64,000 nucleotides of DNA from Aromatoleum toluolicum (GTDB taxonomy: Bacteria; Pseudomonadota; Gammaproteobacteria; Burkholderiales; Rhodocyclaceae): assembly GCF_012911005.2 (NCBI RefSeq), contig NZ_WTVS01000020.1, positions 1 to 64,000 of the forward strand, given 5' to 3'. Below the pieces are notes generated by a model. The model was not told where the DNA came from and did not search any database. It was given only the letters and a program-made list of their open reading frames with translations. Below, one piece after another: positions 1-64,000 of the stretch; the first letter of the stretch is position 1, and every line of letters starts with the position of its first letter. The translations under genes and the position numbers were made by a program.

Positions 1-929
1 CCTCCCCTTCGACCAGCCATACGCCGGGCCCTTTGCCCGGATCGAAGATCGCGCCGATCGGTACCTGCAGCGACGGCACGGAGCGGTCCCGGGGGATGTG
101 GATCGAGATGGTCGAGCCCAGCGGCGCGTCCGCCAGGGGGCCCTCCAGCACGTAGCGCGCCTCGAAGGTGCGCGTCTGCGGGTTGGCGGCATCCGACAAC
201 TGGCGCAGTTTTGCGGCGCCCGTCAGCCCGCTGCCATACAAGGCCGCGCGCGCCGCGGAGCCGATCGCCGGGCGCATGGTTTCGGGGAACTCGACGACCG
301 CCTCGCGGCGCCCGGCATGCGCCACGCGGGCGACAACCTGACCTGCACCGACGACCTGGCCCGGCTCCGCCAGGGTCTCCACCACCACGCCGTCCGCGTC
401 GGCGAGCAGGACCGTGTAGCCGGTTTCGTTGCGGGCAACGTCGGCTTGGGCCTGGGCCGCCTTAAGCTCCGCCCGTGCCGAGTCGGCGGCGGCCTTGATC
501 TTGTCGTAAGTAGAGGCCGACACCGCACCCGCCGAGACGAGGTCGCGGTATCGCGCCTCATCCTCCGCGGTCTGGCGCGCGCGCGCCGTGGCGGCGGCAA
601 CCGCTTCGTCGTGGGCCCGCGTGGCGAGCTTCAGGTCGGTGGGGTCGATGCGCATGAGCGGCTGGCCGCGCTTGACGGCCTGTCCGGTATCGACCAGGCG
701 CTCCAGGACCTTGCCGGGAACGCGGAAACCCAGGTCGCTCTGTACCCGCGCCGCCACGATGCCGGTGAATGAACGCTCGGCCTCGACGGCAGCCTGTATG
801 GCCCCCACGCGCACCAGGGGAATCTGCGTCCGCGGATCGATTGAAGAAGTGGCGTCGCTGCATGCTGCCAGGGCCAAGGGCAGGAGTCCGACGACGGCGA
901 GGAAGGGAATAGTACGGCGCTGAAGCATG
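1..929 (-). CDS. RND efflux periplasmic adaptor (membrane fusion lipoprotein), partial
   Basis: HlyD/AcrA-type adaptor that would link an inner-membrane RND pump to an outer-membrane channel. The ATG at 927-929 follows a GGAGGT-like ribosome site. The N-terminus is a lipoprotein signal ending LALAAC. About 309 codons are visible with no stop, and the gene runs off the left edge, so the C-terminus and presumably the pump gene lie outside. Adaptor hallmarks are the region GFRVPGKVLERLVDTGQAVK (lipoyl-like hairpin entry) and QVPIGAIF near the edge. It is transcribed away from a TetR gene, with a perfect palindrome upstream that is probably its operator. Family assignment is firm; the exported substrate is unknown. 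Confidence 0.88.
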
Positions 930-966
930 GCGACCTCCGGGGATGCGAAGGCCTCCATACTCCATC

Positions 967-994
967 TAGTGACTATTAGTGTCAATAGTCACTA
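967..994. promoter_or_regulatory. Palindromic TetR operator upstream of the efflux adaptor
   Basis: A perfect inverted repeat with 11-bp arms (TAGTGACTATT / AATAGTCACTA) separated by AGTGTC. It lies 38 bp upstream of the adaptor start. Related GTGAC/GTCAC palindromes occur on the other side of the tetR gene, which makes this a likely repressor site. Confidence 0.75.
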
Positions 995-1012
995 TCGTAA
1001 TTCTCGAACCGG

Positions 1013-1630
1013 CTAAGGGGCCAGGCTGCGCAGCACCAGATTGGAAAGCTGCGCCGGGGCCTCCTCGGCAACATCGAGGTTGTACTGGAGCAGGAGCGGG
1101 TTCACATAGGGCTGCATGACCAGATCGATGGCATGCACGGTCTCGTCCAGCGGCGTCTTGCGCTCGAACTCGCCGCTCTCCCGCCCTTCGCGGACGATCT
1201 CCGTCAGGATCTGCCGAATACGCTCACAGTAGGCGCGGGCCGACGGCCACCCCTCACCCGCGGAATACGCGGCGATGTCGTACAGCTTGCGATCGTTGAA
1301 GAACAGACTCACCCCGGTCGAGACCAAGGTCTTGAACATTCGGCGGAGTTTTTCCGTGGGCGTGGCTGCGCCCGCCACCGCCTCTTCGACCGCTGCGACG
1401 ATGGCGCACAAGGTCTTGGCGCAAATGGCCTCGCCGATGGCCTGCTTGGAATCGAAGAACTTGTAGATATAGGCCTTCGAAAAACCGATCGCCTTGGCCA
1501 GGTCGGAGACCGTGGTCTTCTCGTAGCCGTAGTGGCTGAAGTGCTCGCCCGCCGCCTCCACGATCTGGTCTCGGACATTGTGGTCGGCGGGGCCGCGCGA
1601 TGCGGGGGCGGAAGACGGGGTTTGGCTCAT
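1013..1630 (-). CDS. TetR/AcrR-family efflux repressor
   Basis: A 205-residue TetR regulator. The N-terminal HTH is well formed (VSDLAKAIGFSKAYIYKFFD, about residues 40-60), followed by an all-helical ligand-binding domain. I start at MSQTPSS because GAGGT lies a usable distance upstream; an in-frame ATG six codons earlier is possible. It sits between the adaptor (same strand) and an outer-membrane factor gene (opposite strand), and repeats of the same palindrome flank it. The simplest reading is autoregulation plus repression of both arms of the efflux system. The inducer cannot be inferred. Confidence 0.85.
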   Translation of the reverse strand: MSQTPSSAPASRGPADHNVRDQIVEAAGEHFSHYGYEKTTVSDLAKAIGFSKAYIYKFFDSKQAIGEAICAKTLCAIVAAVEEAVAGAATPTEKLRRMFKTLVSTGVSLFFNDRKLYDIAAYSAGEGWPSARAYCERIRQILTEIVREGRESGEFERKTPLDETVHAIDLVMQPYVNPLLLQYNLDVAEEAPAQLSNLVLRSLAP

Positions 1631-1665
1631 GAAAAAACAATACCTCACATGCCCTATCTTTTCAA

Positions 1666-1723
1666 CTAGTGACTATTTCAGTTGACAGTCACACACGAGT
1701 GACTATTATGGCATTTAGTCACC
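1666..1723. promoter_or_regulatory. Two TetR operators in the tetR / outer-membrane factor intergenic region
   Basis: Two degenerate copies of the 967-994 palindrome. One has GTGAC at 1669-1673 facing GTCAC at 1688-1692. The other has GTGACTA at 1699-1705 facing TAGTCAC at 1716-1722. They lie between divergent genes where both promoters must be. Confidence 0.65.
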
Positions 1724-1748
1724 CCAGTTCAACTCACGAAGGACCCTC

Positions 1749-3254
1749 ATGCTCGCCCACCCCCGCTCTCTCGCCCTTGTTCTGAGCGTCGGCGTCTTGA
1801 CGGGCTGCGCCGTCGGCCCCGCCTACCGGCCGCCCGAGATCGCGCTGTCCTCCACCTTCCTCGGACAAGAAGGTGTCGATCACCGGCAGGTTCAGCACAC
1901 GGCAGACCTCCAGGTCTGGTGGGCCGCCTTCGATGATCGCCTGCTGACGCAATTCGTCTCCCTGGCCCTGGAACAGAACCTGGACCTCGCGCAAGCGGCG
2001 GCACGTGTCGCCCAGTCGCGCGCATCACTGCGCTACGCCGATGCGGCGCTACTTCCGGCGGCCAGCGTGAGTGCAAGCGCTGCGAGAGCCTACCAGTCGG
2101 TCGAGACCCCGCTGGGGCAGGTGCTCGACGCCACGCCCGGCTTCGATCGCAGCGGCAGCGCCTACGAGGCCAACCTCGGTGCGAGCTGGGAGATCGACGT
2201 GTTCGGCGGTCTGCGACGGGGGCGGGAGGCCGCACGCGCGGAGTACGAAGCATCCGAAGCCGGCGCGGTGGCGACGCGGCTGGCCGTGGCCGCGCAGACC
2301 GCGGACGTGTACGTCACGATCCGGGGCTTGCAAGCGCGCATCGCGATCGCCAGACAGCAGGTGGAGACCCGCCGTCAGCTGCTCGCCCTGGTCAAGCTCC
2401 AGTACGAGAAGGGGATCGCCGCCGAGCTCCAGCTGAACCAGGCCGAGGGTTCGCTCACCCAGGCCGAGGCGCAGATCCCGGTCCTGGAAGCCGGTCTCGA
2501 TTCGGCGATGAACGCGCTGGACGTGCTGCTCGGGGTGCAGCCGGGCACCTGGCGCACGGAGCTGGCCGCAGTGGCGCCGGTCCCGCTCGCGCCGGGCCTG
2601 GCCGGGACCGGCACCCCGGCCGAGATGATTCGGCGCCGGCCCGATCTCATCGTCGCCGAACGGCGCCTGGCGGCGGCCAATGCCCGCATCGGCGTGGCGA
2701 TCTCCGAGTACTACCCCAAGTTCTCGCTCGCCGCCCTGCTGGGCAGCGCCACCGCGATCGCCAGCGACAACCTCTTCACCGGGGCCGCGAGCCAGGCGCA
2801 GGGCGTCCTCGGACTGCGCTGGCGCCTGTTCGACTTCGGCCGCGTCGACGCGCAGATCGCCGCCGCGCGCGGCGCGGAGGCCGCAGCCCTAGCGACCTGG
2901 CGGCTGGCCGTGTTGCGGGCGACCGAGGATGTCGAGAACACCTTCTCCGCCCTCGTCAAACGCGAGGCGCAGGTCGGCATCCTGACGCGGGGTGAATCCT
3001 CACTCGCCCGTGCGCGCGAGAACTCGTTTGCCGCCTACCAGGGCGGCGTCGTCAGCCTGATCGAGGTGCTCGATGCCGACAGCAATCTCCTGCAGGCGCG
3101 CGACGCGAAGGCACAGGCGCAAACCGAGGTTGCGCGCGCCGCCATTGCCTCCTTCCGGGCATTGGGGGGCGGATGGGATGCGCCGCATGCAGGCAGCGAC
3201 CGCCTCTACCGCGACCTTTCCACCAACGACCTCTCCATCAACGACCGCAGGTAA
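1749..3254 (+). CDS. Outer-membrane efflux lipoprotein (NodT/OprM family)
   Basis: A 501-residue TolC-like channel of the RND outer-membrane factor family. The signal peptide ends in a lipobox (LTGC, Cys around 20) and is followed by the family start GPAYRPPE. The two OEP repeats are visible, including RRRPDLIVAERRLAAANARIGVAISEYYPK near the second repeat, of which the RRRPD motif is diagnostic. The start is set by GAAGGA at 1737. It is divergent from tetR and probably works with the adaptor at the left edge. Confidence 0.9.
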   Translation: MLAHPRSLALVLSVGVLTGCAVGPAYRPPEIALSSTFLGQEGVDHRQVQHTADLQVWWAAFDDRLLTQFVSLALEQNLDLAQAAARVAQSRASLRYADAALLPAASVSASAARAYQSVETPLGQVLDATPGFDRSGSAYEANLGASWEIDVFGGLRRGREAARAEYEASEAGAVATRLAVAAQTADVYVTIRGLQARIAIARQQVETRRQLLALVKLQYEKGIAAELQLNQAEGSLTQAEAQIPVLEAGLDSAMNALDVLLGVQPGTWRTELAAVAPVPLAPGLAGTGTPAEMIRRRPDLIVAERRLAAANARIGVAISEYYPKFSLAALLGSATAIASDNLFTGAASQAQGVLGLRWRLFDFGRVDAQIAAARGAEAAALATWRLAVLRATEDVENTFSALVKREAQVGILTRGESSLARARENSFAAYQGGVVSLIEVLDADSNLLQARDAKAQAQTEVARAAIASFRALGGGWDAPHAGSDRLYRDLSTNDLSINDRR

Positions 3255-3259
3255 GCAAA

Positions 3260-4045
3260 ATGGCCACAACAAACCATTCATGGGTGCTCATCACGGGCGC
3301 ATCGAGCGGCTTCGGCGAGGAGTTCGCCCGCCAATATGCCGGGCAAGGCCACTCGCTGGTCCTGGTGGCGCGCCGGCTGGACCGGCTTCAAGCACTCGCC
3401 GAGGCCCTGCGCCGGCAGTACCGCATCGAGATCGTGGTGGAGCAAGTCGATCTCTCGGACATTGCCGCGGTCACCCAACTGCATCGGCGCCTCCACGAGC
3501 GAGGCATTGCGATCGACATCCTGATCAACAACGCCGGCCATGGACTGCAGGGGCCGTTCGTGGAAAGCCAGCTGGACGCGGCGCTGGCGATGGTGCAGCT
3601 GGATGTGGCGAGCCTGACCGCGGTCACCCATGTCTTTGCGCAGGACATGCGGGCGCGGCGACGCGGGAAGATCCTGCTGGTCGCGAGCCTGCTGGCCTAC
3701 CAGGGCGTGCAGAACTTCGCCGTCTATGCCGCCGCCAAGGCCTACGTATTGCGTCTGGGCGAGGCGCTTCATCGCGAGTTCAAGCGCGATGGCGTCACGG
3801 TGACGGTGCTTTGCCCGGGCGTGTCGGACACCGGCTTCGCCACCGCGGCGCAGATGAAGATCACGCCCGCTTTGAAGCCCCTGATGATGCGGCCGGCCCC
3901 CGTCGTGCGCGCCGGTATCCGCGCCTTGCAGGCCGGACGCATCAGCGTCGTGCCGGGCTGGGCGAACAAAGCCCTCGTGATCCTCACGTGGGCGACGCCA
4001 CGCTGGCTGCACCAGGCGTTCTTGTCGCGCGCGATGAACGGATGA
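3260..4045 (+). CDS. Short-chain dehydrogenase/reductase (SDR)
   Basis: A 261-residue classical SDR. It shows the NAD(P) glycine motif GASSGFG near the N-terminus, the NNAGHG motif around residue 90 and the catalytic YAAAKAY tetrad near 155. I start at MATTNHS, six bases after the upstream stop, because the motif-bearing domain begins there; a longer in-frame start would lie inside the preceding gene. It follows the outer-membrane factor directly and is probably cotranscribed. The substrate is unknown; the family reduces carbonyls or oxidises alcohols. Confidence 0.85.
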   Translation: MATTNHSWVLITGASSGFGEEFARQYAGQGHSLVLVARRLDRLQALAEALRRQYRIEIVVEQVDLSDIAAVTQLHRRLHERGIAIDILINNAGHGLQGPFVESQLDAALAMVQLDVASLTAVTHVFAQDMRARRRGKILLVASLLAYQGVQNFAVYAAAKAYVLRLGEALHREFKRDGVTVTVLCPGVSDTGFATAAQMKITPALKPLMMRPAPVVRAGIRALQAGRISVVPGWANKALVILTWATPRWLHQAFLSRAMNG

Positions 4046-4090
4046 CGCGCATTTCCCCCGCCGATTGCTTCCCCCAACAGGAGACTCATC

Positions 4091-4414
4091 ATGAAATCGA
4101 TTCTGGCCTTGTCCGGCATCGCCCTCGTCCTTTCCGCCCACACCGCACTGGCCGATGTCGGTCGCCCACTGGACCCGCACGAGCAGGCGCGGCAGTCGAT
4201 ACTGGGCGTGACACAGCATGCAGCAGCCATCCGCGACACAACGGCAACCGTGGCGCTGGCGCCGACGGATCCGCATGAACTCGCGCGTCAGCGAATTGCC
4301 GCGTCGGCCGTGACAGACGTCCCGTCCCGATCCACACCCGCGACGGAATCGCAGCCCGCGATCGACCCACACGAACACGCGCGCCGCTCGATTCTGGGAA
4401 GCTCCGGTGAGTAG
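4091..4414 (+). CDS. Small exported protein with three DPHE-x-AR repeats
   Basis: A 107-residue protein with a signal peptide (MKSILALSGIALVLSAHTALA). The mature part carries three copies of a roughly 11-residue motif, DPHExARxxI(L/A), at about residues 28-39, 60-70 and 92-103, joined by Thr/Ala/Pro-rich linkers. GGAG-like bases precede the ATG. I do not recognise the family. The D-H-E content of each repeat could bind metal, but that is inference. It lies between an SDR gene and a thioesterase gene. Confidence 0.7.
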   Translation: MKSILALSGIALVLSAHTALADVGRPLDPHEQARQSILGVTQHAAAIRDTTATVALAPTDPHELARQRIAASAVTDVPSRSTPATESQPAIDPHEHARRSILGSSGE

Positions 4415-4454
4415 CGGAACCAGCTCCATACCCATACATCAAGGGCTTGATTTC

Positions 4455-5012
4455 ATGACACCACCAACCGAGACGATGAATCCCGACGAAACGCTTGCCC
4501 GCTGGCGGGCCGAGGAAGCGGCCGTGCGCGCCCGCCTCCAGACGGCTCCCGGCGTAGCCTCACCCGCCCAGGTCGCCGGGCGCAGCGGATTGCAGATATT
4601 CCAGGCACTCCTCGCCGGCGAGATCCCGCCTCCGCCGATGGCGGTCACGCTCGACTTCACCCTGCTTCGCATCGAGCCCGGATTCGCGGTTTTCCAGGGA
4701 CGACCGGGCCTCACGCACTACAACCCGATGGGCACGGTGCACGGCGGCTGGTTCGCGACCCTGCTCGACAGCGCCATGGGATGCGCCGTGCATTCCACGC
4801 TGCCGGCGGGCAAGGCCTACACGACCCTGGAACTGAAGCTCAACCTCGTCCGCGCAATCACCGACGCGGTTCCGCTGGTCCGTGCGGAAGGCCGCCTCGT
4901 TCACGGCGGCCGCCAGGTCGCGACCGCGGAAGGCCGCCTTGTCGGACCGGACGGCAAGCTCTATGCCCATGCGAGCACAACTTGCCTGGTATTCGACCAG
5001 GCCTTGCGATGA
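4455..5012 (+). CDS. PaaI-family hotdog thioesterase
   Basis: A hotdog-fold acyl-CoA thioesterase of about 185 residues. It has the PaaI-type active-site segment HYNPMGTVHGGWFATLLDSA (HGG loop plus Asp on the following helix), then the LELKLNLVRAI strand. I choose the ATG at 4455 because AAGGG lies nine bases upstream; an upstream ATG at 4407 would overlap the previous gene by eight bases. It probably hydrolyses a medium or aromatic acyl-CoA, though the substrate is not determinable. Confidence 0.82.
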   Translation: MTPPTETMNPDETLARWRAEEAAVRARLQTAPGVASPAQVAGRSGLQIFQALLAGEIPPPPMAVTLDFTLLRIEPGFAVFQGRPGLTHYNPMGTVHGGWFATLLDSAMGCAVHSTLPAGKAYTTLELKLNLVRAITDAVPLVRAEGRLVHGGRQVATAEGRLVGPDGKLYAHASTTCLVFDQALR

Positions 5013-5134
5013 CTCTTCAGCAACTGCGCCGACACGCCATCGAACAGCGCCTTCGCGCCGGCACACTCAGCACCCTTGATCGACGCCGGGACTGCCGCGC
5101 TCGGCCAGCAATTGCCGGGGCTTCTACTCGTTGA
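5009..5134 (+). pseudogene. Probable remnant of a YcaQ-type winged-helix/DNA glycosylase gene
   Basis: A 41-codon frame starting with an ATGA overlap with the thioesterase stop. Its first about 20 residues (MTLQQLRRHAIEQRLR) resemble the N-terminus of winged-helix YcaQ-like proteins, after which similarity stops and a terminator codon follows. The family is normally several hundred residues long, so this looks like a truncated gene at a rearrangement junction. The match is short and from memory. Confidence 0.35.
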
Positions 5135-5198
5135 TAATTCGTACGTTCCGCAGCCTCTTGATGCACCTCCCCCACGTGGTGCGCGTGCGCATCGCAGT

Positions 5199-7877
5199 TC
5201 AATCCAGGATCCCCAGCAGCCGCGCGCGATCGACGGCATGCCGGCGGTTCGCGGCGTTGAGCTTGGCCAGCAGGTTCCGCATATGCCACTTGATCGTCTC
5301 GGGCCCGACGTCGAGGATGTTCGCGATTTCCTTGTTCGTGCGGCCATGGGCAAGCGCGGCGAGGATTTCCATTTCGCGCGCAGACAGCTGGGCGGGGCGC
5401 TGATTGCCGGTGGCGGTTCTCGGTGCAGCGGACTTGGGCACCCAGCCGACGCGGCAACGCTCGGTGACGCGTTCGATGAAGGCGGGAGATACGCCGGCGG
5501 CGTCACCACAGCCCGAGCGGTCGAGTTCCGGCAAGACGTCGAGTGCCGCCGGCCAGTCGTCGGCGAGCACGCGCACGAGACCGAAGGATTCCGCGAGGCT
5601 CAGCGCTTCGGCGAGCAGACGCGGTCCTTCGTCGTCGTCGCGAAGGCTGCTTGCACGCACGATGCGCAATGCAATCTGATCGCGACCGCGCCGCAGCCGT
5701 GCCGCGATCTCGGCAGCCTGATCCAGCCCGGCGCATGCGACGCTGTCATCATGTTCGAGCAAGGCGACGCGCGCCGCCGCGGTCTCGCGGATCAGCCGCA
5801 ATTCCGCCTCGAGCCCGCGATCGTCACGCGTGGGGTCGGTGACGATCGCGTCCAGCCCATTCATCAGCATCCGGCACGACATGAGCCGGTTGCGGATCGC
5901 GTGCTGGCGGACCTGTTCGCCGAGGCTCGCGGCGACGAGGCGCGGCTGGCCGCGCAGTTCGCCGATCGCGGCCAGGCTGTTGAGCGCGTCGAAGGCTTTG
6001 CCTTCGCTGCCCTTCTGGCTCTCGTAGCGCGCGAGCGTCAGGTAGGCGAGGATCACCGCGTCCGGTAGCGCAGCCTGCTCGATCAGGTCGAGGCGATTCG
6101 CGAGCAGCGCGCGCGCCTCGTCCTCGGCGCCGAGCTCCCAGTGCGCGGCGGCGAGCCCTGCGGCGTGGATCGCGGCCGGCATCGAACGCCATCCCGTCAC
6201 GCTTTCGGCGCGTTCAAGCGCGGCGCCGAAGACGCCTGCGGCTTCCTTCGCCTGACCTTCGATCAGATAGCTGAGGCCGACCGCGAACGCGCCGTAGATC
6301 GAATCGTAGAAACTGCGCGCCACACGGCCGTGGCCGTCGGAGATCTGCTGGTAGTAGCGCGCGCGCTCGGGAAAACCGCTGTGGATCGCGATGAAGGACA
6401 GCGTGTTGCAGTAGAGCGGACCGAGCGCGGGGTCGTAGGTGTCGATGCAGCCGCGCGCGCGCTGGTAGTCGTCGCAATGGATCGCCGCGGCCGAACGCAC
6501 GATGTTCGCCTGCAGCACCACCTCGGGCGTCACCCCGGGCCGCGCGAGGATCACGTCGGTGAGCCGTTCCGCGTCCTGCGGCCGGTAGCACAGCGCGCAC
6601 GCCCACGCTGCGGTGAGCTGGATGCCCTCGCGCCGCGCGATCTCCTCCGGCGGAAGGCGATCCAGCCACGCGAGCACCTCGACGATGCGTCCCTGCACAC
6701 CGAGGTAGCGCACGCGTTTCTCGATCCAGTCCATTGCCTCGGCGCGCAGTCCGCCGAGGAAGGCGTGCTCGGCGGCGTGCTCGAGCATGTGGTGCGCCGC
6801 GAACCATTGGGCGGCCTTCGCATGCAGGGCGGTGCGTTCGCCGGCCGGCAGCTCCGCGGCGAGACTTGCGAGGTACTCGCGGAACAGCGGATGCATGCGA
6901 TAGACGTCCCCGCCATCGACGGATGTCACCAGCCCGGTCTGCTGCTCGAGCCGGGCGAGAATCTCGGCCGCCTCGACGCCGCCCCCGAACGCCGCGCACA
7001 GCCCCGGGTGCAAGGTTTCGAGCAGGGACGCGCGGACGAGCATCGCGACCGCGCGTTCGTCGAGACTTTCGAGCACGAATTGCGAGAAATAGCGCGCCAC
7101 GTCCCCCGTCGCGCCGGACAGGCTCGCCACCGTACCGGCGATGTCGCTGCGCCGGGCCATCGCCGAAGTCACGATCTGCAGCGCCATCGGCCAGCCTTCG
7201 GTGCGCTCGTGCAGGCGCGCGCAGGTCTCGATGTCGACCTCGTCGCCGAGCCGCCGGCGCAGGAAGGCGACCGTGTCCTCGAGCCGCAACCGCAGGTCCT
7301 CGGTGACGAACTGGGTGTAGAGCCCGTGCGCGCGGAGTTCCTCGACCGGGAACGGCGGGTCGGTCCGCGAGCTGACGACGACGTGGAAGTTCGGCGGCGC
7401 GTTCGTGACGAGGTAGTAGATGAAGTCGATCGCGTCGCGGTCGGCGAGCTGGTGCAGGTCGTCGATCAGGAGCCAGGTCGGGCGAGCGAGCTCGTGCATC
7501 TGCACGAGCAGCTCGCTCGCGGCCCACAACTCCGCACCTGCCTGCCCCACCTGGTTGAATGCGCGGGTGGGCAATTCGAGCCCGAGCGCGGTGATCAACG
7601 ACGCGATGACCGCGGGCGCGACCACCGACCTGTCGTCGCTGGCCTCGATCGTCAGCCACGCGACGGCGGCGCCAGGCGCGAGGAGTTCGCGGCGCAGTTG
7701 CACGAGCAGCGACGTCTTCCCGAAGCCCGCGAGCGAAGTCACGGCCACGAGCGGCTGCTCGACGGCCTCGCGCAGCCGCGCGATCAGCCGCGGCGGGGCC
7801 ACTGCCTGGCGCGCGGAATGCGGGGGCATCGTCTTGAGGGCGAGACGATACGGGACGTCGGGAGCAGTCTTCTTCAT
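5199..7877 (-). CDS. MalT/LuxR-type ATP-dependent transcriptional activator (LAL family)
   Basis: A large regulator of 892 residues. The N-terminal NTPase has Walker A SLAGFGKTS (about residues 49-57) and Walker B WLLIDDLHQL, followed by a long helical TPR-like region. The C-terminus is a LuxR HTH containing LSAREMEILAALAHGRTNKE. The start at 7877 (MKKTAPD) is set by GAAGG just upstream; longer frames upstream lack similarity. It is the last gene of the thioesterase, unknown protein, zinc-ribbon operon, 29 bp after the previous stop. It is a candidate activator of the shared promoter element at 9195-9241 and 43212-43258. The inducer is unknown. Confidence 0.88.
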   Translation of the reverse strand: MKKTAPDVPYRLALKTMPPHSARQAVAPPRLIARLREAVEQPLVAVTSLAGFGKTSLLVQLRRELLAPGAAVAWLTIEASDDRSVVAPAVIASLITALGLELPTRAFNQVGQAGAELWAASELLVQMHELARPTWLLIDDLHQLADRDAIDFIYYLVTNAPPNFHVVVSSRTDPPFPVEELRAHGLYTQFVTEDLRLRLEDTVAFLRRRLGDEVDIETCARLHERTEGWPMALQIVTSAMARRSDIAGTVASLSGATGDVARYFSQFVLESLDERAVAMLVRASLLETLHPGLCAAFGGGVEAAEILARLEQQTGLVTSVDGGDVYRMHPLFREYLASLAAELPAGERTALHAKAAQWFAAHHMLEHAAEHAFLGGLRAEAMDWIEKRVRYLGVQGRIVEVLAWLDRLPPEEIARREGIQLTAAWACALCYRPQDAERLTDVILARPGVTPEVVLQANIVRSAAAIHCDDYQRARGCIDTYDPALGPLYCNTLSFIAIHSGFPERARYYQQISDGHGRVARSFYDSIYGAFAVGLSYLIEGQAKEAAGVFGAALERAESVTGWRSMPAAIHAAGLAAAHWELGAEDEARALLANRLDLIEQAALPDAVILAYLTLARYESQKGSEGKAFDALNSLAAIGELRGQPRLVAASLGEQVRQHAIRNRLMSCRMLMNGLDAIVTDPTRDDRGLEAELRLIRETAAARVALLEHDDSVACAGLDQAAEIAARLRRGRDQIALRIVRASSLRDDDEGPRLLAEALSLAESFGLVRVLADDWPAALDVLPELDRSGCGDAAGVSPAFIERVTERCRVGWVPKSAAPRTATGNQRPAQLSAREMEILAALAHGRTNKEIANILDVGPETIKWHMRNLLAKLNAANRRHAVDRARLLGILD

Positions 7878-7906
7878 CGGCCTTCGGGACGCTTCGGGGG
7901 CGGATT

Positions 7907-8122
7907 CTAGCGGACGGTCGGAGTGCCGGCAGCCCTCGGCTCGTCGGCGCGCACCGTCTCGCGCGCCCGGAAGTGCTCGACTGCGAGCTTGAACTCCGCG
8001 ATCGATTCGGCGCTGACCTTCGTGCCGCATTCGTAGCAGGTGTCGTTGATGCGGTCGAACCAGCGGCAGCCGCATTGCTCGCACGCGAGCTCGGGCGCGC
8101 CGGCGGGATTGTGGAAGATCAT
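7907..8122 (-). CDS. Small zinc-ribbon protein
   Basis: 71 residues with two CxxC knuckles spaced as in zinc ribbons (CEQCGCRWFDRINDTCYECG), then a short helical, charged tail. Its ATG overlaps the stop of the upstream gene by four bases, so it is translationally coupled. No family assignment. It could be an adaptor or regulator of a partner enzyme in this operon. Confidence 0.72.
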   Translation of the reverse strand: MIFHNPAGAPELACEQCGCRWFDRINDTCYECGTKVSAESIAEFKLAVEHFRARETVRADEPRAAGTPTVR

Positions 8123-8610
8123 CGGCAGGCTCCGAGGAAGGCGAGGCCGAGCGTATCGAGGAATTCCTCGTAGCCCGCGTCCTGAAGTTCGAATTTCGTG
8201 CGCAGCACGAAGAACATGATATGCCCCTGCCGGATCAGTCGTTTGATCAGCGACAAGGTGTCGCCGGCGAGGCTCGCGCGCATCGCTTCAAGCGCGGCGT
8301 CGTCGGCGACGAAGAGCAGATCGACGCGCGCTTCCTGGAAGCCCGGATAGCGCATGACGCCGGCCGACATGCCGTTGCCGTCGTTGGTCCATTTCAACAT
8401 CGGCACCTCGCCCGCGGCTTCGACCAGTCCGGCGACGTGCTTGCCCGGCTGGATCCCCGAGCCGCTCCGCGGCACGAAGCCGACCGACGAACCTTCGACC
8501 ATGTCGGTGAAGAGCACGCTGTACCGGTCGAGCATGGCCTGCCATGGCGCGAGCTCGCCGAAGGGGTCCTCGGCGGTAGCGAGTTCATCGGCTTCCATTT
8601 CAATCTGCAT
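8119..8610 (-). CDS. Conserved hypothetical protein, paralogue of the gene at 39944-40336
   Basis: 163 residues starting MQIEMEADE after GGAGGCAAAC. I do not recognise the family. Its C-terminal half (LLFVADDAALEAM ... EFLDTLGLAFLG) aligns by eye with the 130-residue protein encoded at 39944-40336: the same VADD, RxG, AGxxxF and GLxF positions recur in the same order. No signal peptide or membrane segment. Coupled to the thioesterase upstream and the zinc ribbon downstream, which suggests a CoA-ester-related role, but that is inference. Confidence 0.7.
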   Translation of the reverse strand: MQIEMEADELATAEDPFGELAPWQAMLDRYSVLFTDMVEGSSVGFVPRSGSGIQPGKHVAGLVEAAGEVPMLKWTNDGNGMSAGVMRYPGFQEARVDLLFVADDAALEAMRASLAGDTLSLIKRLIRQGHIMFFVLRTKFELQDAGYEEFLDTLGLAFLGACR

Positions 8611-9163
8611 GTTTGCCTCCGTCAGTTTCCCGCCGGATGCCATCGGCGGGCATGGAAAGGGATTCGGGCGCGATCTCCGGCACCGGCTGGCAGTAGCGCC
8701 CGAGACGGTCACGGATGTCGGCCGGGATCGGCACCGATTTCATGGTCTCGAGGTCCAGCGTGACGAGCGTCTGCCTGGCCCGCAGGCGCAGTTCCTCGCC
8801 AACCCGTCCCTGCACGTCGAGACCGATGGAGCGCCCGCCGATGCGGGTGACGGTGAGCCCGAGCACCAATGTGTCGCCCAGCGTGCTCGGCCGCGTGAAG
8901 GTGCAGTCCATGCGCACCGTCGGAATTCCGAGCCGCCGCCTCATGATCATGTCCGCGAATGACGTGCCGAGCCCGTCCGTCAGCCAGTCCTCGACAAGCC
9001 CGTTGAGGAGCACGAAGTACTGCGGATAGAACACGATCCCCGCGGGATCGCAATGCGCGAAGCGCACAAGCACCTCGCGCTCGAACATCGCCGGGCGCGC
9101 CGGAGCGGATGCTTTCGCTCCGACGTCGCCGACGAACGCAATCGCATTGCTGAGGTCTGTCAT
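8600..9163 (-). CDS. 4-hydroxybenzoyl-CoA-type acyl-CoA thioesterase
   Basis: A hotdog thioesterase of 188 residues. The active-site segment RFAHCDPAGIVFYPQYF is characteristic of the 4-hydroxybenzoyl-CoA thioesterase/YbgC group, with the catalytic Asp in HCDPAG. I start at MTDLSNA because AGGAGA precedes it. Its stop lies eleven bases inside the next gene. It leads the 9.2-5.2 kb operon behind the promoter element at 9195-9241. The likely role is release of CoA from an aromatic or dead-end acyl-CoA. Confidence 0.85.
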   Translation of the reverse strand: MTDLSNAIAFVGDVGAKASAPARPAMFEREVLVRFAHCDPAGIVFYPQYFVLLNGLVEDWLTDGLGTSFADMIMRRRLGIPTVRMDCTFTRPSTLGDTLVLGLTVTRIGGRSIGLDVQGRVGEELRLRARQTLVTLDLETMKSVPIPADIRDRLGRYCQPVPEIAPESLSMPADGIRRETDGGKHAD

Positions 9164-9194
9164 CGTCGTGTCTCCTGTGCGCGTGGTCATGGGC

Positions 9195-9241
9195 TCAATG
9201 TATCCACGCGCCGCTGCAGGCGCCCCCCCCACCCGGTATGG
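9195..9241 (-). promoter_or_regulatory. 47-bp promoter element shared with 43212-43258
   Basis: On the minus strand it reads CCATACCGGGTGGGGGGGG, then CTGCAG, then GATACATTGA, ending 32 bp before the thioesterase ATG. The same three blocks recur at 43212-43258 with the same overall spacing (28 bp between outer block starts). TACATT could be a -10 hexamer; the G-rich block is a likely activator site. Confidence 0.7.
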
Positions 9242-9250
9242 CTCAGCTCG

Positions 9251-11266
9251 TCACGGCGTCTTCGTGAAATCCGGCTTGCGCTTCTCCTGGAAGGCGCTGA
9301 TGCCCTCGCGTGCCGCGGCCGTGCAGGCGCTGTCGCCCCATGCCAGGTAGCCGATCTCCAGCGCATCCTCGAACGTCGGCGCGGCGGCGGCGGCCTCCAC
9401 GGCCCGCTCGAGAATGCCGATGACTTCGGCACTGAGCGGCTGACCGCTGGCGGCGACCGGGGCGATGGGGTCGAGCCGCGCGATCTGTACGGCGCCGTCA
9501 GGGATGCCCCCCACCTTGCCGTCCAGCGCCTTCACCCGCGCGACGGCCGCCTGGATGAGTTCGGGATAGTCGCGGGCGAGCCCGTCGACGACGCCCAGCT
9601 CGAACGCCTTCGTCGCCTTCAGGCGCTCGGCCCGGCGCAGCATGCCGTGGAACTCGGCCGACGCCTGCGGCCAGCGACGGTAGGGCACGACCATCGCGCC
9701 GATGCCGTGGACGATGCCGAGCGTGATTTCGGGCATCTGCATCCATGCGTTCGCCAGCGCGACGATGCCGTGGCAGCGCATCGCCAGCTCGAAGCCGCCG
9801 CCCAGCGCCATGCCGTTGATCGCGGCGACGACCGGCTTCTTCATGCGGTCGAGGTGCACGAGCAAGCGCGAACAGTCGCGGGCGTACTGCGCGGAGGCCG
9901 GCGCGTCGCCGAGCATGTTCACGAAGCGCCCGATGTCGCCGCCGGCGCAGAAGGCGCGATTGCCGTAGCCGACGAGGACGAAGCCGGCCACGGCTGGATC
10001 CTGCTCGAAGCGCCGAATGACGGACAGGATCTCGTCGGTCAATTCGTCGTGGAGCGCGTTCAGGGCTTCGGGGCGGCGCAGCGTGATGACCTTGACGTCG
10101 CCGATGTCGTCAACGAGCACATGGCGCAGGAAGCCCTGGTAATCCCCGAGCGGCTTCCGGGCGCCCGGCATCCCGCGCCGCTCGTCGCAGAAGCGCGCGA
10201 GCATGCGACCGGCGTCGGTGTCGCCCAGGTCGCGCATCAGTTCCAGCGGCCCCTTCTTGAACCCGAGCGCCTGACGGCAGCCGAAATCGAGGTCGGCCGG
10301 CTCGCCGATGTCCCGGTCGAGGATGTCCACCGTCTGCGAGAACAGCACGCCGAGAAGACGCTCACGCACCGTCACCGCGGTGTCGTCCGCGACCTTGACG
10401 GGCTTGCCGGGGGGCACCGTCAGCCAGCGGTCGACCGAGCGGAACACCGGCGCCGGCTGGTAATGCTCGCCTTCGAGTTCGGCTTGCAGCGTGTTCGTCT
10501 CGGTGATGATCGGGTTGCCGTTGGCGAGGTTCAGCACGAAGAACGGCCCCGCATGCACGAACTCGCCCGCGACGCTGTCAATCTCGGCCGCGGTCGCGCG
10601 GTCGAGCAGCAATCCGGACTCGTTGCACCAGTTGTCGAAGATGCGATCCAGCATGAAGCACGCGACGTCGTCGGTGACGAGCGGAACCTTGCCGGTCGTG
10701 CAGAAGGCCCAGCGCAGGTATTCGACGACGGCCGGGTCGGTGCGCCCCCAGCGGACGACCTCGACGACCGGGTTGCGCCAAGCCGGCGCGAAGAAGTGCG
10801 TGACGGTCGCGCGCTCGGGGTGTTTCAAGTCGGAAAAGATCTGCGCGGCCGGCAGCGAGCTCGTGTTCGACGTGATCAACGCGTCCGCGCGGACCACCGC
10901 CTCCACGTCGGCGAAGATGCGCCGTTTCAACGCGAGGTTCTCGGTGGCCGCCTCGAGCACCCAGTCGGCCTCCGCGAGGTCGCGATAATCGAGCGTGCCG
11001 ACGACCCCGGCCGTGGCCGCCGCGGCTTCGGCCTCGCTCATCTTCCCTTTCGCGACTGCTTTCGCCGCGTAATCGGCGAAGCGCTGCAAGGCACGGTCGA
11101 GTGCCGCCTGGGCGACGTCGACGAGGATCAGCTTCAAATCCGGCAGCGCGCTCTTCAGGTAATAGCCGATATCCGGACCGATCGTGCCGGCACCGATTAT
11201 TGCGACGGTGCGCGGCAGCGGACGCTGCGGCGTGGCGAGCAGAGGATTGGCGAAACGGGTGACCAT
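9251..11266 (-). CDS. 3-hydroxyacyl-CoA dehydrogenase / enoyl-CoA hydratase fusion
   Basis: A bifunctional beta-oxidation enzyme of 671 residues. The N-terminal NAD-binding Rossmann fold begins VAIIGAGTIGPDIGYY, with the hydroxyacyl-CoA dehydrogenase C-domains following. The C-terminal crotonase starts about DVKVITLRRPEALNALHDEL and has the oxyanion-hole strand GNRAFCAGGDI. Dehydrogenase-first order is the FadN-like arrangement, the reverse of FadB/FadJ. I start at MVTRFAN after AGGAGGCTCC. It is monocistronic or the first gene of its transcript, with a GTATAC operator 148 bp upstream. Confidence 0.88.
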   Translation of the reverse strand: MVTRFANPLLATPQRPLPRTVAIIGAGTIGPDIGYYLKSALPDLKLILVDVAQAALDRALQRFADYAAKAVAKGKMSEAEAAAATAGVVGTLDYRDLAEADWVLEAATENLALKRRIFADVEAVVRADALITSNTSSLPAAQIFSDLKHPERATVTHFFAPAWRNPVVEVVRWGRTDPAVVEYLRWAFCTTGKVPLVTDDVACFMLDRIFDNWCNESGLLLDRATAAEIDSVAGEFVHAGPFFVLNLANGNPIITETNTLQAELEGEHYQPAPVFRSVDRWLTVPPGKPVKVADDTAVTVRERLLGVLFSQTVDILDRDIGEPADLDFGCRQALGFKKGPLELMRDLGDTDAGRMLARFCDERRGMPGARKPLGDYQGFLRHVLVDDIGDVKVITLRRPEALNALHDELTDEILSVIRRFEQDPAVAGFVLVGYGNRAFCAGGDIGRFVNMLGDAPASAQYARDCSRLLVHLDRMKKPVVAAINGMALGGGFELAMRCHGIVALANAWMQMPEITLGIVHGIGAMVVPYRRWPQASAEFHGMLRRAERLKATKAFELGVVDGLARDYPELIQAAVARVKALDGKVGGIPDGAVQIARLDPIAPVAASGQPLSAEVIGILERAVEAAAAAPTFEDALEIGYLAWGDSACTAAAREGISAFQEKRKPDFTKTP

Positions 11267-11413
11267 CAGGGAGCCTCCTTCGGTAGTCTCAAGCGGCGAG
11301 CCGTCGGTGCGGCGCGCATCCTTATCGGTCGGCCATACGGCACCGGCCGGCGAACTCCTCTGGGGCACCCGTTCAGGGCGATCGGCGCAGTCCTGCCGCC
11401 GTTTGTCTTTTTA

Positions 11414-11435
11414 TGTATACAGTATCCAGTGTATT
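11414..11435. promoter_or_regulatory. GntR-like operator upstream of the dehydrogenase/hydratase gene
   Basis: Contains TGTATACAGTATCC followed by GTGTAT. The first 14 bases are identical to those at 44613-44626, and the GTATACAGTA core is shared with the palindrome at 12585-12598 in front of gntR. It sits 148 bp upstream of the 11266 start codon. Confidence 0.6.
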
Positions 11436-11501
11436 CATGAAAAAAAGCAACCGCTTCCGGGGCCGCATGACACGGGGCCGTGACACGATCGACAGCTACT
11501 T

Positions 11502-12416
11502 TCAGGAAGACGATGGAGATTTCATCGCAGCGCCGGGCGATTCCACCCCACGCCGCAGCGTATCCACCATGGCCGCGGCGATCTCGTCGGGAGAGCGCCG
11601 GCCCTGGCGGTACCAGACGTGAATCCAGTTGAGAAAACTCAGGAGCATCAGCCGCAGCAGGCTGCGGTCGGCATGCGGTGCGAGCGGCAACTCATCGATG
11701 AGCCCGCGGTAGACGTTCTCGTAGGCTTCGCGCATCGGCCGGATCTTTGCAAAGAGTTCCGCGTTGCCCGTCATTGCGAGGCTGTGGCCGGTGACGCGGT
11801 CGATGTAGGTGCCGCTGGTGATCGCCGCGATGTGGACCTGGCAAACGCGGGTGAGTCGCTCCCATGGATTGCTCGCACTGGTCAACGCCTCGGCGACGGC
11901 GGCCATCAGGCGTCGGAAGCCTTCCCCGTGCACGGCGAGATAGAGCTCATCCTTCGACGCGAAATAGTGGTAGATCGACCCGGGCAAAAGACCGACCCGG
12001 CTGGCGATGTCACGAATGGAAGTGCTGTCGTAGCCCTGCTCCGCAAAGAGCGCCGCCGCCGCGTCGAGGATCACCTGACGACGGTCGAGCGGCTCGCCGA
12101 CCGTGGCGGCGTCACCGGCCACGAGCTGCGCGGCGACAGCCCCCCGCTCCAGCAATCCGCGCTGCGTATCGGTAAGCGCCCCGACGCCCTCGCGGGACGA
12201 CTGCGCGATCATCCGCAATCGCTTCACGGCGGTCTCGAGGTCGTGCTTCTGCCATATGTAACGCACCCCCGACGGGGAAATGGCAAATCCCTCCCGCCGC
12301 AGGCGCGCGGAGACCGCGGCCTGGCCCAGCCCGGGCTCCTCCCGCGCGAGGCGGAGGATCGCGGCCTCGACGTCCGGGCCGCGGCGCTCTTCTTCATGGC
12401 AGGCATCCAGGCTCAT
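11502..12416 (-). CDS. TetR-family regulator with an extra N-terminal helix-turn-helix
   Basis: 304 residues, about 100 longer than a usual TetR. Residues about 111-160 form the TetR HTH (RQVILDAAAALFAEQGYDST, then IRDIASRVGLLPGSIYHYF), followed by a ligand domain. The first about 70 residues carry a second HTH-like unit (ISPSGVRYIWQKHDLETAVK) resembling the winged-helix start of IS481/IS3-type transposases. I start at MSLDACH. It lies between two GTATAC operator sites and reads toward the dehydrogenase/hydratase gene. Probably regulates this beta-oxidation region; the ligand may be an acyl-CoA. Confidence 0.83.
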   Translation of the reverse strand: MSLDACHEEERRGPDVEAAILRLAREEPGLGQAAVSARLRREGFAISPSGVRYIWQKHDLETAVKRLRMIAQSSREGVGALTDTQRGLLERGAVAAQLVAGDAATVGEPLDRRQVILDAAAALFAEQGYDSTSIRDIASRVGLLPGSIYHYFASKDELYLAVHGEGFRRLMAAVAEALTSASNPWERLTRVCQVHIAAITSGTYIDRVTGHSLAMTGNAELFAKIRPMREAYENVYRGLIDELPLAPHADRSLLRLMLLSFLNWIHVWYRQGRRSPDEIAAAMVDTLRRGVESPGAAMKSPSSS

Positions 12417-12584
12417 GCGCGTCACCCGATTGATTGGATATCCATCATAGCCAAGCCGTCGCCGTGGCGGCAAACTGCTGCAACGGCTTCCAGCGTCGGC
12501 GGACTTCGATCGCCGGATCCGAGAATTCCCGGCGGAAGCTTATCCCCGTCCGATGACGCAAAGAACACTTTACACCCTAAAAAA

Positions 12585-12598
12585 TACTGTATACAGTA
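12585..12598. promoter_or_regulatory. Perfect GTATAC-centred palindrome upstream of gntR
   Basis: TACTGTATACAGTA is a perfect 14-bp palindrome 53 bp upstream of the gntR ATG. GntR/FadR-family factors typically bind GTATAC- or GTnnnAC-type palindromes, so this is a likely autoregulatory site. Confidence 0.7.
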
Positions 12599-12650
12599 CA
12601 CATTAACTCGAAAGCCGCTGCAAACAACGAACATCAAAGGCTCCAGAAAA

Positions 12651-13334
12651 ATGGTCTCCACGCTTCAGCCCGTCGAACGCCCCCTCGCTCTCGGAGAACG
12701 GGTCTATCACACCTTGCGCGATCACCTTCGAAGCGGTCAGATCGTCGCCGGCCAGCCGCTGCAGGAAGTCCAGCTCGCCGAAAAGCTCGGCGTCTCGCGC
12801 ACCCCCGTACGCGAAGCGCTGCGGCGCCTCGCAAGCGAAGGACTGCTCGTCTCCGACAACCGCAGCTTCGTCGTGCCGTCGCTGACGCTGCAGGACGTCA
12901 ACGACATCTACGAGATCCGCTTCCTCATCGAACCGGCCGCAATCCGCAGCATCGCACCACTGACGCGCTCGCCCGAGCTCCGCCGTGGCATCGAGGACGC
13001 GCTCGCGGCAATCGTACGCGCCCACAAGGCCGGGGACGCCGCAGCCTTCCGTGAAGCGACGATCTGCTTCCGTGCGGCATGGCTCGCCCTGGTGCCGAAT
13101 CCGCGGCTCGTGCGGATCGTCGAACAGTACGCCGACCACATGCAGCGCATCCGCACGCTGACGCTCGATGATCCCGAGATCCGCACGATCGTGCTGCGCG
13201 GCCTGAATCGCATCTCGTCCGCGCTGGCCGCCGGTGACGGCGACACTGCTGCCACGGCCATGCTCGAACATCTGGTCGAGGCGAAGCGGGCGTTCATCGC
13301 CGCCGTCGGCCTCAACGAAGACGGCCCGGCCTGA
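12651..13334 (+). CDS. GntR-family regulator (FCD/FadR subfamily)
   Basis: 227 residues. The N-terminal winged helix is typical (LREHLRSG-like start, then LAEKLGVSRTPVREALRRLA at about residues 40-60), followed by an all-helical FCD domain (YEIRFLIEPAAIRSIA). The ATG is preceded by a weak AAAGG. Divergent from the TetR gene and immediately upstream of the thiolase, so it may control the 13-29 kb block. The palindrome at 12585-12598 and relatives at 11414 and 44613 fit its expected site. Confidence 0.87.
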   Translation: MVSTLQPVERPLALGERVYHTLRDHLRSGQIVAGQPLQEVQLAEKLGVSRTPVREALRRLASEGLLVSDNRSFVVPSLTLQDVNDIYEIRFLIEPAAIRSIAPLTRSPELRRGIEDALAAIVRAHKAGDAAAFREATICFRAAWLALVPNPRLVRIVEQYADHMQRIRTLTLDDPEIRTIVLRGLNRISSALAAGDGDTAATAMLEHLVEAKRAFIAAVGLNEDGPA

Positions 13335-13389
13335 TCCTGCCAGCCGGCTGTTCGGGCGCTAACAGAAAAAATCCCGGAGACCGCAGACG

Positions 13390-14598
13390 ATGACCCGTTA
13401 CACCGCAGAAATCCCGTACGGTGCCTACTGGAGCACGCCGTTCGCGCGCTGGCAGGGCAGCTTCGCGTCGCTGCACAGCGTTCGCTTCGCCGCCCATGTG
13501 GCGAAGAACGAGCTTGCGAAACGGAACATCGACTCGCAGACGATCGACTACGGCGTCCTGGGATTCTCCGTGCCGCAGCAGCACGCGTTCTACGGCCTGC
13601 CCTGGCTCGCGGGACTGATCGGCGCGACCCGCGCGGGCGGGCCGACGATGATGCAGGCGTGCGCGACCGGCGTGCGCACGCTGCTCGCCGCGGCGCAGGA
13701 GATCGAGGCCGGTCTGTCAGAGGTGGCGCTCGTGGTGAACTGCGACCGCACGTCTAACGGCCCGCATCTCTACTACCCGAATCCGCGCGGCCCCGGCGGC
13801 ACCGGTTCGTCCGAGGACTGGGTGCTCGACAACTTCGGCTGCGACCCGCTCGGCGGCCACTCAATGGTGCAGACGGCGGAGAACGTCGCCGCGAGGCATG
13901 GCGTCGCGACCTCGCAGCAGCACGAACTCGTGCTGCGACGCGAGGCGCAATACGCCGACGCGCTGAAGGACGACTCCGCCTTCCTGCGCCGCTTCATGAC
14001 CCTGCCCTTTGACGTGCCGAGCGCCGATTTCCGCAAGATCGCGGGCACGCTCGACGGCGACGAGGGCGTGTCCCACTCGACGGCCGCCGGCCTCGCGAAG
14101 CTGAAGCCCGTCATGGAAGGTGGAACGGTCACCTTCGGCGGCCAGACGCATCCGGCGGACGGCAATGCGGCGATCGTCGTGACCACGCCCGAGCAGGCGA
14201 AAGCGCTGTCGAAGGATCCGGCGATCGCCGTGCGGCTTCGCGGCTTCGGCCTCGCCCGCACAGAGCTCGCGTACATGCCCGAGGCGATGATCCCCGCCGC
14301 GCGCCGTGCGCTCGGCCAGGCCGGACTCGACGTCGCCGACATGACGGCGATCAAGACCCATAACCCGTTCGCGGTCAACGACATCGTCTTTGCGCGCGAG
14401 ACCGGCGCGAAGCTCGATGCGATGAACAACTTCGGCTGCTCGCTCGTCTGGGGTCATCCGCAGGCACCCATGGGCACGCGCGCGATCATCGAATTGATCG
14501 AGGAACTCGCGCTGCGTGGGGGTGGCCTCGGCCTCTTCACCGGATGCGCCGCCGGCGACACGGCGATGGCGGTCGTCATCGAGGTCGGCGACCGGTAA
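13390..14598 (+). CDS. Thiolase-family acyl-CoA acetyltransferase
   Basis: 402 residues. The nucleophilic Cys is around residue 91 (MMQACATGVR), a His-bearing KTHNPFAVND loop is near 323, and the final FTGCAAGDTAM segment carries the second Cys. A NNFGCSLVWGHPQAPMGTR segment matches the thiolase NxxGG...GHP signature. The first gene after gntR. Together with the ligase and carboxylase downstream it fits cleavage of a beta-ketoacyl-CoA with release of acetyl-CoA. Exact chain length is unknown; an SCP2/BbsB-type thiolase acting on a substituted substrate is possible. Confidence 0.87.
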   Translation: MTRYTAEIPYGAYWSTPFARWQGSFASLHSVRFAAHVAKNELAKRNIDSQTIDYGVLGFSVPQQHAFYGLPWLAGLIGATRAGGPTMMQACATGVRTLLAAAQEIEAGLSEVALVVNCDRTSNGPHLYYPNPRGPGGTGSSEDWVLDNFGCDPLGGHSMVQTAENVAARHGVATSQQHELVLRREAQYADALKDDSAFLRRFMTLPFDVPSADFRKIAGTLDGDEGVSHSTAAGLAKLKPVMEGGTVTFGGQTHPADGNAAIVVTTPEQAKALSKDPAIAVRLRGFGLARTELAYMPEAMIPAARRALGQAGLDVADMTAIKTHNPFAVNDIVFARETGAKLDAMNNFGCSLVWGHPQAPMGTRAIIELIEELALRGGGLGLFTGCAAGDTAMAVVIEVGDR

Positions 14599-14608
14599 GC
14601 GTTGCAAG

Positions 14609-14640
14609 CGCCGCGCCCCTTTTCGAAGGGAGGCGCGGCG
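14609..14640. terminator. GC-rich hairpin between thiolase and ligase genes
   Basis: CGCCGCGCC at 14609-14617 pairs with GGCGCGGCG at 14632-14640, with an inner CCTT/AAGG extension. No T-run follows, so it could attenuate or process the transcript rather than end it. Confidence 0.45.
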
Positions 14641-14785
14641 CACGGCAGGAAAGGATCACCGCCTCCCCGCCAAAGGGAGACACGAGAGGCGCAAAAGCGC
14701 CCGGATGCAGCATCCCCAACCGGATTCAAACGAGTCAGAAGAGGCGCGCAAAGCGTCCGTGACCGAACCTGGAGGAGGAATGGGG

Positions 14786-16318
14786 ATGGACTTGTCCGAA
14801 TGGATCGTCCGTCAGGCCGGGCTCGCGCCCGACAGGACGGCGATCCGCTTTCCGGAGCGCGACCTGACGTACGCGGCGTTCGCCGCCGAGATCGATCGGC
14901 TCGCGTCGGCGCTCCGCGTGTCGGGCGTGGAGCGCGGCGACTGCGTCGCGTTTCTCGCCTACAACCGTCCGGAAACGCTCGCGACGCTGTTCGCCTGCGC
15001 TCGGCTGGGCGCGCTCTTCATGCCACTGAACTGGCGCCTCGCGGGCCCCGAGCACCGGCAATTGCTCGCCGACTGTCCGCCGAAGGTGCTGCTCGTGGAA
15101 CCGCGCTTCGTCGGGCAGATCGACGCCTTCCGGGAAGAGCTCGATGGGATGACGCTCGTTGCGTTCGCCACCCCGCCGCAGGGCTGGATCGCCTTCGACG
15201 AGCTGATGGAGCGCGGCGGCGAGCCCGTGGCGCATGACCCGCGCGTCGGCCCCGACACGCCCTTGTTGATCTGTTACACGTCCGGTACCACCGGCAAGGC
15301 GAAAGGCGCGCTCCTGACCCAGGACGCGCTTGCGTGGAACGCCGCGAACAGCGCCGATCTGCACGGGCTCACGAGTGACGACCGGGTGCTGACGACGCTT
15401 CCGCTGTTCCACGTCGGCGGGCTCAACAACCAGACCACCCCCGCCCTGTCGCGCGGCGCCACCGTCGTCCTGCATCCGCGATTCGACGTCGATGAGACCT
15501 TCGACGCGCTCGAGGCGGAGCGCATCACGCTGACCGTCCTCGTGCCGGCGCAGATCGAGGCGATGGTGGCACATCCCCGCTGGCCGACCGCGGATCTCTC
15601 GCGCCTACGGATGATCACGACCGGCTCGACGGTGGTGCCCGACCGGCTCTTCCGCACAGTGCACGAACGCGGCATTCCCCTCGTGCAGATCTACGGCTCG
15701 ACCGAAACCAGCCCGATCGCGGCCTATGTGAAGGCTGCGGACGCGTACGCGCACGCGGGTTCGGCCGGACGTCCGGCGCGCCACTGCAGCGTTCGCGTTT
15801 CGGGCGAAGGCGGCGCGGACGCGAAGACGGGCGTCAGCGGCGAGATCCTCGTGCGCGGGCCGAACGTGATGGCGGGCTACTGGAACAACGCGCAGGCGAC
15901 CTCCGAGGCGCTGCGTGACGGCTGGTTCCACACCGGCGACATGGGCCATTTCGATGCCGACGGCTGGCTGTGGGTCGACGGCCGCAAGAAGGAAATGATC
16001 ATTTCGGGCGGCGAGAACATCTATCCAGCCGAGATCGAGAACCTCCTCATGGAGTCGCCCGACATCGCCGAAGTCGCCGTGGTCGGGCGCCCGGACGAGC
16101 GTTGGGGCGAATGCGTCGTGGCGGTCATCGTCACGCACGAAGGCTCGACCCTCGATGCCGGCGGCGTGCTCGGGCTCCTCGACGGCCGCATCGCCCGCTA
16201 CAAGTTGCCCAAGGAAGTGTTGTTCATCGACGAACTCCCGCGCACCGCGCTGGGCAAGGTCCGCAAGGACGAAGTGCGGCGTCTGGTCGCACGCAAAACG
16301 TTCATGGAGCACATCTGA
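14786..16318 (+). CDS. AMP-forming acyl-CoA synthetase
   Basis: 510-residue ANL-superfamily ligase. It has P-loop ICYTSGTTGKAKGA, motif YGSTETSP, WFHTGDMGHFDADGWLWVDG, the KEMIISGGENIYPAEIE hinge and the C-terminal catalytic Lys in ALGKVRKDE. I start at the second ATG (14786) because GGAGGAGG lies seven bases before it; the ATG two codons earlier is too close. The stop overlaps the next start (TGATG). It would activate a free carboxylate, plausibly the beta-keto acid formed by the carboxylase encoded next. Confidence 0.9.
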   Translation: MDLSEWIVRQAGLAPDRTAIRFPERDLTYAAFAAEIDRLASALRVSGVERGDCVAFLAYNRPETLATLFACARLGALFMPLNWRLAGPEHRQLLADCPPKVLLVEPRFVGQIDAFREELDGMTLVAFATPPQGWIAFDELMERGGEPVAHDPRVGPDTPLLICYTSGTTGKAKGALLTQDALAWNAANSADLHGLTSDDRVLTTLPLFHVGGLNNQTTPALSRGATVVLHPRFDVDETFDALEAERITLTVLVPAQIEAMVAHPRWPTADLSRLRMITTGSTVVPDRLFRTVHERGIPLVQIYGSTETSPIAAYVKAADAYAHAGSAGRPARHCSVRVSGEGGADAKTGVSGEILVRGPNVMAGYWNNAQATSEALRDGWFHTGDMGHFDADGWLWVDGRKKEMIISGGENIYPAEIENLLMESPDIAEVAVVGRPDERWGECVVAVIVTHEGSTLDAGGVLGLLDGRIARYKLPKEVLFIDELPRTALGKVRKDEVRRLVARKTFMEHI

Positions 16319-18444
16319 TGACTTTGAAAATCGGAATCGACGTCGGCGGCACCTTCACCGATTTCGTCGTTACCCGCGACGGTGCCGAACCGGCCATCTT
16401 CAAGACCTTGTCGACGCCGTCCGACCCCTCGATCGCGGTCGTCAACGGGCTTGCCGAGATCGCCGCGAGCATGCATCCGCCGATGACGCTCGAAGCGTTC
16501 GCGCCGACGATAGCCACGATCGTGCACGGCACGACGGTGACGACCAACGCAACCCTGACGGGCAGCGGCGCGAAGAGCGGCCTGCTGACGACGGAAGGGG
16601 TGCGCGACGCGCTGGAGATGCGCCGCGGCGTGCGCGAGGAGCAATACAACAACCGCTACACCAACGTGAAGCCGCTGGTGCCGCGCTACCTGCGGGCGGG
16701 CATCCCCGGGCGGGTCGACCGTGACGGCAACGAGGCGGCGGCGCTCGACCTCGACGCGGTGCGAAGCGCGATCGAACTCTTCCGCGCCGAAGGCGTGCAG
16801 GCGGTGTCGATCTGCTTCCTGAACTCGTTCGCCAACCCCGCACACGAGCAGGCCGCGGCCGACATGGTGCGCCGCGAGCTGCCCGGCGCCTACCTGTCGG
16901 TATCGACGGATCTCTTGCCGTCGATCCGCTTCTACGAGCGCGTCAGCACGACGGCGCTGAACTCCTACGTCGGTCCGAAGCTGAACCATTACCTGGACCA
17001 GCTCGTCGGCCGCCTGAAAGGCATCGGCTTCGACGGGCTGCTCTTGATCATGCAGTCGAACGGCGGCGTGATCTCGCCGCAGCTCGCGCGCGAAAAGGCG
17101 GCGCTGACGCTGCTGTCGGGCCCTGCGGGCGGCCCGGGCGCGGGCCTGCACTACGTGCGCGTGCATGGCCAGAACAAATGCATCATCACCGACATGGGCG
17201 GTACGAGCTTCGAGGCCTCCGTCGCCGTCGATGCGCCGATGATCAAGAACGACGGCGAGATCGCGCGCCACAAGATCGCGCTGCCGATGCTCGACATCCA
17301 CACCATCGGAGCCGGCGGTGGCTCGATCGGCTGGCTCGACGAAGGCGGCCTGCTGCGCATGGGCCCGGCGAGCGCCGGCGCGGACCCCGGCCCCGCCTGC
17401 TACGGCAAGGGCGGCCGGCTGCCGGCGACGACCGATGCCAACGTCGTGCTCGGCTACCTCGACCCGGAGTTCTTCGCCGGCGGCAAGATGAAGCTCGACG
17501 TCGAGGCCGCGCGCGCGACAATCTTCGAGCACATCGCGAAGCCGATGGGGCTTTCGATCGAGGACGCCGCGGCCGGCATGTACCGCGTCGCGTGCAACAA
17601 CATGGCGCAGGGCGTGCGCGAGGTGACGATCAAGCGCGGCTTCGATCCGCGCGAGTTCCCCTTCATCCCCGCGGGCGGCGCCGGCCCGATCCATTCGTGC
17701 CTGATCTGCGAGGAGCTCGAGATCCCGCTGCAGGTCGTGCCGCGCGAATCCTCGGTGCTGTGCGCGTTCGGCATGCTGATGAGCGAGCTCAAGCACGATT
17801 TCGTGCGCACTTTCGTGTCGCGGCTCGACGCGGCCGACTGGACGAAGCTCGAGGGCATCATCACCGCGATGGCCACCGACGGTGCCCGTCAGCTCGACGA
17901 GGAGCGCATCCCCGAGGGACGCCGCCGTTTCGACGTCAAGCTCGACTGCCGCTACGTGAAGCAGTACCACGAGGTCTCCTTCGTCGTGCCGCAGGCCCTG
18001 ATCGCCGCCGGCGACGCGCAGGGCATCGCACGCGACTTCCATGCCGAGCACAACCGCCTGTACGGCTACTCGCTGGAAGCGGAGAACACGCCGGTCGAGA
18101 TCATCAACGTGCGCGTGCAGGCGATCGGCGTCACCGACAAGCCGGTCGCGCGCCACGAGTCCTGGGCGGGCGAGGATGCGGCGCACGCGCTCAAGGGCCG
18201 GCGCGCCGTGTATATCCCCGAGACGCGGAAATTCCGCGAAGTGCCGGTCTTTGACGGCCACCGCATGCGACACGGCAACCGCATAGAGGGGCCGGCGATG
18301 ATCGAGCAGGAGACGACGGCGATCTTCGTGTCGGCGTCCTTCGACTGCGTCGTCGATGCGCTCGGCTCGTTCGCGCTGTACCAGAAAGGCCGCGCCGACC
18401 TCGTGGCGTCGTGCATCAAGGACATGAAGGAGGCGCTGGTATGA
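16318..18444 (+). CDS. Hydantoinase/acetone carboxylase-type subunit A (ATPase subunit)
   Basis: 708 residues of the HyuA/ApcA/AcxA superfamily. The N-terminal ATPase-like fold starts IGIDVGGTFTDFVVT, then HGTTVTTNATL, an internal LLSGPAGGPGAG segment and DMGGTSFEASV. Members either ATP-dependently carboxylate ketones (acetone, acetophenone) or open lactam/hydantoin rings. Coupled to the ligase upstream (TGATG) and to subunit B downstream (ATGA). Presence of thiolase and ligase in the same block favours the ketone carboxylase reading; a lactamase role is the alternative. Confidence 0.88.
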   Translation: MTLKIGIDVGGTFTDFVVTRDGAEPAIFKTLSTPSDPSIAVVNGLAEIAASMHPPMTLEAFAPTIATIVHGTTVTTNATLTGSGAKSGLLTTEGVRDALEMRRGVREEQYNNRYTNVKPLVPRYLRAGIPGRVDRDGNEAAALDLDAVRSAIELFRAEGVQAVSICFLNSFANPAHEQAAADMVRRELPGAYLSVSTDLLPSIRFYERVSTTALNSYVGPKLNHYLDQLVGRLKGIGFDGLLLIMQSNGGVISPQLAREKAALTLLSGPAGGPGAGLHYVRVHGQNKCIITDMGGTSFEASVAVDAPMIKNDGEIARHKIALPMLDIHTIGAGGGSIGWLDEGGLLRMGPASAGADPGPACYGKGGRLPATTDANVVLGYLDPEFFAGGKMKLDVEAARATIFEHIAKPMGLSIEDAAAGMYRVACNNMAQGVREVTIKRGFDPREFPFIPAGGAGPIHSCLICEELEIPLQVVPRESSVLCAFGMLMSELKHDFVRTFVSRLDAADWTKLEGIITAMATDGARQLDEERIPEGRRRFDVKLDCRYVKQYHEVSFVVPQALIAAGDAQGIARDFHAEHNRLYGYSLEAENTPVEIINVRVQAIGVTDKPVARHESWAGEDAAHALKGRRAVYIPETRKFREVPVFDGHRMRHGNRIEGPAMIEQETTAIFVSASFDCVVDALGSFALYQKGRADLVASCIKDMKEALV

Positions 18445-20138
18445 GCAACGCGAAAATCGATCCCATCCTGCTGTCCGTGTACGCCCGGACCTTCCGCTCG
18501 ATCACCGACGAGATGAGCATCTCGATGGAGCAGACGACCCGTTCGCCGATCCTGTGCGAGGCCAAGGACTACGTGACGGGCCTCTACGACGGCGACGGCA
18601 ACATGCTCGAGCAGACCGAGAACCTGCCGATCCTCGCGTTCTCGCTGGCGCCGGTGTGCAAGTACATCAAGGACTACTTCGGCGACGATCTCCATCCCGG
18701 CGACGTGATCTTCCACAACGACGTGTTCAGCTTGGGCAACCAGAACAACGACGTCGCGGTGTTCAAGCCGGTGTTCTTCGAAGGCAAGCTCGTCGCCTGG
18801 ACCGCGGTCAAGGGCCATCAGGCCGACATCGGCGGCAACGTCGCCGGCGGCTACAACCCGAACGCGGTCGAGGTGTGGCAGGAGGCGCTGCGCATCCCGC
18901 CGGTGAAGGTCGTCGAGAAAGGAAAGCTGCGCAAGGACGTGTGGAACCTGATCTTCGCCAACGTGCGCCTCGACATCGTGCAGCACGACATGAAGGCCGA
19001 GATGGGGGCCTGCACCGTCGGCGAGCGGCGCTTCCTCGAGCTGATCTCGAAGTATGGCGTGGCGAGCTACGACGCGCACAAGCAGGCGCTCTTCGACGCA
19101 ACCCGCCGGATGATGGAAGCCGAGATCGCGAAGATCCCGAACGGCCGCTACTCGGGTGAAGGCAAGGTGTTCTACGACGGGCGCCACGTCGGTTCGCAAT
19201 TCACGATCCGCGTCGACATCGAGGTGCAGGACAAGTCCATCCGCTTCGACTACTCGCGCACCGATCCGCAGACCAACGGCTTCGTGAACGGCACCTTCAC
19301 GTCGAGCGCGTCGGCGACGATCCTGACCCTGCTGCAGATGGTGAACCCCGACATCCCGCACAACGAGGGCATGGTGCAACCGATCGAGATCGTGATCCCG
19401 GAGGGCACGATCCTCAACGCGGCCTACCCGAAGGCGACGACCTTCGGCAACCACCTGTGTCCGCCCAATGCCGACGCCATCCAGCGCGCGCTCGCGCCCG
19501 TGATGCCCGAGCGCGTTACGGCAGGCTGGAACAACCTGCTCGCGAGCCTCACCACCGGCATCGATCCGAAGACCAATGAGAAATACGTCGACATCGGCTT
19601 CATGGGCCTGAAGGGCGGCTCGGGCGCGATGCTGGGCACCGACGGCTACGACCACATCGGCATGATCGACGCTTCCGGCGGCGTGCTCGACCAGGACTAC
19701 GAGATGTTCGAGCAGCAGACGCCGCATCGGCTGATCCGTCACGAGTTGCTCGCCGACTCGGCCGGCGCCGGCGAATGGCGCGGCGGGCTCGGCGTCGAGA
19801 CGATCTTCGAGATCGGCTCGGACGACACGCAGCTCGTGACTTTCGGCGACGGCGACTTCGAGCCGGCGTTCGGACTCTTCGGCGGCGGTGACGGCGGCCT
19901 GAACTTCATCCGCTTGCACTATCCGGACGGGCAGACGGTCGTGCCGAAGAACAAGGACCTGATCACCGGCGTGCCGAAGGGCACGATCTACCACCAGGTC
20001 GCCAGCGGCGGCGGCGGCTATGGCGATCCGAAGCGGCGCGACCGCAAGCTCCTCGCCGAGGAGATCCGCAACGGCGTGATCACCGAGCAGGCGGCGCGCG
20101 AGCTGTACGGGTTCGAGCCCGGGCAGGTGACCGGATGA
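18441..20138 (+). CDS. Hydantoinase/acetone carboxylase-type subunit B
   Basis: 565 residues of the HyuB superfamily, partner of the preceding subunit. Visible family features are the N-terminal EEMSISMEQTTRSPI-like segment, the metal-site region GDVIFHNDVF with KGHQADIGG, and the C-terminal VASGGGGYGDPKRRD. I start at MSNAKID, whose ATG overlaps the subunit A stop. No small third subunit or extra Apc-type subunits are nearby, unlike acetone carboxylase (AcxABC) or acetophenone carboxylase (five subunits). Confidence 0.88.
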   Translation: MSNAKIDPILLSVYARTFRSITDEMSISMEQTTRSPILCEAKDYVTGLYDGDGNMLEQTENLPILAFSLAPVCKYIKDYFGDDLHPGDVIFHNDVFSLGNQNNDVAVFKPVFFEGKLVAWTAVKGHQADIGGNVAGGYNPNAVEVWQEALRIPPVKVVEKGKLRKDVWNLIFANVRLDIVQHDMKAEMGACTVGERRFLELISKYGVASYDAHKQALFDATRRMMEAEIAKIPNGRYSGEGKVFYDGRHVGSQFTIRVDIEVQDKSIRFDYSRTDPQTNGFVNGTFTSSASATILTLLQMVNPDIPHNEGMVQPIEIVIPEGTILNAAYPKATTFGNHLCPPNADAIQRALAPVMPERVTAGWNNLLASLTTGIDPKTNEKYVDIGFMGLKGGSGAMLGTDGYDHIGMIDASGGVLDQDYEMFEQQTPHRLIRHELLADSAGAGEWRGGLGVETIFEIGSDDTQLVTFGDGDFEPAFGLFGGGDGGLNFIRLHYPDGQTVVPKNKDLITGVPKGTIYHQVASGGGGYGDPKRRDRKLLAEEIRNGVITEQAARELYGFEPGQVTG

Positions 20139-21268
20139 ACTTCGATCTCACCGACGAACAACGCGCGATCCGGGACACGTTCGCGCGCTTCTGCGACGAG
20201 CGCATCGCGCCGCAAGCGGCTGCGCTCGACGAGGCACGCGCGTTCCCGCGGGCGCTGTTCCGCGAGCTCGCCGAGCTCGGCTTCTTCGGCATGCGCTATC
20301 CCGAATCGGTCGGCGGCACCGGGCTCGCGCTCACCGAGTTCTGTCTCGCGCTGACCGAGGTCGCGCGCGGCTCGATGTCGCTCGCCGGCGCGGTCGCGAT
20401 GCAGTCGCTGATGGGCACCAAGTTCCTGCAGCTCCTCGGCAACGCCGACATCGTCGAGCGCCTCTTCAAGCCGGCGCTCTGCGGCGACAGGATCGGCGCG
20501 ATCTGCATGACCGAGCCCAATGCGGGCTCCGACCTCGAATCGATCGCGACCACCGCGACCAGGGTCGACGGCGGCTACGTCCTCAACGGCCAGAAGACCT
20601 GGATCACGTCCGCCCCGGTCGCGGACTTCTTCACGGTCTTTGCGCGCGCGGGTGAAGAAAAGAAGCTGACGATCTTCCTCGTCGAGAAGGAGTTCAAGGG
20701 CCTCGTCGTCGGGCGCGAGATCCACAAGATGGGCGTGTGGGCGCTGCCGACCTCCGAAGTCGCGTTCAACGACTGCTTCGTGCCGGACAGCCACCGCCTG
20801 TCGAAGGAGGAAGGCGACGGCGAGGGGCACCTGAGGAAGACGCTCGCCGAGATCCGCATCATCACCGGCGCGATGGCGCTCGGCGTCGCGCGCGCGGCGC
20901 TCGACGAGGCAGTGCGCTACGCCGGCGAGCGCCAGCAGTTCGGCAAACCGATCAACCGCTTCCAGGCGATCCAGCTGAAGCTCGCCGAGATGGCGACCGG
21001 GCTGGAGGCCGCCACCGCCCTCGTCCACCGTGCCGCGTGGCTGTGCGACGCCAAGCGTCCGCACCACAAGGAAGCCGCGATGGCGAAGCTCTTCGCGACC
21101 GAAACCGCCGCATCGATCTGCGACCAGGCCGCGCGCGTGCTCGCGTCCTACGGCTACGCGATGGAGTACCCGGTGCAGCGGTATCTCCGTGACGTGCGCT
21201 TCACGCTGATCGGCGGCGGCACCAGCGAAATCCTCAAACTCGTCATTGCGAAGGAGGTGAGCGCATGA
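20135..21268 (+). CDS. Acyl-CoA dehydrogenase, non-canonical at the catalytic Glu position
   Basis: 377-residue flavoprotein of the acyl-CoA dehydrogenase family. It has MTEPNAGSDLESI, the TWITSAP FAD-binding segment, RQQFGKPINRFQ and a C-terminal RDVRFTLIGGGTSEI. In short- and medium-chain enzymes the last motif is usually YEGT with the catalytic Glu; here that residue is Gly. The base may be supplied elsewhere, as in isovaleryl-CoA dehydrogenase. ATGA overlaps at both ends bind it to the carboxylase and the mutase, so it probably oxidises an intermediate between them. An ETF partner is not in the window. Confidence 0.87.
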   Translation: MNFDLTDEQRAIRDTFARFCDERIAPQAAALDEARAFPRALFRELAELGFFGMRYPESVGGTGLALTEFCLALTEVARGSMSLAGAVAMQSLMGTKFLQLLGNADIVERLFKPALCGDRIGAICMTEPNAGSDLESIATTATRVDGGYVLNGQKTWITSAPVADFFTVFARAGEEKKLTIFLVEKEFKGLVVGREIHKMGVWALPTSEVAFNDCFVPDSHRLSKEEGDGEGHLRKTLAEIRIITGAMALGVARAALDEAVRYAGERQQFGKPINRFQAIQLKLAEMATGLEAATALVHRAAWLCDAKRPHHKEAAMAKLFATETAASICDQAARVLASYGYAMEYPVQRYLRDVRFTLIGGGTSEILKLVIAKEVSA

Positions 21269-21681
21269 ACGACACCGCACAACGCCGCATCCGCGTGCTG
21301 CTCGCGAAGCCCGGCCTCGACGGCCACGACCAGGGCGCGAAAGTCGTCGCGCGCGCGATGATGGACGCGGGCTTCGAGGTCATCTACACCGGCCTGCGGC
21401 AGACACCCGAACAGGTGAGCCGCATCGCCCTCGACGAGGACGTCGACGTCATCGCGCTCTCGTCGATGGCGGGCTCGCACCTGCCCTTCTGCCGCAAGTT
21501 GAAGCCGCTGCTCGAAGCGAACGGCCTCGGCGACAAGCTGTGGATGATCGGCGGCAACCTGCCGGCGCAGGACCACGACGCGCTGCGCAGCCTCGGCTTC
21601 ACGGGGATCTTCCCGACCGGTTCGAAGTTCGACGCGATCGTCGCTTACATCCGTGAGAATGTCCGGGAGAACGTCGCATGA
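21265..21681 (+). CDS. B12-binding small subunit of an acyl-CoA mutase
   Basis: 138 residues forming a stand-alone cobalamin domain. It has the base-off motif GLDGHDQG with the cobalt-ligating His, the SSMAGSH loop and GGNLPAQD. The family usually has GHDRG and a PGT loop; here these are GHDQG and TGS. Separate small subunits are found in isobutyryl-, 2-hydroxyisobutyryl- and some archaeal methylmalonyl-CoA mutases. Overlaps the acyl-CoA dehydrogenase and large-subunit genes by ATGA, so the two mutase chains are likely made together. Confidence 0.9.
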   Translation: MNDTAQRRIRVLLAKPGLDGHDQGAKVVARAMMDAGFEVIYTGLRQTPEQVSRIALDEDVDVIALSSMAGSHLPFCRKLKPLLEANGLGDKLWMIGGNLPAQDHDALRSLGFTGIFPTGSKFDAIVAYIRENVRENVA

Positions 21682-23291
21682 ACGACCGCGCCCAACCGAC
21701 GCTGAAGCGCGTCACGAACGAATCCGGCCTCGAAGTCCAGCCGCTCTACACCGCCGCCGACGTCGCGGCGAGCAGCGGCGACGCGATGATCGGCCTGCCC
21801 GGCGAATATCCCTTCACGCGCGGCATCCACCGCGAGATGTACCGCAAGCAGCCGTGGACGATGCGCCAGTACGCGGGCTTCGGCAATCCGGCCGACACCA
21901 ACCAGCGCTTCAAGTATCTGATCGCGAACGGACAGACGGGGCTCAATGTCGCCTTCGACCTGCCGACGCAGATCGGCCTCGACTCGGACGACCCGCTCGC
22001 CCAGGGCGAAATCGGCCGCGTGGGCATGTCGGTCGACACCCTGCGCGATTTCGAGGTGGCGTTCGACGGCATTGATCTCGACAAGATCACCGTGTCGATG
22101 ACGATCAACGGTGCCGCGGCGATCGCGATCGCGATGTATCTCGCGATGGCCGAGAAGCGCGGCTACGACGTGAAGCAGCTGCGCGGCACCGCGCAGAACG
22201 ACATCCTGAAGGAGTTCATCGGTCGCGGCACCTGGATCTTCCCGGTCGAGCCCTCGATCAAGCTCGTCGGCGACACGATCGAGTACTGCGCAGAGCACGC
22301 GCCCAAGTACAGCCCGGTTTCGGTGTGCGGCTACCACATCCGCGAATCGGGCGCGACGCCGGCGGAGGAAATGGCCTACGCCTTCTGCATCGCCCGCGCC
22401 TATGCCGATGAGGTCATCGCGCGCGGTCTCCACGTCGACGAGTTCGCCGGGCGGCTGTCGTACAACTTCAACATCTTCGGCAACCTCTTCGAGCAGGTGT
22501 GCAAGTTCCGCGCGGGGCGCAGCCTGTGGGCCAAGATCATGAAGGAGGAGTACAAGGCCGAAAAACCGGGCTCGATGTGGCTGCGCATGATCGCGGCGGG
22601 CGGCGGTGGCGGGCTCACCTTCGAGCAGCCCGAGCTCAACATCGTGCGCGGCGCCTACTACGCGCTGATCAGCGCGCTCTCGGGCACGCAGACGATGGCG
22701 CTGTGCTCGTACGACGAGGCCTACACCATCCCGACCGAGTATTCTGCGCGCATCTCGCTGCGCACCATGCAGATCCTCATCGCGGAAATGGGCCTCACCG
22801 AGACGGTCGATCCGCTCGGCGGTTCGTACTACGTCGAGACGATGACGAACCAGATGCGCGAGAAGATGGAAGAGATCATCGCCGAGACCGACGCGCAGGG
22901 CGGCATCGTCAAACTCGTGTCCGAAGGCGCGATCCAGGCGAAGGTGTCGGCGCAGGCGTACAAGATGCAGCGCGACATCGAGAGCGGCGCGTTCCCCAAG
23001 GTCGGCGTCAATTGCTACCGCAACGACCAGGAGGACGAGCACAAGGTCGATTTCCACCCCTACGACGAGGACGACGCGCGCGTGCAGATCGAGTCGCTGA
23101 ATCGCGTGCGCGCCGAGCGCGACGCCGACCGCGTCGCCCGCACGCTCGCGGGCGTCGGCGAGGCCGCGCGCGCGGGCGCCAACGTCATGCCGGCAATCGT
23201 CGAGGCGGTGAAGGCCTACGCGAGCATCGGCGAGATCACGCAGGAACTGGTGAAAGTGTTCGGACGGTACCAGGAACCGATCCGCTTTTAG
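21678..23291 (+). CDS. Acyl-CoA mutase large subunit with divergent substrate loops
   Basis: 537-residue TIM-barrel subunit of a B12 acyl-CoA mutase. By comparison with methylmalonyl-CoA mutase, Tyr65 (RQYAG), Thr171/Gln173 (GTAQND), Arg183 (GRGT) and His220 (GYH) match substrate-binding residues Tyr89, Thr195/Gln197, Arg207 and His244. Retained Tyr and Arg imply a CoA ester with a free carboxylate, and argue against 2-hydroxyisobutyryl- or isobutyryl-CoA mutase. Two normally invariant loops differ: HSQTSGW is here IAAGGGGG (305-312), and QSLHTNSxDEA is QTMALCSYDEA. The loop change suggests a bulkier or differently shaped substrate, such as a substituted malonyl/succinyl-CoA. Confidence 0.88.
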   Translation: MNDRAQPTLKRVTNESGLEVQPLYTAADVAASSGDAMIGLPGEYPFTRGIHREMYRKQPWTMRQYAGFGNPADTNQRFKYLIANGQTGLNVAFDLPTQIGLDSDDPLAQGEIGRVGMSVDTLRDFEVAFDGIDLDKITVSMTINGAAAIAIAMYLAMAEKRGYDVKQLRGTAQNDILKEFIGRGTWIFPVEPSIKLVGDTIEYCAEHAPKYSPVSVCGYHIRESGATPAEEMAYAFCIARAYADEVIARGLHVDEFAGRLSYNFNIFGNLFEQVCKFRAGRSLWAKIMKEEYKAEKPGSMWLRMIAAGGGGGLTFEQPELNIVRGAYYALISALSGTQTMALCSYDEAYTIPTEYSARISLRTMQILIAEMGLTETVDPLGGSYYVETMTNQMREKMEEIIAETDAQGGIVKLVSEGAIQAKVSAQAYKMQRDIESGAFPKVGVNCYRNDQEDEHKVDFHPYDEDDARVQIESLNRVRAERDADRVARTLAGVGEAARAGANVMPAIVEAVKAYASIGEITQELVKVFGRYQEPIRF

Positions 23292-23332
23292 AGATCGCCA
23301 GGCAAACATATGAGATTTGTTTGGGCACCTTG

Positions 23333-23430
23333 TTCCTCCCCCTTCAAGGGGGAGGTTAGGAGGGGGATGGGTTTCCACCACGCCTGCTAAACCCATCCCC
23401 ACCCCAGCCCTCCCCTTGAAGGGGAGGGAG
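23333..23430. repeat. Inverted pair of a dispersed 40-bp REP-like repeat
   Basis: A right arm at 23391-23430 centred on CTCCCCTTGAAGGGGAG, and a diverged inverted left arm at 23333-23372 centred on CCCCTTCAAGGGGGAGG. The right arm differs from the copy at 40791-40830 at a single base. It lies between the mutase and molybdenum hydroxylase genes and could act as a transcript-stabilising or terminating hairpin. Confidence 0.8.
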
Positions 23431-23480
23431 CATACGTGCCCGACTGCACCACGAATTGCGTCAATGAGGACATACTAACG

Positions 23481-24344
23481 ATGACCATCGAAAGATATGC
23501 CGCGCCGCAGAGCCTCGACGAGGCGCTCGGCATCCTGCAGCAGGGCGAGGTGACCATCCTCGCAGGCGGCACCGACCTGATGCCGCAGACGAAAGCCGGC
23601 CGCATCGCGTTCAAGCCGACGCTGATGAACATCGGCCGCGTCGCGGGACTGAAAGGGGTCAGCCTCGACGGCGCGTACCTGCGCATCGGGGCGCTCACCA
23701 CGATCAGCGAGCTCCTCCGCGATCCGCTCGTCGTGCAGCACGCGCCGGTACTGGCCGAGGCCTGCGATCAGTTCGCGAGCGACCAGATCCGCAACGCGGG
23801 CACGCTCGGGGGCAACATCAACAACGCCTCGCCCGCGGGCGACACCCTGGTGCCGCTGATCGTGCTCGACGCCGAGGTCGAGCTCGCGTCGAAGCCCAAT
23901 GGCAGCGTCACCACGCGGCGCCTGCCGCTCGCCGAGTTCTTCACCGGCCCCGGCAGGACCAAGCGCGCCGCGAACGAGCTGCTCACCGCGGTGCGCGTCC
24001 CGCTACCGCAACCGGGCCACGTCGCGCGCTTCTACAAGTTCGGCACGCGCCCCGCGCTCGACATCTCGACGATCTCGATCGGCATCGCCGGCATCAAGCG
24101 CGACGGTGCGCTCACCGACATCCGCGTCGCCTTCGGCGCAGTCGCCCCGACGCCGGTGCGCGCGCCGCGCACCGAAGCCGCGCTCGAAGGCCGTCCCCTC
24201 GATGCCGAGGCCATCGCCGCCGCCGCAGACACCGCGCGCGACGAGGTCAGCCCGATCGACGACGTCCGTGCCACCGCGTGGTACCGCAAGGAACTCATCC
24301 ACAACATGACCAGAAGGATGCTCGATCATGTCGCTAAAGCATGA
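23481..24344 (+). CDS. Molybdenum hydroxylase FAD subunit
   Basis: 287-residue medium subunit of the xanthine dehydrogenase/CO dehydrogenase family. The FAD-binding loop is ILAGGTDLMPQ, and the second FAD segment IRNAGTLGGNINNASPAGD is well conserved. It lacks the about 40-residue insertion with an extra 4Fe-4S cluster that marks 4-hydroxybenzoyl-CoA reductase. I start at MTIERYA after GAGGACAT. Overlaps the Fe-S subunit gene by 17 bases. Passes electrons from the 2Fe-2S subunit to its acceptor. Confidence 0.9.
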   Translation: MTIERYAAPQSLDEALGILQQGEVTILAGGTDLMPQTKAGRIAFKPTLMNIGRVAGLKGVSLDGAYLRIGALTTISELLRDPLVVQHAPVLAEACDQFASDQIRNAGTLGGNINNASPAGDTLVPLIVLDAEVELASKPNGSVTTRRLPLAEFFTGPGRTKRAANELLTAVRVPLPQPGHVARFYKFGTRPALDISTISIGIAGIKRDGALTDIRVAFGAVAPTPVRAPRTEAALEGRPLDAEAIAAAADTARDEVSPIDDVRATAWYRKELIHNMTRRMLDHVAKA

Positions 24345-24801
24345 CATCGAATTCACGCTGAATGGCGTCGGGAAGCGCGTCACCGTCGACGTCGCGATGA
24401 CCGCGCTCGACATGCTGCGCGACGTCGTCGGCCTCACCGGCACGAAGTACGGCTGCGGCGAAGGCGAGTGCGGCGCGTGCACGATCCGCGTCGACGGCGA
24501 GACGCGCAATTCCTGCCTGATGTTCGCCGTCGATTTCGACGGCCGCGACATCGTGACGATTGAGGGCCTCGCCGCCGACCCGAAGGCGGACGCGCTGCGC
24601 GAAGCCTTCGTCGAGCACGGCGCGGTGCAGTGCGGCTTCTGCACGCCGGGGATGGTGATGCAGGCATCGCACATTCTCGACACGAACCCGAACGCCGACG
24701 CGGAGACGATCAAGCGCGGTATCGAAGGGAATCTCTGCCGTTGCACCGGCTACAAGAAGATCGTCGACGCGGTCGAGTCCGCGTGCTGCGGCGGTCGCTG
24801 A
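24328..24801 (+). CDS. Molybdenum hydroxylase 2Fe-2S subunit
   Basis: 157-residue small subunit. The plant-type ferredoxin cluster is YGCGEGECGACTI plus a later Cys in NSC; the second cluster is CGFCTPGM and CRCTGY. Both are complete, as in quinoline, CO and xanthine dehydrogenases. Starts inside the FAD gene and ends eleven bases before the molybdenum subunit gene. Confidence 0.92.
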   Translation: MSLKHDIEFTLNGVGKRVTVDVAMTALDMLRDVVGLTGTKYGCGEGECGACTIRVDGETRNSCLMFAVDFDGRDIVTIEGLAADPKADALREAFVEHGAVQCGFCTPGMVMQASHILDTNPNADAETIKRGIEGNLCRCTGYKKIVDAVESACCGGR

Positions 24802-24811
24802 GGAGGACAGG

Positions 24812-27220
24812 ATGAACGTTGCTGAAAAACCCGTCATCGCCGCCGCCTCGCTGATCGGTCAGCGCATCCAGAAGAAGGACGCGCCCGAAAAGGCCGCCGG
24901 CAAGACGCGCTACATCCAGGACATGGTCGTTCCCGGCATGCTGCACGCAAAGATCCTGCGTTCGAGCCGCGTGCACGCGAAGATCAAGAGCATCGACACC
25001 TCGGCCGCAAAGGCGCTGCCCGGCGTTCATGTCGTCCTCACAGCGGCGGACGTGCCCGACCAGCAGCCGATCGGCGTCGCGCGCGACCACCTGCCGCTGA
25101 AGGGCGAACGCGTGCGCAGCCTGCGCGACGAGATCGCTGCGGTGGCCGCCGACAGCGACGAGATCGCCGAAGCCGCGCTGAAACTGATCCGCGTCGAATA
25201 CGAGGACCTGCCGGTCATCGCCACGCCCGAGGACGCGATCAAGCCGGGCGCGCCGCTGATCCACCCCGCCCCGCTCGACGCCCACGGCCGCCCGCAGTCG
25301 CTGCCGCCGAAAACGCCGATCGCGTTCGCCGGCAAGGCGGACAACATCGCGATGCGCTTCGACTACACGCACGGCGACATCGCCCAGGCCGAAGCCGAAT
25401 CCGACGTCGTCGTCGAGGACAGCTTCCAGCTGCACTACGTGACGCACTGCTGCATGGGCGTGTCGGGCGTCATCGCCGAGTTCGACGCCTCCGGCAACCT
25501 GCTGATGTACTCGAACACGCAGGTGCCCTTCCTGCACAAGCGCGAGTTCGCCGAATACCTCAACATCGATCCGAGCCGCGTGCGCATCATCCAGCCGCCC
25601 ATCGGCGGCGGATTCGGATCGAAGCTCGACATCTACCCGTTCGAAGTCATCTGCATCTTCCTCGCGCGCGCCGCAAAGCGCCCGGTCAAGATGGTCTTTA
25701 CACGCGAAGAAGAGTTTCTGGCCTCGCCGACGCGGCAGCCGGTGCTGCTGACGCTGCGCTCGGGCTGCAGGAAGGACGGCACGCTGACCTTCCGCCAGGT
25801 GCATACGCTGCACGACAACGGCGCCTACACGTCGTGGGGCGCGACGACGCCCTTCGTGATGATGCAGACCTTCTCGTCGCTGTACCGCGTGCCGGCGTGC
25901 GACTATCACACGACCGTGGTCTACACGAACAACCCCTATGCCGGCTCGTTCCGCGGCTACGGCAACCTGCAGGCGACCTTCGCCATCGAGCAGCACATGG
26001 ACATGCTGGCCGAGAAGATCGGCATGGACCCGCTCGACTTCCGCATGAAGAATGCGCAGGACGTCGGCGAAGTCACCGGCCAGGGCATGGAGTTCAAGAG
26101 CTGCGGCTTCAAGGAATGCCTGACGACTGCGGCCGAGCGCAGCGACTACCGGAAGAAGCACGCCGACAACATCGCGAACCGCAACGCGCGCGGGCCGGTG
26201 AAGCGCGGCATCGGCATCGCGTCGATGCTGCACGTCGGCGGCGGCGCGAAGATCTATCCGTCGGACGGCTGCGGCACGATCCTGAAGCTCGACGATTTTG
26301 CGAACGTCACGCTCATCACCGGCGCGTCCGAGATTGGCCAGGGCTCGGAAACGGTCCTGTCGCAGCTGGTCTGCGAGGAGCTGGGGCTGCCGATCTCGGC
26401 GGTCACCGTGGTCAATAACGACACCGCGATCACGCCGTGGGACGTCGGTGTGCATGCGAGCCGCACGACATTCATCGCCGGCAACTCGGCGATCGGCGCG
26501 GCGCGCAAGGCGAAGGCGAAGATCCTCGCGGCGGCGGCGAAGAAGCACGGCTGCGGCGAGGCGGCGCTCGACCTGCGCGGCGGCTTCGTCGTCGTCGCCG
26601 AGACGGGTGAGCCCGTGGTCGAACTGGCGCGCCTGATGCGGAACCTGCACTTCTCCGACAAGGCCGAGCTCGTCATGACGACCTTCTACTACGAGCCGCC
26701 GAGCGTCCATCAGGACAAGGCCTTCAAGGGCGACGTGTCAGCCGCCTACGCGTGGGCCGCGCAGGTCGTCGAGGTCGAGGTCGATACCGAGACCGGCATC
26801 GTGAAGATGACGAAGGTCACCGGCACGCACGACGTCGGCCGCGTGCTCAACCGCCTCGGCCTCGAAGGCCAGATCGAAGGCGGCGTCGTCATGGGCCAAG
26901 GCTACGCGCTGACCGAGAACCTGATCGTCGAGAACGGCGTCACGCGCAACCCGAACTTCCGCGACTACAAGCTGGTGACGGCGCCGGAGATCCCCGAGAT
27001 GGACATCACCTTCGTCGAGTCGATGGACGGAGAAGGTCCGCAGGGCGCCAAGGGCGTTGGCGAGGCGCCGGCGATCTGCATCGCCGCGGCCGCCGCGAAC
27101 GCGATCCACAACGCGACGGGGGTGCGCATCTTCGGCCTGCCCTTCACCCCGGAAGCGGTGTACCGGGCCCTCCGCGGCAAGTCCGACAAGCCTCACTGGC
27201 CCGCGTGGAAACCGGAATGA
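24812..27220 (+). CDS. Molybdenum hydroxylase catalytic (molybdopterin) subunit
   Basis: 802-residue large subunit of the xanthine oxidase family. It shows the N-terminal a/b hammerhead ([20 protein letters not shown]), GGGFGSK, the FRGYG segment, IGQGSETV, and the C-terminal catalytic glutamate in GAKGVGEAP. Such enzymes hydroxylate with water at activated carbons or dehydroxylate phenols. The stop overlaps the CoA-transferase start by four bases. Its XdhC-type sulfuration factor is probably the MeaB-XdhC fusion at 38.0-39.8 kb. The substrate cannot be read from sequence. Confidence 0.9.
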
Positions 27221-28413
27221 AGCCGCGCACCGTACTCTCCATGGAGCAGGCGCTGTCGATGCCCTACGCGACGCTGCGCTTCGCGCAGCTCGGCTGGCGC
27301 GTGATCCGCCTCGAATCGACGCCATCGGGCGATGGCCTGCCCGGCGATCCCAACCGCTACATCGGCGGCAAGGTCGCCGACGACGACCGGCGCACCTACT
27401 TCATCGCACCCAACGTCGGCAAGGAGGCGATCGCGCTCAACCTCAAGGAGCCCGACGGCCAGGCGTTGCTCAGGCGTCTGCTGGTCGAGCTCGACGTCGA
27501 CGTGTTCTGCTGCAACACGGTGCCGCGTCGCTACAAACAGCTCGGCATCGACTACAGCACGCTCGCCGCGGCGAAGCCGGATCTGATCTGGGCGGGGATT
27601 TCGGCGATGGGACCGGACTACCCGGATGCGCCCGGCTACGATCCGGTGATCCAGGCGATGGCCGGCTACATGGAACTCACCGGTGCGGCCGACGGGCCGC
27701 CGACGCTCGCCGGCGTGCCGATCATCGACCTCAAGGCGGGAGACGAGGTCTATGCGAATGTAATGATGGCGCTGATCGAACGCGCCGAGAGCGGCAAGGG
27801 CACGCGCATCGACGTCTCCATGCTGCAGGCCGCCGCGTCGTGGCTCATCACGACGCTGCCGCTGCTCGACTTCGACTGCCAGCCGTCCGAGATCACGCGC
27901 TGCGGCAACGAACACCGCAAGTTCATCCCGACGAACGTCTATCCGACGGCCGACGGATTCATCTACATGGCGATCGGCAGCGACGTGCAGTGGAAGCGCC
28001 TGTGCGAGATCCCGAAGTTTGCGTCGATCGGTAACTCCGCGCGCGCGACGAACGAAGGGCGCCATCGCGAGCGCGAGGCGATCCACCGCGACGTCTCCGC
28101 CGTCACCAGCCGCTATCCGACCGGCGAGATCGCCGCGGATTTCCGCGACGGCACGATCCCGCACGCACCGATCCACGACATCCCGGCAGTGCGCGAGATG
28201 GACGCCATCCGCCAGCGGCTGACGACCACGCGCATGCCTGGCGGCAAACTCGTGCATATGCAGCCGATGGCGGTCGACGTTGCCGGTGCCGATGGCGGAG
28301 AGCTGGCGTTCGCGCCGCGCTACGGCCAGCACACGGATGCCGTCCTGCGCGAGGCCGGATGCAGCGACGACGAGATCGCGCTGCTGCACGCGCGAGGGAT
28401 CGTCGCCAGCTGA
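27217..28413 (+). CDS. Family III CoA-transferase (CaiB/BaiF)
   Basis: 398 residues of the formyl-CoA transferase family, which move CoA between carboxylic acids through an aspartyl-CoA anhydride. The candidate catalytic Asp is in [12 protein letters not shown], about residue 170; [13 protein letters not shown] is also characteristic. Begins inside the molybdenum subunit stop (ATGA). It offers a second way, besides the AMP-forming ligase, to activate a pathway acid, perhaps the hydroxylated product. Confidence 0.88.
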
Positions 28414-28437
28414 GCCCCGGCACCGCATCGTCATGCA

Positions 28438-28458
28438 GCGCCCCACCGGGAGGGGCGC
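28438..28458. terminator. GCGCCCC/GGGGCGC hairpin after the CoA-transferase gene
   Basis: GCGCCCC at 28438-28444 pairs perfectly with GGGGCGC at 28452-28458 across a 7-base loop. No T-run follows; it may partially separate the enzyme genes from the binding-protein gene. Confidence 0.4.
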
Positions 28459-28570
28459 CGCCCCCGATTCACGAACCCCGGAAACCATCGACGGCGAGAG
28501 GAGCGCGCGGACCCGATCCGCACGCGCGACAAGAGGTCCTTGTGGTGCACACCGTAGGAGACATCAGAAC

Positions 28571-29719
28571 ATGAAGATGCTTGGCATTCGATTGGCGCTG
28601 TCCGGACTCGTTCTGGCGGCGTCGTTGTCGGCGCACGCCCAGGTTAAGATCGGCGTCGTGTCCTCGGCGACCGGGCCGACCGCGCTGGTCGGCATTCCGC
28701 AGAAGAACACGGTGGCGCTGCTGCCGGCGAAGATCGGCGATCTCAACGTCGAGTACATCGCGCTCGACGACGCAAGCGATCCCACCGCGTCGGTCACCGC
28801 CGTGAAGAAACTGATCTCGGAGCAGAACGTCGACGCGATCATCGGGCCTTCCGGCTCGCCCAACGCGATGGGGGTGATCCAGTTCGTCGCCGACGCGGGC
28901 GTGCCGCTGCTCGCGCCGGTGGGCACGGCGGCCGTCGTGACCCCGATGGACGACAAGAAGAAGTGGGTGTTCAAGACCACCCAGAACGACGACATCATCG
29001 CCACGGCGCTCGTCGAGCACATGGTGAGGAAGGGCGTGAAGACGGTCGGCTTCATCGGCGTCGGCGACCCCTATGGCGAGAACTGGTACAAGGTGTTCTC
29101 GGCGCTCGCGGACAAGAACGGCATGAAGATCGTCGCCAACGAGCGCTTCCAGCGCCAGGATGCGTCGGTCACCGGCCAGAGCCTCAAGATCCTCGGCGCC
29201 GCGCCGGACGCGGTGCTCGTCGCCGCCGCCGGCGGGCCGGCGGTGCTCCCGCATACCACGCTCGTCGAGCAGGGCTACAAGGGGCAGATCTACCAGACGC
29301 ACGGCGCGGCGCTGCCCGATTTCCTCAAGCTCGGCGGCAAGAAGGTCGAGGGCACGGTCCTCGCCGCAAGCCTGATGCTGGTGCTGCCCGAGATCGCCGA
29401 CAACCACCCGTCGAAGAAGATCGCCGCCGACTACATCGCCGCCTACGAGAAGGCGCACGGCACGAAACCGGCGACCTTCGGCGCGAACGTCTTCGATGCC
29501 GGCCTGCTGCTGCAGCAGGCGATCCCGGCGGCGGCGAAGGTGGCCAAACCCGGCACGAAGGAGTTCCGCGCCGCGCTGCGCGACAGCCTCGAGCAGACCC
29601 GCGAGCTCGTCGGCACCCAGGGCATCTACAACATGAGCGCCACCGACCACAGCGGCTTCGACGAGCGCGGCCGCGTCCTCATCGCCGTCAGGGACGGCGG
29701 CTGGACGCTCGCGAAGTAA
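28571..29719 (+). CDS. Periplasmic substrate-binding protein, branched-chain amino acid (LivJ) type
   Basis: 382 residues with a signal peptide ending SAHA and a Peripla_BP_6 fold (VKIGVVSSATGPTALVGIPQKN, IIGPSGSPNAMG). In aromatic degraders this class binds aromatic or other carboxylic acids for ABC uptake. No permease or ATPase genes are adjacent, so it either borrows a transporter or serves as a sensor. Last gene of the plus-strand catabolic block. Confidence 0.88.
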   Translation: MKMLGIRLALSGLVLAASLSAHAQVKIGVVSSATGPTALVGIPQKNTVALLPAKIGDLNVEYIALDDASDPTASVTAVKKLISEQNVDAIIGPSGSPNAMGVIQFVADAGVPLLAPVGTAAVVTPMDDKKKWVFKTTQNDDIIATALVEHMVRKGVKTVGFIGVGDPYGENWYKVFSALADKNGMKIVANERFQRQDASVTGQSLKILGAAPDAVLVAAAGGPAVLPHTTLVEQGYKGQIYQTHGAALPDFLKLGGKKVEGTVLAASLMLVLPEIADNHPSKKIAADYIAAYEKAHGTKPATFGANVFDAGLLLQQAIPAAAKVAKPGTKEFRAALRDSLEQTRELVGTQGIYNMSATDHSGFDERGRVLIAVRDGGWTLAK

Positions 29720-29760
29720 GCGGCGGACCCCGCCTCTCGCCGCGAAGCCGCGCTACAAAC

Positions 29761-29794
29761 GGGCCCGCGTCACGGAACGACCGTGCGCGGGTCC
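29761..29794 (+). terminator. Long GC hairpin after the binding-protein gene
   Basis: GGGCCCGCG plus CACGG pairs with CCGTG plus CGCGGGTCC around an AACGA loop, 42 bp after the stop. A strong stem but without a clear T-run. It is the probable end of the catabolic transcript. Confidence 0.55.
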
Positions 29795-29972
29795 GTCGTC
29801 GTCCGGCCCGCAAAAAACCTCGCGCTCCCGCAAGCGAACGCCTGCGCAGCAAGGATCATCCGTAGCGGAAGAAACTTTCGCCGCGACCGTCGCGTCCTTT
29901 GACGCCGGACAGAAACTCCGACCCGTATCGACCCTAGACTGAAGCCGTTCAAACAATTTCACGGCAAACTAA

Positions 29973-31178
29973 ATGTCCACGATCGCGTCCCGATTGTTCC
30001 CGGCAGCGCTATGGGTGAGCGCGTTCCGCCCCTTCTTCCTGCTCGGCACGCTGTATGCCCCGCTGCTGATCGGCGCGTGGCTGGGCGCGGGGTTCGGATG
30101 GTGGAGCGGGCCGGTCGGCGACATGCCCGGCGCGCTGTGGCACGGCCACGAAATGATCTTCGGCTTCTCGTCCGCGATCATCCTCGGCATCGTGCTCACC
30201 GCCTTGCCGAGCTGGGCCGGCACCGAGGAAATCCACGGCGCCCGCCTCGCGCTGCTCGTCGCCGCCTGGCTCGCGGGCCGGCTCGCGTTCTGGGCGCTGC
30301 CTCTATTGCCGGCTAGCATCTCAGCGGTGGCCGACTGCCTGCTGTTTCCGCTCGTGTTCGCGACCCTCGCGCCGCAACTGCTGCAGGTGGAGAACCGGCT
30401 GTACCTGCTGCTGCTGCCGGTGCTCGCGGCCTTCTTCGCGGCCAACCTCGCCTTTCATCTGGGCATCGGCGCGGGCAACCCCGCCTTCGCCACGATCGCC
30501 CTGCACGGCGGCGTCTACACGATCCTCACGCTGTACGTGCTCAAGGGCGGCGTGCTGACGCCGGTTTTCACGGGCAACGCGCTGCGCGAGAAGGGGCGCG
30601 GGGAACAGACACCGTTCCGGATGGGGCTCGACGTCATCGCGGTGGGCCTCGTGATCGCCCTCGCCGCGCTCGACCTCACCGGCGCCCCGGCCCGCTGGGT
30701 CGGCCTCGCCGCCCTCGCCTGCACCCTCGTCCACGCCTGGCGCGTCGGCCGCTGGCAAGGCTGGCGCGTGGCCGACGTCCCCCTCCTCCTCGTCATGCAT
30801 CTCGGCTTCGCCTGGCTGATCCTCGCCTTCGCGCTCAAGGCACTCGCGGCGCTCACCGGCCTCGTTCCGGACACGATGTGGCTGCACGCCTTCACGGTCG
30901 GAAGCCTCGGCATGATGATGCTCGGCCTGATGACGCGCGTGAGCCTTCGCCATACCGGCCGTCCCCTGAAGCTGCCGGCCGCGATGCGCGTCGCCTGCGC
31001 ACTCGTCTTCACCGCGGCCATCGCGCGGCTCGCGCTCTCGATGCCCGACCTGCGCCCGGTGGCCCTCACCGTCACCGCGGTGCTTTGGGCGGCAGCTTTC
31101 GTGATCTACGTGTCCAGGTTCGGCTCGCTGCTGGCCGTGCCGAGCCTCCCGCGCAAGAACGGTGTTCTCAACAAATAA
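29973..31178 (+). CDS. nnrS: NnrS-family membrane protein
   Basis: 401 residues, almost entirely hydrophobic, with about 12 predicted membrane segments. The N-terminal FRPFFLLGTLYAPLL and the WHGHEMIFGF segment are characteristic of NnrS, a haem- and copper-containing protein linked to nitric oxide and nitrosative stress in denitrifiers. Starts with a weak ribosome site. I found no clear FNR/NNR half-site pair in the 250 bp upstream. It supports a denitrifying host. Confidence 0.87.
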   Translation: MSTIASRLFPAALWVSAFRPFFLLGTLYAPLLIGAWLGAGFGWWSGPVGDMPGALWHGHEMIFGFSSAIILGIVLTALPSWAGTEEIHGARLALLVAAWLAGRLAFWALPLLPASISAVADCLLFPLVFATLAPQLLQVENRLYLLLLPVLAAFFAANLAFHLGIGAGNPAFATIALHGGVYTILTLYVLKGGVLTPVFTGNALREKGRGEQTPFRMGLDVIAVGLVIALAALDLTGAPARWVGLAALACTLVHAWRVGRWQGWRVADVPLLLVMHLGFAWLILAFALKALAALTGLVPDTMWLHAFTVGSLGMMMLGLMTRVSLRHTGRPLKLPAAMRVACALVFTAAIARLALSMPDLRPVALTVTAVLWAAAFVIYVSRFGSLLAVPSLPRKNGVLNK

Positions 31179-31483
31179 CGTCGAAAACGCGCAATCGGAT
31201 TCAGTTGGGCGGAGCTGTCGTTCTTCTTAACTGAGCGCGGCTGGCAAGTCGTCGGCCTATGCGGACGCCCATCTGCCCCAGGCTGGGCGACCGCAATGCA
31301 AAGTACACCGGCCGCATGAAGCACAACACTGACGAGCGGCAGACACCTAATCGCAAGACCGTTCCTCGAAGCCACTTGGCATGGAACCATATTTGACTCG
31401 ACATCATGCGTTCATTCGGTGCGTGCGGAGGCGAAGGCAGCAAAGAAAGTAAGCCCACGATTAACCGGTGGCTTTCAGGCTCG
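31179..31483. other. Gene-free spacer at the left edge of the defence island
   Basis: 305 bases between the convergent nnrS and capP genes. No supported gene or strong hairpin. It contains CGCAATCGGA at 31190-31199, repeated at 36069-36078 just outside the other end of the CBASS genes. Base composition shifts to lower GC here. Confidence 0.5.
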
Positions 31484-32353
31484 TTACCCTTCCAGTCTTT
31501 CGCGCGGCGGCCAAACCTCGGCAGATCGAGGTAACCACAAGAGGCTTAGCGTGGCATCGTACTGTGCCGCGTGTATCTTCATCTCACGCAGCGGAATATG
31601 AGGGTCGGCGTGTGGAAACCAGACGGTTGCAGGGATCTTGGTGCCGTGCCGATCATGCAGAATTTCTGGATTTGCTGCCAGCGAGCCTTCTGGTAGAGGA
31701 ATGACGTTGCCGCGGGTACGGAAGAACGCGCCGGCGCGTGCCGCGGGCTCGCTCGACCAAGCCCAATTGATGAACCCGTCGTTGGACATCACCAGAACGG
31801 CTTTCTCATCGGTGTACTGCAACCACTTAAGGACCGCCGCCGTCAACGACACACCGTAACGCTCCGCGCATGCGCCGAGGATGTCCATGTCGACGTCCGT
31901 GGTGACCTGCCTGCGGTAGTCGTCCAGAGGCATCAGCAGGTACGAGGCAAATAAGTCAGCCTGGGCCTCGATGTCGCGCTCGTCCTGGGACCAGTTCAGC
32001 ATGTCGGCATCACTGCACTGGAAGGACTCTCGCTGCATCCGATGCAGGATGTAGTGCCCCAGTTCGTGTGCCTGCGTGAAACGCATCCGCCCTGGCGAGG
32101 TCACCGCATCGTTGTAGAGGAGCAGCCACTCCTTTCGGCCCTCTCCCGCGAACAAGGCTCCGTCGAAGCCCTTGATGGCCGCGGCCTGGACCTTCGTGAT
32201 CGGATCTGGCCACTTGAAGATATGGGCGCATTCCAGCGCAAGCTGCGGCACGTCCACCGGAAACCGGTCAATCCCATGCGCCACGCTGACGGCCTCGACC
32301 ACCTTGACGAGGCGGTTGGCTGCGCGCTGAGGCGTCCAGCCGCCGTCCGTCAT
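31484..32353 (-). CDS. capP: CapP, ImmA/IrrE-like zinc metalloprotease regulating CBASS
   Basis: 289 residues. The zinc motif HELGH is at 96-100, and the third ligand is probably Glu129 in the downstream EAQADLFASYLLMP helix. Cys113 lies between them and is a candidate for the cysteine switch described for CapP. C-terminal about 130 residues form a putative sensor domain. Its start overlaps the capH stop (ATGA). In characterised CapH/CapP pairs, CapP cleaves the CapH repressor upon DNA-damage signals and derepresses CBASS. Divergent from cdnC, exactly the published arrangement. Confidence 0.88.
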   Translation of the reverse strand: MTDGGWTPQRAANRLVKVVEAVSVAHGIDRFPVDVPQLALECAHIFKWPDPITKVQAAAIKGFDGALFAGEGRKEWLLLYNDAVTSPGRMRFTQAHELGHYILHRMQRESFQCSDADMLNWSQDERDIEAQADLFASYLLMPLDDYRRQVTTDVDMDILGACAERYGVSLTAAVLKWLQYTDEKAVLVMSNDGFINWAWSSEPAARAGAFFRTRGNVIPLPEGSLAANPEILHDRHGTKIPATVWFPHADPHIPLREMKIHAAQYDATLSLLWLPRSAEVWPPRERLEG

Positions 32354-32673
32354 GAAGTCTTTTTGAAGGTTTCGAGGATCTTGCGAAGCTGCTCCTTGGC
32401 CTCAGGCTCCAGCTTCTGGTAGCCGCGAAAGAACGCTTCGTCCAAATGCCGCTCTTCCGGGGCGCGTACATCTTCCTCGATGAAATACGACGCCGCCACG
32501 CCTAGCGCGTCAGCGAGCGCGGTGAGCTTCTCTGCCGACGGCCGCTGGGACTCCCGATTCTCAAGTTCCCAGAGATAGCTCTTGCTCAAGCCAGCGGCGT
32601 CGGCCAGCTTTTCGAGGGTCAGGTTGCGCGCCTTTCGCAGTTCGCGCAGTTTCTCTCCGAGACGGGTCGCCAT
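32350..32673 (-). CDS. capH: CapH, XRE-type repressor of the CBASS operon
   Basis: 107 residues. The HTH_XRE domain fills about residues 5-65 (LGEKLRELRKARNLTLEKLA, then AGLSKSYLWELENRE). The C-terminal about 40 residues are charged and helical, fitting an oligomerisation segment and protease target. Translationally coupled to capP. It probably binds the CCGAACTT/AGTTCG repeats in the intergenic region and represses both directions. Assignment rests on its pairing with capP next to a type III CBASS. Confidence 0.86.
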   Translation of the reverse strand: MATRLGEKLRELRKARNLTLEKLADAAGLSKSYLWELENRESQRPSAEKLTALADALGVAASYFIEEDVRAPEERHLDEAFFRGYQKLEPEAKEQLRKILETFKKTS

Positions 32674-32725
32674 GGTCTCGTCTCCTGTTCAGTCATGCGT
32701 TGCAAGCCTGAAGATTACCACGATA

Positions 32726-32793
32726 CCGAACTTTTTGTTTGACAACCGAGAAAGACGGTGTAACATCTGCCTCGAGTTCGCTATTCCGAACTT
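32726..32793 (+). promoter_or_regulatory. CBASS promoter with CapH operator sites
   Basis: A good sigma-70 promoter: TTGACA at 32739-32744 and TAACAT at 32761-32766, 16 bp apart. Directly downstream, AGTTCG at 32775-32780 faces CGAACT at 32787-32792, a palindrome over the expected transcription start. A direct copy of the half-site CCGAACTT lies upstream at 32726-32733. This layout suits repression by CapH. Confidence 0.72.
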
Positions 32794-32872
32794 ATTTTTA
32801 GGCCTCCAAGAACGACGATCACGGGGGACCTGATCGCGCAGCCCCCGTCAACGACCCAAGGAGCATGTCCGC

Positions 32873-33838
32873 ATGTCCAGAACCCACGTCGATCACCGCG
32901 ACCTCGTTCGCTTTGCCGAAGAACGGGTCAATCTGCCCAAGGAAAAGGCCGATGAGTTCCGGGCGCAGGCGCGCCGGCTGCGCGAGAAGCTGGAGACCTA
33001 CCTGACGGACCATCCGGACTTCGCGCTGAAGAAGATGCAGCTCTCGGGCAGCCTGGCCAAGGGCACCGCGCTGCGCTCGCTGAACGACATCGACGTGGCC
33101 ATCTACGTCAGCGGCTCCGATGCACCGCACGACGTGAAGGCCCTGCTGGACTACCTTGCCGAGAGGCTGCGCAAGGCATTCCCCAACTTCAGCCCCGAAC
33201 AGGTGCAGCCCCAGACCTACTCGGTCACCGTGAACTTCCGCGGGACCGGGTTGAATGTGGATGTCGTGCCCGTGCTGTACGCGGGCCTGCCTGACTGGCG
33301 AGGCAACCTCGTCAGCCAGGACGATGGGTCGTTCCTGGAAACCAGCATTCCGCTGCACCTGGAGTTCGCACGCAAGCGTAAGCAGGCTCAGCCCACGCAC
33401 TTCGCGCAGATCGTGCGCTTGGTCAAATTCTGGGCGCGCCGCATGAAGCAGGAGCACGATGGGTTCCGCTTCAAGTCGTTCATGATCGAGATGATCCTGG
33501 CAAAGCTCGCCGACGACGGAACCGATCTATCGGACTATCCCGAGGCGCTGCAGGCGTTCTTCACGTACGTCGCCAACAGCAATCTGAGCGAGCGCATCGT
33601 GTTCGAGGACCACTACAAGGCATCGGAGGTTGCTCCCTGCGCGGACCGGGTGCAGATCATCGATCCGATCAACGCCACCAACAATGTTGCGCGGCTGTAC
33701 ACCGACCAGAACGCTGGTGCGATCGTGGAGGCAGCCCTGGACGCGGGCGATGCCATCGATGCCGCCTTGAGGGCGCCGACCAAAGAGCTGACCGTGCGTT
33801 ACTGGCAGAAAGTCTTCGGCTCCGCTTTCCAAGGGTGA
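32873..33838 (+). CDS. cdnC: CdnC, CD-NTase cyclic oligonucleotide synthase
   Basis: 321 residues, the signal-producing enzyme of CBASS. The nucleotidyltransferase active site is GSLAKGT (Gly59-Ser60) with Asp72 and Asp74 in NDIDVAIYV and the third acid Asp130 in GLNVDVVPVL. Length and motif spacing match the E. coli MS115-1 type CdnC as I remember it, which makes cyclic tri-AMP. First gene of the cdnC-cap7-cap6-nucC operon. Its activity should depend on the HORMA protein encoded next. Confidence 0.93.
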   Translation: MSRTHVDHRDLVRFAEERVNLPKEKADEFRAQARRLREKLETYLTDHPDFALKKMQLSGSLAKGTALRSLNDIDVAIYVSGSDAPHDVKALLDYLAERLRKAFPNFSPEQVQPQTYSVTVNFRGTGLNVDVVPVLYAGLPDWRGNLVSQDDGSFLETSIPLHLEFARKRKQAQPTHFAQIVRLVKFWARRMKQEHDGFRFKSFMIEMILAKLADDGTDLSDYPEALQAFFTYVANSNLSERIVFEDHYKASEVAPCADRVQIIDPINATNNVARLYTDQNAGAIVEAALDAGDAIDAALRAPTKELTVRYWQKVFGSAFQG

Positions 33839-34359
33839 ACAACTTGAGCTACGCCTACACCATCACCGAGACCAAGACGTTCACCTTGACGCATGCCAGG
33901 CATTTGGCCGCGAAGGTGGCGGCGGATCTGAAGCGGATGCAGCGCTTCTACCATGCCCCGGACGATGCCCACATCGAGCGGCTCGAAGGCGAGATCACAG
34001 AGCTCTTGCGCCAGGGGTACCTCGGCACGGTTACCTATGGATTCAAGCGCAACGGTGACTGGATCGAGCCAACCCTGCGATACACGGCCAGGGAACTGGC
34101 CGGTGACAGCATGGATGACGATCCAGGGCGTGTGCGTCCCGGCGCTAACGTGACGGGAGCGTCGTTCTACAGCTATCTCACCTACAGCTCTGCTTGGTAT
34201 GCACTCCCGTCGGCGCAGCGTGAGGCCATCGAACAGCAGTTGCCTGTCCAGCGTACGGGGGCTCCCGAGCCCTCGGTCAGCGGAGGCTACTTCGCCGACG
34301 ACAAGACGTATTCATCCGGCGGACGCGCCTTGGGCCGCGCCAGTGTCAGGAGCTATTGA
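33835..34359 (+). CDS. cap7: Cap7, bacterial HORMA-domain activator
   Basis: 174 residues of the bacterial HORMA family. Segments YTITETKTFTLTHARHLAAK (N-terminal strand and first helix) and KTYSSGGRALGRASVRSY (C-terminal safety-belt region) match the type III CBASS HORMA. I start at the GTG overlapping the cdnC stop; a TTG nine bases on, with AAGGG at 33831, is an equally good start. Known role: in its closed state, bound to a peptide, it binds and activates CdnC. Confidence 0.88.
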   Translation: MNNLSYAYTITETKTFTLTHARHLAAKVAADLKRMQRFYHAPDDAHIERLEGEITELLRQGYLGTVTYGFKRNGDWIEPTLRYTARELAGDSMDDDPGRVRPGANVTGASFYSYLTYSSAWYALPSAQREAIEQQLPVQRTGAPEPSVSGGYFADDKTYSSGGRALGRASVRSY

Positions 34360-35306
34360 TGACCACCACCAACACGCCGGGGCTATTCGAACGCCCCATC
34401 ACCCTGCCCGATACGGATGCCCAAGGCCGTCTGGCCCGACTGGTCGGAATGGACGACAAGATCCGGCGCCTGAGCAACATTCTCGCTGTCCTAATCAACC
34501 CGGCTGGACTCCAGAAATGGCTGGACCAGCACCACGCCCATGCACCGGGACTGCTCGATGCTGTGCTGCGCCGGCCCCCACTGGTGGTGCTCTCGGGTGA
34601 CGTCGGCTCCGGGAAAACCGAACTCGCAGAAACCATCGGGGACATGGTGGCACGGCAAGAAGGGATCGACATCACACTGCTGCCGCTCAGCCTCTCGTCT
34701 CGTGGGCAGGGCCGCGTCGGTGAGATGACGCAGTTGGTCTCCGCAGCGTTCGACCACGCCTTCCATGAGGCCAGCAAGTTCAAGTCCTCGAGGAGTAGCC
34801 GCGCGCGCGGCGGCGTGATCCTGCTGGTTGATGAAGCCGACGCGCTGGCGCAGTCCCGGGAGGCCGATCAGATGCATCACGAAGACCGCGCCGGAGTGAA
34901 TGCATTTATCCGAGGGATCGATCGCTTGGCCAGCGGAGATTTGCCAGCCGCCGTGCTGATGTGCACCAATCGCCTCAACGCGCTGGATCCGGCTGTGCGC
35001 CGGCGCGCAGCCGACATCCTGGTCTTTGAGCGTCCTGACGAAGTACAGCGACTTGAGCTCCTTCACCGGCGTCTAGGCGACGCTGGTTTCAGTAAGGCCG
35101 ATCTGCAGGCCTTGGTGGCCGCTACCGGCGAGCAGGCCAAACGCCCCTACGGTTTCACCTACTCGGACCTCACGCAGCGCCTGCTGCCCGCGATCGTGCT
35201 GGACGCCTACCCTCAGGGGCCCATCAAGCCGTCTCGTGCGATCGAACTGGCCCACGCGATGGCGCCGACTCCGCCGTTCAAAGACTCCACCGCAAGGGGG
35301 TATTAA
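34359..35306 (+). CDS. cap6: Cap6, TRIP13/Pch2-like AAA+ ATPase
   Basis: 315 residues. Walker A GDVGSGKT (80-87), Walker B ILLVDEAD (154-161), a sensor-1 region MCTNRLNALD and an RRRA arginine-finger segment. ATG at 34359 overlaps the HORMA stop (TGATG) with CAGGAG six bases upstream. TRIP13-like proteins in type III CBASS pull the HORMA protein open and switch CdnC off, preventing accidental activation. Confidence 0.92.
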   Translation: MTTTNTPGLFERPITLPDTDAQGRLARLVGMDDKIRRLSNILAVLINPAGLQKWLDQHHAHAPGLLDAVLRRPPLVVLSGDVGSGKTELAETIGDMVARQEGIDITLLPLSLSSRGQGRVGEMTQLVSAAFDHAFHEASKFKSSRSSRARGGVILLVDEADALAQSREADQMHHEDRAGVNAFIRGIDRLASGDLPAAVLMCTNRLNALDPAVRRRAADILVFERPDEVQRLELLHRRLGDAGFSKADLQALVAATGEQAKRPYGFTYSDLTQRLLPAIVLDAYPQGPIKPSRAIELAHAMAPTPPFKDSTARGY

Positions 35307-36032
35307 ATGCCTCAGTGGTCGCTCTCCCAGCTTCTTTCGTCTTTGCATGAAGACATCCAACAGCGCCTTTCTACTGTTCGGAAGTCGTTTGGCCATCCAG
35401 GAACGAAAGGCGACGGAAGTGAAAACGTCTGGATCAGCATGCTAGACACGTACTTGCCGAAGCGTTATCAGGCCGCCAAGGCGCATGTGGTGGACAGCCT
35501 TGGGAATTTCAGCCAGCAGATCGATGTGGTGATCTTCGATCGGCAGTACTCTCCGTTCATCTTCACTTACGAGAACGAGACCATCATCCCGGCCGAGAGC
35601 GTATACGCCGTGTTCGAGGCCAAGCAGACGGCAGACGCCAGTTTGGTGACTTATGCACAGCAGAAGATTGCTAGCGTCCGCAGCTTGCATCGGACCAGCT
35701 TGCCAATTCCTCATGCGGGTGGGACTTACCCTCCCAAGCCTCTCATTCCCATTTTGGGCGGATTACTTACCTTTGAGAGTGAATGGAGCCCTGCGCTGGG
35801 GAAATCCTTCGACCGAGCGCTGACCGCCGACCTAGGAGAGGGGCGGCTGGACATCGGGTGCGTAGCTGCTCACGGCCATTTCTTTTTTGACCATGCTGCG
35901 GGTAGCTACAGCTTTATCAACGAGAACAAACCAGCGACGGCCTTTCTTTTCAAGTTGATTTCCCAACTTCAGTTCAGTGGGACAGTTCCCATGATCGATG
36001 TAGAGGCGTATGGGCAGTGGCTCACGCGATAG
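35307..36032 (+). CDS. nucC: NucC, cyclic-tri-AMP-activated DNA endonuclease effector
   Basis: 241 residues, the same length as E. coli NucC. The PD-(D/E)XK-type active site falls at the same positions: Asp73 in QIDVVIFD, and Glu104 and Lys106 in AVFEAKQ. Other family segments are WSLSQLLSSLHEDIQ, TYLPKRYQAAKAHVVDSLGN and IPHAGGTYPPKPLIPILGGL. NucC trimers bind cA3, pair into hexamers and cut double-stranded DNA, killing the infected cell. Codon use is clearly less GC-rich than in the flanking metabolic genes. Confidence 0.93.
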   Translation: MPQWSLSQLLSSLHEDIQQRLSTVRKSFGHPGTKGDGSENVWISMLDTYLPKRYQAAKAHVVDSLGNFSQQIDVVIFDRQYSPFIFTYENETIIPAESVYAVFEAKQTADASLVTYAQQKIASVRSLHRTSLPIPHAGGTYPPKPLIPILGGLLTFESEWSPALGKSFDRALTADLGEGRLDIGCVAAHGHFFFDHAAGSYSFINENKPATAFLFKLISQLQFSGTVPMIDVEAYGQWLTR

Positions 36033-36341
36033 TGCGTCTGCTCATCAAGTCGCACGGTCTTCCGGAGACGCAATCGGACAAAGCCCGGCAGCCGCGATCT
36101 AGTCGCTCGTCTGTAACCGTCTATACCTGTTCGACCGGATCGGGTCGTTTCGAGACTTCATCCAGTCCGCGTGTCAGCTGAGGGCATAGGGGCGACACCA
36201 CTGTCAAGCGACTGGAGGCCTTCCGGTCATTCAAACTGAGCACCGAGGGGCGGGTGTGGACGGCACTGCTGCCGCCCGGGCCGTGCTTTCTGAGCGACAG
36301 CAAAGGCCGACCACCTGCCCCTCCCGCACCAGACGAGCGAG
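36033..36341. other. Gene-free spacer at the right edge of the defence island
   Basis: 309 bases between convergent nucC and the IscU-like gene. No supported gene. A short CGACC/GGTCG stem at 36132-36147 followed by TTT could be a weak nucC terminator. CGCAATCGGA at 36069-36078 repeats the sequence at 31190-31199. Confidence 0.45.
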
Positions 36342-36764
36342 TCAACCGGCGGCGAGTGCGATCGTCAGGGCTTCGAAGGGAATCATCACGCAGCCATGCC
36401 GGCTGCGATAGCCATGCACCGGCGCGAATAGGGCGACCTCGTCGGCCCCTTCGGACATGCCGGACACCTCCCCTGCGGCCAGCATCGCCGCCATACCCGC
36501 GCGCAACCGTTCGACCTCGGGCGGCGTGCGGCCGAGCGCATGCAGCCCGAGCAGCGACGCTGACGCGCGGCACAGGAGGCAACCCTTGACCTCGTGCGCG
36601 ATCGCCGCGATGCGGCCGTCGATGAGTTCGACGTCGATCCGGACGCGGTCGCCGCACATGGGGCTGTCACGCAGCGCCGATCCCGTCGGGGCGGTCAGGC
36701 GGCCAGCGCCGTGGGCGGCGTCGGCGAGTTCGCGGATGCCTTTGTTGTAGAGGGCTTCGATCAT
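36342..36764 (-). CDS. IscU/NifU-like iron-sulfur scaffold-type protein
   Basis: 140 residues of the NifU N-terminal/IscU fold. Three expected Cys positions are visible: MCGDRVRIDV, GCLLCRASASLL and YRSRHGCVMIPFEAL. Its ATG overlaps the stop of the molybdopterin-binding gene. IscU-like proteins assemble Fe-S clusters; in this operon it could supply or repair clusters of the molybdenum enzymes. Less typical around the second motif than housekeeping IscU, so a specialised role is likely. Confidence 0.8.
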   Translation of the reverse strand: MIEALYNKGIRELADAAHGAGRLTAPTGSALRDSPMCGDRVRIDVELIDGRIAAIAHEVKGCLLCRASASLLGLHALGRTPPEVERLRAGMAAMLAAGEVSGMSEGADEVALFAPVHGYRSRHGCVMIPFEALTIALAAG

Positions 36765-37843
36765 ACGCGGGAAGTCGTTACGCGCCGGTCGGCAGCGGCA
36801 GCGGCTGCATGCGATGCGAGGTCGCTGGCGCGGTCGTTGTCGGTGAGGTTCGCGTCCTCCCCCTCGTCCGGCGCGCTGCGGATCAGGCCGCCGACGCCCA
36901 TGCGCATGATGTCCTCCCGCGTCGGGGGGATGCCGGCCATCAGGCGCGGCAGCACGAGGTCGAGGCCGTTGCTCTTTCGCGAGCGGCCGCAGCCGGGCAG
37001 GATCACGACCGGCACGGCGCCGATGCGTCCGAGCACGAGCATGTTGCCGGGCTCGACGGGCATGCCGAAATGTTCGATCGTGCCACCGACGGCCGTCACG
37101 GAGGCGGGGGCGATGTCGTTGCGGTCCTTGGCGACGGTGGCGCCGCACATCATCACGAGTTCGCAACCGGTAGCGAGCGCCTGGTGCAGCATGGATTCGA
37201 GAGCGTCGCGGCGGTGGGGGCCGCGCAGCGCGAGTGTGAGCCGGCCGCCGAGGGCCTCGACCCGCTCGCGCGTGACCTTCGCGGTCGCCGCGAAGATCGA
37301 GTCTTTCATGCCGGACAGTTCGGTCTGGATCAGTGCCGCGCGGCAGGGTTTCAATTCGGCGATAGCGATGGGCGGGGCGCCGGCGGCGATGGCGCGGCAC
37401 GCGTCGAGCAGGCGCCGCGGCACGGCGAACGGGATGATCTTGACGGTGGCGACGACCTGACCGGGACGCACGACCGCATGCGGCGGCAGGGTCCCGATGG
37501 CGATGGCCTCGTCGAGCAGGTTCATCCGGTGGATGCGTTCGGCGTCGATCCGCAGCACGCCGGCTGCCAGCGCGTGAAGGTTCCCGCGGCCGGCGCGCGG
37601 AGGGCGCGTCTCCATGTTCGCGCCGACGAGCTGCGCCGCCAGTTCGGCCGCGGCGACGTCCTCGGCGACGTCGTCCGGCCCCAGGCGCGCGCCGGTGACT
37701 GTCGAGAAACCCTCGTCGTCGAGCAGATCGAGATCGAGCGCGGACAGCACGCGACCCTTCTTCAGCGTCCGTCCGCCGAGCTTCAGCGTGTGGGCGAGCA
37801 TCACGCCTTCGGCGGCGGTCAGGGGAAATTCGTCGAAGATCAT
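36761..37843 (-). CDS. Molybdopterin-binding (MoeA/MogA-like) domain protein
   Basis: 360 residues, with a conserved MoCF-biosynthesis-type fold (LVMMCGATVAKDRNDIAPA, then GNMLVLGRIGAVPVVILPGCGRS). It resembles the molybdopterin-binding half of proteins that also carry a MobA-like nucleotidyltransferase; that half is missing here. Probable role: handling or cytidylating molybdenum cofactor for hydroxylase-type enzymes. Coupled by ATGA overlaps to the small ORF upstream and the IscU-like gene downstream. Confidence 0.82.
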   Translation of the reverse strand: MIFDEFPLTAAEGVMLAHTLKLGGRTLKKGRVLSALDLDLLDDEGFSTVTGARLGPDDVAEDVAAAELAAQLVGANMETRPPRAGRGNLHALAAGVLRIDAERIHRMNLLDEAIAIGTLPPHAVVRPGQVVATVKIIPFAVPRRLLDACRAIAAGAPPIAIAELKPCRAALIQTELSGMKDSIFAATAKVTRERVEALGGRLTLALRGPHRRDALESMLHQALATGCELVMMCGATVAKDRNDIAPASVTAVGGTIEHFGMPVEPGNMLVLGRIGAVPVVILPGCGRSRKSNGLDLVLPRLMAGIPPTREDIMRMGVGGLIRSAPDEGEDANLTDNDRASDLASHAAAAAADRRVTTSRV

Positions 37844-38049
37844 CCGACACTCCTCGGGGCGCGTCGCGGCCCATTCGGGCGCGACGCTTTGGCCAGCAAG
37901 ACGGATTCGGGGGTCAACAGCACCGCTTCGCCGAGCAGGGTTCGAGCCGGTACCGGTCTAGCCAGGATTGTGGCCGGCAGTCCTGCAGCAGGGAGATCGC
38001 TCATCATTTCATCCACGCGATGAAGCCCACTTTCGGCGACGTCGATCAT
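37840..38049 (-). CDS. Small unknown protein coupled on both sides in the cofactor operon
   Basis: A 69-codon frame whose ATG overlaps the MeaB-XdhC stop (ATGA) and whose stop overlaps the molybdopterin-binding gene start (ATGA), with AGGCGAGG upstream. This double coupling is good evidence for translation. The product begins MIDVAESGLHRVDEMMSDLP, has no signal peptide, membrane segment or Cys, and ends in a basic Pro/Arg-rich tail. I recognise no family. Confidence 0.55.
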   Translation of the reverse strand: MIDVAESGLHRVDEMMSDLPAAGLPATILARPVPARTLLGEAVLLTPESVLLAKASRPNGPRRAPRSVG

Positions 38050-39845
38050 CGGCGGTGCCTCGCCTGGATCACCTCGGCGAGGATCGCGACCGCGATCTCG
38101 GCGGGCGCGCGACCGCCCAGATCGAGGCCGACGGGCGCACGGATGCGCGGAATCGCGTCGCCCAGTCCTGCCTCGGTGAGCCGTGCGACCCGCTTCGCGT
38201 GCGTGCGCGTGCTGCCGAGCGAGCCGATGTAGAACGCGGGGCTCGCAAGCGCGATCGTCAGCGCCGGGTCGTCGAGCTTGGGGTCGTGCGTCAACGTGAT
38301 GACGGCGGTCTGGGCGTCGGGCTGCAGGCGTTCGAGGGCCTCGTCGGGCCATTCCGTCGACACCTCGACGTTCGGCAGCCGTTCGGCCGTCGCGAACGCG
38401 CGGCGCGGGTCGACAACCACGACGTCGAAACCGGCGATGGCGGCCATCGGCGCGAGCGCCTGGGTGATGTGGACCGCACCGACGACGATCATGCGCGGCG
38501 CGCCGACGTGGCAGCGCACGAAGAGCGATGCCTCATTCGCCCCCTCATCCGTGGCGAGTGCACCGCTGCGGTTCGCGGCGAGCCGCGCGCGCGTCTCGGC
38601 GAGCTGGGCGTCATCGAGGGGGAGCACGCCTGCCACGGCGTCGTCGAAGACCAGCCCGTGCGCGCCGTCCGCGAGCCGTGAGACAACCGCGACCGGGCGT
38701 TTCGCACGCCGCGCCGCCAGCAGCGGACCGAAGAGCTCGTCATCGACGCGCTCGACGAGCACCTGCACGCGACCGCCGCACGCCAGCCCCACTTCCCACG
38801 CCTGCTCGTCGCTGACGCCGAATTCCAGCAGCCGCGCCTTGCCGTCGGCGATCGAATCCTGCGCCTCGCCGATCACGGCGCCCTCGATGCAGCCGCCCGA
38901 GACCGAACCGACGAAGGCGCCGCCCTGCTCCACCGCGAGATGGCTGCCCTCGGGGCGCGGCGACGATCCCCAGGTGCGGACGACGGTTGCGAGCGCGACG
39001 CCGCGGCCCTCCGCCCGCCATTGTTCGAGCTGGGCGAAGAGCTGGTCGTCCGTCGCCGGCGCGGACGGTGTGGGCGCTGGCGCAGCGCTGCGGGTTTTGA
39101 GGCGTCGACCGACGCCCGCAACCCGCGCATGGGAATCGATGCGGTCCGTCAGCGCGGCCACACCCTCGCCATTCGTCGCCACCGTGGTCAGCACCGGCAC
39201 CTCCCAGCCTTCGCCGCGCGCTTCGAGGTCGCGGACCGTGGCCGCGGCGACCGGCGAATCTGCCTTGTTCACGACGAGAATATCGGCGATCTCGAGCACG
39301 CCGGCCTTGATCGCCTGCACCTCGTCGCCGAGCCCCGGCGCGCACACGACGACGCGCGTGTCGGCCAAACGTGCGACTTCGACTTCGGACTGGCCGACGC
39401 CGACGGTCTCGACGATGACGACGTCGAAGCCGGCCGCGTCGAAAAGATCCACCGCCCGAGAGCTTGTCCGGGACAGCCCGCCGAGTTGGCCGCGCGACGA
39501 CAGCGAGCGGATGAAGACGCGCTCGTCACTGCCGTGCGTGCCCATGCGTACCCGGTCGCCAAGCAAGGCGCCGCCGCTGACCGGACTCGAAGGATCCACG
39601 GCGACGACGGCGACACGCTTGCCACGTTGCAGCAGTTCGCCGAGCAAGGCGTTGATCAGGGTCGACTTGCCGACGCCGGGCGCCCCGGTGATGCCGACAA
39701 CATGCGCGCGGCCCGTTCGGCCGGCAAGCGATGCGAGCAGGGCGTCGGCGCCCGGCAGATCGTTTTCGATCGCAGTCAATGCACGGGCGAGCGCCGGGCG
39801 CGAACCGGCTGCGATCTCGTCGGGGAGCGGGCTTGGCGGATGCAT
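38046..39845 (-). CDS. MeaB-type GTPase fused to XdhC-type molybdenum cofactor chaperone
   Basis: 599 residues in two parts. Residues about 1-250 are a MeaB/ArgK G3E GTPase: P-loop GAPGVGKS (54-61), VDPSSPVSGG, VETVGVGQSE (145-154) and NKAD (193-196). MeaB proteins gate and repair B12 acyl-CoA mutases. An Ala/Pro linker (about 252-265) leads to an XdhC/CoxI domain (LATVVRTWGSSPRPEGSHLA, SVSGGCIEG, then a C-terminal Rossmann fold from RMIVVGAVH), which sulfurates or inserts Mo cofactor in xanthine-dehydrogenase-family enzymes. No frameshift or internal start is needed to explain the join. The window encodes both kinds of client. Confidence 0.9.
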   Translation of the reverse strand: MHPPSPLPDEIAAGSRPALARALTAIENDLPGADALLASLAGRTGRAHVVGITGAPGVGKSTLINALLGELLQRGKRVAVVAVDPSSPVSGGALLGDRVRMGTHGSDERVFIRSLSSRGQLGGLSRTSSRAVDLFDAAGFDVVIVETVGVGQSEVEVARLADTRVVVCAPGLGDEVQAIKAGVLEIADILVVNKADSPVAAATVRDLEARGEGWEVPVLTTVATNGEGVAALTDRIDSHARVAGVGRRLKTRSAAPAPTPSAPATDDQLFAQLEQWRAEGRGVALATVVRTWGSSPRPEGSHLAVEQGGAFVGSVSGGCIEGAVIGEAQDSIADGKARLLEFGVSDEQAWEVGLACGGRVQVLVERVDDELFGPLLAARRAKRPVAVVSRLADGAHGLVFDDAVAGVLPLDDAQLAETRARLAANRSGALATDEGANEASLFVRCHVGAPRMIVVGAVHITQALAPMAAIAGFDVVVVDPRRAFATAERLPNVEVSTEWPDEALERLQPDAQTAVITLTHDPKLDDPALTIALASPAFYIGSLGSTRTHAKRVARLTEAGLGDAIPRIRAPVGLDLGGRAPAEIAVAILAEVIQARHRR

Positions 39846-39943
39846 TGGACGCCCTCAATCAGTGGGAGATCCCATTCTCTTGCGCAGTCGGGTGTTCGGG
39901 GAAGTTTCCGTGTATCAGATTCATTCCTGGCCAGCCTGCCGGG

Positions 39944-40336
39944 TCAATGGCGGGGAAACACCAGCCCGAAATCCTCGACGAAGTCGGCGAGGCCAGCGGC
40001 CTCCAGTCCGTCGAGCGACCTGAGCATGTACGGATGGAGCTTGCCGCGTCGCACGAGCTGCGGCACCTCCGCGAGGCCCTGCTCCACCACCGCGGCCAGA
40101 GCCTCGTCATCGGCGACGAGCAGCATCGCGACGTCGGCATCGAAGTCGCCGCAAAAATCGCGCAGCGCGACGCTCGCGCCGCCCGAGCTTCCCCGCCACA
40201 CGAGGACCCGGCCGCGACGGGCGGAAAACGCGTCCTTCGTCAGCACGCCGACGGAGGCGTCCGCCGCGGCGAGCCCTTCGCGATCCAGCATCGCCTTCCA
40301 TGCCGCGCAATCGAGCGCCGTTCCGGCCGTTTCCAT
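39944..40336 (-). CDS. Conserved hypothetical protein, paralogue of the gene at 8119-8610
   Basis: 130 residues starting METAGTALD. The C-terminal half (AMLLVADDEALAAV, VRRGKLHP, EAAGLADFVEDFGLVF) parallels the 8119-8610 product. No catalytic motif, signal peptide or Cys pair stands out. Nine bases after the RidA gene and about 100 bp before the MeaB-XdhC gene, so probably in the same operon. Both family members sit in operons with CoA-ester or imine-detoxifying proteins; function unknown. Confidence 0.7.
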   Translation of the reverse strand: METAGTALDCAAWKAMLDREGLAAADASVGVLTKDAFSARRGRVLVWRGSSGGASVALRDFCGDFDADVAMLLVADDEALAAVVEQGLAEVPQLVRRGKLHPYMLRSLDGLEAAGLADFVEDFGLVFPRH

Positions 40337-40345
40337 CGCCTGCCC

Positions 40346-40738
40346 CTACGCCGGCAACATTGCGGTCACTTCGATCTCGACCTTCGCGCCGTGCTCGACG
40401 AAGCCGGCGACCTGCAAGGCCGTCATCGCCGGGAAATGCTTGCCGATCAGCTCGCGATAGACCGCCCCGATCTCGGGGAGCCGCGCGTTGTATTCCGCCG
40501 CGTCGCCGAGGTACCAGTTCATGCGCACGATGTTCGACGGGCGCGCGTCGGCCTGCGCGAGGATCGCGACGATGTTGGTGAGCGCCTGGCGGACCTGGCC
40601 GACGAGGTCGTCGGTCTGGAACTTCTCGTTCTCGTCCCAGCCGACCTGGCCGGCGACGAACACCATACGGCCGCTCGCGACGACGCCGTTCGAATAGCCT
40701 TTCGGGCGAACCCAGCCGGGCGGTTGCAGGAATTGCAT
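40346..40738 (-). CDS. RidA/YjgF/UK114-family protein
   Basis: 130 residues. Typical features are GRMVFVAGQVGWDENEKFQT, QVRQALTNIVAILAQADA and the C-terminal VEIEVTAML. Housekeeping RidA hydrolyses reactive enamine/imine intermediates; degradation-operon relatives often have specialised or unknown roles. It heads the 40.7-36.3 kb operon, behind the REP-like repeat. Confidence 0.88.
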   Translation of the reverse strand: MQFLQPPGWVRPKGYSNGVVASGRMVFVAGQVGWDENEKFQTDDLVGQVRQALTNIVAILAQADARPSNIVRMNWYLGDAAEYNARLPEIGAVYRELIGKHFPAMTALQVAGFVEHGAKVEIEVTAMLPA

Positions 40739-40790
40739 GTCTCGTTTTCCTCGTTGATGGGTGGTTCGGTTTTATGCCACGGAGGCTTGA

Positions 40791-40830
40791 CCCATCCCCA
40801 CCCCAACCCTCCCCTTGAAGGGGAGGGAGA
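40791..40830. repeat. Dispersed 40-bp REP-like repeat, second copy
   Basis: Same sequence as 23391-23430 except one base, with CTCCCCTTGAAGGGGAG at its core. It lies between the RidA gene and the stop of the FMN/FAD oxidoreductase gene, where a transcript end is expected. Confidence 0.8.
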
Positions 40831-40887
40831 AAATGCGTCCCACTCGAGCTGCCATCGCTACAGGTGGAACGGGTTGATGGGAACGCC

Positions 40888-42858
40888 TCAGATCCGCACG
40901 CCCAGCCGGTAGCCCTCGTGGATCGCCGCATCGAGGCCGCGCGCGATGACCGCGTCGCCGGCGCCGTGCAGCTCGTCCACCATCCACTGGAACTCGTGGA
41001 AGAGGTCGTGGTTCGCCTTGCGCGGCCCGGACACGATCACGGTGTCGGCCTCGACGAAGGTCTCCTCGCCCTTCGCGCTGCGCACCATCGCCCCCTCGGT
41101 GGTGACTCCGGCGAGTACCGAGGAGGTCAGCGTGCGGATCTCGAGTTCCTCGATCCACGCCGAGTGGCGCCACTTGAAGGACGGCATGACGTCGCCGGCG
41201 ATGCGTTTGTCCTCCTCGACGATGACCACCTCGTGGCCTTGCTTGCACAGCGACTCGGCGAGCGTGAGGCCGATCTTGCCCGCCCCGACCATGACGATGC
41301 GCTTGCCGGGCTGCACCTTGCCGGTCGCCACATCGAGCGCATCGACGAGCTTGTCGTGGCCCGGAATGTGCCGATAGGCGTTCATGTCGGTGCGCGAGCC
41401 CGCCGCGACGATGCAAACGTCGTACTGATGGAGGATGCTGCGCATGAACTTCGCGTTGGCCTCGGTGTTGAAGCGCACGTCGATCTCCATCTTGCGCGCC
41501 ATCGTCTCGTAGTAGCGCACGACCGACATCAGGTCGTCGGGCCGCGCGAGGTCGTTCGACGCGTAGCCGACGAGGCTGCCGCCGATGCGCTCGCCCTTCT
41601 CGAACACGGTCACGTCATGGCCGCGCCGCTTCGCGGTGATCGCCGCCTCCATGCCCGCGGGGCCGGCGCCGATGATCATGATCTTCTTCTTCACCGCGGC
41701 GGGCGTGACGTGGTACTCCGGCTCGACCTCGTGACCCAGCGTCGGGTTCATCGCGCAGGTGTAGGGCAGATCGCGGAAGAGCCGCGACAGGCAGTTCAGC
41801 GAGCCGATGCAGCGGCGCACCTCGTCGAGCCGGTCCTCGGCCGCCTTGTGCAGCAGCTCCGGGTCGGCGAGCATCGGGCGGCACACTTCCCAGTAGTCGA
41901 AGATGCCGTCGGCGATGCACTGGTTCGCCATGACGGGGTCGGGTAGCCGGTTGCCGAAGGTGATCAGCGTGTTCGGGAACAGCTTCTTCGCCTTCGCCGA
42001 CAAATAGTTCCAATGCCCCGGCGCGACGTCGCGGCCGATCGACGACTCGGGCGCCTCCTGCCAGCCCACGGTCACCGAGATCATGTCGACGCCGCAGTCG
42101 ACCGCCTGCTGCATCAGCTCGAAGCACTCGTCCTCGCTGTTGCCGCCCCAGCGGTCCATCAGCTCGGCGCCGTTCAGGCGCACGATGAGCGGATGCTCGG
42201 GGGTGGCCTGCTTGATCGAGTCGATGAGCTCGCGCATGAAGCGGCCGCGGTTCTCGATCGACCCGCCGTATTCATCGGTGCGCTGGTTGGTGAAGCGCGA
42301 GTTGAAGTTCGCGAGCAGGTAGCCCATGAAGCTCGTGACTTCGGTGCCGTCGAAACCGGCGCGAATCGCGCGTTTGGCGGCGTCGGCGTGCTGCATGACG
42401 ATCGCGCGGATCTGCTCCTTCGTCAGCTCGCGCGGCGGGCGGAAGTGCGGCAGCGTCTGCGGCACCACCGACGGCTGGATGCAGTAGCCCAGGTCGATGC
42501 CGCCGTAACGGCCGGCATGCAGGATCTGCTGGATCGCGACCGCGCCGTTGTCGTGGATGTACTGGGCGATGGTCTCGAACTGCGGCAGGAACTTGTCGTC
42601 GAAGATCGCGACCTGGCGGAAGTAGGCCTTGCCTTCGCCGAGGGGGTCCGGGTATGCCCCCTGGTTGGTGATAATGCCGGCACCGGTGCCGGCGATTACG
42701 CGGGTGCGTGCGAGCTCGCGCGGCGTGATGTAACCGTCGCGCGTGTTGTAGTTCGAGACGCAGCAGGCGCCGTACTTGACCATGTTCTTGGTCTCGTACT
42801 TGCCGATCTTGCCGGGCTTGAACAGGTGGGGGAGCTTGAGCTCGCCGGGTCGCTTCAT
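40888..42858 (-). CDS. FMN/FAD oxidoreductase of the 2,4-dienoyl-CoA reductase / trimethylamine dehydrogenase family
   Basis: 656 residues. Residues about 1-370 are an Old-Yellow-Enzyme FMN barrel (ITNQGAYPDP, QILHAGRYGG, FNSRFTNQRTDEYGGSIENR). Residues from about 395 are an FAD/NAD domain (KIMIIGAGPAGMEAA, VMVGAGKIGLTLAESL). The linking 4Fe-4S site, usually C-x2-C-x3-C-x11-C, is altered: CIGSLNC then Cys after 11 residues, so one of four Cys is Ser and spacing is shortened. Probably reduces an enoyl-type or oxidises an amine-type substrate. Downstream of the promoter element at 43212-43258 and the small Cys-rich gene. Confidence 0.87.
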   Translation of the reverse strand: MKRPGELKLPHLFKPGKIGKYETKNMVKYGACCVSNYNTRDGYITPRELARTRVIAGTGAGIITNQGAYPDPLGEGKAYFRQVAIFDDKFLPQFETIAQYIHDNGAVAIQQILHAGRYGGIDLGYCIQPSVVPQTLPHFRPPRELTKEQIRAIVMQHADAAKRAIRAGFDGTEVTSFMGYLLANFNSRFTNQRTDEYGGSIENRGRFMRELIDSIKQATPEHPLIVRLNGAELMDRWGGNSEDECFELMQQAVDCGVDMISVTVGWQEAPESSIGRDVAPGHWNYLSAKAKKLFPNTLITFGNRLPDPVMANQCIADGIFDYWEVCRPMLADPELLHKAAEDRLDEVRRCIGSLNCLSRLFRDLPYTCAMNPTLGHEVEPEYHVTPAAVKKKIMIIGAGPAGMEAAITAKRRGHDVTVFEKGERIGGSLVGYASNDLARPDDLMSVVRYYETMARKMEIDVRFNTEANAKFMRSILHQYDVCIVAAGSRTDMNAYRHIPGHDKLVDALDVATGKVQPGKRIVMVGAGKIGLTLAESLCKQGHEVVIVEEDKRIAGDVMPSFKWRHSAWIEELEIRTLTSSVLAGVTTEGAMVRSAKGEETFVEADTVIVSGPRKANHDLFHEFQWMVDELHGAGDAVIARGLDAAIHEGYRLGVRI

Positions 42859-42918
42859 CGTTGTCTCCTCGTCAATTCGTTTTGGCTGGAACTTCGTTTG
42901 AATCTTCGGTCGGCCGTC

Positions 42919-43158
42919 TCAGGCAGCGACGGCGCTACGCGGTCCCTGCACGGGCGGCAGCGTCGCAATGAATTCACGCAGGCTCTCGCCCTGCATGTCG
43001 CGGATGCACCCGAGGACGTCGCCGAGCGAGGACCCGCATACGCAGGAACATGCCGCCGGGAACACGAAGCCGCCGGGGCCGAGCGGTTCTTCGGACACGA
43101 AGGCCTTCTCTTCCTGAAGTTCCTGCACCAATGCCATCACATTCCCGAGAGCTGTCAT
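42919..43158 (-). CDS. Small Cys-containing protein upstream of the FMN/FAD oxidoreductase
   Basis: 79 residues starting MTALGNVMALVQ after a GAGGAGAAC ribosome site. The centre is FVFPAACSCVCGSSLGDVLG, giving four Cys within about 20 residues and a possible metal or cluster site. No recognisable family. Its position, first after the shared promoter and 60 bp before the oxidoreductase gene, suggests a small partner or maturation factor. Confidence 0.65.
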   Translation of the reverse strand: MTALGNVMALVQELQEEKAFVSEEPLGPGGFVFPAACSCVCGSSLGDVLGCIRDMQGESLREFIATLPPVQGPRSAVAA

Positions 43159-43211
43159 GTTGTTCTCCTCGAACGAATCGGCCTGGATCACCCAAACCGT
43201 TGCACGTGGAG

Positions 43212-43258
43212 TCAATGTATCGGGCCGCCTCCTGCAGTTCCCCCCCCACCCGGTATGG
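43212..43258 (-). promoter_or_regulatory. 47-bp promoter element shared with 9195-9241
   Basis: Minus strand: CCATACCGGGTGGGGGGGG, then CTGCAG, then GATACATTGA, ending 54 bp before the small Cys-rich gene. Outer blocks are spaced exactly as at 9195-9241, while intervening bases differ, which indicates selection on the blocks. Confidence 0.7.
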
Positions 43259-43415
43259 GTTTGAAGGAGCTGCCGCGAAAATCCCGTGAAGACGTCTAAG
43301 CGGCGCGGGCAAACGAATTCCCCGTTCAGCGTCAATCACCCTGAACGCATATCCCATATAAGTTTTTGACGTGAAGCTCGAGCCTGCAAACTGCCTCACG
43401 ATACGCAGACCGGTT

Positions 43416-44426
43416 TCAGGCCAGCGCCTTCTCCCGTGTCCGTGACGGCGACTCGCCGAATCTCGACTTGTACGCGGTCGCAAAATGACCAAGGTGGTGG
43501 AATCCCCAGCGGGTCGCGATACAGGTCACGGTCCTTTCGGCGGATGTGGGGTCGCGCAATTCCTCATGCACCCGCTGCATCCGCACCGATTTCAGATACG
43601 CCATCGGCGTCGTGTTGCGGAACTCGCGAAAACCCGCGAAAAGCGCGCTCGTGCTGACGTTGGCGTACGCGGCAAGGTCCCCGACGGTCAGATCCTGATC
43701 GGCATGCGCGTCGATGTATTCCTCGACCCGGCGCACGTGGCGTGGCGCGATCGACTGCGACGGGTTCAGGAGTTCGTCGCGATAGTTGTTCGGCTGCACG
43801 ATGAGCAGCGTGCTGACGAGCAGGTGCTCGATCTGCGCCGTGGCAAGCGACGATGTGACCGTCGGCGACTGATGCTCGAACTCCGATACCAGATATGACA
43901 CCAGCGCCTGCCAGCTGACGCCGCCCTGGCTCGACATCTCGAATCCGAGCCCGAATTCCAGCGGCTTGCGCAAAGGGTGGCCGAGATGCTGCGCGCAGAC
44001 GTTCTCGAGCAGCGCGCGGTCAATCTTGACCATGATCTGGTCGCACTCGTCGTAGATCATCTCCGTCAAGGGCAGCGTCGGCGTGACCACCGATGCGACT
44101 TCGGGCGTCGAGTGGATTGCTTGCTCGCCGCAGCGCACGTCGGCGTGTCCGGTGAGCGGCATCATCACGAGCAGGAAATCGTGCAGACAGCCCGCGTCGA
44201 TCGCGACGGTCGCGCCATAACCGAGGCGGTTCACCGACACGCCGCGGATCGGCGCATGCTGCATGCGGGTATTCACGCGGCTGTCGCAGCCCGCAAACTT
44301 CAAGTCGTGCGGGCAGAACACACCCGCCACACGGTCCCGGGCCTCGTCGAGGTCACGGGTATGAAAAAGCGTGAAGCGCGAAAGCGCGTCGCGCCCTCCC
44401 AGCGACGTCATCAACGCCTGGGTCAT
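43416..44426 (-). CDS. AraC/XylS-family regulator
   Basis: 336 residues. The C-terminal double HTH is clear (DLTVGDLAAYANVSTSALFA, then CIATRWGFHHLGHFATAYKSRFGESPS), after an AraC_binding_2-type N-terminal domain like those of XylS/FeaR regulators. I start at MTQALMT after GGAGGAAAACC. It sits between the pad operon and the FMN oxidoreductase operon and could control either. A GTATAC operator lies 187 bp upstream. Confidence 0.86.
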   Translation of the reverse strand: MTQALMTSLGGRDALSRFTLFHTRDLDEARDRVAGVFCPHDLKFAGCDSRVNTRMQHAPIRGVSVNRLGYGATVAIDAGCLHDFLLVMMPLTGHADVRCGEQAIHSTPEVASVVTPTLPLTEMIYDECDQIMVKIDRALLENVCAQHLGHPLRKPLEFGLGFEMSSQGGVSWQALVSYLVSEFEHQSPTVTSSLATAQIEHLLVSTLLIVQPNNYRDELLNPSQSIAPRHVRRVEEYIDAHADQDLTVGDLAAYANVSTSALFAGFREFRNTTPMAYLKSVRMQRVHEELRDPTSAERTVTCIATRWGFHHLGHFATAYKSRFGESPSRTREKALA

Positions 44427-44612
44427 GGTTTTCCTCCTCCGGTGTGGATTCCGTGCCTTCTTATTGCTGCCAGGCCTCGGAATCGTTTCGGACACGCGCG
44501 GTCTGCGCCGTCGTACGCGTCCTATTCAGCGTCTATTGTCGAACCTCCTGTTCCTTCTTGTGAGGTGGCCGCACCGACCTGGACCCCGGCGGGCCCGAGG
44601 GAAATCGGTCAA

Positions 44613-44636
44613 TGTATACAGTATCCCTGTATATCC
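44613..44636. promoter_or_regulatory. GntR-like operator between araC-type gene and padI
   Basis: TGTATACAGTATCC followed by CTGTATATCC. The first 14 bases match 11414-11427 exactly. It lies upstream of the AraC-type regulator and downstream of padI, so its target is more likely the regulator gene. Confidence 0.6.
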
Positions 44637-44667
44637 TTGTGCATAGTAGGGCCAGGCGCGGGGACGG

Positions 44668-46050
44668 TTACTGATCCAGGTCAACTGCCATCAAATCAGA
44701 TTGATGCCCAACTACCTGTCGACCCTCGCGCGGATGCATTCGCGCCAGTTCGCGCAGTACCTGCGCCTGCTCCGCGACGTGTCGCTCGATGTGCGCGATC
44801 TGCGTGGCGTCGAGATGCCGGAACTTGCCGAGCAGCTTCAGGTATTCGGTAACCGGAGCGGGATCTTCGATGTCGCGCGACAGCTTCAATCCCTGGTCGC
44901 GGCGGTACTCCCACAGCACGGCGAAGTTGGTCTCGACGGCCTTGCGGGCGACCTCAATGTTGCTCGCCGAGGGGAAACGCCAGCCGGACGTGCAGGGCGA
45001 ATACAGGTGCAGGTAGGCGAAGCCGCGTTGCGACGCGTCGAGCGCCGCCTCGAGCTTCGCGTAGAAGTCCTCCATGAACGCGGTCGAGGCGGTCGCGACG
45101 TATTCACAGCCATGCCACATCATCAGCAGGGGCAGGTTCTTGGCGTCCTGGGTCTTGCCGCGCGCGCTCTCACCGATCGGCGTCGTCGCCGTCCACGCAC
45201 CGTAGGTCGTGCTGCCCGAGCGCTGGGCACCGGTGTTCATGTAACCCTCGTTGTCGACGCAGATGAAGAGGATCTGCTCGCCGCGCTCCGCGGCCCCCGA
45301 CAGCGACTGGAAACCGACGTCGCCCGCGCCGCCGTCACCTGCGAGCGCGAGCGCGGTCACGTTGCGGCCCTTGCGCTTGTATTGGCGGCGGATGCCGGTC
45401 AGCATCGAGGCGGTGTTCGTCAACAGCGGATGGAACACCGGCACCTTGCAGCCGAGCATGCCGTTGTAGCCGACCGAGCCCATGCCGGGAATGCATCCGG
45501 GGGGCGTCGCGAGCACCGTGTTCGACCCGACGCGGCGCAGCGTGTGACGCATGATGAGCTCGGTGTTGCAGCCCTGGCAGCCACCCAGGCCCGGCACGAA
45601 CAGGTCCTCGAGATCGCCCCAGCGGTTGTAGAGGTTGGCCGTCGTGACGTAGCGCAGCGCCCCCCGCGTGCAGGCCGCGACGCATTGAGGCGCGCCCTCG
45701 CACTGGTCGCATTTGACCACGTGGCCTTCTGCGGCGCTGAACGCTATGCCGCCGAAGGTGCAGCCGGCGGTGCAGATCAGGCAGTTCACGCAGCGCTCGC
45801 CGTCCCACGCGACGATGCCATCGTCGCCCTTTTCAAGCGCTGCTGCGGGGCATACCGACGCGCAGCGCGGGTCGCCGCACTGGCGGCACTGCGCGATGCC
45901 CCAGCGCCCGCTCTCGTCGTCGCGCAGTATCTGTATCCGGGGCTGCGCCCGGTGCGCATCCGAAGATTTAGCGCTCACGCAGGCGTTCATGCAGTGTCCG
46001 CAACCGTCGCAGCGCGCGGCGTCGAAGGCGATCGTAGGGGTTGCGCTCAT
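44668..46050 (-). CDS. padI: Phenylglyoxylate:acceptor oxidoreductase beta subunit (PadI)
   Basis: 460 residues. The N-terminal about 135 residues hold several ferredoxin-type 4Fe-4S motifs (CDGCGHCMNAC, CRQCGDPRCASVCP, CVNCLICTAGC, CDQCEGAPQCVAAC). The rest is a thiamine-diphosphate-binding 2-oxoacid oxidoreductase beta domain (GDGGAGDVGFQS, NEGYMNTG). This Fe-S/TPP fusion is the PadI layout. It oxidatively decarboxylates phenylglyoxylate to benzoyl-CoA together with PadEFGH. Last gene of the operon. Confidence 0.9.
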   Translation of the reverse strand: MSATPTIAFDAARCDGCGHCMNACVSAKSSDAHRAQPRIQILRDDESGRWGIAQCRQCGDPRCASVCPAAALEKGDDGIVAWDGERCVNCLICTAGCTFGGIAFSAAEGHVVKCDQCEGAPQCVAACTRGALRYVTTANLYNRWGDLEDLFVPGLGGCQGCNTELIMRHTLRRVGSNTVLATPPGCIPGMGSVGYNGMLGCKVPVFHPLLTNTASMLTGIRRQYKRKGRNVTALALAGDGGAGDVGFQSLSGAAERGEQILFICVDNEGYMNTGAQRSGSTTYGAWTATTPIGESARGKTQDAKNLPLLMMWHGCEYVATASTAFMEDFYAKLEAALDASQRGFAYLHLYSPCTSGWRFPSASNIEVARKAVETNFAVLWEYRRDQGLKLSRDIEDPAPVTEYLKLLGKFRHLDATQIAHIERHVAEQAQVLRELARMHPREGRQVVGHQSDLMAVDLDQ

Positions 46051-46054
46051 CGAC

Positions 46055-47317
46055 TCATCTCCACAGTCCGGACATCAGGGCACGTGCAGCGTCCTGCGGG
46101 TCCTCGAGCAGGGCCTTGGCCCGCGCGCCGAGTTCGACGCGGCGCAGGATCAGCTCCCACATGATCCCGGGGTCGAACAGCACGTCGACGCCGAAAACGC
46201 CTTGCAGCCGGCCGTCGCGCAGCACGATCTTGAGATAGGCGTCACTGCCCTCCCCGCCGCGCACGAGCACCTCCCAATCCGCTCCGCCCTGCTGGGGAGC
46301 GTCCCGCCCGACCGACAGCGCGCGTCGACCGAAGAACCCGTACGTGTTCAGTGACACCCCGCCGGGATAGGCCTGGACGCCCGGGTCGCCGGCCATGCTC
46401 ATGCCAGCAGTGCGGCCCTGCTCGACCGCGTCGGGCAGGATGCCGCCGGCCGGCGTCGCATCGCCGAAGAAGCTCGGCGTCTGCACGACGTCGCCCGCCG
46501 CCCAGACGTTCGCTGCGGTGCTGCGCATGAACGCGTCGACGACGACGCCGCGCTCGACCGCGACGCCGGAGCCTGCCAGATAAGAAACCTCAGGCCGCAC
46601 CCCTGCGGCGACGAGCAGCAGGTCCGCGTCGCACGGATCACCGCCGTCGAGCTGCACCGTGCAGCCTCCCGCACGCGGCGCGACGCGCTCGACACGGCGA
46701 CCGGTCAGCACCTCGACTCCGTTGTCGTGGAAGGCGGCCTGGATGCGCGCCGCAGCGGTCGCATCGAAGTAGCCGGGCAGCACCTGGTCGCGCATCTCGA
46801 TGATCGTCACGCGAGCCCCGGCGCGCGCCAGATTCTCCGCCGCATGCATGCCGACGAGCCCCGCGCCGAGGACGACCGCGCGCCCGGCCGACCGCCCGGC
46901 CTCGCGCAGCGCGAGCGCGTCGTCGAGCGTGCGCAGCACGTGGAAGCGCACGTCCGACAGGCCCGCGATCGGAGGAACCGCCGGCGCGGCGCCAGTAGCG
47001 AGCAAGAGCTTGCCGTAACCGATCTCGCTGCCGTCGGCGAGGCGCAGCCGCGAATGCGCGCTGTCGAGGGCGGCGGCGTGGGCCTGTTGCCGGTAGTCGA
47101 CCCGCAGGTCGTCGAACCAGCCCCGCTCACGCAGTGCGATGCGATCCTCCGGGCGCTTGCCGGACACCACGTAGGGCAGCACCGTCGGGGACACCGGGAG
47201 CCGCGCCTCGCGATCGAGCACGGCGATGCTGCCATCCGAATCGTGGGCGCGGATCGCACGCAGCGCTTCGAGAGCCGCGTGGCTCGCGCCGAGCACGACA
47301 TAGTCGAACTGTTCCAT
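46055..47317 (-). CDS. padH: Phenylglyoxylate oxidoreductase NAD(P)H/FAD subunit (PadH)
   Basis: 420-residue FAD/NAD-linked reductase. It has the N-terminal FAD loop VVLGASHAALEAL (a variant of GxGxxG), LLLATGAAPAVPP, the NAD motif AVVLGAGLVGMHAAENLA, and NVWAAGDVVQTP. PadH transfers electrons from the oxidoreductase core to NAD+. It starts directly after the padG stop and ends four bases before padI. Confidence 0.88.
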   Translation of the reverse strand: MEQFDYVVLGASHAALEALRAIRAHDSDGSIAVLDREARLPVSPTVLPYVVSGKRPEDRIALRERGWFDDLRVDYRQQAHAAALDSAHSRLRLADGSEIGYGKLLLATGAAPAVPPIAGLSDVRFHVLRTLDDALALREAGRSAGRAVVLGAGLVGMHAAENLARAGARVTIIEMRDQVLPGYFDATAAARIQAAFHDNGVEVLTGRRVERVAPRAGGCTVQLDGGDPCDADLLLVAAGVRPEVSYLAGSGVAVERGVVVDAFMRSTAANVWAAGDVVQTPSFFGDATPAGGILPDAVEQGRTAGMSMAGDPGVQAYPGGVSLNTYGFFGRRALSVGRDAPQQGGADWEVLVRGGEGSDAYLKIVLRDGRLQGVFGVDVLFDPGIMWELILRRVELGARAKALLEDPQDAARALMSGLWR

Positions 47318-48613
47318 TCATCGATCCTCGGCATTGAGCCACACCGGCTCCCGTGGGCAGGGCGAGACGAGCAGCCTCGCGGTCTCGGCGATCGCGCGCT
47401 CGAAATGCGCTTGAGTCAGGTCCGCCCCCGCGAGGCCGCCGATCAGCGACAGGCACGGGACGCGGTGGGGGCAATACTGCAGCGCCGCGAGCGTCTCCTG
47501 ATGCACCGGCCCGCTGTTCCAGCCGTACGACACGGCGCGGTCTACGACCCCGACGGCGCGCACCTTGTCGAGCGCCGCGACCATCGCATCGAGCGGAAAC
47601 GGCCGCAGTGTCTTGATGCGGATGAGCCCGACCGGCTCGCCCCGCTCGCGCGCGGCATCCACGGCATCCTTCGCGGCGCCCGCCATGCTGCCGATCGTCA
47701 CGAGCGCGTACTCGGCGTCGTCGAGCCGGTACTCCTCGACGAGCGGCGCGTAACGGCGGCCAAAGCGGCGCGCCCACTCCTCGTGCACCTCGACAATCAC
47801 GCGCAGCGCGTTCTGCATGCCCTCGCAGTGCCCTCGGCGGTAGCCGACGAAGAGCGCCGGCCCGGGCCCCGTCGCCCCCCCGGTCAAGGGATCGACGCCC
47901 ATCGGCCGCTTGGGGTCGAGCGCCGCGTGCCAATTCACGTCCGGCGCACCGAGAAAGTCGTCGACCTCCGCCTGCTCCGGCAGCTCGATGCGCACGATGC
48001 CGTTCGACAGGTAGTTGCCATCGTGATTGACGTTCACCGGCAGCATCACCGAGCGGTCCTCGGCGATGCGGTAGGCCATGACAATGGTGTCGAGCACTTC
48101 CTGCACCGTCTCGCAGAAGAGCTGCACCCAGCCGACCTCGCGCACCGTCATCGCGTCCTGCTGCCCGCCCCAGACGCACTGCGGCGTGATGCCGTCGCGG
48201 TTGACGATCGACATGACGATCGGCAGGCGCAGGTTCGGCGTGCGGAAGTACGGCTCGAACATGAACGCGAGCCCCTGACCGCAGCTCGCCGTATAGGTGC
48301 GCGCGCCGGCGAGCGCCGCGCCGTGCAGCACCGAGAGCACGCTGTGCTCGCCCTCGGCCTCGACGAGCTCGGCGTCGAGCACGCCGTCGGCGACGAACTG
48401 CGCGACATACTCGGCGAGCGAGGATTGCGGCGTGATCGGGTACACCGCAACCATGTCCGGTCGCGACAGCACGACGCCCCACGCCGCCGCCTCGTTGGCG
48501 TCGCAAACGAGGATTTTCGGTTCCTTTCTCGCGACCACCGCGTCGTGGTCCGGCGCGATCCGGCCGCTCGCGGCGTGGGCGACCGGTGCAGTCATCTCGA
48601 CGACCTCGTTCAT
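47318..48613 (-). CDS. padG: Phenylglyoxylate:acceptor oxidoreductase alpha subunit (PadG)
   Basis: 431 residues of the pyruvate:ferredoxin-oxidoreductase alpha family. The PITPQSSLAEYV start and VEAEGEHSVLSVLHGAALAG TPP/pyrimidine-type segment are characteristic, as are TYTASCGQGLAFMFE and IVNRDG. With PadI it forms the catalytic core. Start overlaps padF stop by four bases. Confidence 0.9.
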   Translation of the reverse strand: MNEVVEMTAPVAHAASGRIAPDHDAVVARKEPKILVCDANEAAAWGVVLSRPDMVAVYPITPQSSLAEYVAQFVADGVLDAELVEAEGEHSVLSVLHGAALAGARTYTASCGQGLAFMFEPYFRTPNLRLPIVMSIVNRDGITPQCVWGGQQDAMTVREVGWVQLFCETVQEVLDTIVMAYRIAEDRSVMLPVNVNHDGNYLSNGIVRIELPEQAEVDDFLGAPDVNWHAALDPKRPMGVDPLTGGATGPGPALFVGYRRGHCEGMQNALRVIVEVHEEWARRFGRRYAPLVEEYRLDDAEYALVTIGSMAGAAKDAVDAARERGEPVGLIRIKTLRPFPLDAMVAALDKVRAVGVVDRAVSYGWNSGPVHQETLAALQYCPHRVPCLSLIGGLAGADLTQAHFERAIAETARLLVSPCPREPVWLNAEDR

Positions 48614-48912
48614 GTCATTTCCTCATCCTCTTCCGGGACCATCGAAATCGCGCGCTGCGGGCATTCGCGCGCGCAGATGCCGCAGCCCTTGCAGGTGGCA
48701 AGATTCATGTCGAACCAGCCTGCGCGCTCGACGACGCACTGCACCGGGCAGTACAGCCAGCACACCGCGCATTTCACGCATTTGCGGCGGTCGACGACCG
48801 GGCGCAACGAGCGCCAGTCGCCCGGCAGCATGCGGCTGTACTCGGTCGCGATCGGGCACAGCGTCTTCGGGATCGCACTCGCATCGAAAAGCGGAACCGC
48901 CTGCTTCTTCAT
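48610..48912 (-). CDS. padF: Phenylglyoxylate oxidoreductase delta (ferredoxin) subunit (PadF)
   Basis: 100 residues with two 4Fe-4S motifs (CVKCAVCWLYCPVQC and CKGCGICARECP) and a short N-terminal extension. A typical delta subunit of 2-oxoacid:ferredoxin oxidoreductases. I start at MKKQAVP, whose ATG overlaps the padE stop; it also overlaps padG (ATGA both sides). Confidence 0.9.
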   Translation of the reverse strand: MKKQAVPLFDASAIPKTLCPIATEYSRMLPGDWRSLRPVVDRRKCVKCAVCWLYCPVQCVVERAGWFDMNLATCKGCGICARECPQRAISMVPEEDEEMT

Positions 48913-49481
48913 GCTGCCTCCCGCTGACCGATGCGATGCACGACGGTGCGCGCATGGCCGAGCGCGAGCGCACGCCGGTTCTGCACAAGTCCGCCGTCGC
49001 GAAAGCTCGTCTCCTCCAGTGCGCGGTCGAGCGCCTCGAGCGACACCAGGCCGGTCGCGCGCGCGAAGGCGCCGAGCATCACGGTATTGGTGATCGGCCG
49101 CCCGAAGACCTCGCGCGCGATGCCGACCGCATCGCACACGGCGACCGTCGCGACCGTTGGCGGCACCGCGATGTCCTGCGGTGCGAGCCTGCTCGCCTGC
49201 ACCAGCATCCCGCCGGCGCGCAGCCCGGCGAAGATGTCGACGACGCGCGGCAGCGACGAGTCGATGCAGACGACGCAGTCCGGCGTGTAGATGTTCGTCA
49301 TCGCGCGCATCGGCGTCTCGGACGCGCGCAGGTAGGCCGCGACCGGTGCACCTCTACGCTCGAAGCCGAACTGCGGCACCGCGACGACGTGCTTTCCCTC
49401 GGCGACGAGCGCCTTCGCGAGTATTCCGGCGGCGAGCACGGTTCCCTGTCCGCCGCGTCCGTGCAATCGCATCTCGAACAT
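48909..49481 (-). CDS. padE: Phenylglyoxylate oxidoreductase gamma subunit (PadE)
   Basis: 190 residues, gamma domain of 2-oxoacid oxidoreductases. It begins MFEMRLHGRGGQGTVLAAGI (the RGGQG motif is diagnostic) and contains QFGFERRGAPVAAYLR and NTVMLGAFARATG. First of the padE-F-G-H-I run, eleven bases after the cyclase-family gene. Confidence 0.9.
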   Translation of the reverse strand: MFEMRLHGRGGQGTVLAAGILAKALVAEGKHVVAVPQFGFERRGAPVAAYLRASETPMRAMTNIYTPDCVVCIDSSLPRVVDIFAGLRAGGMLVQASRLAPQDIAVPPTVATVAVCDAVGIAREVFGRPITNTVMLGAFARATGLVSLEALDRALEETSFRDGGLVQNRRALALGHARTVVHRIGQREAA

Positions 49482-49491
49482 GACGCCTCCG

Positions 49492-50280
49492 TCAGGCCGG
49501 CACGAGCGCGAGCACGCGCAACGGGCTGCCGGAGCCGCCGACGAGCTTCAGCGGCGACGCGACGACGACGGCCCCGGTCGGCGGCAGCTGGTCGAGGTTC
49601 GTGAGGCTCGCGAGCCCGAACTTGCCGTTGCCCTGCATGATGTGGTGCGTCCAGAACGGCGGATCGAAGCTGTGCGCCTGGCCCGCGTCGGTGCCCACCG
49701 TCTCGACGCCGACGCCGAGCACGTCGCGCTCCAGCGCGAGGAGCTCCGTCGCGCCACGGTCGAAGCCCGGCGAATGCGGCCCGTCGTCGCGGCAGTTCAG
49801 GAACTCGGCGACGCCCACGCGCTTTGACCAGTCGCTCCGCAGCAGCACCCATGACTTCGGCGGGATGCGGCCGTGCTTCGCCTCCCACGCGAGCACCGCG
49901 TCGCGCGTGAGCAGGAAGTCCGGATCGGTCGCCGCCTCGCGGCTGATGTCGATGACGCAGGCGGGGCCGACGAAGCGCCCGGCCGGGATCGTGTCGAGCG
50001 TGTTGGCGGCGCGATCCTTGCCGCTGACCCAATGCACCGGCGCATCGAAATGCGTGCCGGTGTGCTCGCCCATGCGGATCGTGCGCCAGTACCACGCCGG
50101 CCCCTTGTCGTCGTACCGCGAGATCGTCTCGAAGCTCACGCCCGGCGAGTTCGCGAACGGCGGCGGCAGTGCTAGTACCGGCGTGTCGGGGCCGAGCGGC
50201 TGTGTCAGGTCGACGACCTTGATCGAGCCGCGGGCGAGCTCCGCGGCGAGCTGCGTCAACACATTGCCATTGGCGGTCAT
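49492..50280 (-). CDS. Cyclase/kynurenine-formamidase-family metal hydrolase inside the pad operon
   Basis: 262 residues. The metal-binding motif HTGTHFDAPVHW and early VDLTQPLGPDTPV are family signatures, with a second His region near WTHHIMQGNGKFG. I start at MTANGNV. It lies between fdhD and padE, so it is coexpressed with both phenylacetyl-CoA and phenylglyoxylate oxidation. A role in hydrolysing phenylglyoxyl-CoA or a stray ester/amide would fit, but the family is broad and this is inference. Confidence 0.85.
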   Translation of the reverse strand: MTANGNVLTQLAAELARGSIKVVDLTQPLGPDTPVLALPPPFANSPGVSFETISRYDDKGPAWYWRTIRMGEHTGTHFDAPVHWVSGKDRAANTLDTIPAGRFVGPACVIDISREAATDPDFLLTRDAVLAWEAKHGRIPPKSWVLLRSDWSKRVGVAEFLNCRDDGPHSPGFDRGATELLALERDVLGVGVETVGTDAGQAHSFDPPFWTHHIMQGNGKFGLASLTNLDQLPPTGAVVVASPLKLVGGSGSPLRVLALVPA

Positions 50281-50290
50281 GCTTTTCTCC

Positions 50291-51253
50291 TCAGTCTTCG
50301 AGCGTGAAAGGAACCACTGCGGCACCCGCCGCGCGCGGGGACTCGTGCCCGCCGGCGCCGTCGCGGATGCGTTGCGGATGGGTATAGACGGTCGCGGAAG
50401 CGCCGCGGACGAAGCCGCACAGCGTGATGCCGACGCGTTCCGCGAGCGCGATCGCGAGCGAGGTCGGCGCGGACACCGCAGCGACGAGTTCGAAGCCCGC
50501 GCGCGCGGCTTTCGCGACCATTTCGTAACTCAGCCGCGACGACAGCACGACACCGCAGCCGGCGAGCGGCACTTCGCGCAGCAGGCATTCGCCAATGACC
50601 TTGTCGAGCGCGTTGTGGCGGCCGAGGTCCTCGGCGACGGCGACGATCCCGGCACGCGGCGAGAACGCCGCAGCGGCGTGCGCTCCGCCGGTCGTGCGGA
50701 AGAGGCGCTGCCGGCGCTGCATCGCCGCCATCAGCGCGGCGAGCTCGGAGGCCGCGAGGCGGAGCCGCGCCGCGACCGGAGCGAAGTCGTCGAAACCGTC
50801 CTCGATCGCGTCGCGTCCGCCGCACAGGCCGCACGAGCTCGCGACGACGACGTCGCGCCGCCTCGCTGCGGCGCGTTCGGGCGCGACCAGGCGCATGCGC
50901 ACGACGTCCCGCCGATCGGGGCAGACAGCCATCGTCGCGATATCGTCGACACTGCTGATGATCCCCTCCGAATACGCGAAGCCCGCCGCGAGCGCGAGCC
51001 GCTCGGGCACCGTTCCGTCGCCAAGCACGCCCTCCCCGGCAACAAAGCCGGCGGCGCCGTCGGCGCCCTCGTCACCCTCGGCGGGCGTCCACATCAGCGT
51101 GTAGCGCCCGACGCCTTCGACGTCGATCGTCAGCGCGTCCTCGTCGATGACGCGGCAGGTCGCCTCGCCGCGCGCGTCCCCGGCGGTCAGCCGGAGCGCG
51201 GACACCACACGGCTGCCGCTCGCCCGCCACTGCGGGGCAATGCTCGTACGCAT
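50291..51253 (-). CDS. fdhD: FdhD-type sulfurtransferase for molybdoenzyme maturation
   Basis: 320 residues. The active-site loop SSCGLCGGRDAIED carries the two conserved Cys, AYSEGIISSVDDI and EDLGRHNALDKVIGE are further family segments. FdhD transfers sulfur to bis-MGD cofactor before insertion into DMSO-reductase-family enzymes; here the client is presumably PadB. Placed between padD and the cyclase gene, start after GAAGGAGAC. Confidence 0.9.
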   Translation of the reverse strand: MRTSIAPQWRASGSRVVSALRLTAGDARGEATCRVIDEDALTIDVEGVGRYTLMWTPAEGDEGADGAAGFVAGEGVLGDGTVPERLALAAGFAYSEGIISSVDDIATMAVCPDRRDVVRMRLVAPERAAARRRDVVVASSCGLCGGRDAIEDGFDDFAPVAARLRLAASELAALMAAMQRRQRLFRTTGGAHAAAAFSPRAGIVAVAEDLGRHNALDKVIGECLLREVPLAGCGVVLSSRLSYEMVAKAARAGFELVAAVSAPTSLAIALAERVGITLCGFVRGASATVYTHPQRIRDGAGGHESPRAAGAAVVPFTLED

Positions 51254-51275
51254 CGGGTGTCTCCTTCGCGGCAGG

Positions 51276-52175
51276 TCAGTGCCGGAAGCGGTACGCGAGG
51301 CTCAGCGCCGGGTCGTAGCTGCCGGCCTTGAACACGAGCACGCGGAACGCGTAATAGCCGGTGAGTTCGAGGCCGGCGACCGCGAGCATCCACGCGAACG
51401 CGGGCGGCGCGGCGAGCATCATCAGCGCCGAGACGACGAAGCCCGCCCCGATCACCAGCGGCACGAACCAGCGCGCGAAGCTGCCCTCGAGCAGCATCGC
51501 GACCGACAACCGCCCACCCTCCGATGCGTGGCGCGCGCCGTGCAGCAGGCTCAGCACCGTGACGAGCCCGTACAGCATCAGCGCGACCGCGAGGACCTGC
51601 AGCAGCCGCACGCTGTCGGGCCGCTCCGCGAGGAAGGGCTCGCCGAAGCCGAACACGAGCGTCAACAGCACGCCGTTCAACAGCGCGTAGGTCAGGCTCG
51701 CGACCGGCATCAGTCCGCCGCTCCACAGCGCGATCGCCGTCGAATGCGACATCGCGAAGCCCTGGTAGACCATGATGACGAAGCACGCGACCAGCGCAAC
51801 CGCTGCGACGAGCTGCGACACCCCGGCCGGTAGCACGCCGGCACTGACGTCGACGACGTGCAGTGAGCCCGCAACAGCAAACGCCAGGATCGCCGCGAGC
51901 CCGCGGCTCACCCACGACGTGCGCACTTTCGTCAGCGCCCGCCAGCCGCGCAGCGGTTGGCCGAGGTGCAGCACGTGCCCGCCGGCCTTGCCGAACAGCA
52001 CCATGACGAGGCCGGCGACCATGCCGAGCACGAAGTCGAAGAACTGCGCCACGAAATACAGCCCCGCGCCGGCCTCGCCGAAGAAGAACGCGGTGGCCAT
52101 CTGCACGCCCCACGCCTTCTGCAGGCCGACGCCGACGCGGAACGTCCCGTCCGCGATGCGGTTGCTCGCGATCAT
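51276..52175 (-). CDS. padD: Phenylacetyl-CoA:acceptor oxidoreductase membrane anchor (PadD)
   Basis: 299 residues with about eight hydrophobic segments, resembling DmsC/NrfD quinone-reacting anchors. The N-terminus is cytoplasmic and has no signal peptide. I start at MIASNRIADG because GAAGGAG lies eight bases upstream; the longer frame covers padC coding sequence. PadD would hand electrons from PadBC to the quinone pool. Confidence 0.87.
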   Translation of the reverse strand: MIASNRIADGTFRVGVGLQKAWGVQMATAFFFGEAGAGLYFVAQFFDFVLGMVAGLVMVLFGKAGGHVLHLGQPLRGWRALTKVRTSWVSRGLAAILAFAVAGSLHVVDVSAGVLPAGVSQLVAAVALVACFVIMVYQGFAMSHSTAIALWSGGLMPVASLTYALLNGVLLTLVFGFGEPFLAERPDSVRLLQVLAVALMLYGLVTVLSLLHGARHASEGGRLSVAMLLEGSFARWFVPLVIGAGFVVSALMMLAAPPAFAWMLAVAGLELTGYYAFRVLVFKAGSYDPALSLAYRFRH

Positions 52176-52186
52176 CAGAATCTCCT

Positions 52187-52801
52187 TCAGTCGATGTAGA
52201 AGACGCGCGGGTTGGTGTTCTTCTCGGGCAACGGTTGGCGCCCGCGGCGTTCCAGGATCAGTTGCCGCGGCCGGCTCGCCGGGTCGTCCAAGTCGCCGAA
52301 GATGCGCGCCTCGGTCGGACAGGTCGCGACGCACGCTGGCAGCTGGCCAGCGTCGACGCGTTCATGACAGAAGGTGCATTTGACGACGGTGCCGACGGTG
52401 AAGCGCCCGATGCCCTGCTCCTCGAACGGCGTCAGCCGTCCGCCCCCGAAAAGCCCCTCGTGCAGCATCTCCGGCTCGAGGCGCGTGCGCTGGTCGTACG
52501 GACACGCGACGATGCAGGTGCCGCAGCCGATGCACTTGTTGCGATCGACCATCACGATGCCGTCGGGGCGCGTGTACGTGGCACCGGTCGGGCAGGCGCT
52601 CTCGCACGGTGCGTCCTCGCAGTGGTTGCAGATCGTCGGCACATAGCTGCGCGTGACGTCGGGATACTCGCCGACTTCCTCCGACAGCGTCTTCGTGAAG
52701 AACACGCCGTCGGGCAGGCTGTTTTCCTGCTTGCACGCGACCGCGCACGCGTTGCAGCCGATGCAGCGGCGCAGATCGAAAACCATCCCCCACGTGGCCA
52801 T
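52187..52801 (-). CDS. padC: Phenylacetyl-CoA:acceptor oxidoreductase iron-sulfur subunit (PadC)
   Basis: 204 residues with four ferredoxin-type clusters, 16 Cys in the DmsB/PsrB pattern: CIGCNACAVACKQ, CNHCEDAPCESACP, CIGCGTCIVACP, CTFCHERVDAGQLPACVATCP-like. It wires PadB to the PadD anchor. Start overlaps the padB stop by one base. Confidence 0.92.
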   Translation of the reverse strand: MATWGMVFDLRRCIGCNACAVACKQENSLPDGVFFTKTLSEEVGEYPDVTRSYVPTICNHCEDAPCESACPTGATYTRPDGIVMVDRNKCIGCGTCIVACPYDQRTRLEPEMLHEGLFGGGRLTPFEEQGIGRFTVGTVVKCTFCHERVDAGQLPACVATCPTEARIFGDLDDPASRPRQLILERRGRQPLPEKNTNPRVFYID

Positions 52802-55416
52802 CAGTGCGCCCTCCCCTTGCCGCTCATCTGCCCAAACACCGAGTTGCCCGCGGCGATATCCGTCGGCACGCCGGCAAGCTTGATCAGCCTGACCCTGGCG
52901 ACCGTTTCAGGCTGGCCGCTGCACGCGTCGGTGTGCCGCAGGTTCGCCGGCAGCAGTTGGTTGAAGTTGCCGCCGCCGTGGCGCACGCCGGTGTTCTGCG
53001 TCGCGACCCGCGACAGCGCGTTCGACACGCACACCGCATCGGGATGGACGCCTTCGGACAGCGCGAGCTTCGCGACGATCGCACCGTACGGCGACTCGAT
53101 GCGCACGACGTCGCCGTCGTCGAGCCTCTTCTCGCGCGCGGTCTTCGGGTTCAGTAGCACCGCGGTATGCACCGGGTCCTTGAACACGATGTCGTTGATC
53201 CACGGGTTGCCGATGCTCTCGCCGAAGTTGATCTGGATGTCCTTGAACGTGATCGCGTAGAGGTCGAAGTCGGCCGGCTCCAGATGCACCGGGTCGGGCA
53301 CCGCCGTCGGCAGGGGCTGGTAGTCGCCCCACTCCCACTCGTGGCGGAACGGCACGTCGGCCGCCTCCATCTTCTGCCGCAGCGTGTCGCGCGCGCGGAC
53401 GATGTCCTCGAGATAGAAGTGCAGCCGCATCCCGTCCCACGGCCGGTACCACTTGTCCGGACGGCGCGGCGTCACCGCGTGGCCGTGCTCGACGTACCAG
53501 TCGAGCCCCTGCCCGTTCCACAGCTTGCCCTTGCGCTCGGCGATCTCGCGGTCGCTGTATTTGCGGTTCGGCTCGAGCAGCAGCTCGGGCTTCTGGTGGA
53601 AGCCGTTGACGAAGTTGAGGATGCCGTTCCAGGTCTCGAGCAGCCCCAGCCGCTCGGAGATCTCGTAGAAGATCTCCTCCTCGCTCTTCGTGTCGTACAG
53701 CGGCGGCGTTGCGGGCTGGCGCAGGCACATGCCCTCGTGATGCGGCGGTTCGATCATCGTCATGTTCCACGACTCGAGCAGGTCGTGCGACGGCAGGATC
53801 ACGTCGGCCCACTCGTTGGATTCGTTCGGCAGGATGTCGATCGCGACGATGAAGCGCATCCCGCGCAGCAGCGCGTACCACTGCTCGCGGTCGCCGGGCA
53901 GGTTCCACAGCGGGTTCGAGTGACACATCAGCAGCGTGTCGGGCTGGTAGTCGAGCCCGAACTTGTCGGCGTTCGCGAGCGTGTGCTGCGTCAGGTGCCC
54001 GGGATCGACGCCGATCGGGAAGAAGCCCATCAGGTGCGTCTCGTTCGGCGGCCACGAGAACGGCACCTCCGGATGGAGCTGGTGCGGCATCGTCTGCAGC
54101 ATGCCGTTCTCGCCGGGCCGTATGGCGCCGAAACCGCCGCGGATGTCCTGCATCTGGTCGTCGAGCGTGACGCCGACGTGACCCCCGGGGGTGTCGATCG
54201 CGCCGACGAGGAAGTTCACGAGCTTGAACGCGTGGTTCGCCATCGCGCTGTACTTGTGCCCCTGCGCACCGCGGTAGTAGTTGTACGCAGCGGGACGCAG
54301 CGGCAGCACGCGGCCGTCGATCTCGATGAACGAGCCGATCTGCGCGGCCTTCGCGAACTCGCGCGCGATGCGCCGCGTCGTCGTCGCAGGCACCGTCGTC
54401 AACTTCTCCATCTGCTCGGGCGAGCAGTCGGCGAGGATGTCCTTGAACTTCTGGAACGCCGGACGGCAGAGCTTGCCGTCAACGGTGTACGTGCCCTCGA
54501 GCGCGAAGTCCTTGAGCTCGGGGTCGTCCCACAGGCGGGCGCAGTTATCCACCGCGTCCCACACGCAGATCTTGCCTTCGCCGTTGCGTACGAAATACCC
54601 GTCGGGACCGACGAGGTAAGGCGCGTTCGTGTCCTTCTTCAGGAATTTCACGTCGTAGAGCTTCTCCGCGACGAGCACGTGACACAGGCCCAACGCGAAC
54701 TGGCGATCGGTCGCCGGGCGGATCGGCACCCATTCGTTGGCCTTCGCGGCGCCGATCGACAGCCGCGGTTCGACGACGACGACACGCATGTTGCGCTCGA
54801 CCCGCGCCTTCGCGACGTGGTTCGCCTGAGCGGCGGTGTGCAGGTGCGACGAGAAGCCGTCGCCGCCGCCGTTGTTGATCCAGTAGTTGCAGTAATTGAC
54901 GTCGTTCGCCGCGGCGAATGCGGCATGGATGAACCCGTTCATCGGGTGGTAGCCACCGCCGCAGAAGTTGCCGACCGACGACAGGTAGTTCGCGTTGCCC
55001 AGCGCCGCCGGCCAGGCCCACAGGAAGAGCTTTTGGAAGTCGTTGATCGCCGGCATCAGCTTGCGCGGGTCGTCATCGAGCGTCTTCCTGAGCTCGCGAC
55101 CCACGATGTCGAGCGCCTCGTCCCAGCCGATCGGCACCCACTTCGGATCGACGCCGGGCCCCTTCTCCGGGTTCGTGCGCCGCAGCGGCGTGCGGAAGCG
55201 CGCCGGATCGTAGTGCCGCATGATCGCCGCGTTGCCCTTCGGGCACAGCCGGCCGTTGTTGCTCGGGCTCGTCGGGTTACCCTCGATCTTGTTGACGACG
55301 CCGTCTTCGGTGACGTGGATCCGCGTCGTACAGGAGTGGATGCACATCTTGCAGCTCGAGTTGAGCCACTTGCCCGGTTTCATCGAGTTCTGCACCGGCT
55401 GCGTGAGAGTCTCCAT
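52801..55416 (-). CDS. padB: Phenylacetyl-CoA:acceptor oxidoreductase molybdenum subunit (PadB)
   Basis: 871 residues of the DMSO-reductase superfamily. The N-terminal 4Fe-4S site is CKMCIHSC with a distal Cys in GRLCPKGNAAI. Bis-MGD-binding domains follow, including a C-terminal dinucleotide-binding domain (VRIESPYGAIVAKLALSEGV). No Tat signal, so the active site faces the cytoplasm, fitting a CoA-ester substrate. PadBCD oxidise phenylacetyl-CoA by four electrons to phenylglyoxylate plus CoA. First gene of the pad operon; start after CCGAGGAG. Confidence 0.9.
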   Translation of the reverse strand: METLTQPVQNSMKPGKWLNSSCKMCIHSCTTRIHVTEDGVVNKIEGNPTSPSNNGRLCPKGNAAIMRHYDPARFRTPLRRTNPEKGPGVDPKWVPIGWDEALDIVGRELRKTLDDDPRKLMPAINDFQKLFLWAWPAALGNANYLSSVGNFCGGGYHPMNGFIHAAFAAANDVNYCNYWINNGGGDGFSSHLHTAAQANHVAKARVERNMRVVVVEPRLSIGAAKANEWVPIRPATDRQFALGLCHVLVAEKLYDVKFLKKDTNAPYLVGPDGYFVRNGEGKICVWDAVDNCARLWDDPELKDFALEGTYTVDGKLCRPAFQKFKDILADCSPEQMEKLTTVPATTTRRIAREFAKAAQIGSFIEIDGRVLPLRPAAYNYYRGAQGHKYSAMANHAFKLVNFLVGAIDTPGGHVGVTLDDQMQDIRGGFGAIRPGENGMLQTMPHQLHPEVPFSWPPNETHLMGFFPIGVDPGHLTQHTLANADKFGLDYQPDTLLMCHSNPLWNLPGDREQWYALLRGMRFIVAIDILPNESNEWADVILPSHDLLESWNMTMIEPPHHEGMCLRQPATPPLYDTKSEEEIFYEISERLGLLETWNGILNFVNGFHQKPELLLEPNRKYSDREIAERKGKLWNGQGLDWYVEHGHAVTPRRPDKWYRPWDGMRLHFYLEDIVRARDTLRQKMEAADVPFRHEWEWGDYQPLPTAVPDPVHLEPADFDLYAITFKDIQINFGESIGNPWINDIVFKDPVHTAVLLNPKTAREKRLDDGDVVRIESPYGAIVAKLALSEGVHPDAVCVSNALSRVATQNTGVRHGGGNFNQLLPANLRHTDACSGQPETVARVRLIKLAGVPTDIAAGNSVFGQMSGKGRAH

Positions 55417-55556
55417 TGCCGCTCCTCGGTGGAATTGCGCGCGTGCTTCGAGCTAGAAAGTTACGGGAGGCCGGCCGCGCCAACTATCCCGCGATTGCGA
55501 CGCCTATCCGCGGAGTGCCGATGTTTTGCGCGGGCGTCGGGCGAGCGCGCCGCAAC

Positions 55557-55580
55557 GAAAAAGGGCGCCTTGCGGCGCCC
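55557..55580 (-). terminator. Rho-independent terminator after the DUF1329 gene
   Basis: GGGCGCC at 55563-55569 pairs with GGCGCCC at 55574-55580 around TTGC, with an A-run at 55558-55562 that is a U-run in minus-strand RNA. It ends the envelope operon and separates it from padB, whose promoter must lie at about 55417-55550. Confidence 0.8.
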
Positions 55581-55603
55581 TCCGTCGGCCTCGCGCCGCG
55601 GTC

Positions 55604-56902
55604 TCAACTCCCCCGCATGTACTGCACCGAGAACAGCTTCGTCGGGCTCATTTCCTGGTCGAGGTGCACCTTGAACTTGCCGGTGGTGCAATGCTTCGCC
55701 TGCACGTCGATGATGCTGAAGCCGTCGTTGATCGCCACGCCGCGTCCGGCGTTCTTCGGCATGTGGCTCTCCGAATCCGTGTACGCGATAACGAAGGTCT
55801 TCCACAGCTCGCCCTTGCGGTCGTAGATCTCGTTCAGGCTTAGCGCGTAGGTCTCGGCGTCGACGTAATGCACGCGCTTGCTGATCACGTGATCCGGATT
55901 CACCGGCACCGACTCGATGACGTAGGTCTTGCGCAGCTGCCACGTGACGTTCGGGAAGCACGCGCCTTCGCCGCCGAAGTCGATGAACTTGAAGTCGGGC
56001 TCCTTCGGTTCCTCGGCGAGCTTCTGCTTGTTGTGGGCGTAGAACGGCACGAGGAGGTCGCGCGTGCCCTTGTATTCCCACTTCATGTCGCGCATGCGGC
56101 CGTTGTAGCCCTCGAAGTCCTCGACCATCAGGTCCGAGCCGAGGAAGGGGTCGGTGACCTGGTTCGACGCGAGCCGGCGCACGCGGCGCTGGAAGCCGAG
56201 GTACAGGTACACTTCGTCGAGCTTCGCGTCGTCCGAGAAGCGGCTGATCAGGAGCTGCGTGTCCTTCAGATCCTGCGGCTCATGCACCTTCAGGTAGCCC
56301 GAGCGCAGCAGCTGCGAGGGGTTGGGCTCGACCTCCGGGCGCGGATCCTGGTCGACGCGGTGCTTCCACTGGATGATGTGGTATTCCTGCTTCAGCGTGC
56401 GCTCGACCTTGCCGCTCGCCATGTTCTTGTATTCCATGTGCCACGGCCAGATCGTGTAGCTATCGCCGATGCGGTTGTTGTGCTGGAAGTTCCAGAACAC
56501 CTTCTCGCCGGCGCGCGGGTCCTTCGCGTCGGGCTCCTGCGGGAACGGCCGACCGGCGACGAAGCCGACCAGATCGCCGACATTGGGGCCCAGCGACACC
56601 TTGTTGAGGTTCTTGCGCGTCGCATCGATGTAGTTCTTGCTGATGCCGAACGAGTAGGTCTCGCCCACCGCGAGCGTCGTCTGCCCGCTCTTGATGAACT
56701 GCGCCATGCTCGGGATCAGCGCGGCCTTCGCGGCCTCGACGTTGCTCTTGTCGATGACCATGCCGGGCTTGACGCCGGCGACCGTCGGCACGCCGCTCTT
56801 GTACGGGCCGAAGCTCTTGTCGACGTCGGCCTCGGTCGCGGCCTGCGCCGTGCCGATCACGCCGGCCGCCAACAGCATCGATGTCATTGTCTTCATCTTC
56901 AT
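55604..56902 (-). CDS. DUF1329 exported protein
   Basis: 432 residues with a signal peptide (MKMKTMTSMLLAAGVIGTAQA). The mature part matches DUF1329: KSGVPTVAGVKPGMVIDKSN, a RRVRRL-bearing central segment and GEGACFPNVTWQLRKTYVIE. The family is proposed to be periplasmic, LolA/LolB-like lipid handling, and recurs beside DUF1302 and MMPL genes in degraders of hydrophobic compounds. GGAGGAGG precedes the start. Confidence 0.85.
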   Translation of the reverse strand: MKMKTMTSMLLAAGVIGTAQAATEADVDKSFGPYKSGVPTVAGVKPGMVIDKSNVEAAKAALIPSMAQFIKSGQTTLAVGETYSFGISKNYIDATRKNLNKVSLGPNVGDLVGFVAGRPFPQEPDAKDPRAGEKVFWNFQHNNRIGDSYTIWPWHMEYKNMASGKVERTLKQEYHIIQWKHRVDQDPRPEVEPNPSQLLRSGYLKVHEPQDLKDTQLLISRFSDDAKLDEVYLYLGFQRRVRRLASNQVTDPFLGSDLMVEDFEGYNGRMRDMKWEYKGTRDLLVPFYAHNKQKLAEEPKEPDFKFIDFGGEGACFPNVTWQLRKTYVIESVPVNPDHVISKRVHYVDAETYALSLNEIYDRKGELWKTFVIAYTDSESHMPKNAGRGVAINDGFSIIDVQAKHCTTGKFKVHLDQEMSPTKLFSVQYMRGS

Positions 56903-56921
56903 CGTCGTCCTCCTCCGGGAA

Positions 56922-58928
56922 TCAGAACTTGTACTGCAGTACGAATTGCAACTCGTCTTCCTCCTGCGCCATGCCGATCGGGCCGGCGCGGAAGCGGCCG
57001 AGCGGCTCGAATCCGCCCAGGCCGAGCGAGCCGTCGTTCGGCCCCTGCCCCGGCGAGGCGGAGAACGGATGGAAGGGGTTGCAGGTGCGGCAGTCGTCGA
57101 ACTTGCGTGCGCCGCGGCCGACCTTCACGTTCGCGCCGACCGTGAGCTTCAGGTTGTCGCTGACGAGCCAGTCGATCGACGGCGCGATCGTGGTCGCCTC
57201 GCCGCGAAAGTCGTGCGCCATGATCACCTGCGGGCTCAGCCGGTCGTTCATGTAGAAGCCTTTGAGGAGCAGCGTGAAGATGTTGTTGTCCTTCCAGTCC
57301 GGCATGCCGACCTTGCCGAGCGGACGGTCCTCCAGCTCGTGGTCGAGCAGGTGCTGGCCGAACAGCTGCGCCGAAATCAGGAACGCGCGGGTCTTGTTGA
57401 GGAACGGGATGAAGGTCGGGCGATCCCAGCCGACCACGTAACGGAACACGCGCGATTCGGAGAACAGGCGCTTGCGCAAACCGTTCGGGAACTCCTCGCC
57501 CTCGGTCAGCGCCGCCTCGAGCCGGAATACCGACTTGATCGCATCGACTTGCAGGTCCATCGACCCGCCGATCAGGTTTACACGCGGGAAATGCACGTCG
57601 AAGGCGATCAGGTACGGGTACGGATGCGGTTGCGGCTGCGTGTCGACGGCACCGACCGGGTCGAACGGGTTGTTCGCCGGGATGCCGCCGCGCAGCGACG
57701 GCAGCTGCGAGCGGTAGGTCAGCGCATTCAGCGAGAAGCCGACGCCGCTCTTCTGGCCTTCGAGCTTGACGCCCAGCTGCGTGTTCGACAGCGACCAGCT
57801 CGGCAGATGCGCCTTGCGGATGCCGATCTGGTTCGGGCCGAAGTCGGTCGCCGCGAGCCCCGGCAGGCCCAGGTTCGCGAAGTTCGCGACGGTGCCGCCG
57901 TTGTCCCACAGGTTCTTCATCCCGCGCATGAAGCAGCCCGCGTCGAGGATCACGTTCGGGCTGCCGCACTGGCCGATGTTGTGCGGCCGGAACTTGTCGA
58001 AGTTCCACACGACGGCGAAGTTGAGATCGTCGAAGGTCTCCGTCGCGCCCGCCCGGTACTCCGCCTGCATAATCCACATCGGGATGCGGATGTCCTGGAG
58101 TTCGTCGTAGATGTTGTTGCGCGAGTAATCGACCGGGTTGATGACGTCGAGCACGCGGAAGAGGTCGGTGCGGCCCCACACGACCTGCTGCTTGCCGACC
58201 TTCATGAACAAGGCGGAACCGTCGTCGAACGGCACGGAGCCGGTCACGTAGGCCTCGCGGATGAAGTCCCAGCGGTCGTTGAACTCGGGCGACTCGAGCT
58301 CCTGGCGGGTCGCGTCGAGGTAGTCCTTGATGCAGCCGCGCGAGTCCTTGTCGCACGGGCGCACCGGCACCGCGAAGGCGACGCCGCCGTCGGTGCGGTG
58401 GAGATGCTCGCCGAGCACGGCCATCCCCTCGTTCGGGTTGTAGCGCGGCGCCGACGGGTCGGTCGAGTTGAAGCCGAAGGCGCCGCCGCCGGGCAGCCCC
58501 GCGAGCCCGGCGGTCAGCGGGTTGGTCGGGCTGCCGAGGCCGTCGCCGTGCGCCACGCTCGAACCCGGGATGCCGACGGTGTTCTCGAGCCGGACCGCGC
58601 CGCCGGCCTTGTTGCCGTAGGTGTCTTCGTTGAGGCGATAGACGCCGTCGAACGTGCCGCGCAGCTTCAGGTTCACACCAACGTCGTCGAACGCGCCGCG
58701 CCGGCCGAGCTGGCGGTCGATGTCGACCTTGAGCGTGTTGCGGAACTTCGACAGCCCGACGTCGCGGCGCGCGAACGTCGCGTTCTCATAGACCACGTCG
58801 ACGCGCGCCTCCTCGTTCGGCATGTCGCCGGCCGCGGCGCCGCCCGTGTGCACAACGCCGACGGCGAGCGTCAGCATGCCGGCCGCAAGCGGCGTGTTGC
58901 GGCGATCCTTCGTTGCGGTTTTCCTCAC
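56922..58928 (-). CDS. DUF1302 outer-membrane beta-barrel protein
   Basis: 668 residues. A GTG start with GGGAGGACG upstream, then a basic N-terminus and signal peptide (LAAGMLTLAVGVVHTGGAAAG). The body shows DUF1302 segments (FMKVGKQQVVWGRTDLFRVL, DVINPVDYSRNN), alternating beta-strand pattern, and a C-terminal LQFVLQYKF ending in Phe as in outer-membrane proteins. Probably an outer-membrane channel for a hydrophobic substrate or partner of the DUF1329 protein. Confidence 0.87.
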   Translation of the reverse strand: MRKTATKDRRNTPLAAGMLTLAVGVVHTGGAAAGDMPNEEARVDVVYENATFARRDVGLSKFRNTLKVDIDRQLGRRGAFDDVGVNLKLRGTFDGVYRLNEDTYGNKAGGAVRLENTVGIPGSSVAHGDGLGSPTNPLTAGLAGLPGGGAFGFNSTDPSAPRYNPNEGMAVLGEHLHRTDGGVAFAVPVRPCDKDSRGCIKDYLDATRQELESPEFNDRWDFIREAYVTGSVPFDDGSALFMKVGKQQVVWGRTDLFRVLDVINPVDYSRNNIYDELQDIRIPMWIMQAEYRAGATETFDDLNFAVVWNFDKFRPHNIGQCGSPNVILDAGCFMRGMKNLWDNGGTVANFANLGLPGLAATDFGPNQIGIRKAHLPSWSLSNTQLGVKLEGQKSGVGFSLNALTYRSQLPSLRGGIPANNPFDPVGAVDTQPQPHPYPYLIAFDVHFPRVNLIGGSMDLQVDAIKSVFRLEAALTEGEEFPNGLRKRLFSESRVFRYVVGWDRPTFIPFLNKTRAFLISAQLFGQHLLDHELEDRPLGKVGMPDWKDNNIFTLLLKGFYMNDRLSPQVIMAHDFRGEATTIAPSIDWLVSDNLKLTVGANVKVGRGARKFDDCRTCNPFHPFSASPGQGPNDGSLGLGGFEPLGRFRAGPIGMAQEEDELQFVLQYKF

Positions 58929-58962
58929 CTTCGTCCTCCCCTCGTTGTTGTCGGCCGCCGCA

Positions 58963-61338
58963 TCAAGCCATCTGCAGCACGCCGTCTTCGTCGAGCCGTG
59001 CCGTCGTGATGAAGGCCGGCTTGAACATCACGACCCACGCCGGCATCAGCAGCATCGCGGCGAGCGCGTTGAGTACCAGCATCAGGGTCAGCAGCAGCGC
59101 GGAATCCGCCTGGAAACGCAGATCGGACAGGAGGACCCACATGATCACACCCGCGATCAGGGTCACCGCGGTGAACACCACCGCGAAGCCCGTCGTCCCG
59201 GCCGCGATGCGCACCGCCCGCCCGAGGTCGCCGCACGCGGCCGTTTCCTCGCGGATGCGGTTCATGATGTAGATCGCGTAGTCGATGCCGACGCCGATGC
59301 CGACGGCAATGACGGGCACAGTATTGACGTTGATGCCGATGCCCATGGCGCCCATGTATGCGTAGGTCATGACCGTGGCGAACAGCATCGGCAGCACCAT
59401 CAGCCAGCCGGCATGGAGCGAGCCGTAGGACAACGTCACGAAGACGAACGCCAGCGCGAGCACGAGCGGCACGATCAGGCGGTTGTCGTCGTCGACGGCG
59501 TCGTTGATCGCGGCATTGACACCGATAGCGCCGCCGCCCAGGCGCAGCTCGAAGCCCTCCACCGCCCCGACCTTGGCGATGCCCTGCTCGGCCACCTGCA
59601 CCGCGCGCCGGATCGTGTCGGCCTGCTTGTCCTTGTAGTAGAAGACGAGGTTCGCGTCGCGCTCGTCGGCGTCGAGGAATTCGGCGAGCGCGCCCGGGAT
59701 CGGGCTCGCCGCCATGTACGCGAAAAGCAGCCCGCCGACCGCCGACGCCGACTCGGGAATCTGGTTCCAGCGCGGGTCGGTGTTGTGGATCAGGCCATTC
59801 ACCGCACGCACGAGGCCCGACAGCGCCTTGGTGCCGCCGAGCGCCGGATCGAGCAGCATGTGGTGCTGGAACTGCTCGATTGCGCGCAGCACCTCGGGCC
59901 GCTTCAGCCCGCCCTTCTCCTCGGTGCGCGCGACGATGTAGAGCTCCTCGGAGCCGGGGAAGCGCGCGTTGATCGCGCGCGACGACACGTTGTAGTCGTG
60001 GTCCGGATACAGCAGCGGCGAACCGGCCTCGGCCTCCCCGATCTTTACGCGCGCGGCGAGCATGCCGCCGACGATGAGCAGCACCGCGGCGAGCCCGAGC
60101 ACCGCCGCGGCCGTGCGGCGGCCGGCCACCGCGCCGAACACCCGCTCGACCGCCGCATGCGCCCAGCCACGGCGGTTCTCGGTATCGCGCGGCGCGGGCA
60201 GCAGCCAAAGCAGCAGCGGCACCACCAGCAGCACCGTGAAGAACACCGAGAACGCCCAGAAACCGGCGTAGTAGCCGAGCTTGGTGTTGATCGGCGCGGC
60301 GCCGAGCGCGAGCACGGCGATGCCGATCGCATCCACCGAGATCGCCAACGCCCCCGGGCGGAACAGGTCCTCGAACGCCGCGCGCGCCGCGATGCGGCCG
60401 TCGCGACTCGTCGCGAGCTCGGCGTAGTAGCGCTCGACGAGCTGGATGCTGTGCGACATCGCGCGCGCGGCGATCAGGAACGGGATCACGAGCGACAGCG
60501 GATCGAGGTTCCAGCCCATCTTCGACACGAAGCCGAGCCCCCAGATCGACGACAGCGCGATGCCGACGAGGGGCAGCGCGACGCCGTAGAAGCGGCGGAA
60601 ATACACGACCAGCAGGCCGACCATCAGCAGCAGCGTGTAGAGGAAGATCTGCAGGATCTGCGGCAGATAGGTGTAGACCCAGCCGATCAGCACCGGCTGG
60701 CCGGTCGCATGGATCTTTGTGCCCGCGACCTGCTCCTTCGCGCGCACCGCCTGCAGCTCGGCGAAGATCTTCTCGTAGTCGATCGCGCCGGCCTCGTTCA
60801 TCTGCGCCTTGATCATCGCCGCCTTCGCGTCGGGCGACACGAGCAGTCCGTAGATGCGCGGGTTCGCGCGCACCTCCTTGCCCAGCGCATCGAGGTCTTC
60901 GAGCGACAGCCCGGGACGTTGCGGGTCGTAGTACGGTTGCGAGCGCATCTCGCCGTCCTCGGTCAGCCAGATCTTCCGCGAGGTGCGGTGCGTCAGGCTG
61001 GAGACGAGGTTGTGATTCACGCCCGACAGGCTGTCGACGGCCTGCGTGACGCGGTGGATCAGCGCCAGCGTGTCGTTCGTGAAGATCGTGCCGTCCTCGA
61101 CCTCGATCGCGACGACGACCTGGTTCGCGCCGCCGAAGGTATCGCGGATCTCGTTGTGCAGCCGGATGAACGCGTGGCCTTGCGGCAGCAGGTCGCCGAA
61201 CTCGGTGTGCATCTTCAGCGCCGGGATCTGCAGCGCGAAATACGCCGTCACCGTCAGGATCGCCGCGAGCACGAGGCGCGGGAAGGCGAAGATCTTCAGC
61301 TCGAGCTCGTGCAGCGCGTGGGTAAAGTGATGTCGCAC
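58963..61338 (-). CDS. MMPL/RND-superfamily membrane transporter
   Basis: 791 residues. An N-terminal membrane segment, a large periplasmic loop, a five-helix block, a second loop and a second block ending near the C-terminus: the HpnN/MMPL layout. GIDYAIYIMNRIREE and VGIALSSIWGLGF are typical of RND helices. GTG start after GGAGAGG. With DUF1329, DUF1302 and the YCF48-like lipoprotein it forms a recurrent envelope transport set, likely for hydrophobic substrates or lipids. Confidence 0.88.
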   Translation of the reverse strand: MRHHFTHALHELELKIFAFPRLVLAAILTVTAYFALQIPALKMHTEFGDLLPQGHAFIRLHNEIRDTFGGANQVVVAIEVEDGTIFTNDTLALIHRVTQAVDSLSGVNHNLVSSLTHRTSRKIWLTEDGEMRSQPYYDPQRPGLSLEDLDALGKEVRANPRIYGLLVSPDAKAAMIKAQMNEAGAIDYEKIFAELQAVRAKEQVAGTKIHATGQPVLIGWVYTYLPQILQIFLYTLLLMVGLLVVYFRRFYGVALPLVGIALSSIWGLGFVSKMGWNLDPLSLVIPFLIAARAMSHSIQLVERYYAELATSRDGRIAARAAFEDLFRPGALAISVDAIGIAVLALGAAPINTKLGYYAGFWAFSVFFTVLLVVPLLLWLLPAPRDTENRRGWAHAAVERVFGAVAGRRTAAAVLGLAAVLLIVGGMLAARVKIGEAEAGSPLLYPDHDYNVSSRAINARFPGSEELYIVARTEEKGGLKRPEVLRAIEQFQHHMLLDPALGGTKALSGLVRAVNGLIHNTDPRWNQIPESASAVGGLLFAYMAASPIPGALAEFLDADERDANLVFYYKDKQADTIRRAVQVAEQGIAKVGAVEGFELRLGGGAIGVNAAINDAVDDDNRLIVPLVLALAFVFVTLSYGSLHAGWLMVLPMLFATVMTYAYMGAMGIGINVNTVPVIAVGIGVGIDYAIYIMNRIREETAACGDLGRAVRIAAGTTGFAVVFTAVTLIAGVIMWVLLSDLRFQADSALLLTLMLVLNALAAMLLMPAWVVMFKPAFITTARLDEDGVLQMA

Positions 61339-61347
61339 AGCCTCTCC

Positions 61348-62313
61348 TTACTTCGACGTTGCAGGGGTCGGGGAAACGATGTCGAGCGTGCCGGCGCCGC
61401 CCGCGACGAGGAGTCCGCGCCCCTCCAGGGAGAAGCCGCTGCGCAGATAGGGCGCGGCCCGGCCCTCGACCGGCTGCCATTGCCCATCGGCGAGCTGGAG
61501 CACCAGTCCGTTCGCGCCCAGGGCATAGACACGGTCCTCGTGGCGGGCCAGCCCGTACATCGGGGCGCCCGTCGGATTCGGCTGTTTGCGCCAGCTCGCG
61601 CCGCCGTCGGTGGTGTGCAGGATCGTGCCGGCGAGCCCGCTGACCCAGCCGGTCTGCGGATCGGTGAACAGCGCGCTGTACGGATAGAAGTCGTTGGGGA
61701 TCGGCGTTCCTGGCTGCCAGCTCGCGCCGCCGTCCCGCGTCGTCAGGAAGTTGCCGAACTCGCCAGTGATGACGCCGTGGACCTCGTCGACGAACTGCAC
61801 CGTCGTGAACATCTGGTCCTCGCCGAGCGACGCGTCGCGCCACGTCGCGCCACGGTCGGCGCTCGACAGGATCGCGCTTTCGCTGCCGACGACCCACAGC
61901 TGGCCTTTTGCATCGCAGGCGACTGCGAGCGGCGTCGCCTGCGTCGTTATCGGACGCGCCGTCCAGGCGGCGGCCGCAGCGTCCGCGATCCACACGCGCC
62001 GACCGAAATCGAGGGCGACGAAACCGCCGTCCGGACACACGGCGGCGCCGATCAGCGATGCCCCGGCATCGACGACCTGCCGCGTCCAGCTCTTGCCGGC
62101 ATCCGCCGACGACACGACGACGCCATTCGCGCCGACCGCGACGAGCACGTTCGAATTCGCCACGGCGGACTGGAACTGGTCGGACCGCAGAACGGACGCG
62201 CCCTGCGTCGCGACGACGTCGGCGAGGTTCGCCGACGCACTGCAACCGAGGAGCCCGGCGTGCGCGAGCGCGAGCGGCACGATCCGGGTAAGTAAGCGGT
62301 GAATCCGAGTCAT
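61348..62313 (-). CDS. YCF48/BNR-repeat lipoprotein
   Basis: 321 residues. A lipoprotein signal (HAGLLGCSAS, Cys around 25), then several BNR-like beta-propeller repeats with DGGASWQPG/ADAGKSWTRQ turns, as in photosystem-assembly factor YCF48 relatives. Nine bases before the transporter gene and in the same operon. Probably a scaffold for the transport complex; enzymatic activity is not indicated. Confidence 0.85.
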   Translation of the reverse strand: MTRIHRLLTRIVPLALAHAGLLGCSASANLADVVATQGASVLRSDQFQSAVANSNVLVAVGANGVVVSSADAGKSWTRQVVDAGASLIGAAVCPDGGFVALDFGRRVWIADAAAAAWTARPITTQATPLAVACDAKGQLWVVGSESAILSSADRGATWRDASLGEDQMFTTVQFVDEVHGVITGEFGNFLTTRDGGASWQPGTPIPNDFYPYSALFTDPQTGWVSGLAGTILHTTDGGASWRKQPNPTGAPMYGLARHEDRVYALGANGLVLQLADGQWQPVEGRAAPYLRSGFSLEGRGLLVAGGAGTLDIVSPTPATSK

Positions 62314-62659
62314 GAGGTCCCCTTGCGGTCAGCAATGGCTTCCCCTGTGCGGGAAAGCGAATCCGTCGTTTGGGGTTGGATGTCCCGAAACGCAGGCCCA
62401 GCCTGCGAGGGACGCATCATGCGACCGTGGCCGATCCGGTTCCGGCTCTCTAGTCGGGCAGCGGCTTCCCGCCGTCGCGCGATGTAGGGAAATTAAGGAC
62501 TTCCGGGGGACGTCGCTATCCGGGGAATGCGGCACATATCCGGGAACTGCGGATCGTTTTGCGAGGGGTCGCGGAGGCGCGTGTCAGCCACGGCAGATCG
62601 CCTTGCGCCGAAACGAAACGGCCGCCCTGAGGCGGCCGTCGAGGCAGCAACGCGGGATG
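62314..62659. other. Intergenic region between the molybdenum hydroxylase and the envelope operon
   Basis: 346 bases with no supported gene. It holds the terminator hairpin at 62619-62638 on its right side, and the promoter of the envelope operon is expected in the remainder. I could not identify a convincing -10/-35 pair or a copy of the two shared operators. Confidence 0.5.
62619..62638 (-). terminator. Hairpin terminator after the right-edge molybdenum hydroxylase gene
   Basis: CGGCCGCC at 62619-62626 pairs with GGCGGCCG at 62631-62638 around CTGA. GAAACGAAA on the plus-strand side gives a weak U-rich tail in minus-strand RNA. Confidence 0.65.
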
Positions 62660-64000
62660 TCAGCTTCGGCGAAGCGTGCCGTAATCGCGAACGCCCTTCT
62701 CCAGGATCCCCTTCAACACCTTCTCAGGGGTGATCGGCGCCTCGGTGAACTGGATTCCGATCGCGTGGAAAATCGCGTTCGCCACCGCACCGACCGGACT
62801 GACGAGGCCCGACTCGCCGACGCTCTTCGCCCCGAAGGGGCCGATCGGGTCGGGATCCTCGACGAGTATCGTCGTGATCTTCGGCATGTCCTCGGGGCCG
62901 AACATCTTGTAGTCGGTGAAGCTGTTGTTCTGCACGCGACCATTGGCGTCGTAGTAAATCTCCTCGCTCAGCACGAAGCCGAGGCCCTGCTGGATGCCGC
63001 CTTCGAGCTGGCCTTCGACCGCCGCCGGGTTGATCGCGCGACCGATGTCATGAGCATTGACGAGCTCGAGGACGCGCACCTCGCCGGTCTCGGTATCGAT
63101 CTCGACCTCGGCAAAGGATGCACCGAAGGGCGGAGAATTGTGCGGCGGGAAGAAGCTCACGTAACCCTGGATCTGGCCCGGCACCCCGCCCGGCTCACCG
63201 GTCATCGGATCGACGAAGTGGTACACCCCCGCTCGTGTGATCGCCTCGGCCTCGATACCGCGCGCGGGATCGGCCCTGACGAAGATGCGCTTGTTGCAGA
63301 CGTCGAGCTCTTCGGCCGGCACCCCCAGCTGCAGCGAAGCGCGCTCGAAGAGTTGCCGCTTGACCTCCTCGCACGCCTTCTTGACCGCCGCGCCGCCGAC
63401 GTAGATCGTGCGACTCGCGTGGGCGCCGATGTCGAAGCCAGCGACATCCGACGTGCCGCCCGACAGCTGCACGTGCTCGAACGGGAAGCCCAGGGTCTCG
63501 GCGGCGATCTGCTTCAGCGCGGTGTGCGAGCCTTGCCCCATGTCCGAACACGCGAAAAGGATCTCCGCGGTCGCGTCCTCGTTGAGCTTCACGGTGCAGG
63601 CCGTGTGCTCCAGCAGCATCGGCATCGCGCCGCTGGTGTGGTTCATCACGGCAACGCCGACCCCGCGCCGGATCGTCCCCTCCTGCTTGGCGTACTTGCG
63701 GCGCTTCTCGGTCCAGCCGATCGCAGCCGCGCCGCGGTCGAGGCATTCGTCGAGCGCACACGACGGATAGGTCACGCCTGGACACCAGCCGTCATCGCCG
63801 ACGCCCTTGTGCCATTTCTTGCGCCACTCAACCGGATCCGCCCCGAGCTCAGCGCAGGCGCGGTCAATCAGCTGCTCCAGCACGAAGTTCGTCTGCGGGT
63901 TGCCGTAGCCGCGGTACGCCCCTGTCAGCCCCTGGTTCGTGAAGTAGGACTCGCCGCGATAGCGCAGCGCCGGGAAGCGGTACATGCCACCGAGCCAGGC
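62660..64000 (-). CDS. Second molybdenum hydroxylase catalytic subunit, C-terminal part
   Basis: About 446 codons of a xanthine-oxidase-family large subunit; the open frame continues past the right edge, so the N-terminal part is outside. Visible motifs are TNQGLTGAYRGYGNPQTNF, CSDMGQGSHTALKQIAAETL and the catalytic Glu in KSVGESGLVSPVG. Distinct from the enzyme at 24.8-27.2 kb (KGVGEAP), so the strain has at least two such hydroxylases here. Possibly linked to the envelope operon downstream. Confidence 0.87.
   Translation of the reverse strand, partial: AWLGGMYRFPALRYRGESYFTNQGLTGAYRGYGNPQTNFVLEQLIDRACAELGADPVEWRKKWHKGVGDDGWCPGVTYPSCALDECLDRGAAAIGWTEKRRKYAKQEGTIRRGVGVAVMNHTSGAMPMLLEHTACTVKLNEDATAEILFACSDMGQGSHTALKQIAAETLGFPFEHVQLSGGTSDVAGFDIGAHASRTIYVGGAAVKKACEEVKRQLFERASLQLGVPAEELDVCNKRIFVRADPARGIEAEAITRAGVYHFVDPMTGEPGGVPGQIQGYVSFFPPHNSPPFGASFAEVEIDTETGEVRVLELVNAHDIGRAINPAAVEGQLEGGIQQGLGFVLSEEIYYDANGRVQNNSFTDYKMFGPEDMPKITTILVEDPDPIGPFGAKSVGESGLVSPVGAVANAIFHAIGIQFTEAPITPEKVLKGILEKGVRDYGTLRRS

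Follow-up and report, generated by a model that had tools for sequence, protein, structure and literature searches.

The adenosylcobalamin-dependent mutase with rewritten substrate loops in Aromatoleum toluolicum is most probably IaaGH of the indoleacetate degradation operon

The window analysed here, i.e. the whole stretch of 64,000 nucleotides from A. toluolicum (NZ_WTVS01000020.1, positions 1 to 64,000), harbours a gene pair which most probably (roughly 94%) encodes IaaGH, the adenosylcobalamin (AdoCbl)-dependent mutase of the operon for anaerobic degradation of indoleacetate (auxin, a plant hormone). IaaGH is already known, and the pair of the window is an ordinary orthologue. In the published Aromatoleum iaa operon, IaaGH is named benzylmalonyl-CoA (phenylsuccinyl-CoA) mutase (PMC8360864), and the content and order of the operon in the window agree with published descriptions of the iaa genes (PMC8360864, PMC9613470, PMC8453981). 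The genes are listed below with their domain matches or motifs.

9251..11368, minus strand: 3-hydroxyacyl-CoA dehydrogenase/enoyl-CoA hydratase fusion (PF02737/PF00378)
12651..13334, plus strand: GntR/FCD regulator, upstream of the operon (PF00392, PF07729; predicted start)
13390..14598, plus strand: thiolase, in what we take to be the iaaA position (PF00108/PF02803)
14780..16318, plus strand: AMP-forming CoA ligase, IaaB, indoleacetate-CoA ligase type (PF00501, PF13193; predicted start)
16318..18444, plus strand: hydantoinase/oxoprolinase A subunit, IaaC/E type, ATP-dependent lactam opening (PF01968/PF05378; closest NCBIfam model caprolactamase alpha, below cut-off; predicted start)
18441..20138, plus strand: hydantoinase B subunit, IaaC/E type (PF02538; closest NCBIfam model caprolactamase beta, below cut-off; predicted start)
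20135..21268, plus strand: acyl-CoA dehydrogenase IaaF, benzylmalonyl-CoA dehydrogenase (IGGGTSEI replaces the YEG motif)
21265..21681, plus strand: mutase small subunit, B12-binding, IaaG as judged from gene order (138 aa; TIGR00640, E 2.6e-41; DGHDQG)
21678..23291, plus strand: mutase large subunit, IaaH as judged from gene order (537 aa; TIGR00641, E 7.3e-182; tree; loop counts)
23436..24344, plus strand: xanthine-dehydrogenase-type FAD subunit (PF00941/PF03450)
24328..24801, plus strand: xanthine-dehydrogenase-type 2Fe-2S subunit (PF01799/PF00111)
24812..27220, plus strand: xanthine-dehydrogenase-type molybdopterin subunit, type A of two versions (PF02738/PF20256/PF01315)
27217..28413, plus strand: class III CoA-transferase, IaaL, phenylsuccinyl-CoA transferase position (PF02515; closest NCBIfam model succinate-glutarate CoA-transferase, below cut-off; predicted start)
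28571..29719, plus strand: periplasmic substrate-binding protein in the IaaM position (PF13458; predicted start)
38046..39845, minus strand: MeaB-XdhC fusion, 599 aa (PF03308 at 19-250, PF02625 at 276-343, PF13478 at 452-592; TIGR00750 over cut-off)

The mutase-neighbour genes score below every NCBIfam cut-off listed for them. Between positions 9000 and 36500 of the window no Rfam match at the gathering threshold was obtained, and thus no cobalamin riboswitch was found in this part.

Both mutase reading frames (21265-21681 and 21678-23291) are uninterrupted and overlap by four bases, and both family models score above their cut-offs, which confirms an earlier note on this DNA that had described the two subunits as intact. 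With TIGR00641 and TIGR00640 above cut-off and a B12-binding domain whose DxHxxG motif starts at residue 19 of the small subunit (DGHDQG), the pair belongs to the AdoCbl acyl-CoA mutase superfamily. Among solved structures, the best sequence match of the large subunit was 4r3u (HcmAB, E 1e-149), and the fold is clear from the sequence. In the alignment, Tyr65, Arg183 and His220 of the large subunit occupy the columns of Tyr89, Arg207 and His244 of methylmalonyl-CoA mutase (MCM), so that these residues are kept, as had been noted before. The MCM numbering is presumably that of the enzyme of P. shermanii; the constant offset of 24 to the residues of the window agrees with it.

The dehydrogenase gene in front of the mutase connects the pair with the published operon. 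A GGG motif is the hallmark of IaaF (PMC8360864), and in the window the mutase genes lie directly behind such a dehydrogenase (IGGGTSEI, 20135-21268). Both published iaaF primers of A. aromaticum EbN1 match exactly in the locus L111, where they flank a gene at 10325-11455 that is 93% identical to IaaF of the window; the mutase pair of L111 follows directly at 11455-13481, with a large subunit 91% identical to that of the window. The primers also match A. buckelii (L038/L114), whose mutase is 92% identical to the window's, and A. evansii KB740 possesses two copies of the operon with identical loops and large subunits 97% and 94% identical to the window's. Compared to IaaGH of strains EbN1 and KB740, which presumably belong to the same genus and share operon and loops with the window, no substantial difference was seen in the pair.

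Both substrate loops are rewritten, as the earlier note had stated: the first reads IAAGGGGG (residues 305-312 of the large subunit) and the second QTMALCSYDEA (residues 338-348). The MCM, 2-hydroxyisobutyryl-CoA mutase (HCM) and IcmF sequences seen here retain QT(S/A/G)G and LHTN, in agreement with what had been stated on known mutases. The Gly-rich loop takes the place of the MCM stretch which we take to contain His328 and Gln330. Conservation was assessed in two sets. In 106 loci a mutase of at least 65% identity was present (13 with cut genes); after merging of 17 duplicates, 89 distinct genes remained, and residue columns were counted in the 76 of sufficient length. Many of these stem from 80 contig loci picked with P[GRS]SMWLRM or GGGLTFEQ as pattern, the best 80 of 157 confirmed candidates, and since the selection pattern touches loop 1, its conservation there is partly circular. 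With this limit, positions 305, 306, 308-310 and 312 were invariant in the 76 near-full-length genes, the window included, while residue 307 was A (54) or G (22) and residue 311 was G (75) or S (1). The fair set for loop 1 comprises 18 distinct orthologues from a whole-protein search in which no loop pattern was used: loop 1 was kept in 18/18, and loop 2 read QTMALC in 17 and QTTALC in one. Because loop 1 is near-invariant across the 76 genes, it is no sequencing slip; the loops are a common signature of the IaaGH group, beyond this genome. Rewritten loops were also found in L021, L023 and L143, mutases without a function recognised here, and loop changes as such are therefore not unique.

In a tree of 49 rows, calculated with a quick method without bootstraps and including neither ethylmalonyl- nor pivalyl-CoA mutases, 20 IaaH rows grouped as one clade, supported by an SH-aLRT of 100 and distinct from the MCM, HCM and IcmF rows. 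This clade contains L111 as well as both A. evansii KB740 copies (L041/L043); L021 is a tentative sister, at a support of 88 and with a long-branch warning. The window's large subunit thus falls outside the MCM clade, and HSQTSGW- and LHTNS-kind loops of MCM were not found in it. A methylmalonyl- or ethylmalonyl-CoA mutase whose loops have drifted is hardly probable: the dicarboxylate-binding Arg and the equivalents of Tyr89 and His244 are kept, as such an enzyme would have them, but the IaaH clade is separate from MCM (ethylmalonyl-CoA mutase not being in the tree), separate MCM-type and IcmF-type genes lie elsewhere in the same genome, and the loops are fixed across orthologues instead of drifting. 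MCM (2xij, 1req) shares the Tyr, Arg and His columns and TIGR00641 with the window, whereas in the window the loops are replaced and the B12 domain is located on its own chain. In HcmAB (4r3u), the chain with the catalytic domain likewise lacks the B12 domain, but HcmAB carries Ile and Gln at the window's Tyr65 and Arg183, its loops are CQTAA and LHTNG, and it forms a separate clade. Replacement of the carboxylate-binding Arg, as in 2-hydroxyisobutyryl- and isobutyryl-CoA mutases, was not observed; Arg183 is invariant in 76/76 near-full-length orthologues, many of them from the best 80 of 157 pattern loci.

The earlier note had proposed a new subfamily. Its phylogenetic part stands, as the large subunit clusters apart from the MCM, HCM and IcmF rows with an SH-aLRT of 100, and the loops are indeed unlike those of MCM, HCM and IcmF; its newness does not, since the same protein is named IaaGH in the published operon (PMC8360864). 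The loops, which had been called unprecedented, also occur in A. evansii KB740 and in the loci matching the EbN1 iaaF primers. A truly new subfamily with an unknown substrate is thus a very improbable explanation, and the pair, which corresponds to an enzyme already described, does not qualify as one. Outside the order to which the window belongs IaaH is rare in the genomes sampled: among 398 genomes across the phylum it was found, besides the window's own, only in G229 (73%).

The operon context agrees with IaaGH. The window contains CoA ligase, hydantoinase-type lactamase, molybdenum hydroxylase and class III CoA-transferase genes, and these were present in 9/9 loci which extend at least 9.3 kb upstream and at least 6.5 kb downstream. 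In samples that include the best 80 of 157 pattern loci, an IaaF-type GGG dehydrogenase preceded the mutase in 70 of the 71 distinct loci reaching at least 1.7 kb upstream (the motif was unreadable in L095), and a relative of the GntR/FCD regulator was contained in 47 of the 55 distinct loci that extend upstream by 9 kb or more. The dehydrogenase/hydratase fusion had a relative in 15 of these 55 loci, 14 times behind the operon and once (L111) in front of it as in the window. Seven matches to the benzoyl-CoA reductase/BadF family occur in the same genome, yet such matches were also found in 10/14 control genomes, and the support is weak.

The operon's molybdenum hydroxylase occurs in two deep types, which were repeatedly exchanged in otherwise alike operons.

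Alternatively, the operon might be used for another N-heteroaromatic or aryl-acetic acid, with the mutase converting a different substituted succinyl-CoA. Two deep hydroxylase types in otherwise alike operons and the double operon of A. evansii suggest that some operon copies may handle other substrates. The copy of the window, in contrast, shares hydroxylase type and gene order with the primer-matched L111, so that this explanation is improbable here.

In the indoleacetate pathway, the CoA ligase would convert indoleacetate to its CoA ester. The ester would be hydroxylated by the molybdenum hydroxylase, which presumably catalyses this step of the pathway, and the ATP-dependent lactamase would open the ring to (2-aminophenyl)succinyl-CoA, after which IaaL would transfer CoA to the other carboxyl of (2-aminophenyl)succinate. 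In IaaGH, which putatively acts on this substrate, a 5'-deoxyadenosyl radical would abstract a hydrogen atom, probably from the CH2 beside the free carboxylate. Migration of the C(O)SCoA group to that carbon would leave a benzylic radical, which would regain hydrogen to give (2-aminobenzyl)malonyl-CoA. Oxidation and decarboxylation by IaaF would yield 2-aminocinnamoyl-CoA, for the beta-oxidation of which the fusion protein (9251..11368) is a candidate. The steps of CoA ligase, IaaL, IaaGH and IaaF are taken from the literature on the pathway, in which IaaF was assayed. In a literature search of limited reach, no report on purification or assay of IaaGH itself was found, and its reaction therefore rests on pathway logic; PMC3653055 mentions no mutase, and parts of PMC4207700 treat IAA production. 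Since the equivalent of Arg207 is kept throughout and the operon context agrees, a bulky dicarboxylic CoA ester, as had been suggested earlier, is a likely substrate, best read as a bulky aryl-succinyl/malonyl-CoA. The conserved Arg would hold its free carboxylate, and the Gly-rich loop 1 would make room for the aryl ring.

About 15 kb from the mutase, the MeaB-XdhC fusion is encoded; within the genus its gene was present in 12/12 genomes with the mutase and in 0/5 without it. A chaperone function towards the B12 mutase as well as the molybdenum hydroxylase is predicted for the fusion protein. For a "1 TGA" in relatives, selenocysteine and frameshifting were weighed but dismissed, because the six junctions read are ATGA, i.e. 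two overlapping genes. Tentatively, and with somewhat less than an even chance, the iaa island might be a purpose-built radical mutase system: the residues which we take to be His328, Gln330 and Asn366 in MCM are Ile, Ala/Gly and Cys in IaaGH, which may allow a stabilised benzylic product radical, and cobalamin would be loaded by a dedicated MeaB domain in covalent fusion with XdhC, which serves the maturation of the operon's hydroxylase.

The loop signature singles out IaaGH among genes to which family models assign no more than a methylmalonyl-CoA mutase domain. IaaGH also offers itself for structural studies of the way in which an AdoCbl mutase copes with an aryl substituent and a benzylic radical. 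From the MeaB-XdhC fusion it is predicted that a B12 enzyme and a molybdenum enzyme are matured together; if this is true, one chaperone would serve two unrelated metalloenzymes of a single pathway.

The mutase encoded in the window was assigned by its two subunits. In NCBIfam, the large subunit matched TIGR00641 (acyl-CoA mutase large domain, E 7e-182) and the small subunit TIGR00640 (C-terminal B12 domain, E 3e-41), and the mutase scored below the cut-offs of the equivalog models for methylmalonyl-CoA mutase (MCM) and the fused isobutyryl-type mutase (IcmF). The top match by sequence among solved structures was 2-hydroxyisobutyryl-CoA mutase (HCM; 4r3u, E 1e-149), followed by human MCM. Both subunits are intact, as the earlier note had stated, with no internal stops in either reading frame, and they lie in the following gene order:

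First in order, + strand: GntR/FCD regulator
Second, + strand: thiolase
Third, + strand: AMP-forming CoA ligase
After the ligase, + strand: hydantoinase/oxoprolinase A and B (closest NCBIfam models: caprolactamase subunits, below cut-off)
Directly before the mutase subunits, + strand: acyl-CoA dehydrogenase
21265-21681, + strand: mutase small subunit, B12-binding, 138 aa
21678-23291, + strand: mutase catalytic large subunit, 537 aa
23436-27220, + strand, after the mutase: xanthine-dehydrogenase-type molybdenum hydroxylase, three subunits
Downstream of the hydroxylase, + strand: class III CoA-transferase, then periplasmic binding protein, then NnrS

This order agrees with the iaa operon, by which indoleacetate is degraded anaerobically, with the thiolase presumably in the iaaA position. 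All eleven enzyme genes were present in 9/9 loci with wide flanks, and the binding protein in seven of them. In the cited papers, the locus is given as iaaABCDEFGHIJKLMPQR for Aromatoleum evansii KB740 and A. aromaticum EbN1 (PMC9613470); IaaB is a CoA ligase, IaaL the phenylsuccinyl-CoA transferase, IaaGH the benzylmalonyl-CoA mutase, IaaF the benzylmalonyl-CoA dehydrogenase and IaaM a binding protein (PMC8360864), and IaaCE are hydantoinase-like (PMC8453981). An enoyl-CoA hydratase/3-hydroxyacyl-CoA dehydrogenase fusion (9251-11368, - strand) adjoins the operon. Since its relatives recur in iaa loci (15 of 55 distinct loci, in 14 of these behind the operon), it may provide the beta-oxidation steps.

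According to PMC8360864, IaaF proteins carry GGG where most other acyl-CoA dehydrogenases carry YEG. The window dehydrogenase reads IGGGTSEI and is thus of the IaaF type. Among 89 distinct orthologous genes, 71 loci had at least 1.7 kb upstream; a GGG dehydrogenase was found there in 70, and in the 71st (L095) a dehydrogenase is present with the motif unreadable. Furthermore, the gene parts of the EbN1 iaaF cloning primers matched exactly at both ends of a gene in another genome (locus L111, 10325-11455), which is followed by mutase subunits (11455-11871 and 11871-13481), both 91% identical to those of the window. A. buckelii (L038/L114) is matched by both primers as well, so the identity of L111 with EbN1 is given here as likely.

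The rewritten substrate loops described in the earlier note were confirmed, with IAAGGGGG at 305-312 (loop 1) and QTMALCSYDEA at 338-348 (loop 2). The equivalents of Tyr89, Arg207 and His244 of P. shermanii MCM are likewise kept, as claimed, since Tyr65, Arg183 and His220 stand in the corresponding columns. A. evansii KB740 possesses two copies (L041, L043; large subunits 97% and 94% identical) with the same loops. In 76 near-full-length genes, Tyr65, Gln173, Arg183, His220 and Glu347 were invariant, variation in loop 1 was confined to positions 307 (A 54, G 22) and 311 (G 75, S 1), and in loop 2 Q338, T339, A341, L342 and C343 were invariant and M340 occurred in 75. Since the majority of loci had been picked with a sequence pattern that overlaps loop 1, the fair loop count comes from the whole-protein searches, in which loop 1 was kept in 18/18 genes. 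The IAAGGGGG and QTMALC loops are thus a constant hallmark of the iaa mutase within the Proteobacteria sampled; the archaea and sulfate reducers in which iaa operons are also named (PMC8360864) lie outside this sample.

In a 49-row mutase tree, which left out ethylmalonyl-, pivalyl- and alkylsuccinyl-CoA mutases, 20 rows of the large subunit IaaH formed a single clade (SH-aLRT 100), separate from the MCM rows (same genome, human, others), the HCM rows (4r3u, a Xanthobacter plasmid) and the IcmF rows. Of the new subfamily proposed earlier, the separation from these three groups stood, but the novelty did not, since the clade is already named; what the proposal picked out, accurately and with a keen eye, is a genuine signature of a known subfamily. 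The mutase of another genome, L021:5173-9521, with the loops ATAGDQTEL and QSVILAAYDEA and with genes for MeaB and a class III CoA-transferase behind it, was nearest to IaaH in the tree, with weak support. In addition, a second lactamase-plus-mutase cluster was seen in A. toluclasticum (L028:307-10419), comprising hydantoinase A/B, a mutase large subunit lacking the Arg207 equivalent, a B12 subunit, a CoA ligase and an acyl-CoA dehydrogenase; it possibly belongs to another pathway. A similar mutase with hydantoinase B occurs in another genome of the genus (L027).

The ligase, IaaL, IaaGH and IaaF steps are taken from the literature, where IaaF was assayed on benzylmalonyl-CoA; no assay of IaaGH itself was found in the limited collection searched. 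IaaL would put CoA on the carboxyl group adjoining the aryl-bearing carbon, and the 5'-deoxyadenosyl radical would abstract hydrogen from the CH2 group adjacent to the free carboxylate, which Arg183 would hold. The thioester group would then migrate, giving a benzylic product radical, and hydrogen return would yield (2-aminobenzyl)malonyl-CoA. Side-chain loss in loop 1, the stretch of MCM His328 and Gln330, would make room for the aryl ring.

The molybdenum hydroxylase of iaa operons (L016-L118, L140 and window 23436-27220) exists in two types of about 55% identity, 44 of type A and 20 of type B in 64 distinct loci, each forming one clade in its own tree. On the IaaH tree (60 rows) the type label needs 10 changes, at least four of them forced by well-supported branches; its clustering nonetheless exceeds that of shuffled labels (mean 15 changes). 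A. buckelii (type B) and A. anaerobium (type A) have nearly identical mutases. It looks as if the hydroxylase module has been exchanged repeatedly.

Elsewhere, the window carries a CBASS defence cluster (31484-36032; PADLOC models for CapP, CapH, cyclase, HORMA, TRIP13 and NucC nuclease), 2-oxoacid:ferredoxin oxidoreductase subunits with an FAD/NAD reductase (44668-49481, - strand) and a molybdopterin oxidoreductase set (50291-55416). Two further genes lie next to each other:

38046-39845, - strand: MeaB GTPase domain and both XdhC domains in one 599-aa ORF, P-loop GAPGVGKS at 54
36761-37843, - strand: protein of 360 aa, weakly similar to a molybdopterin biosynthesis protein, no Pfam match; its gene is kept beside the MeaB-XdhC gene

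B12 mutases are the clients of MeaB proteins, and xanthine-dehydrogenase-type enzymes those of XdhC proteins; the iaa operon encodes both kinds of metalloenzyme. The fusion is predicted to act as a chaperone shared by the B12 mutase and the molybdenum hydroxylase. Among 17 genomes of the genus, MeaB-XdhC, fused or as overlapping genes, was present in 12/12 with IaaH: as a single ORF in seven (8 copies, 88-100% identical) and as MeaB-XdhC(N) plus XdhC(C) with an ATGA overlap in five. The five genomes without IaaH had, among the matches listed, separate relatives only (≤50% identity), with MeaB-XdhC in either form in 0/5. A. evansii has two IaaH and two MeaB-XdhC. The MeaB half is 54-56% identical to MeaB beside HCM-type mutases (e.g. 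genomes G320, G177, G212) and just 44% to MeaB near the MCM of its own genome. Linkage in one island could account for part of this co-occurrence. Outside the genus, four of the 41 genomes examined carry IaaH; one (G020) has the split form, and G017, G022 and G034 gave no match spanning the MeaB and XdhC domains, the nearest MeaB of G034 (64%) adjoining a different mutase (L026). These results count against an exclusive tie to IaaH. Across the phylum, in a set of 398 genomes, the matches listed held no further clean span of both parts; that in G405 covers residues 11-456 at 39% identity, with three stops. A literature query combining MeaB, XdhC and fusion found no paper. With the subfamily known, the remaining value lies mostly in the enzymology of IaaGH and in the MeaB-XdhC chaperone fusion.
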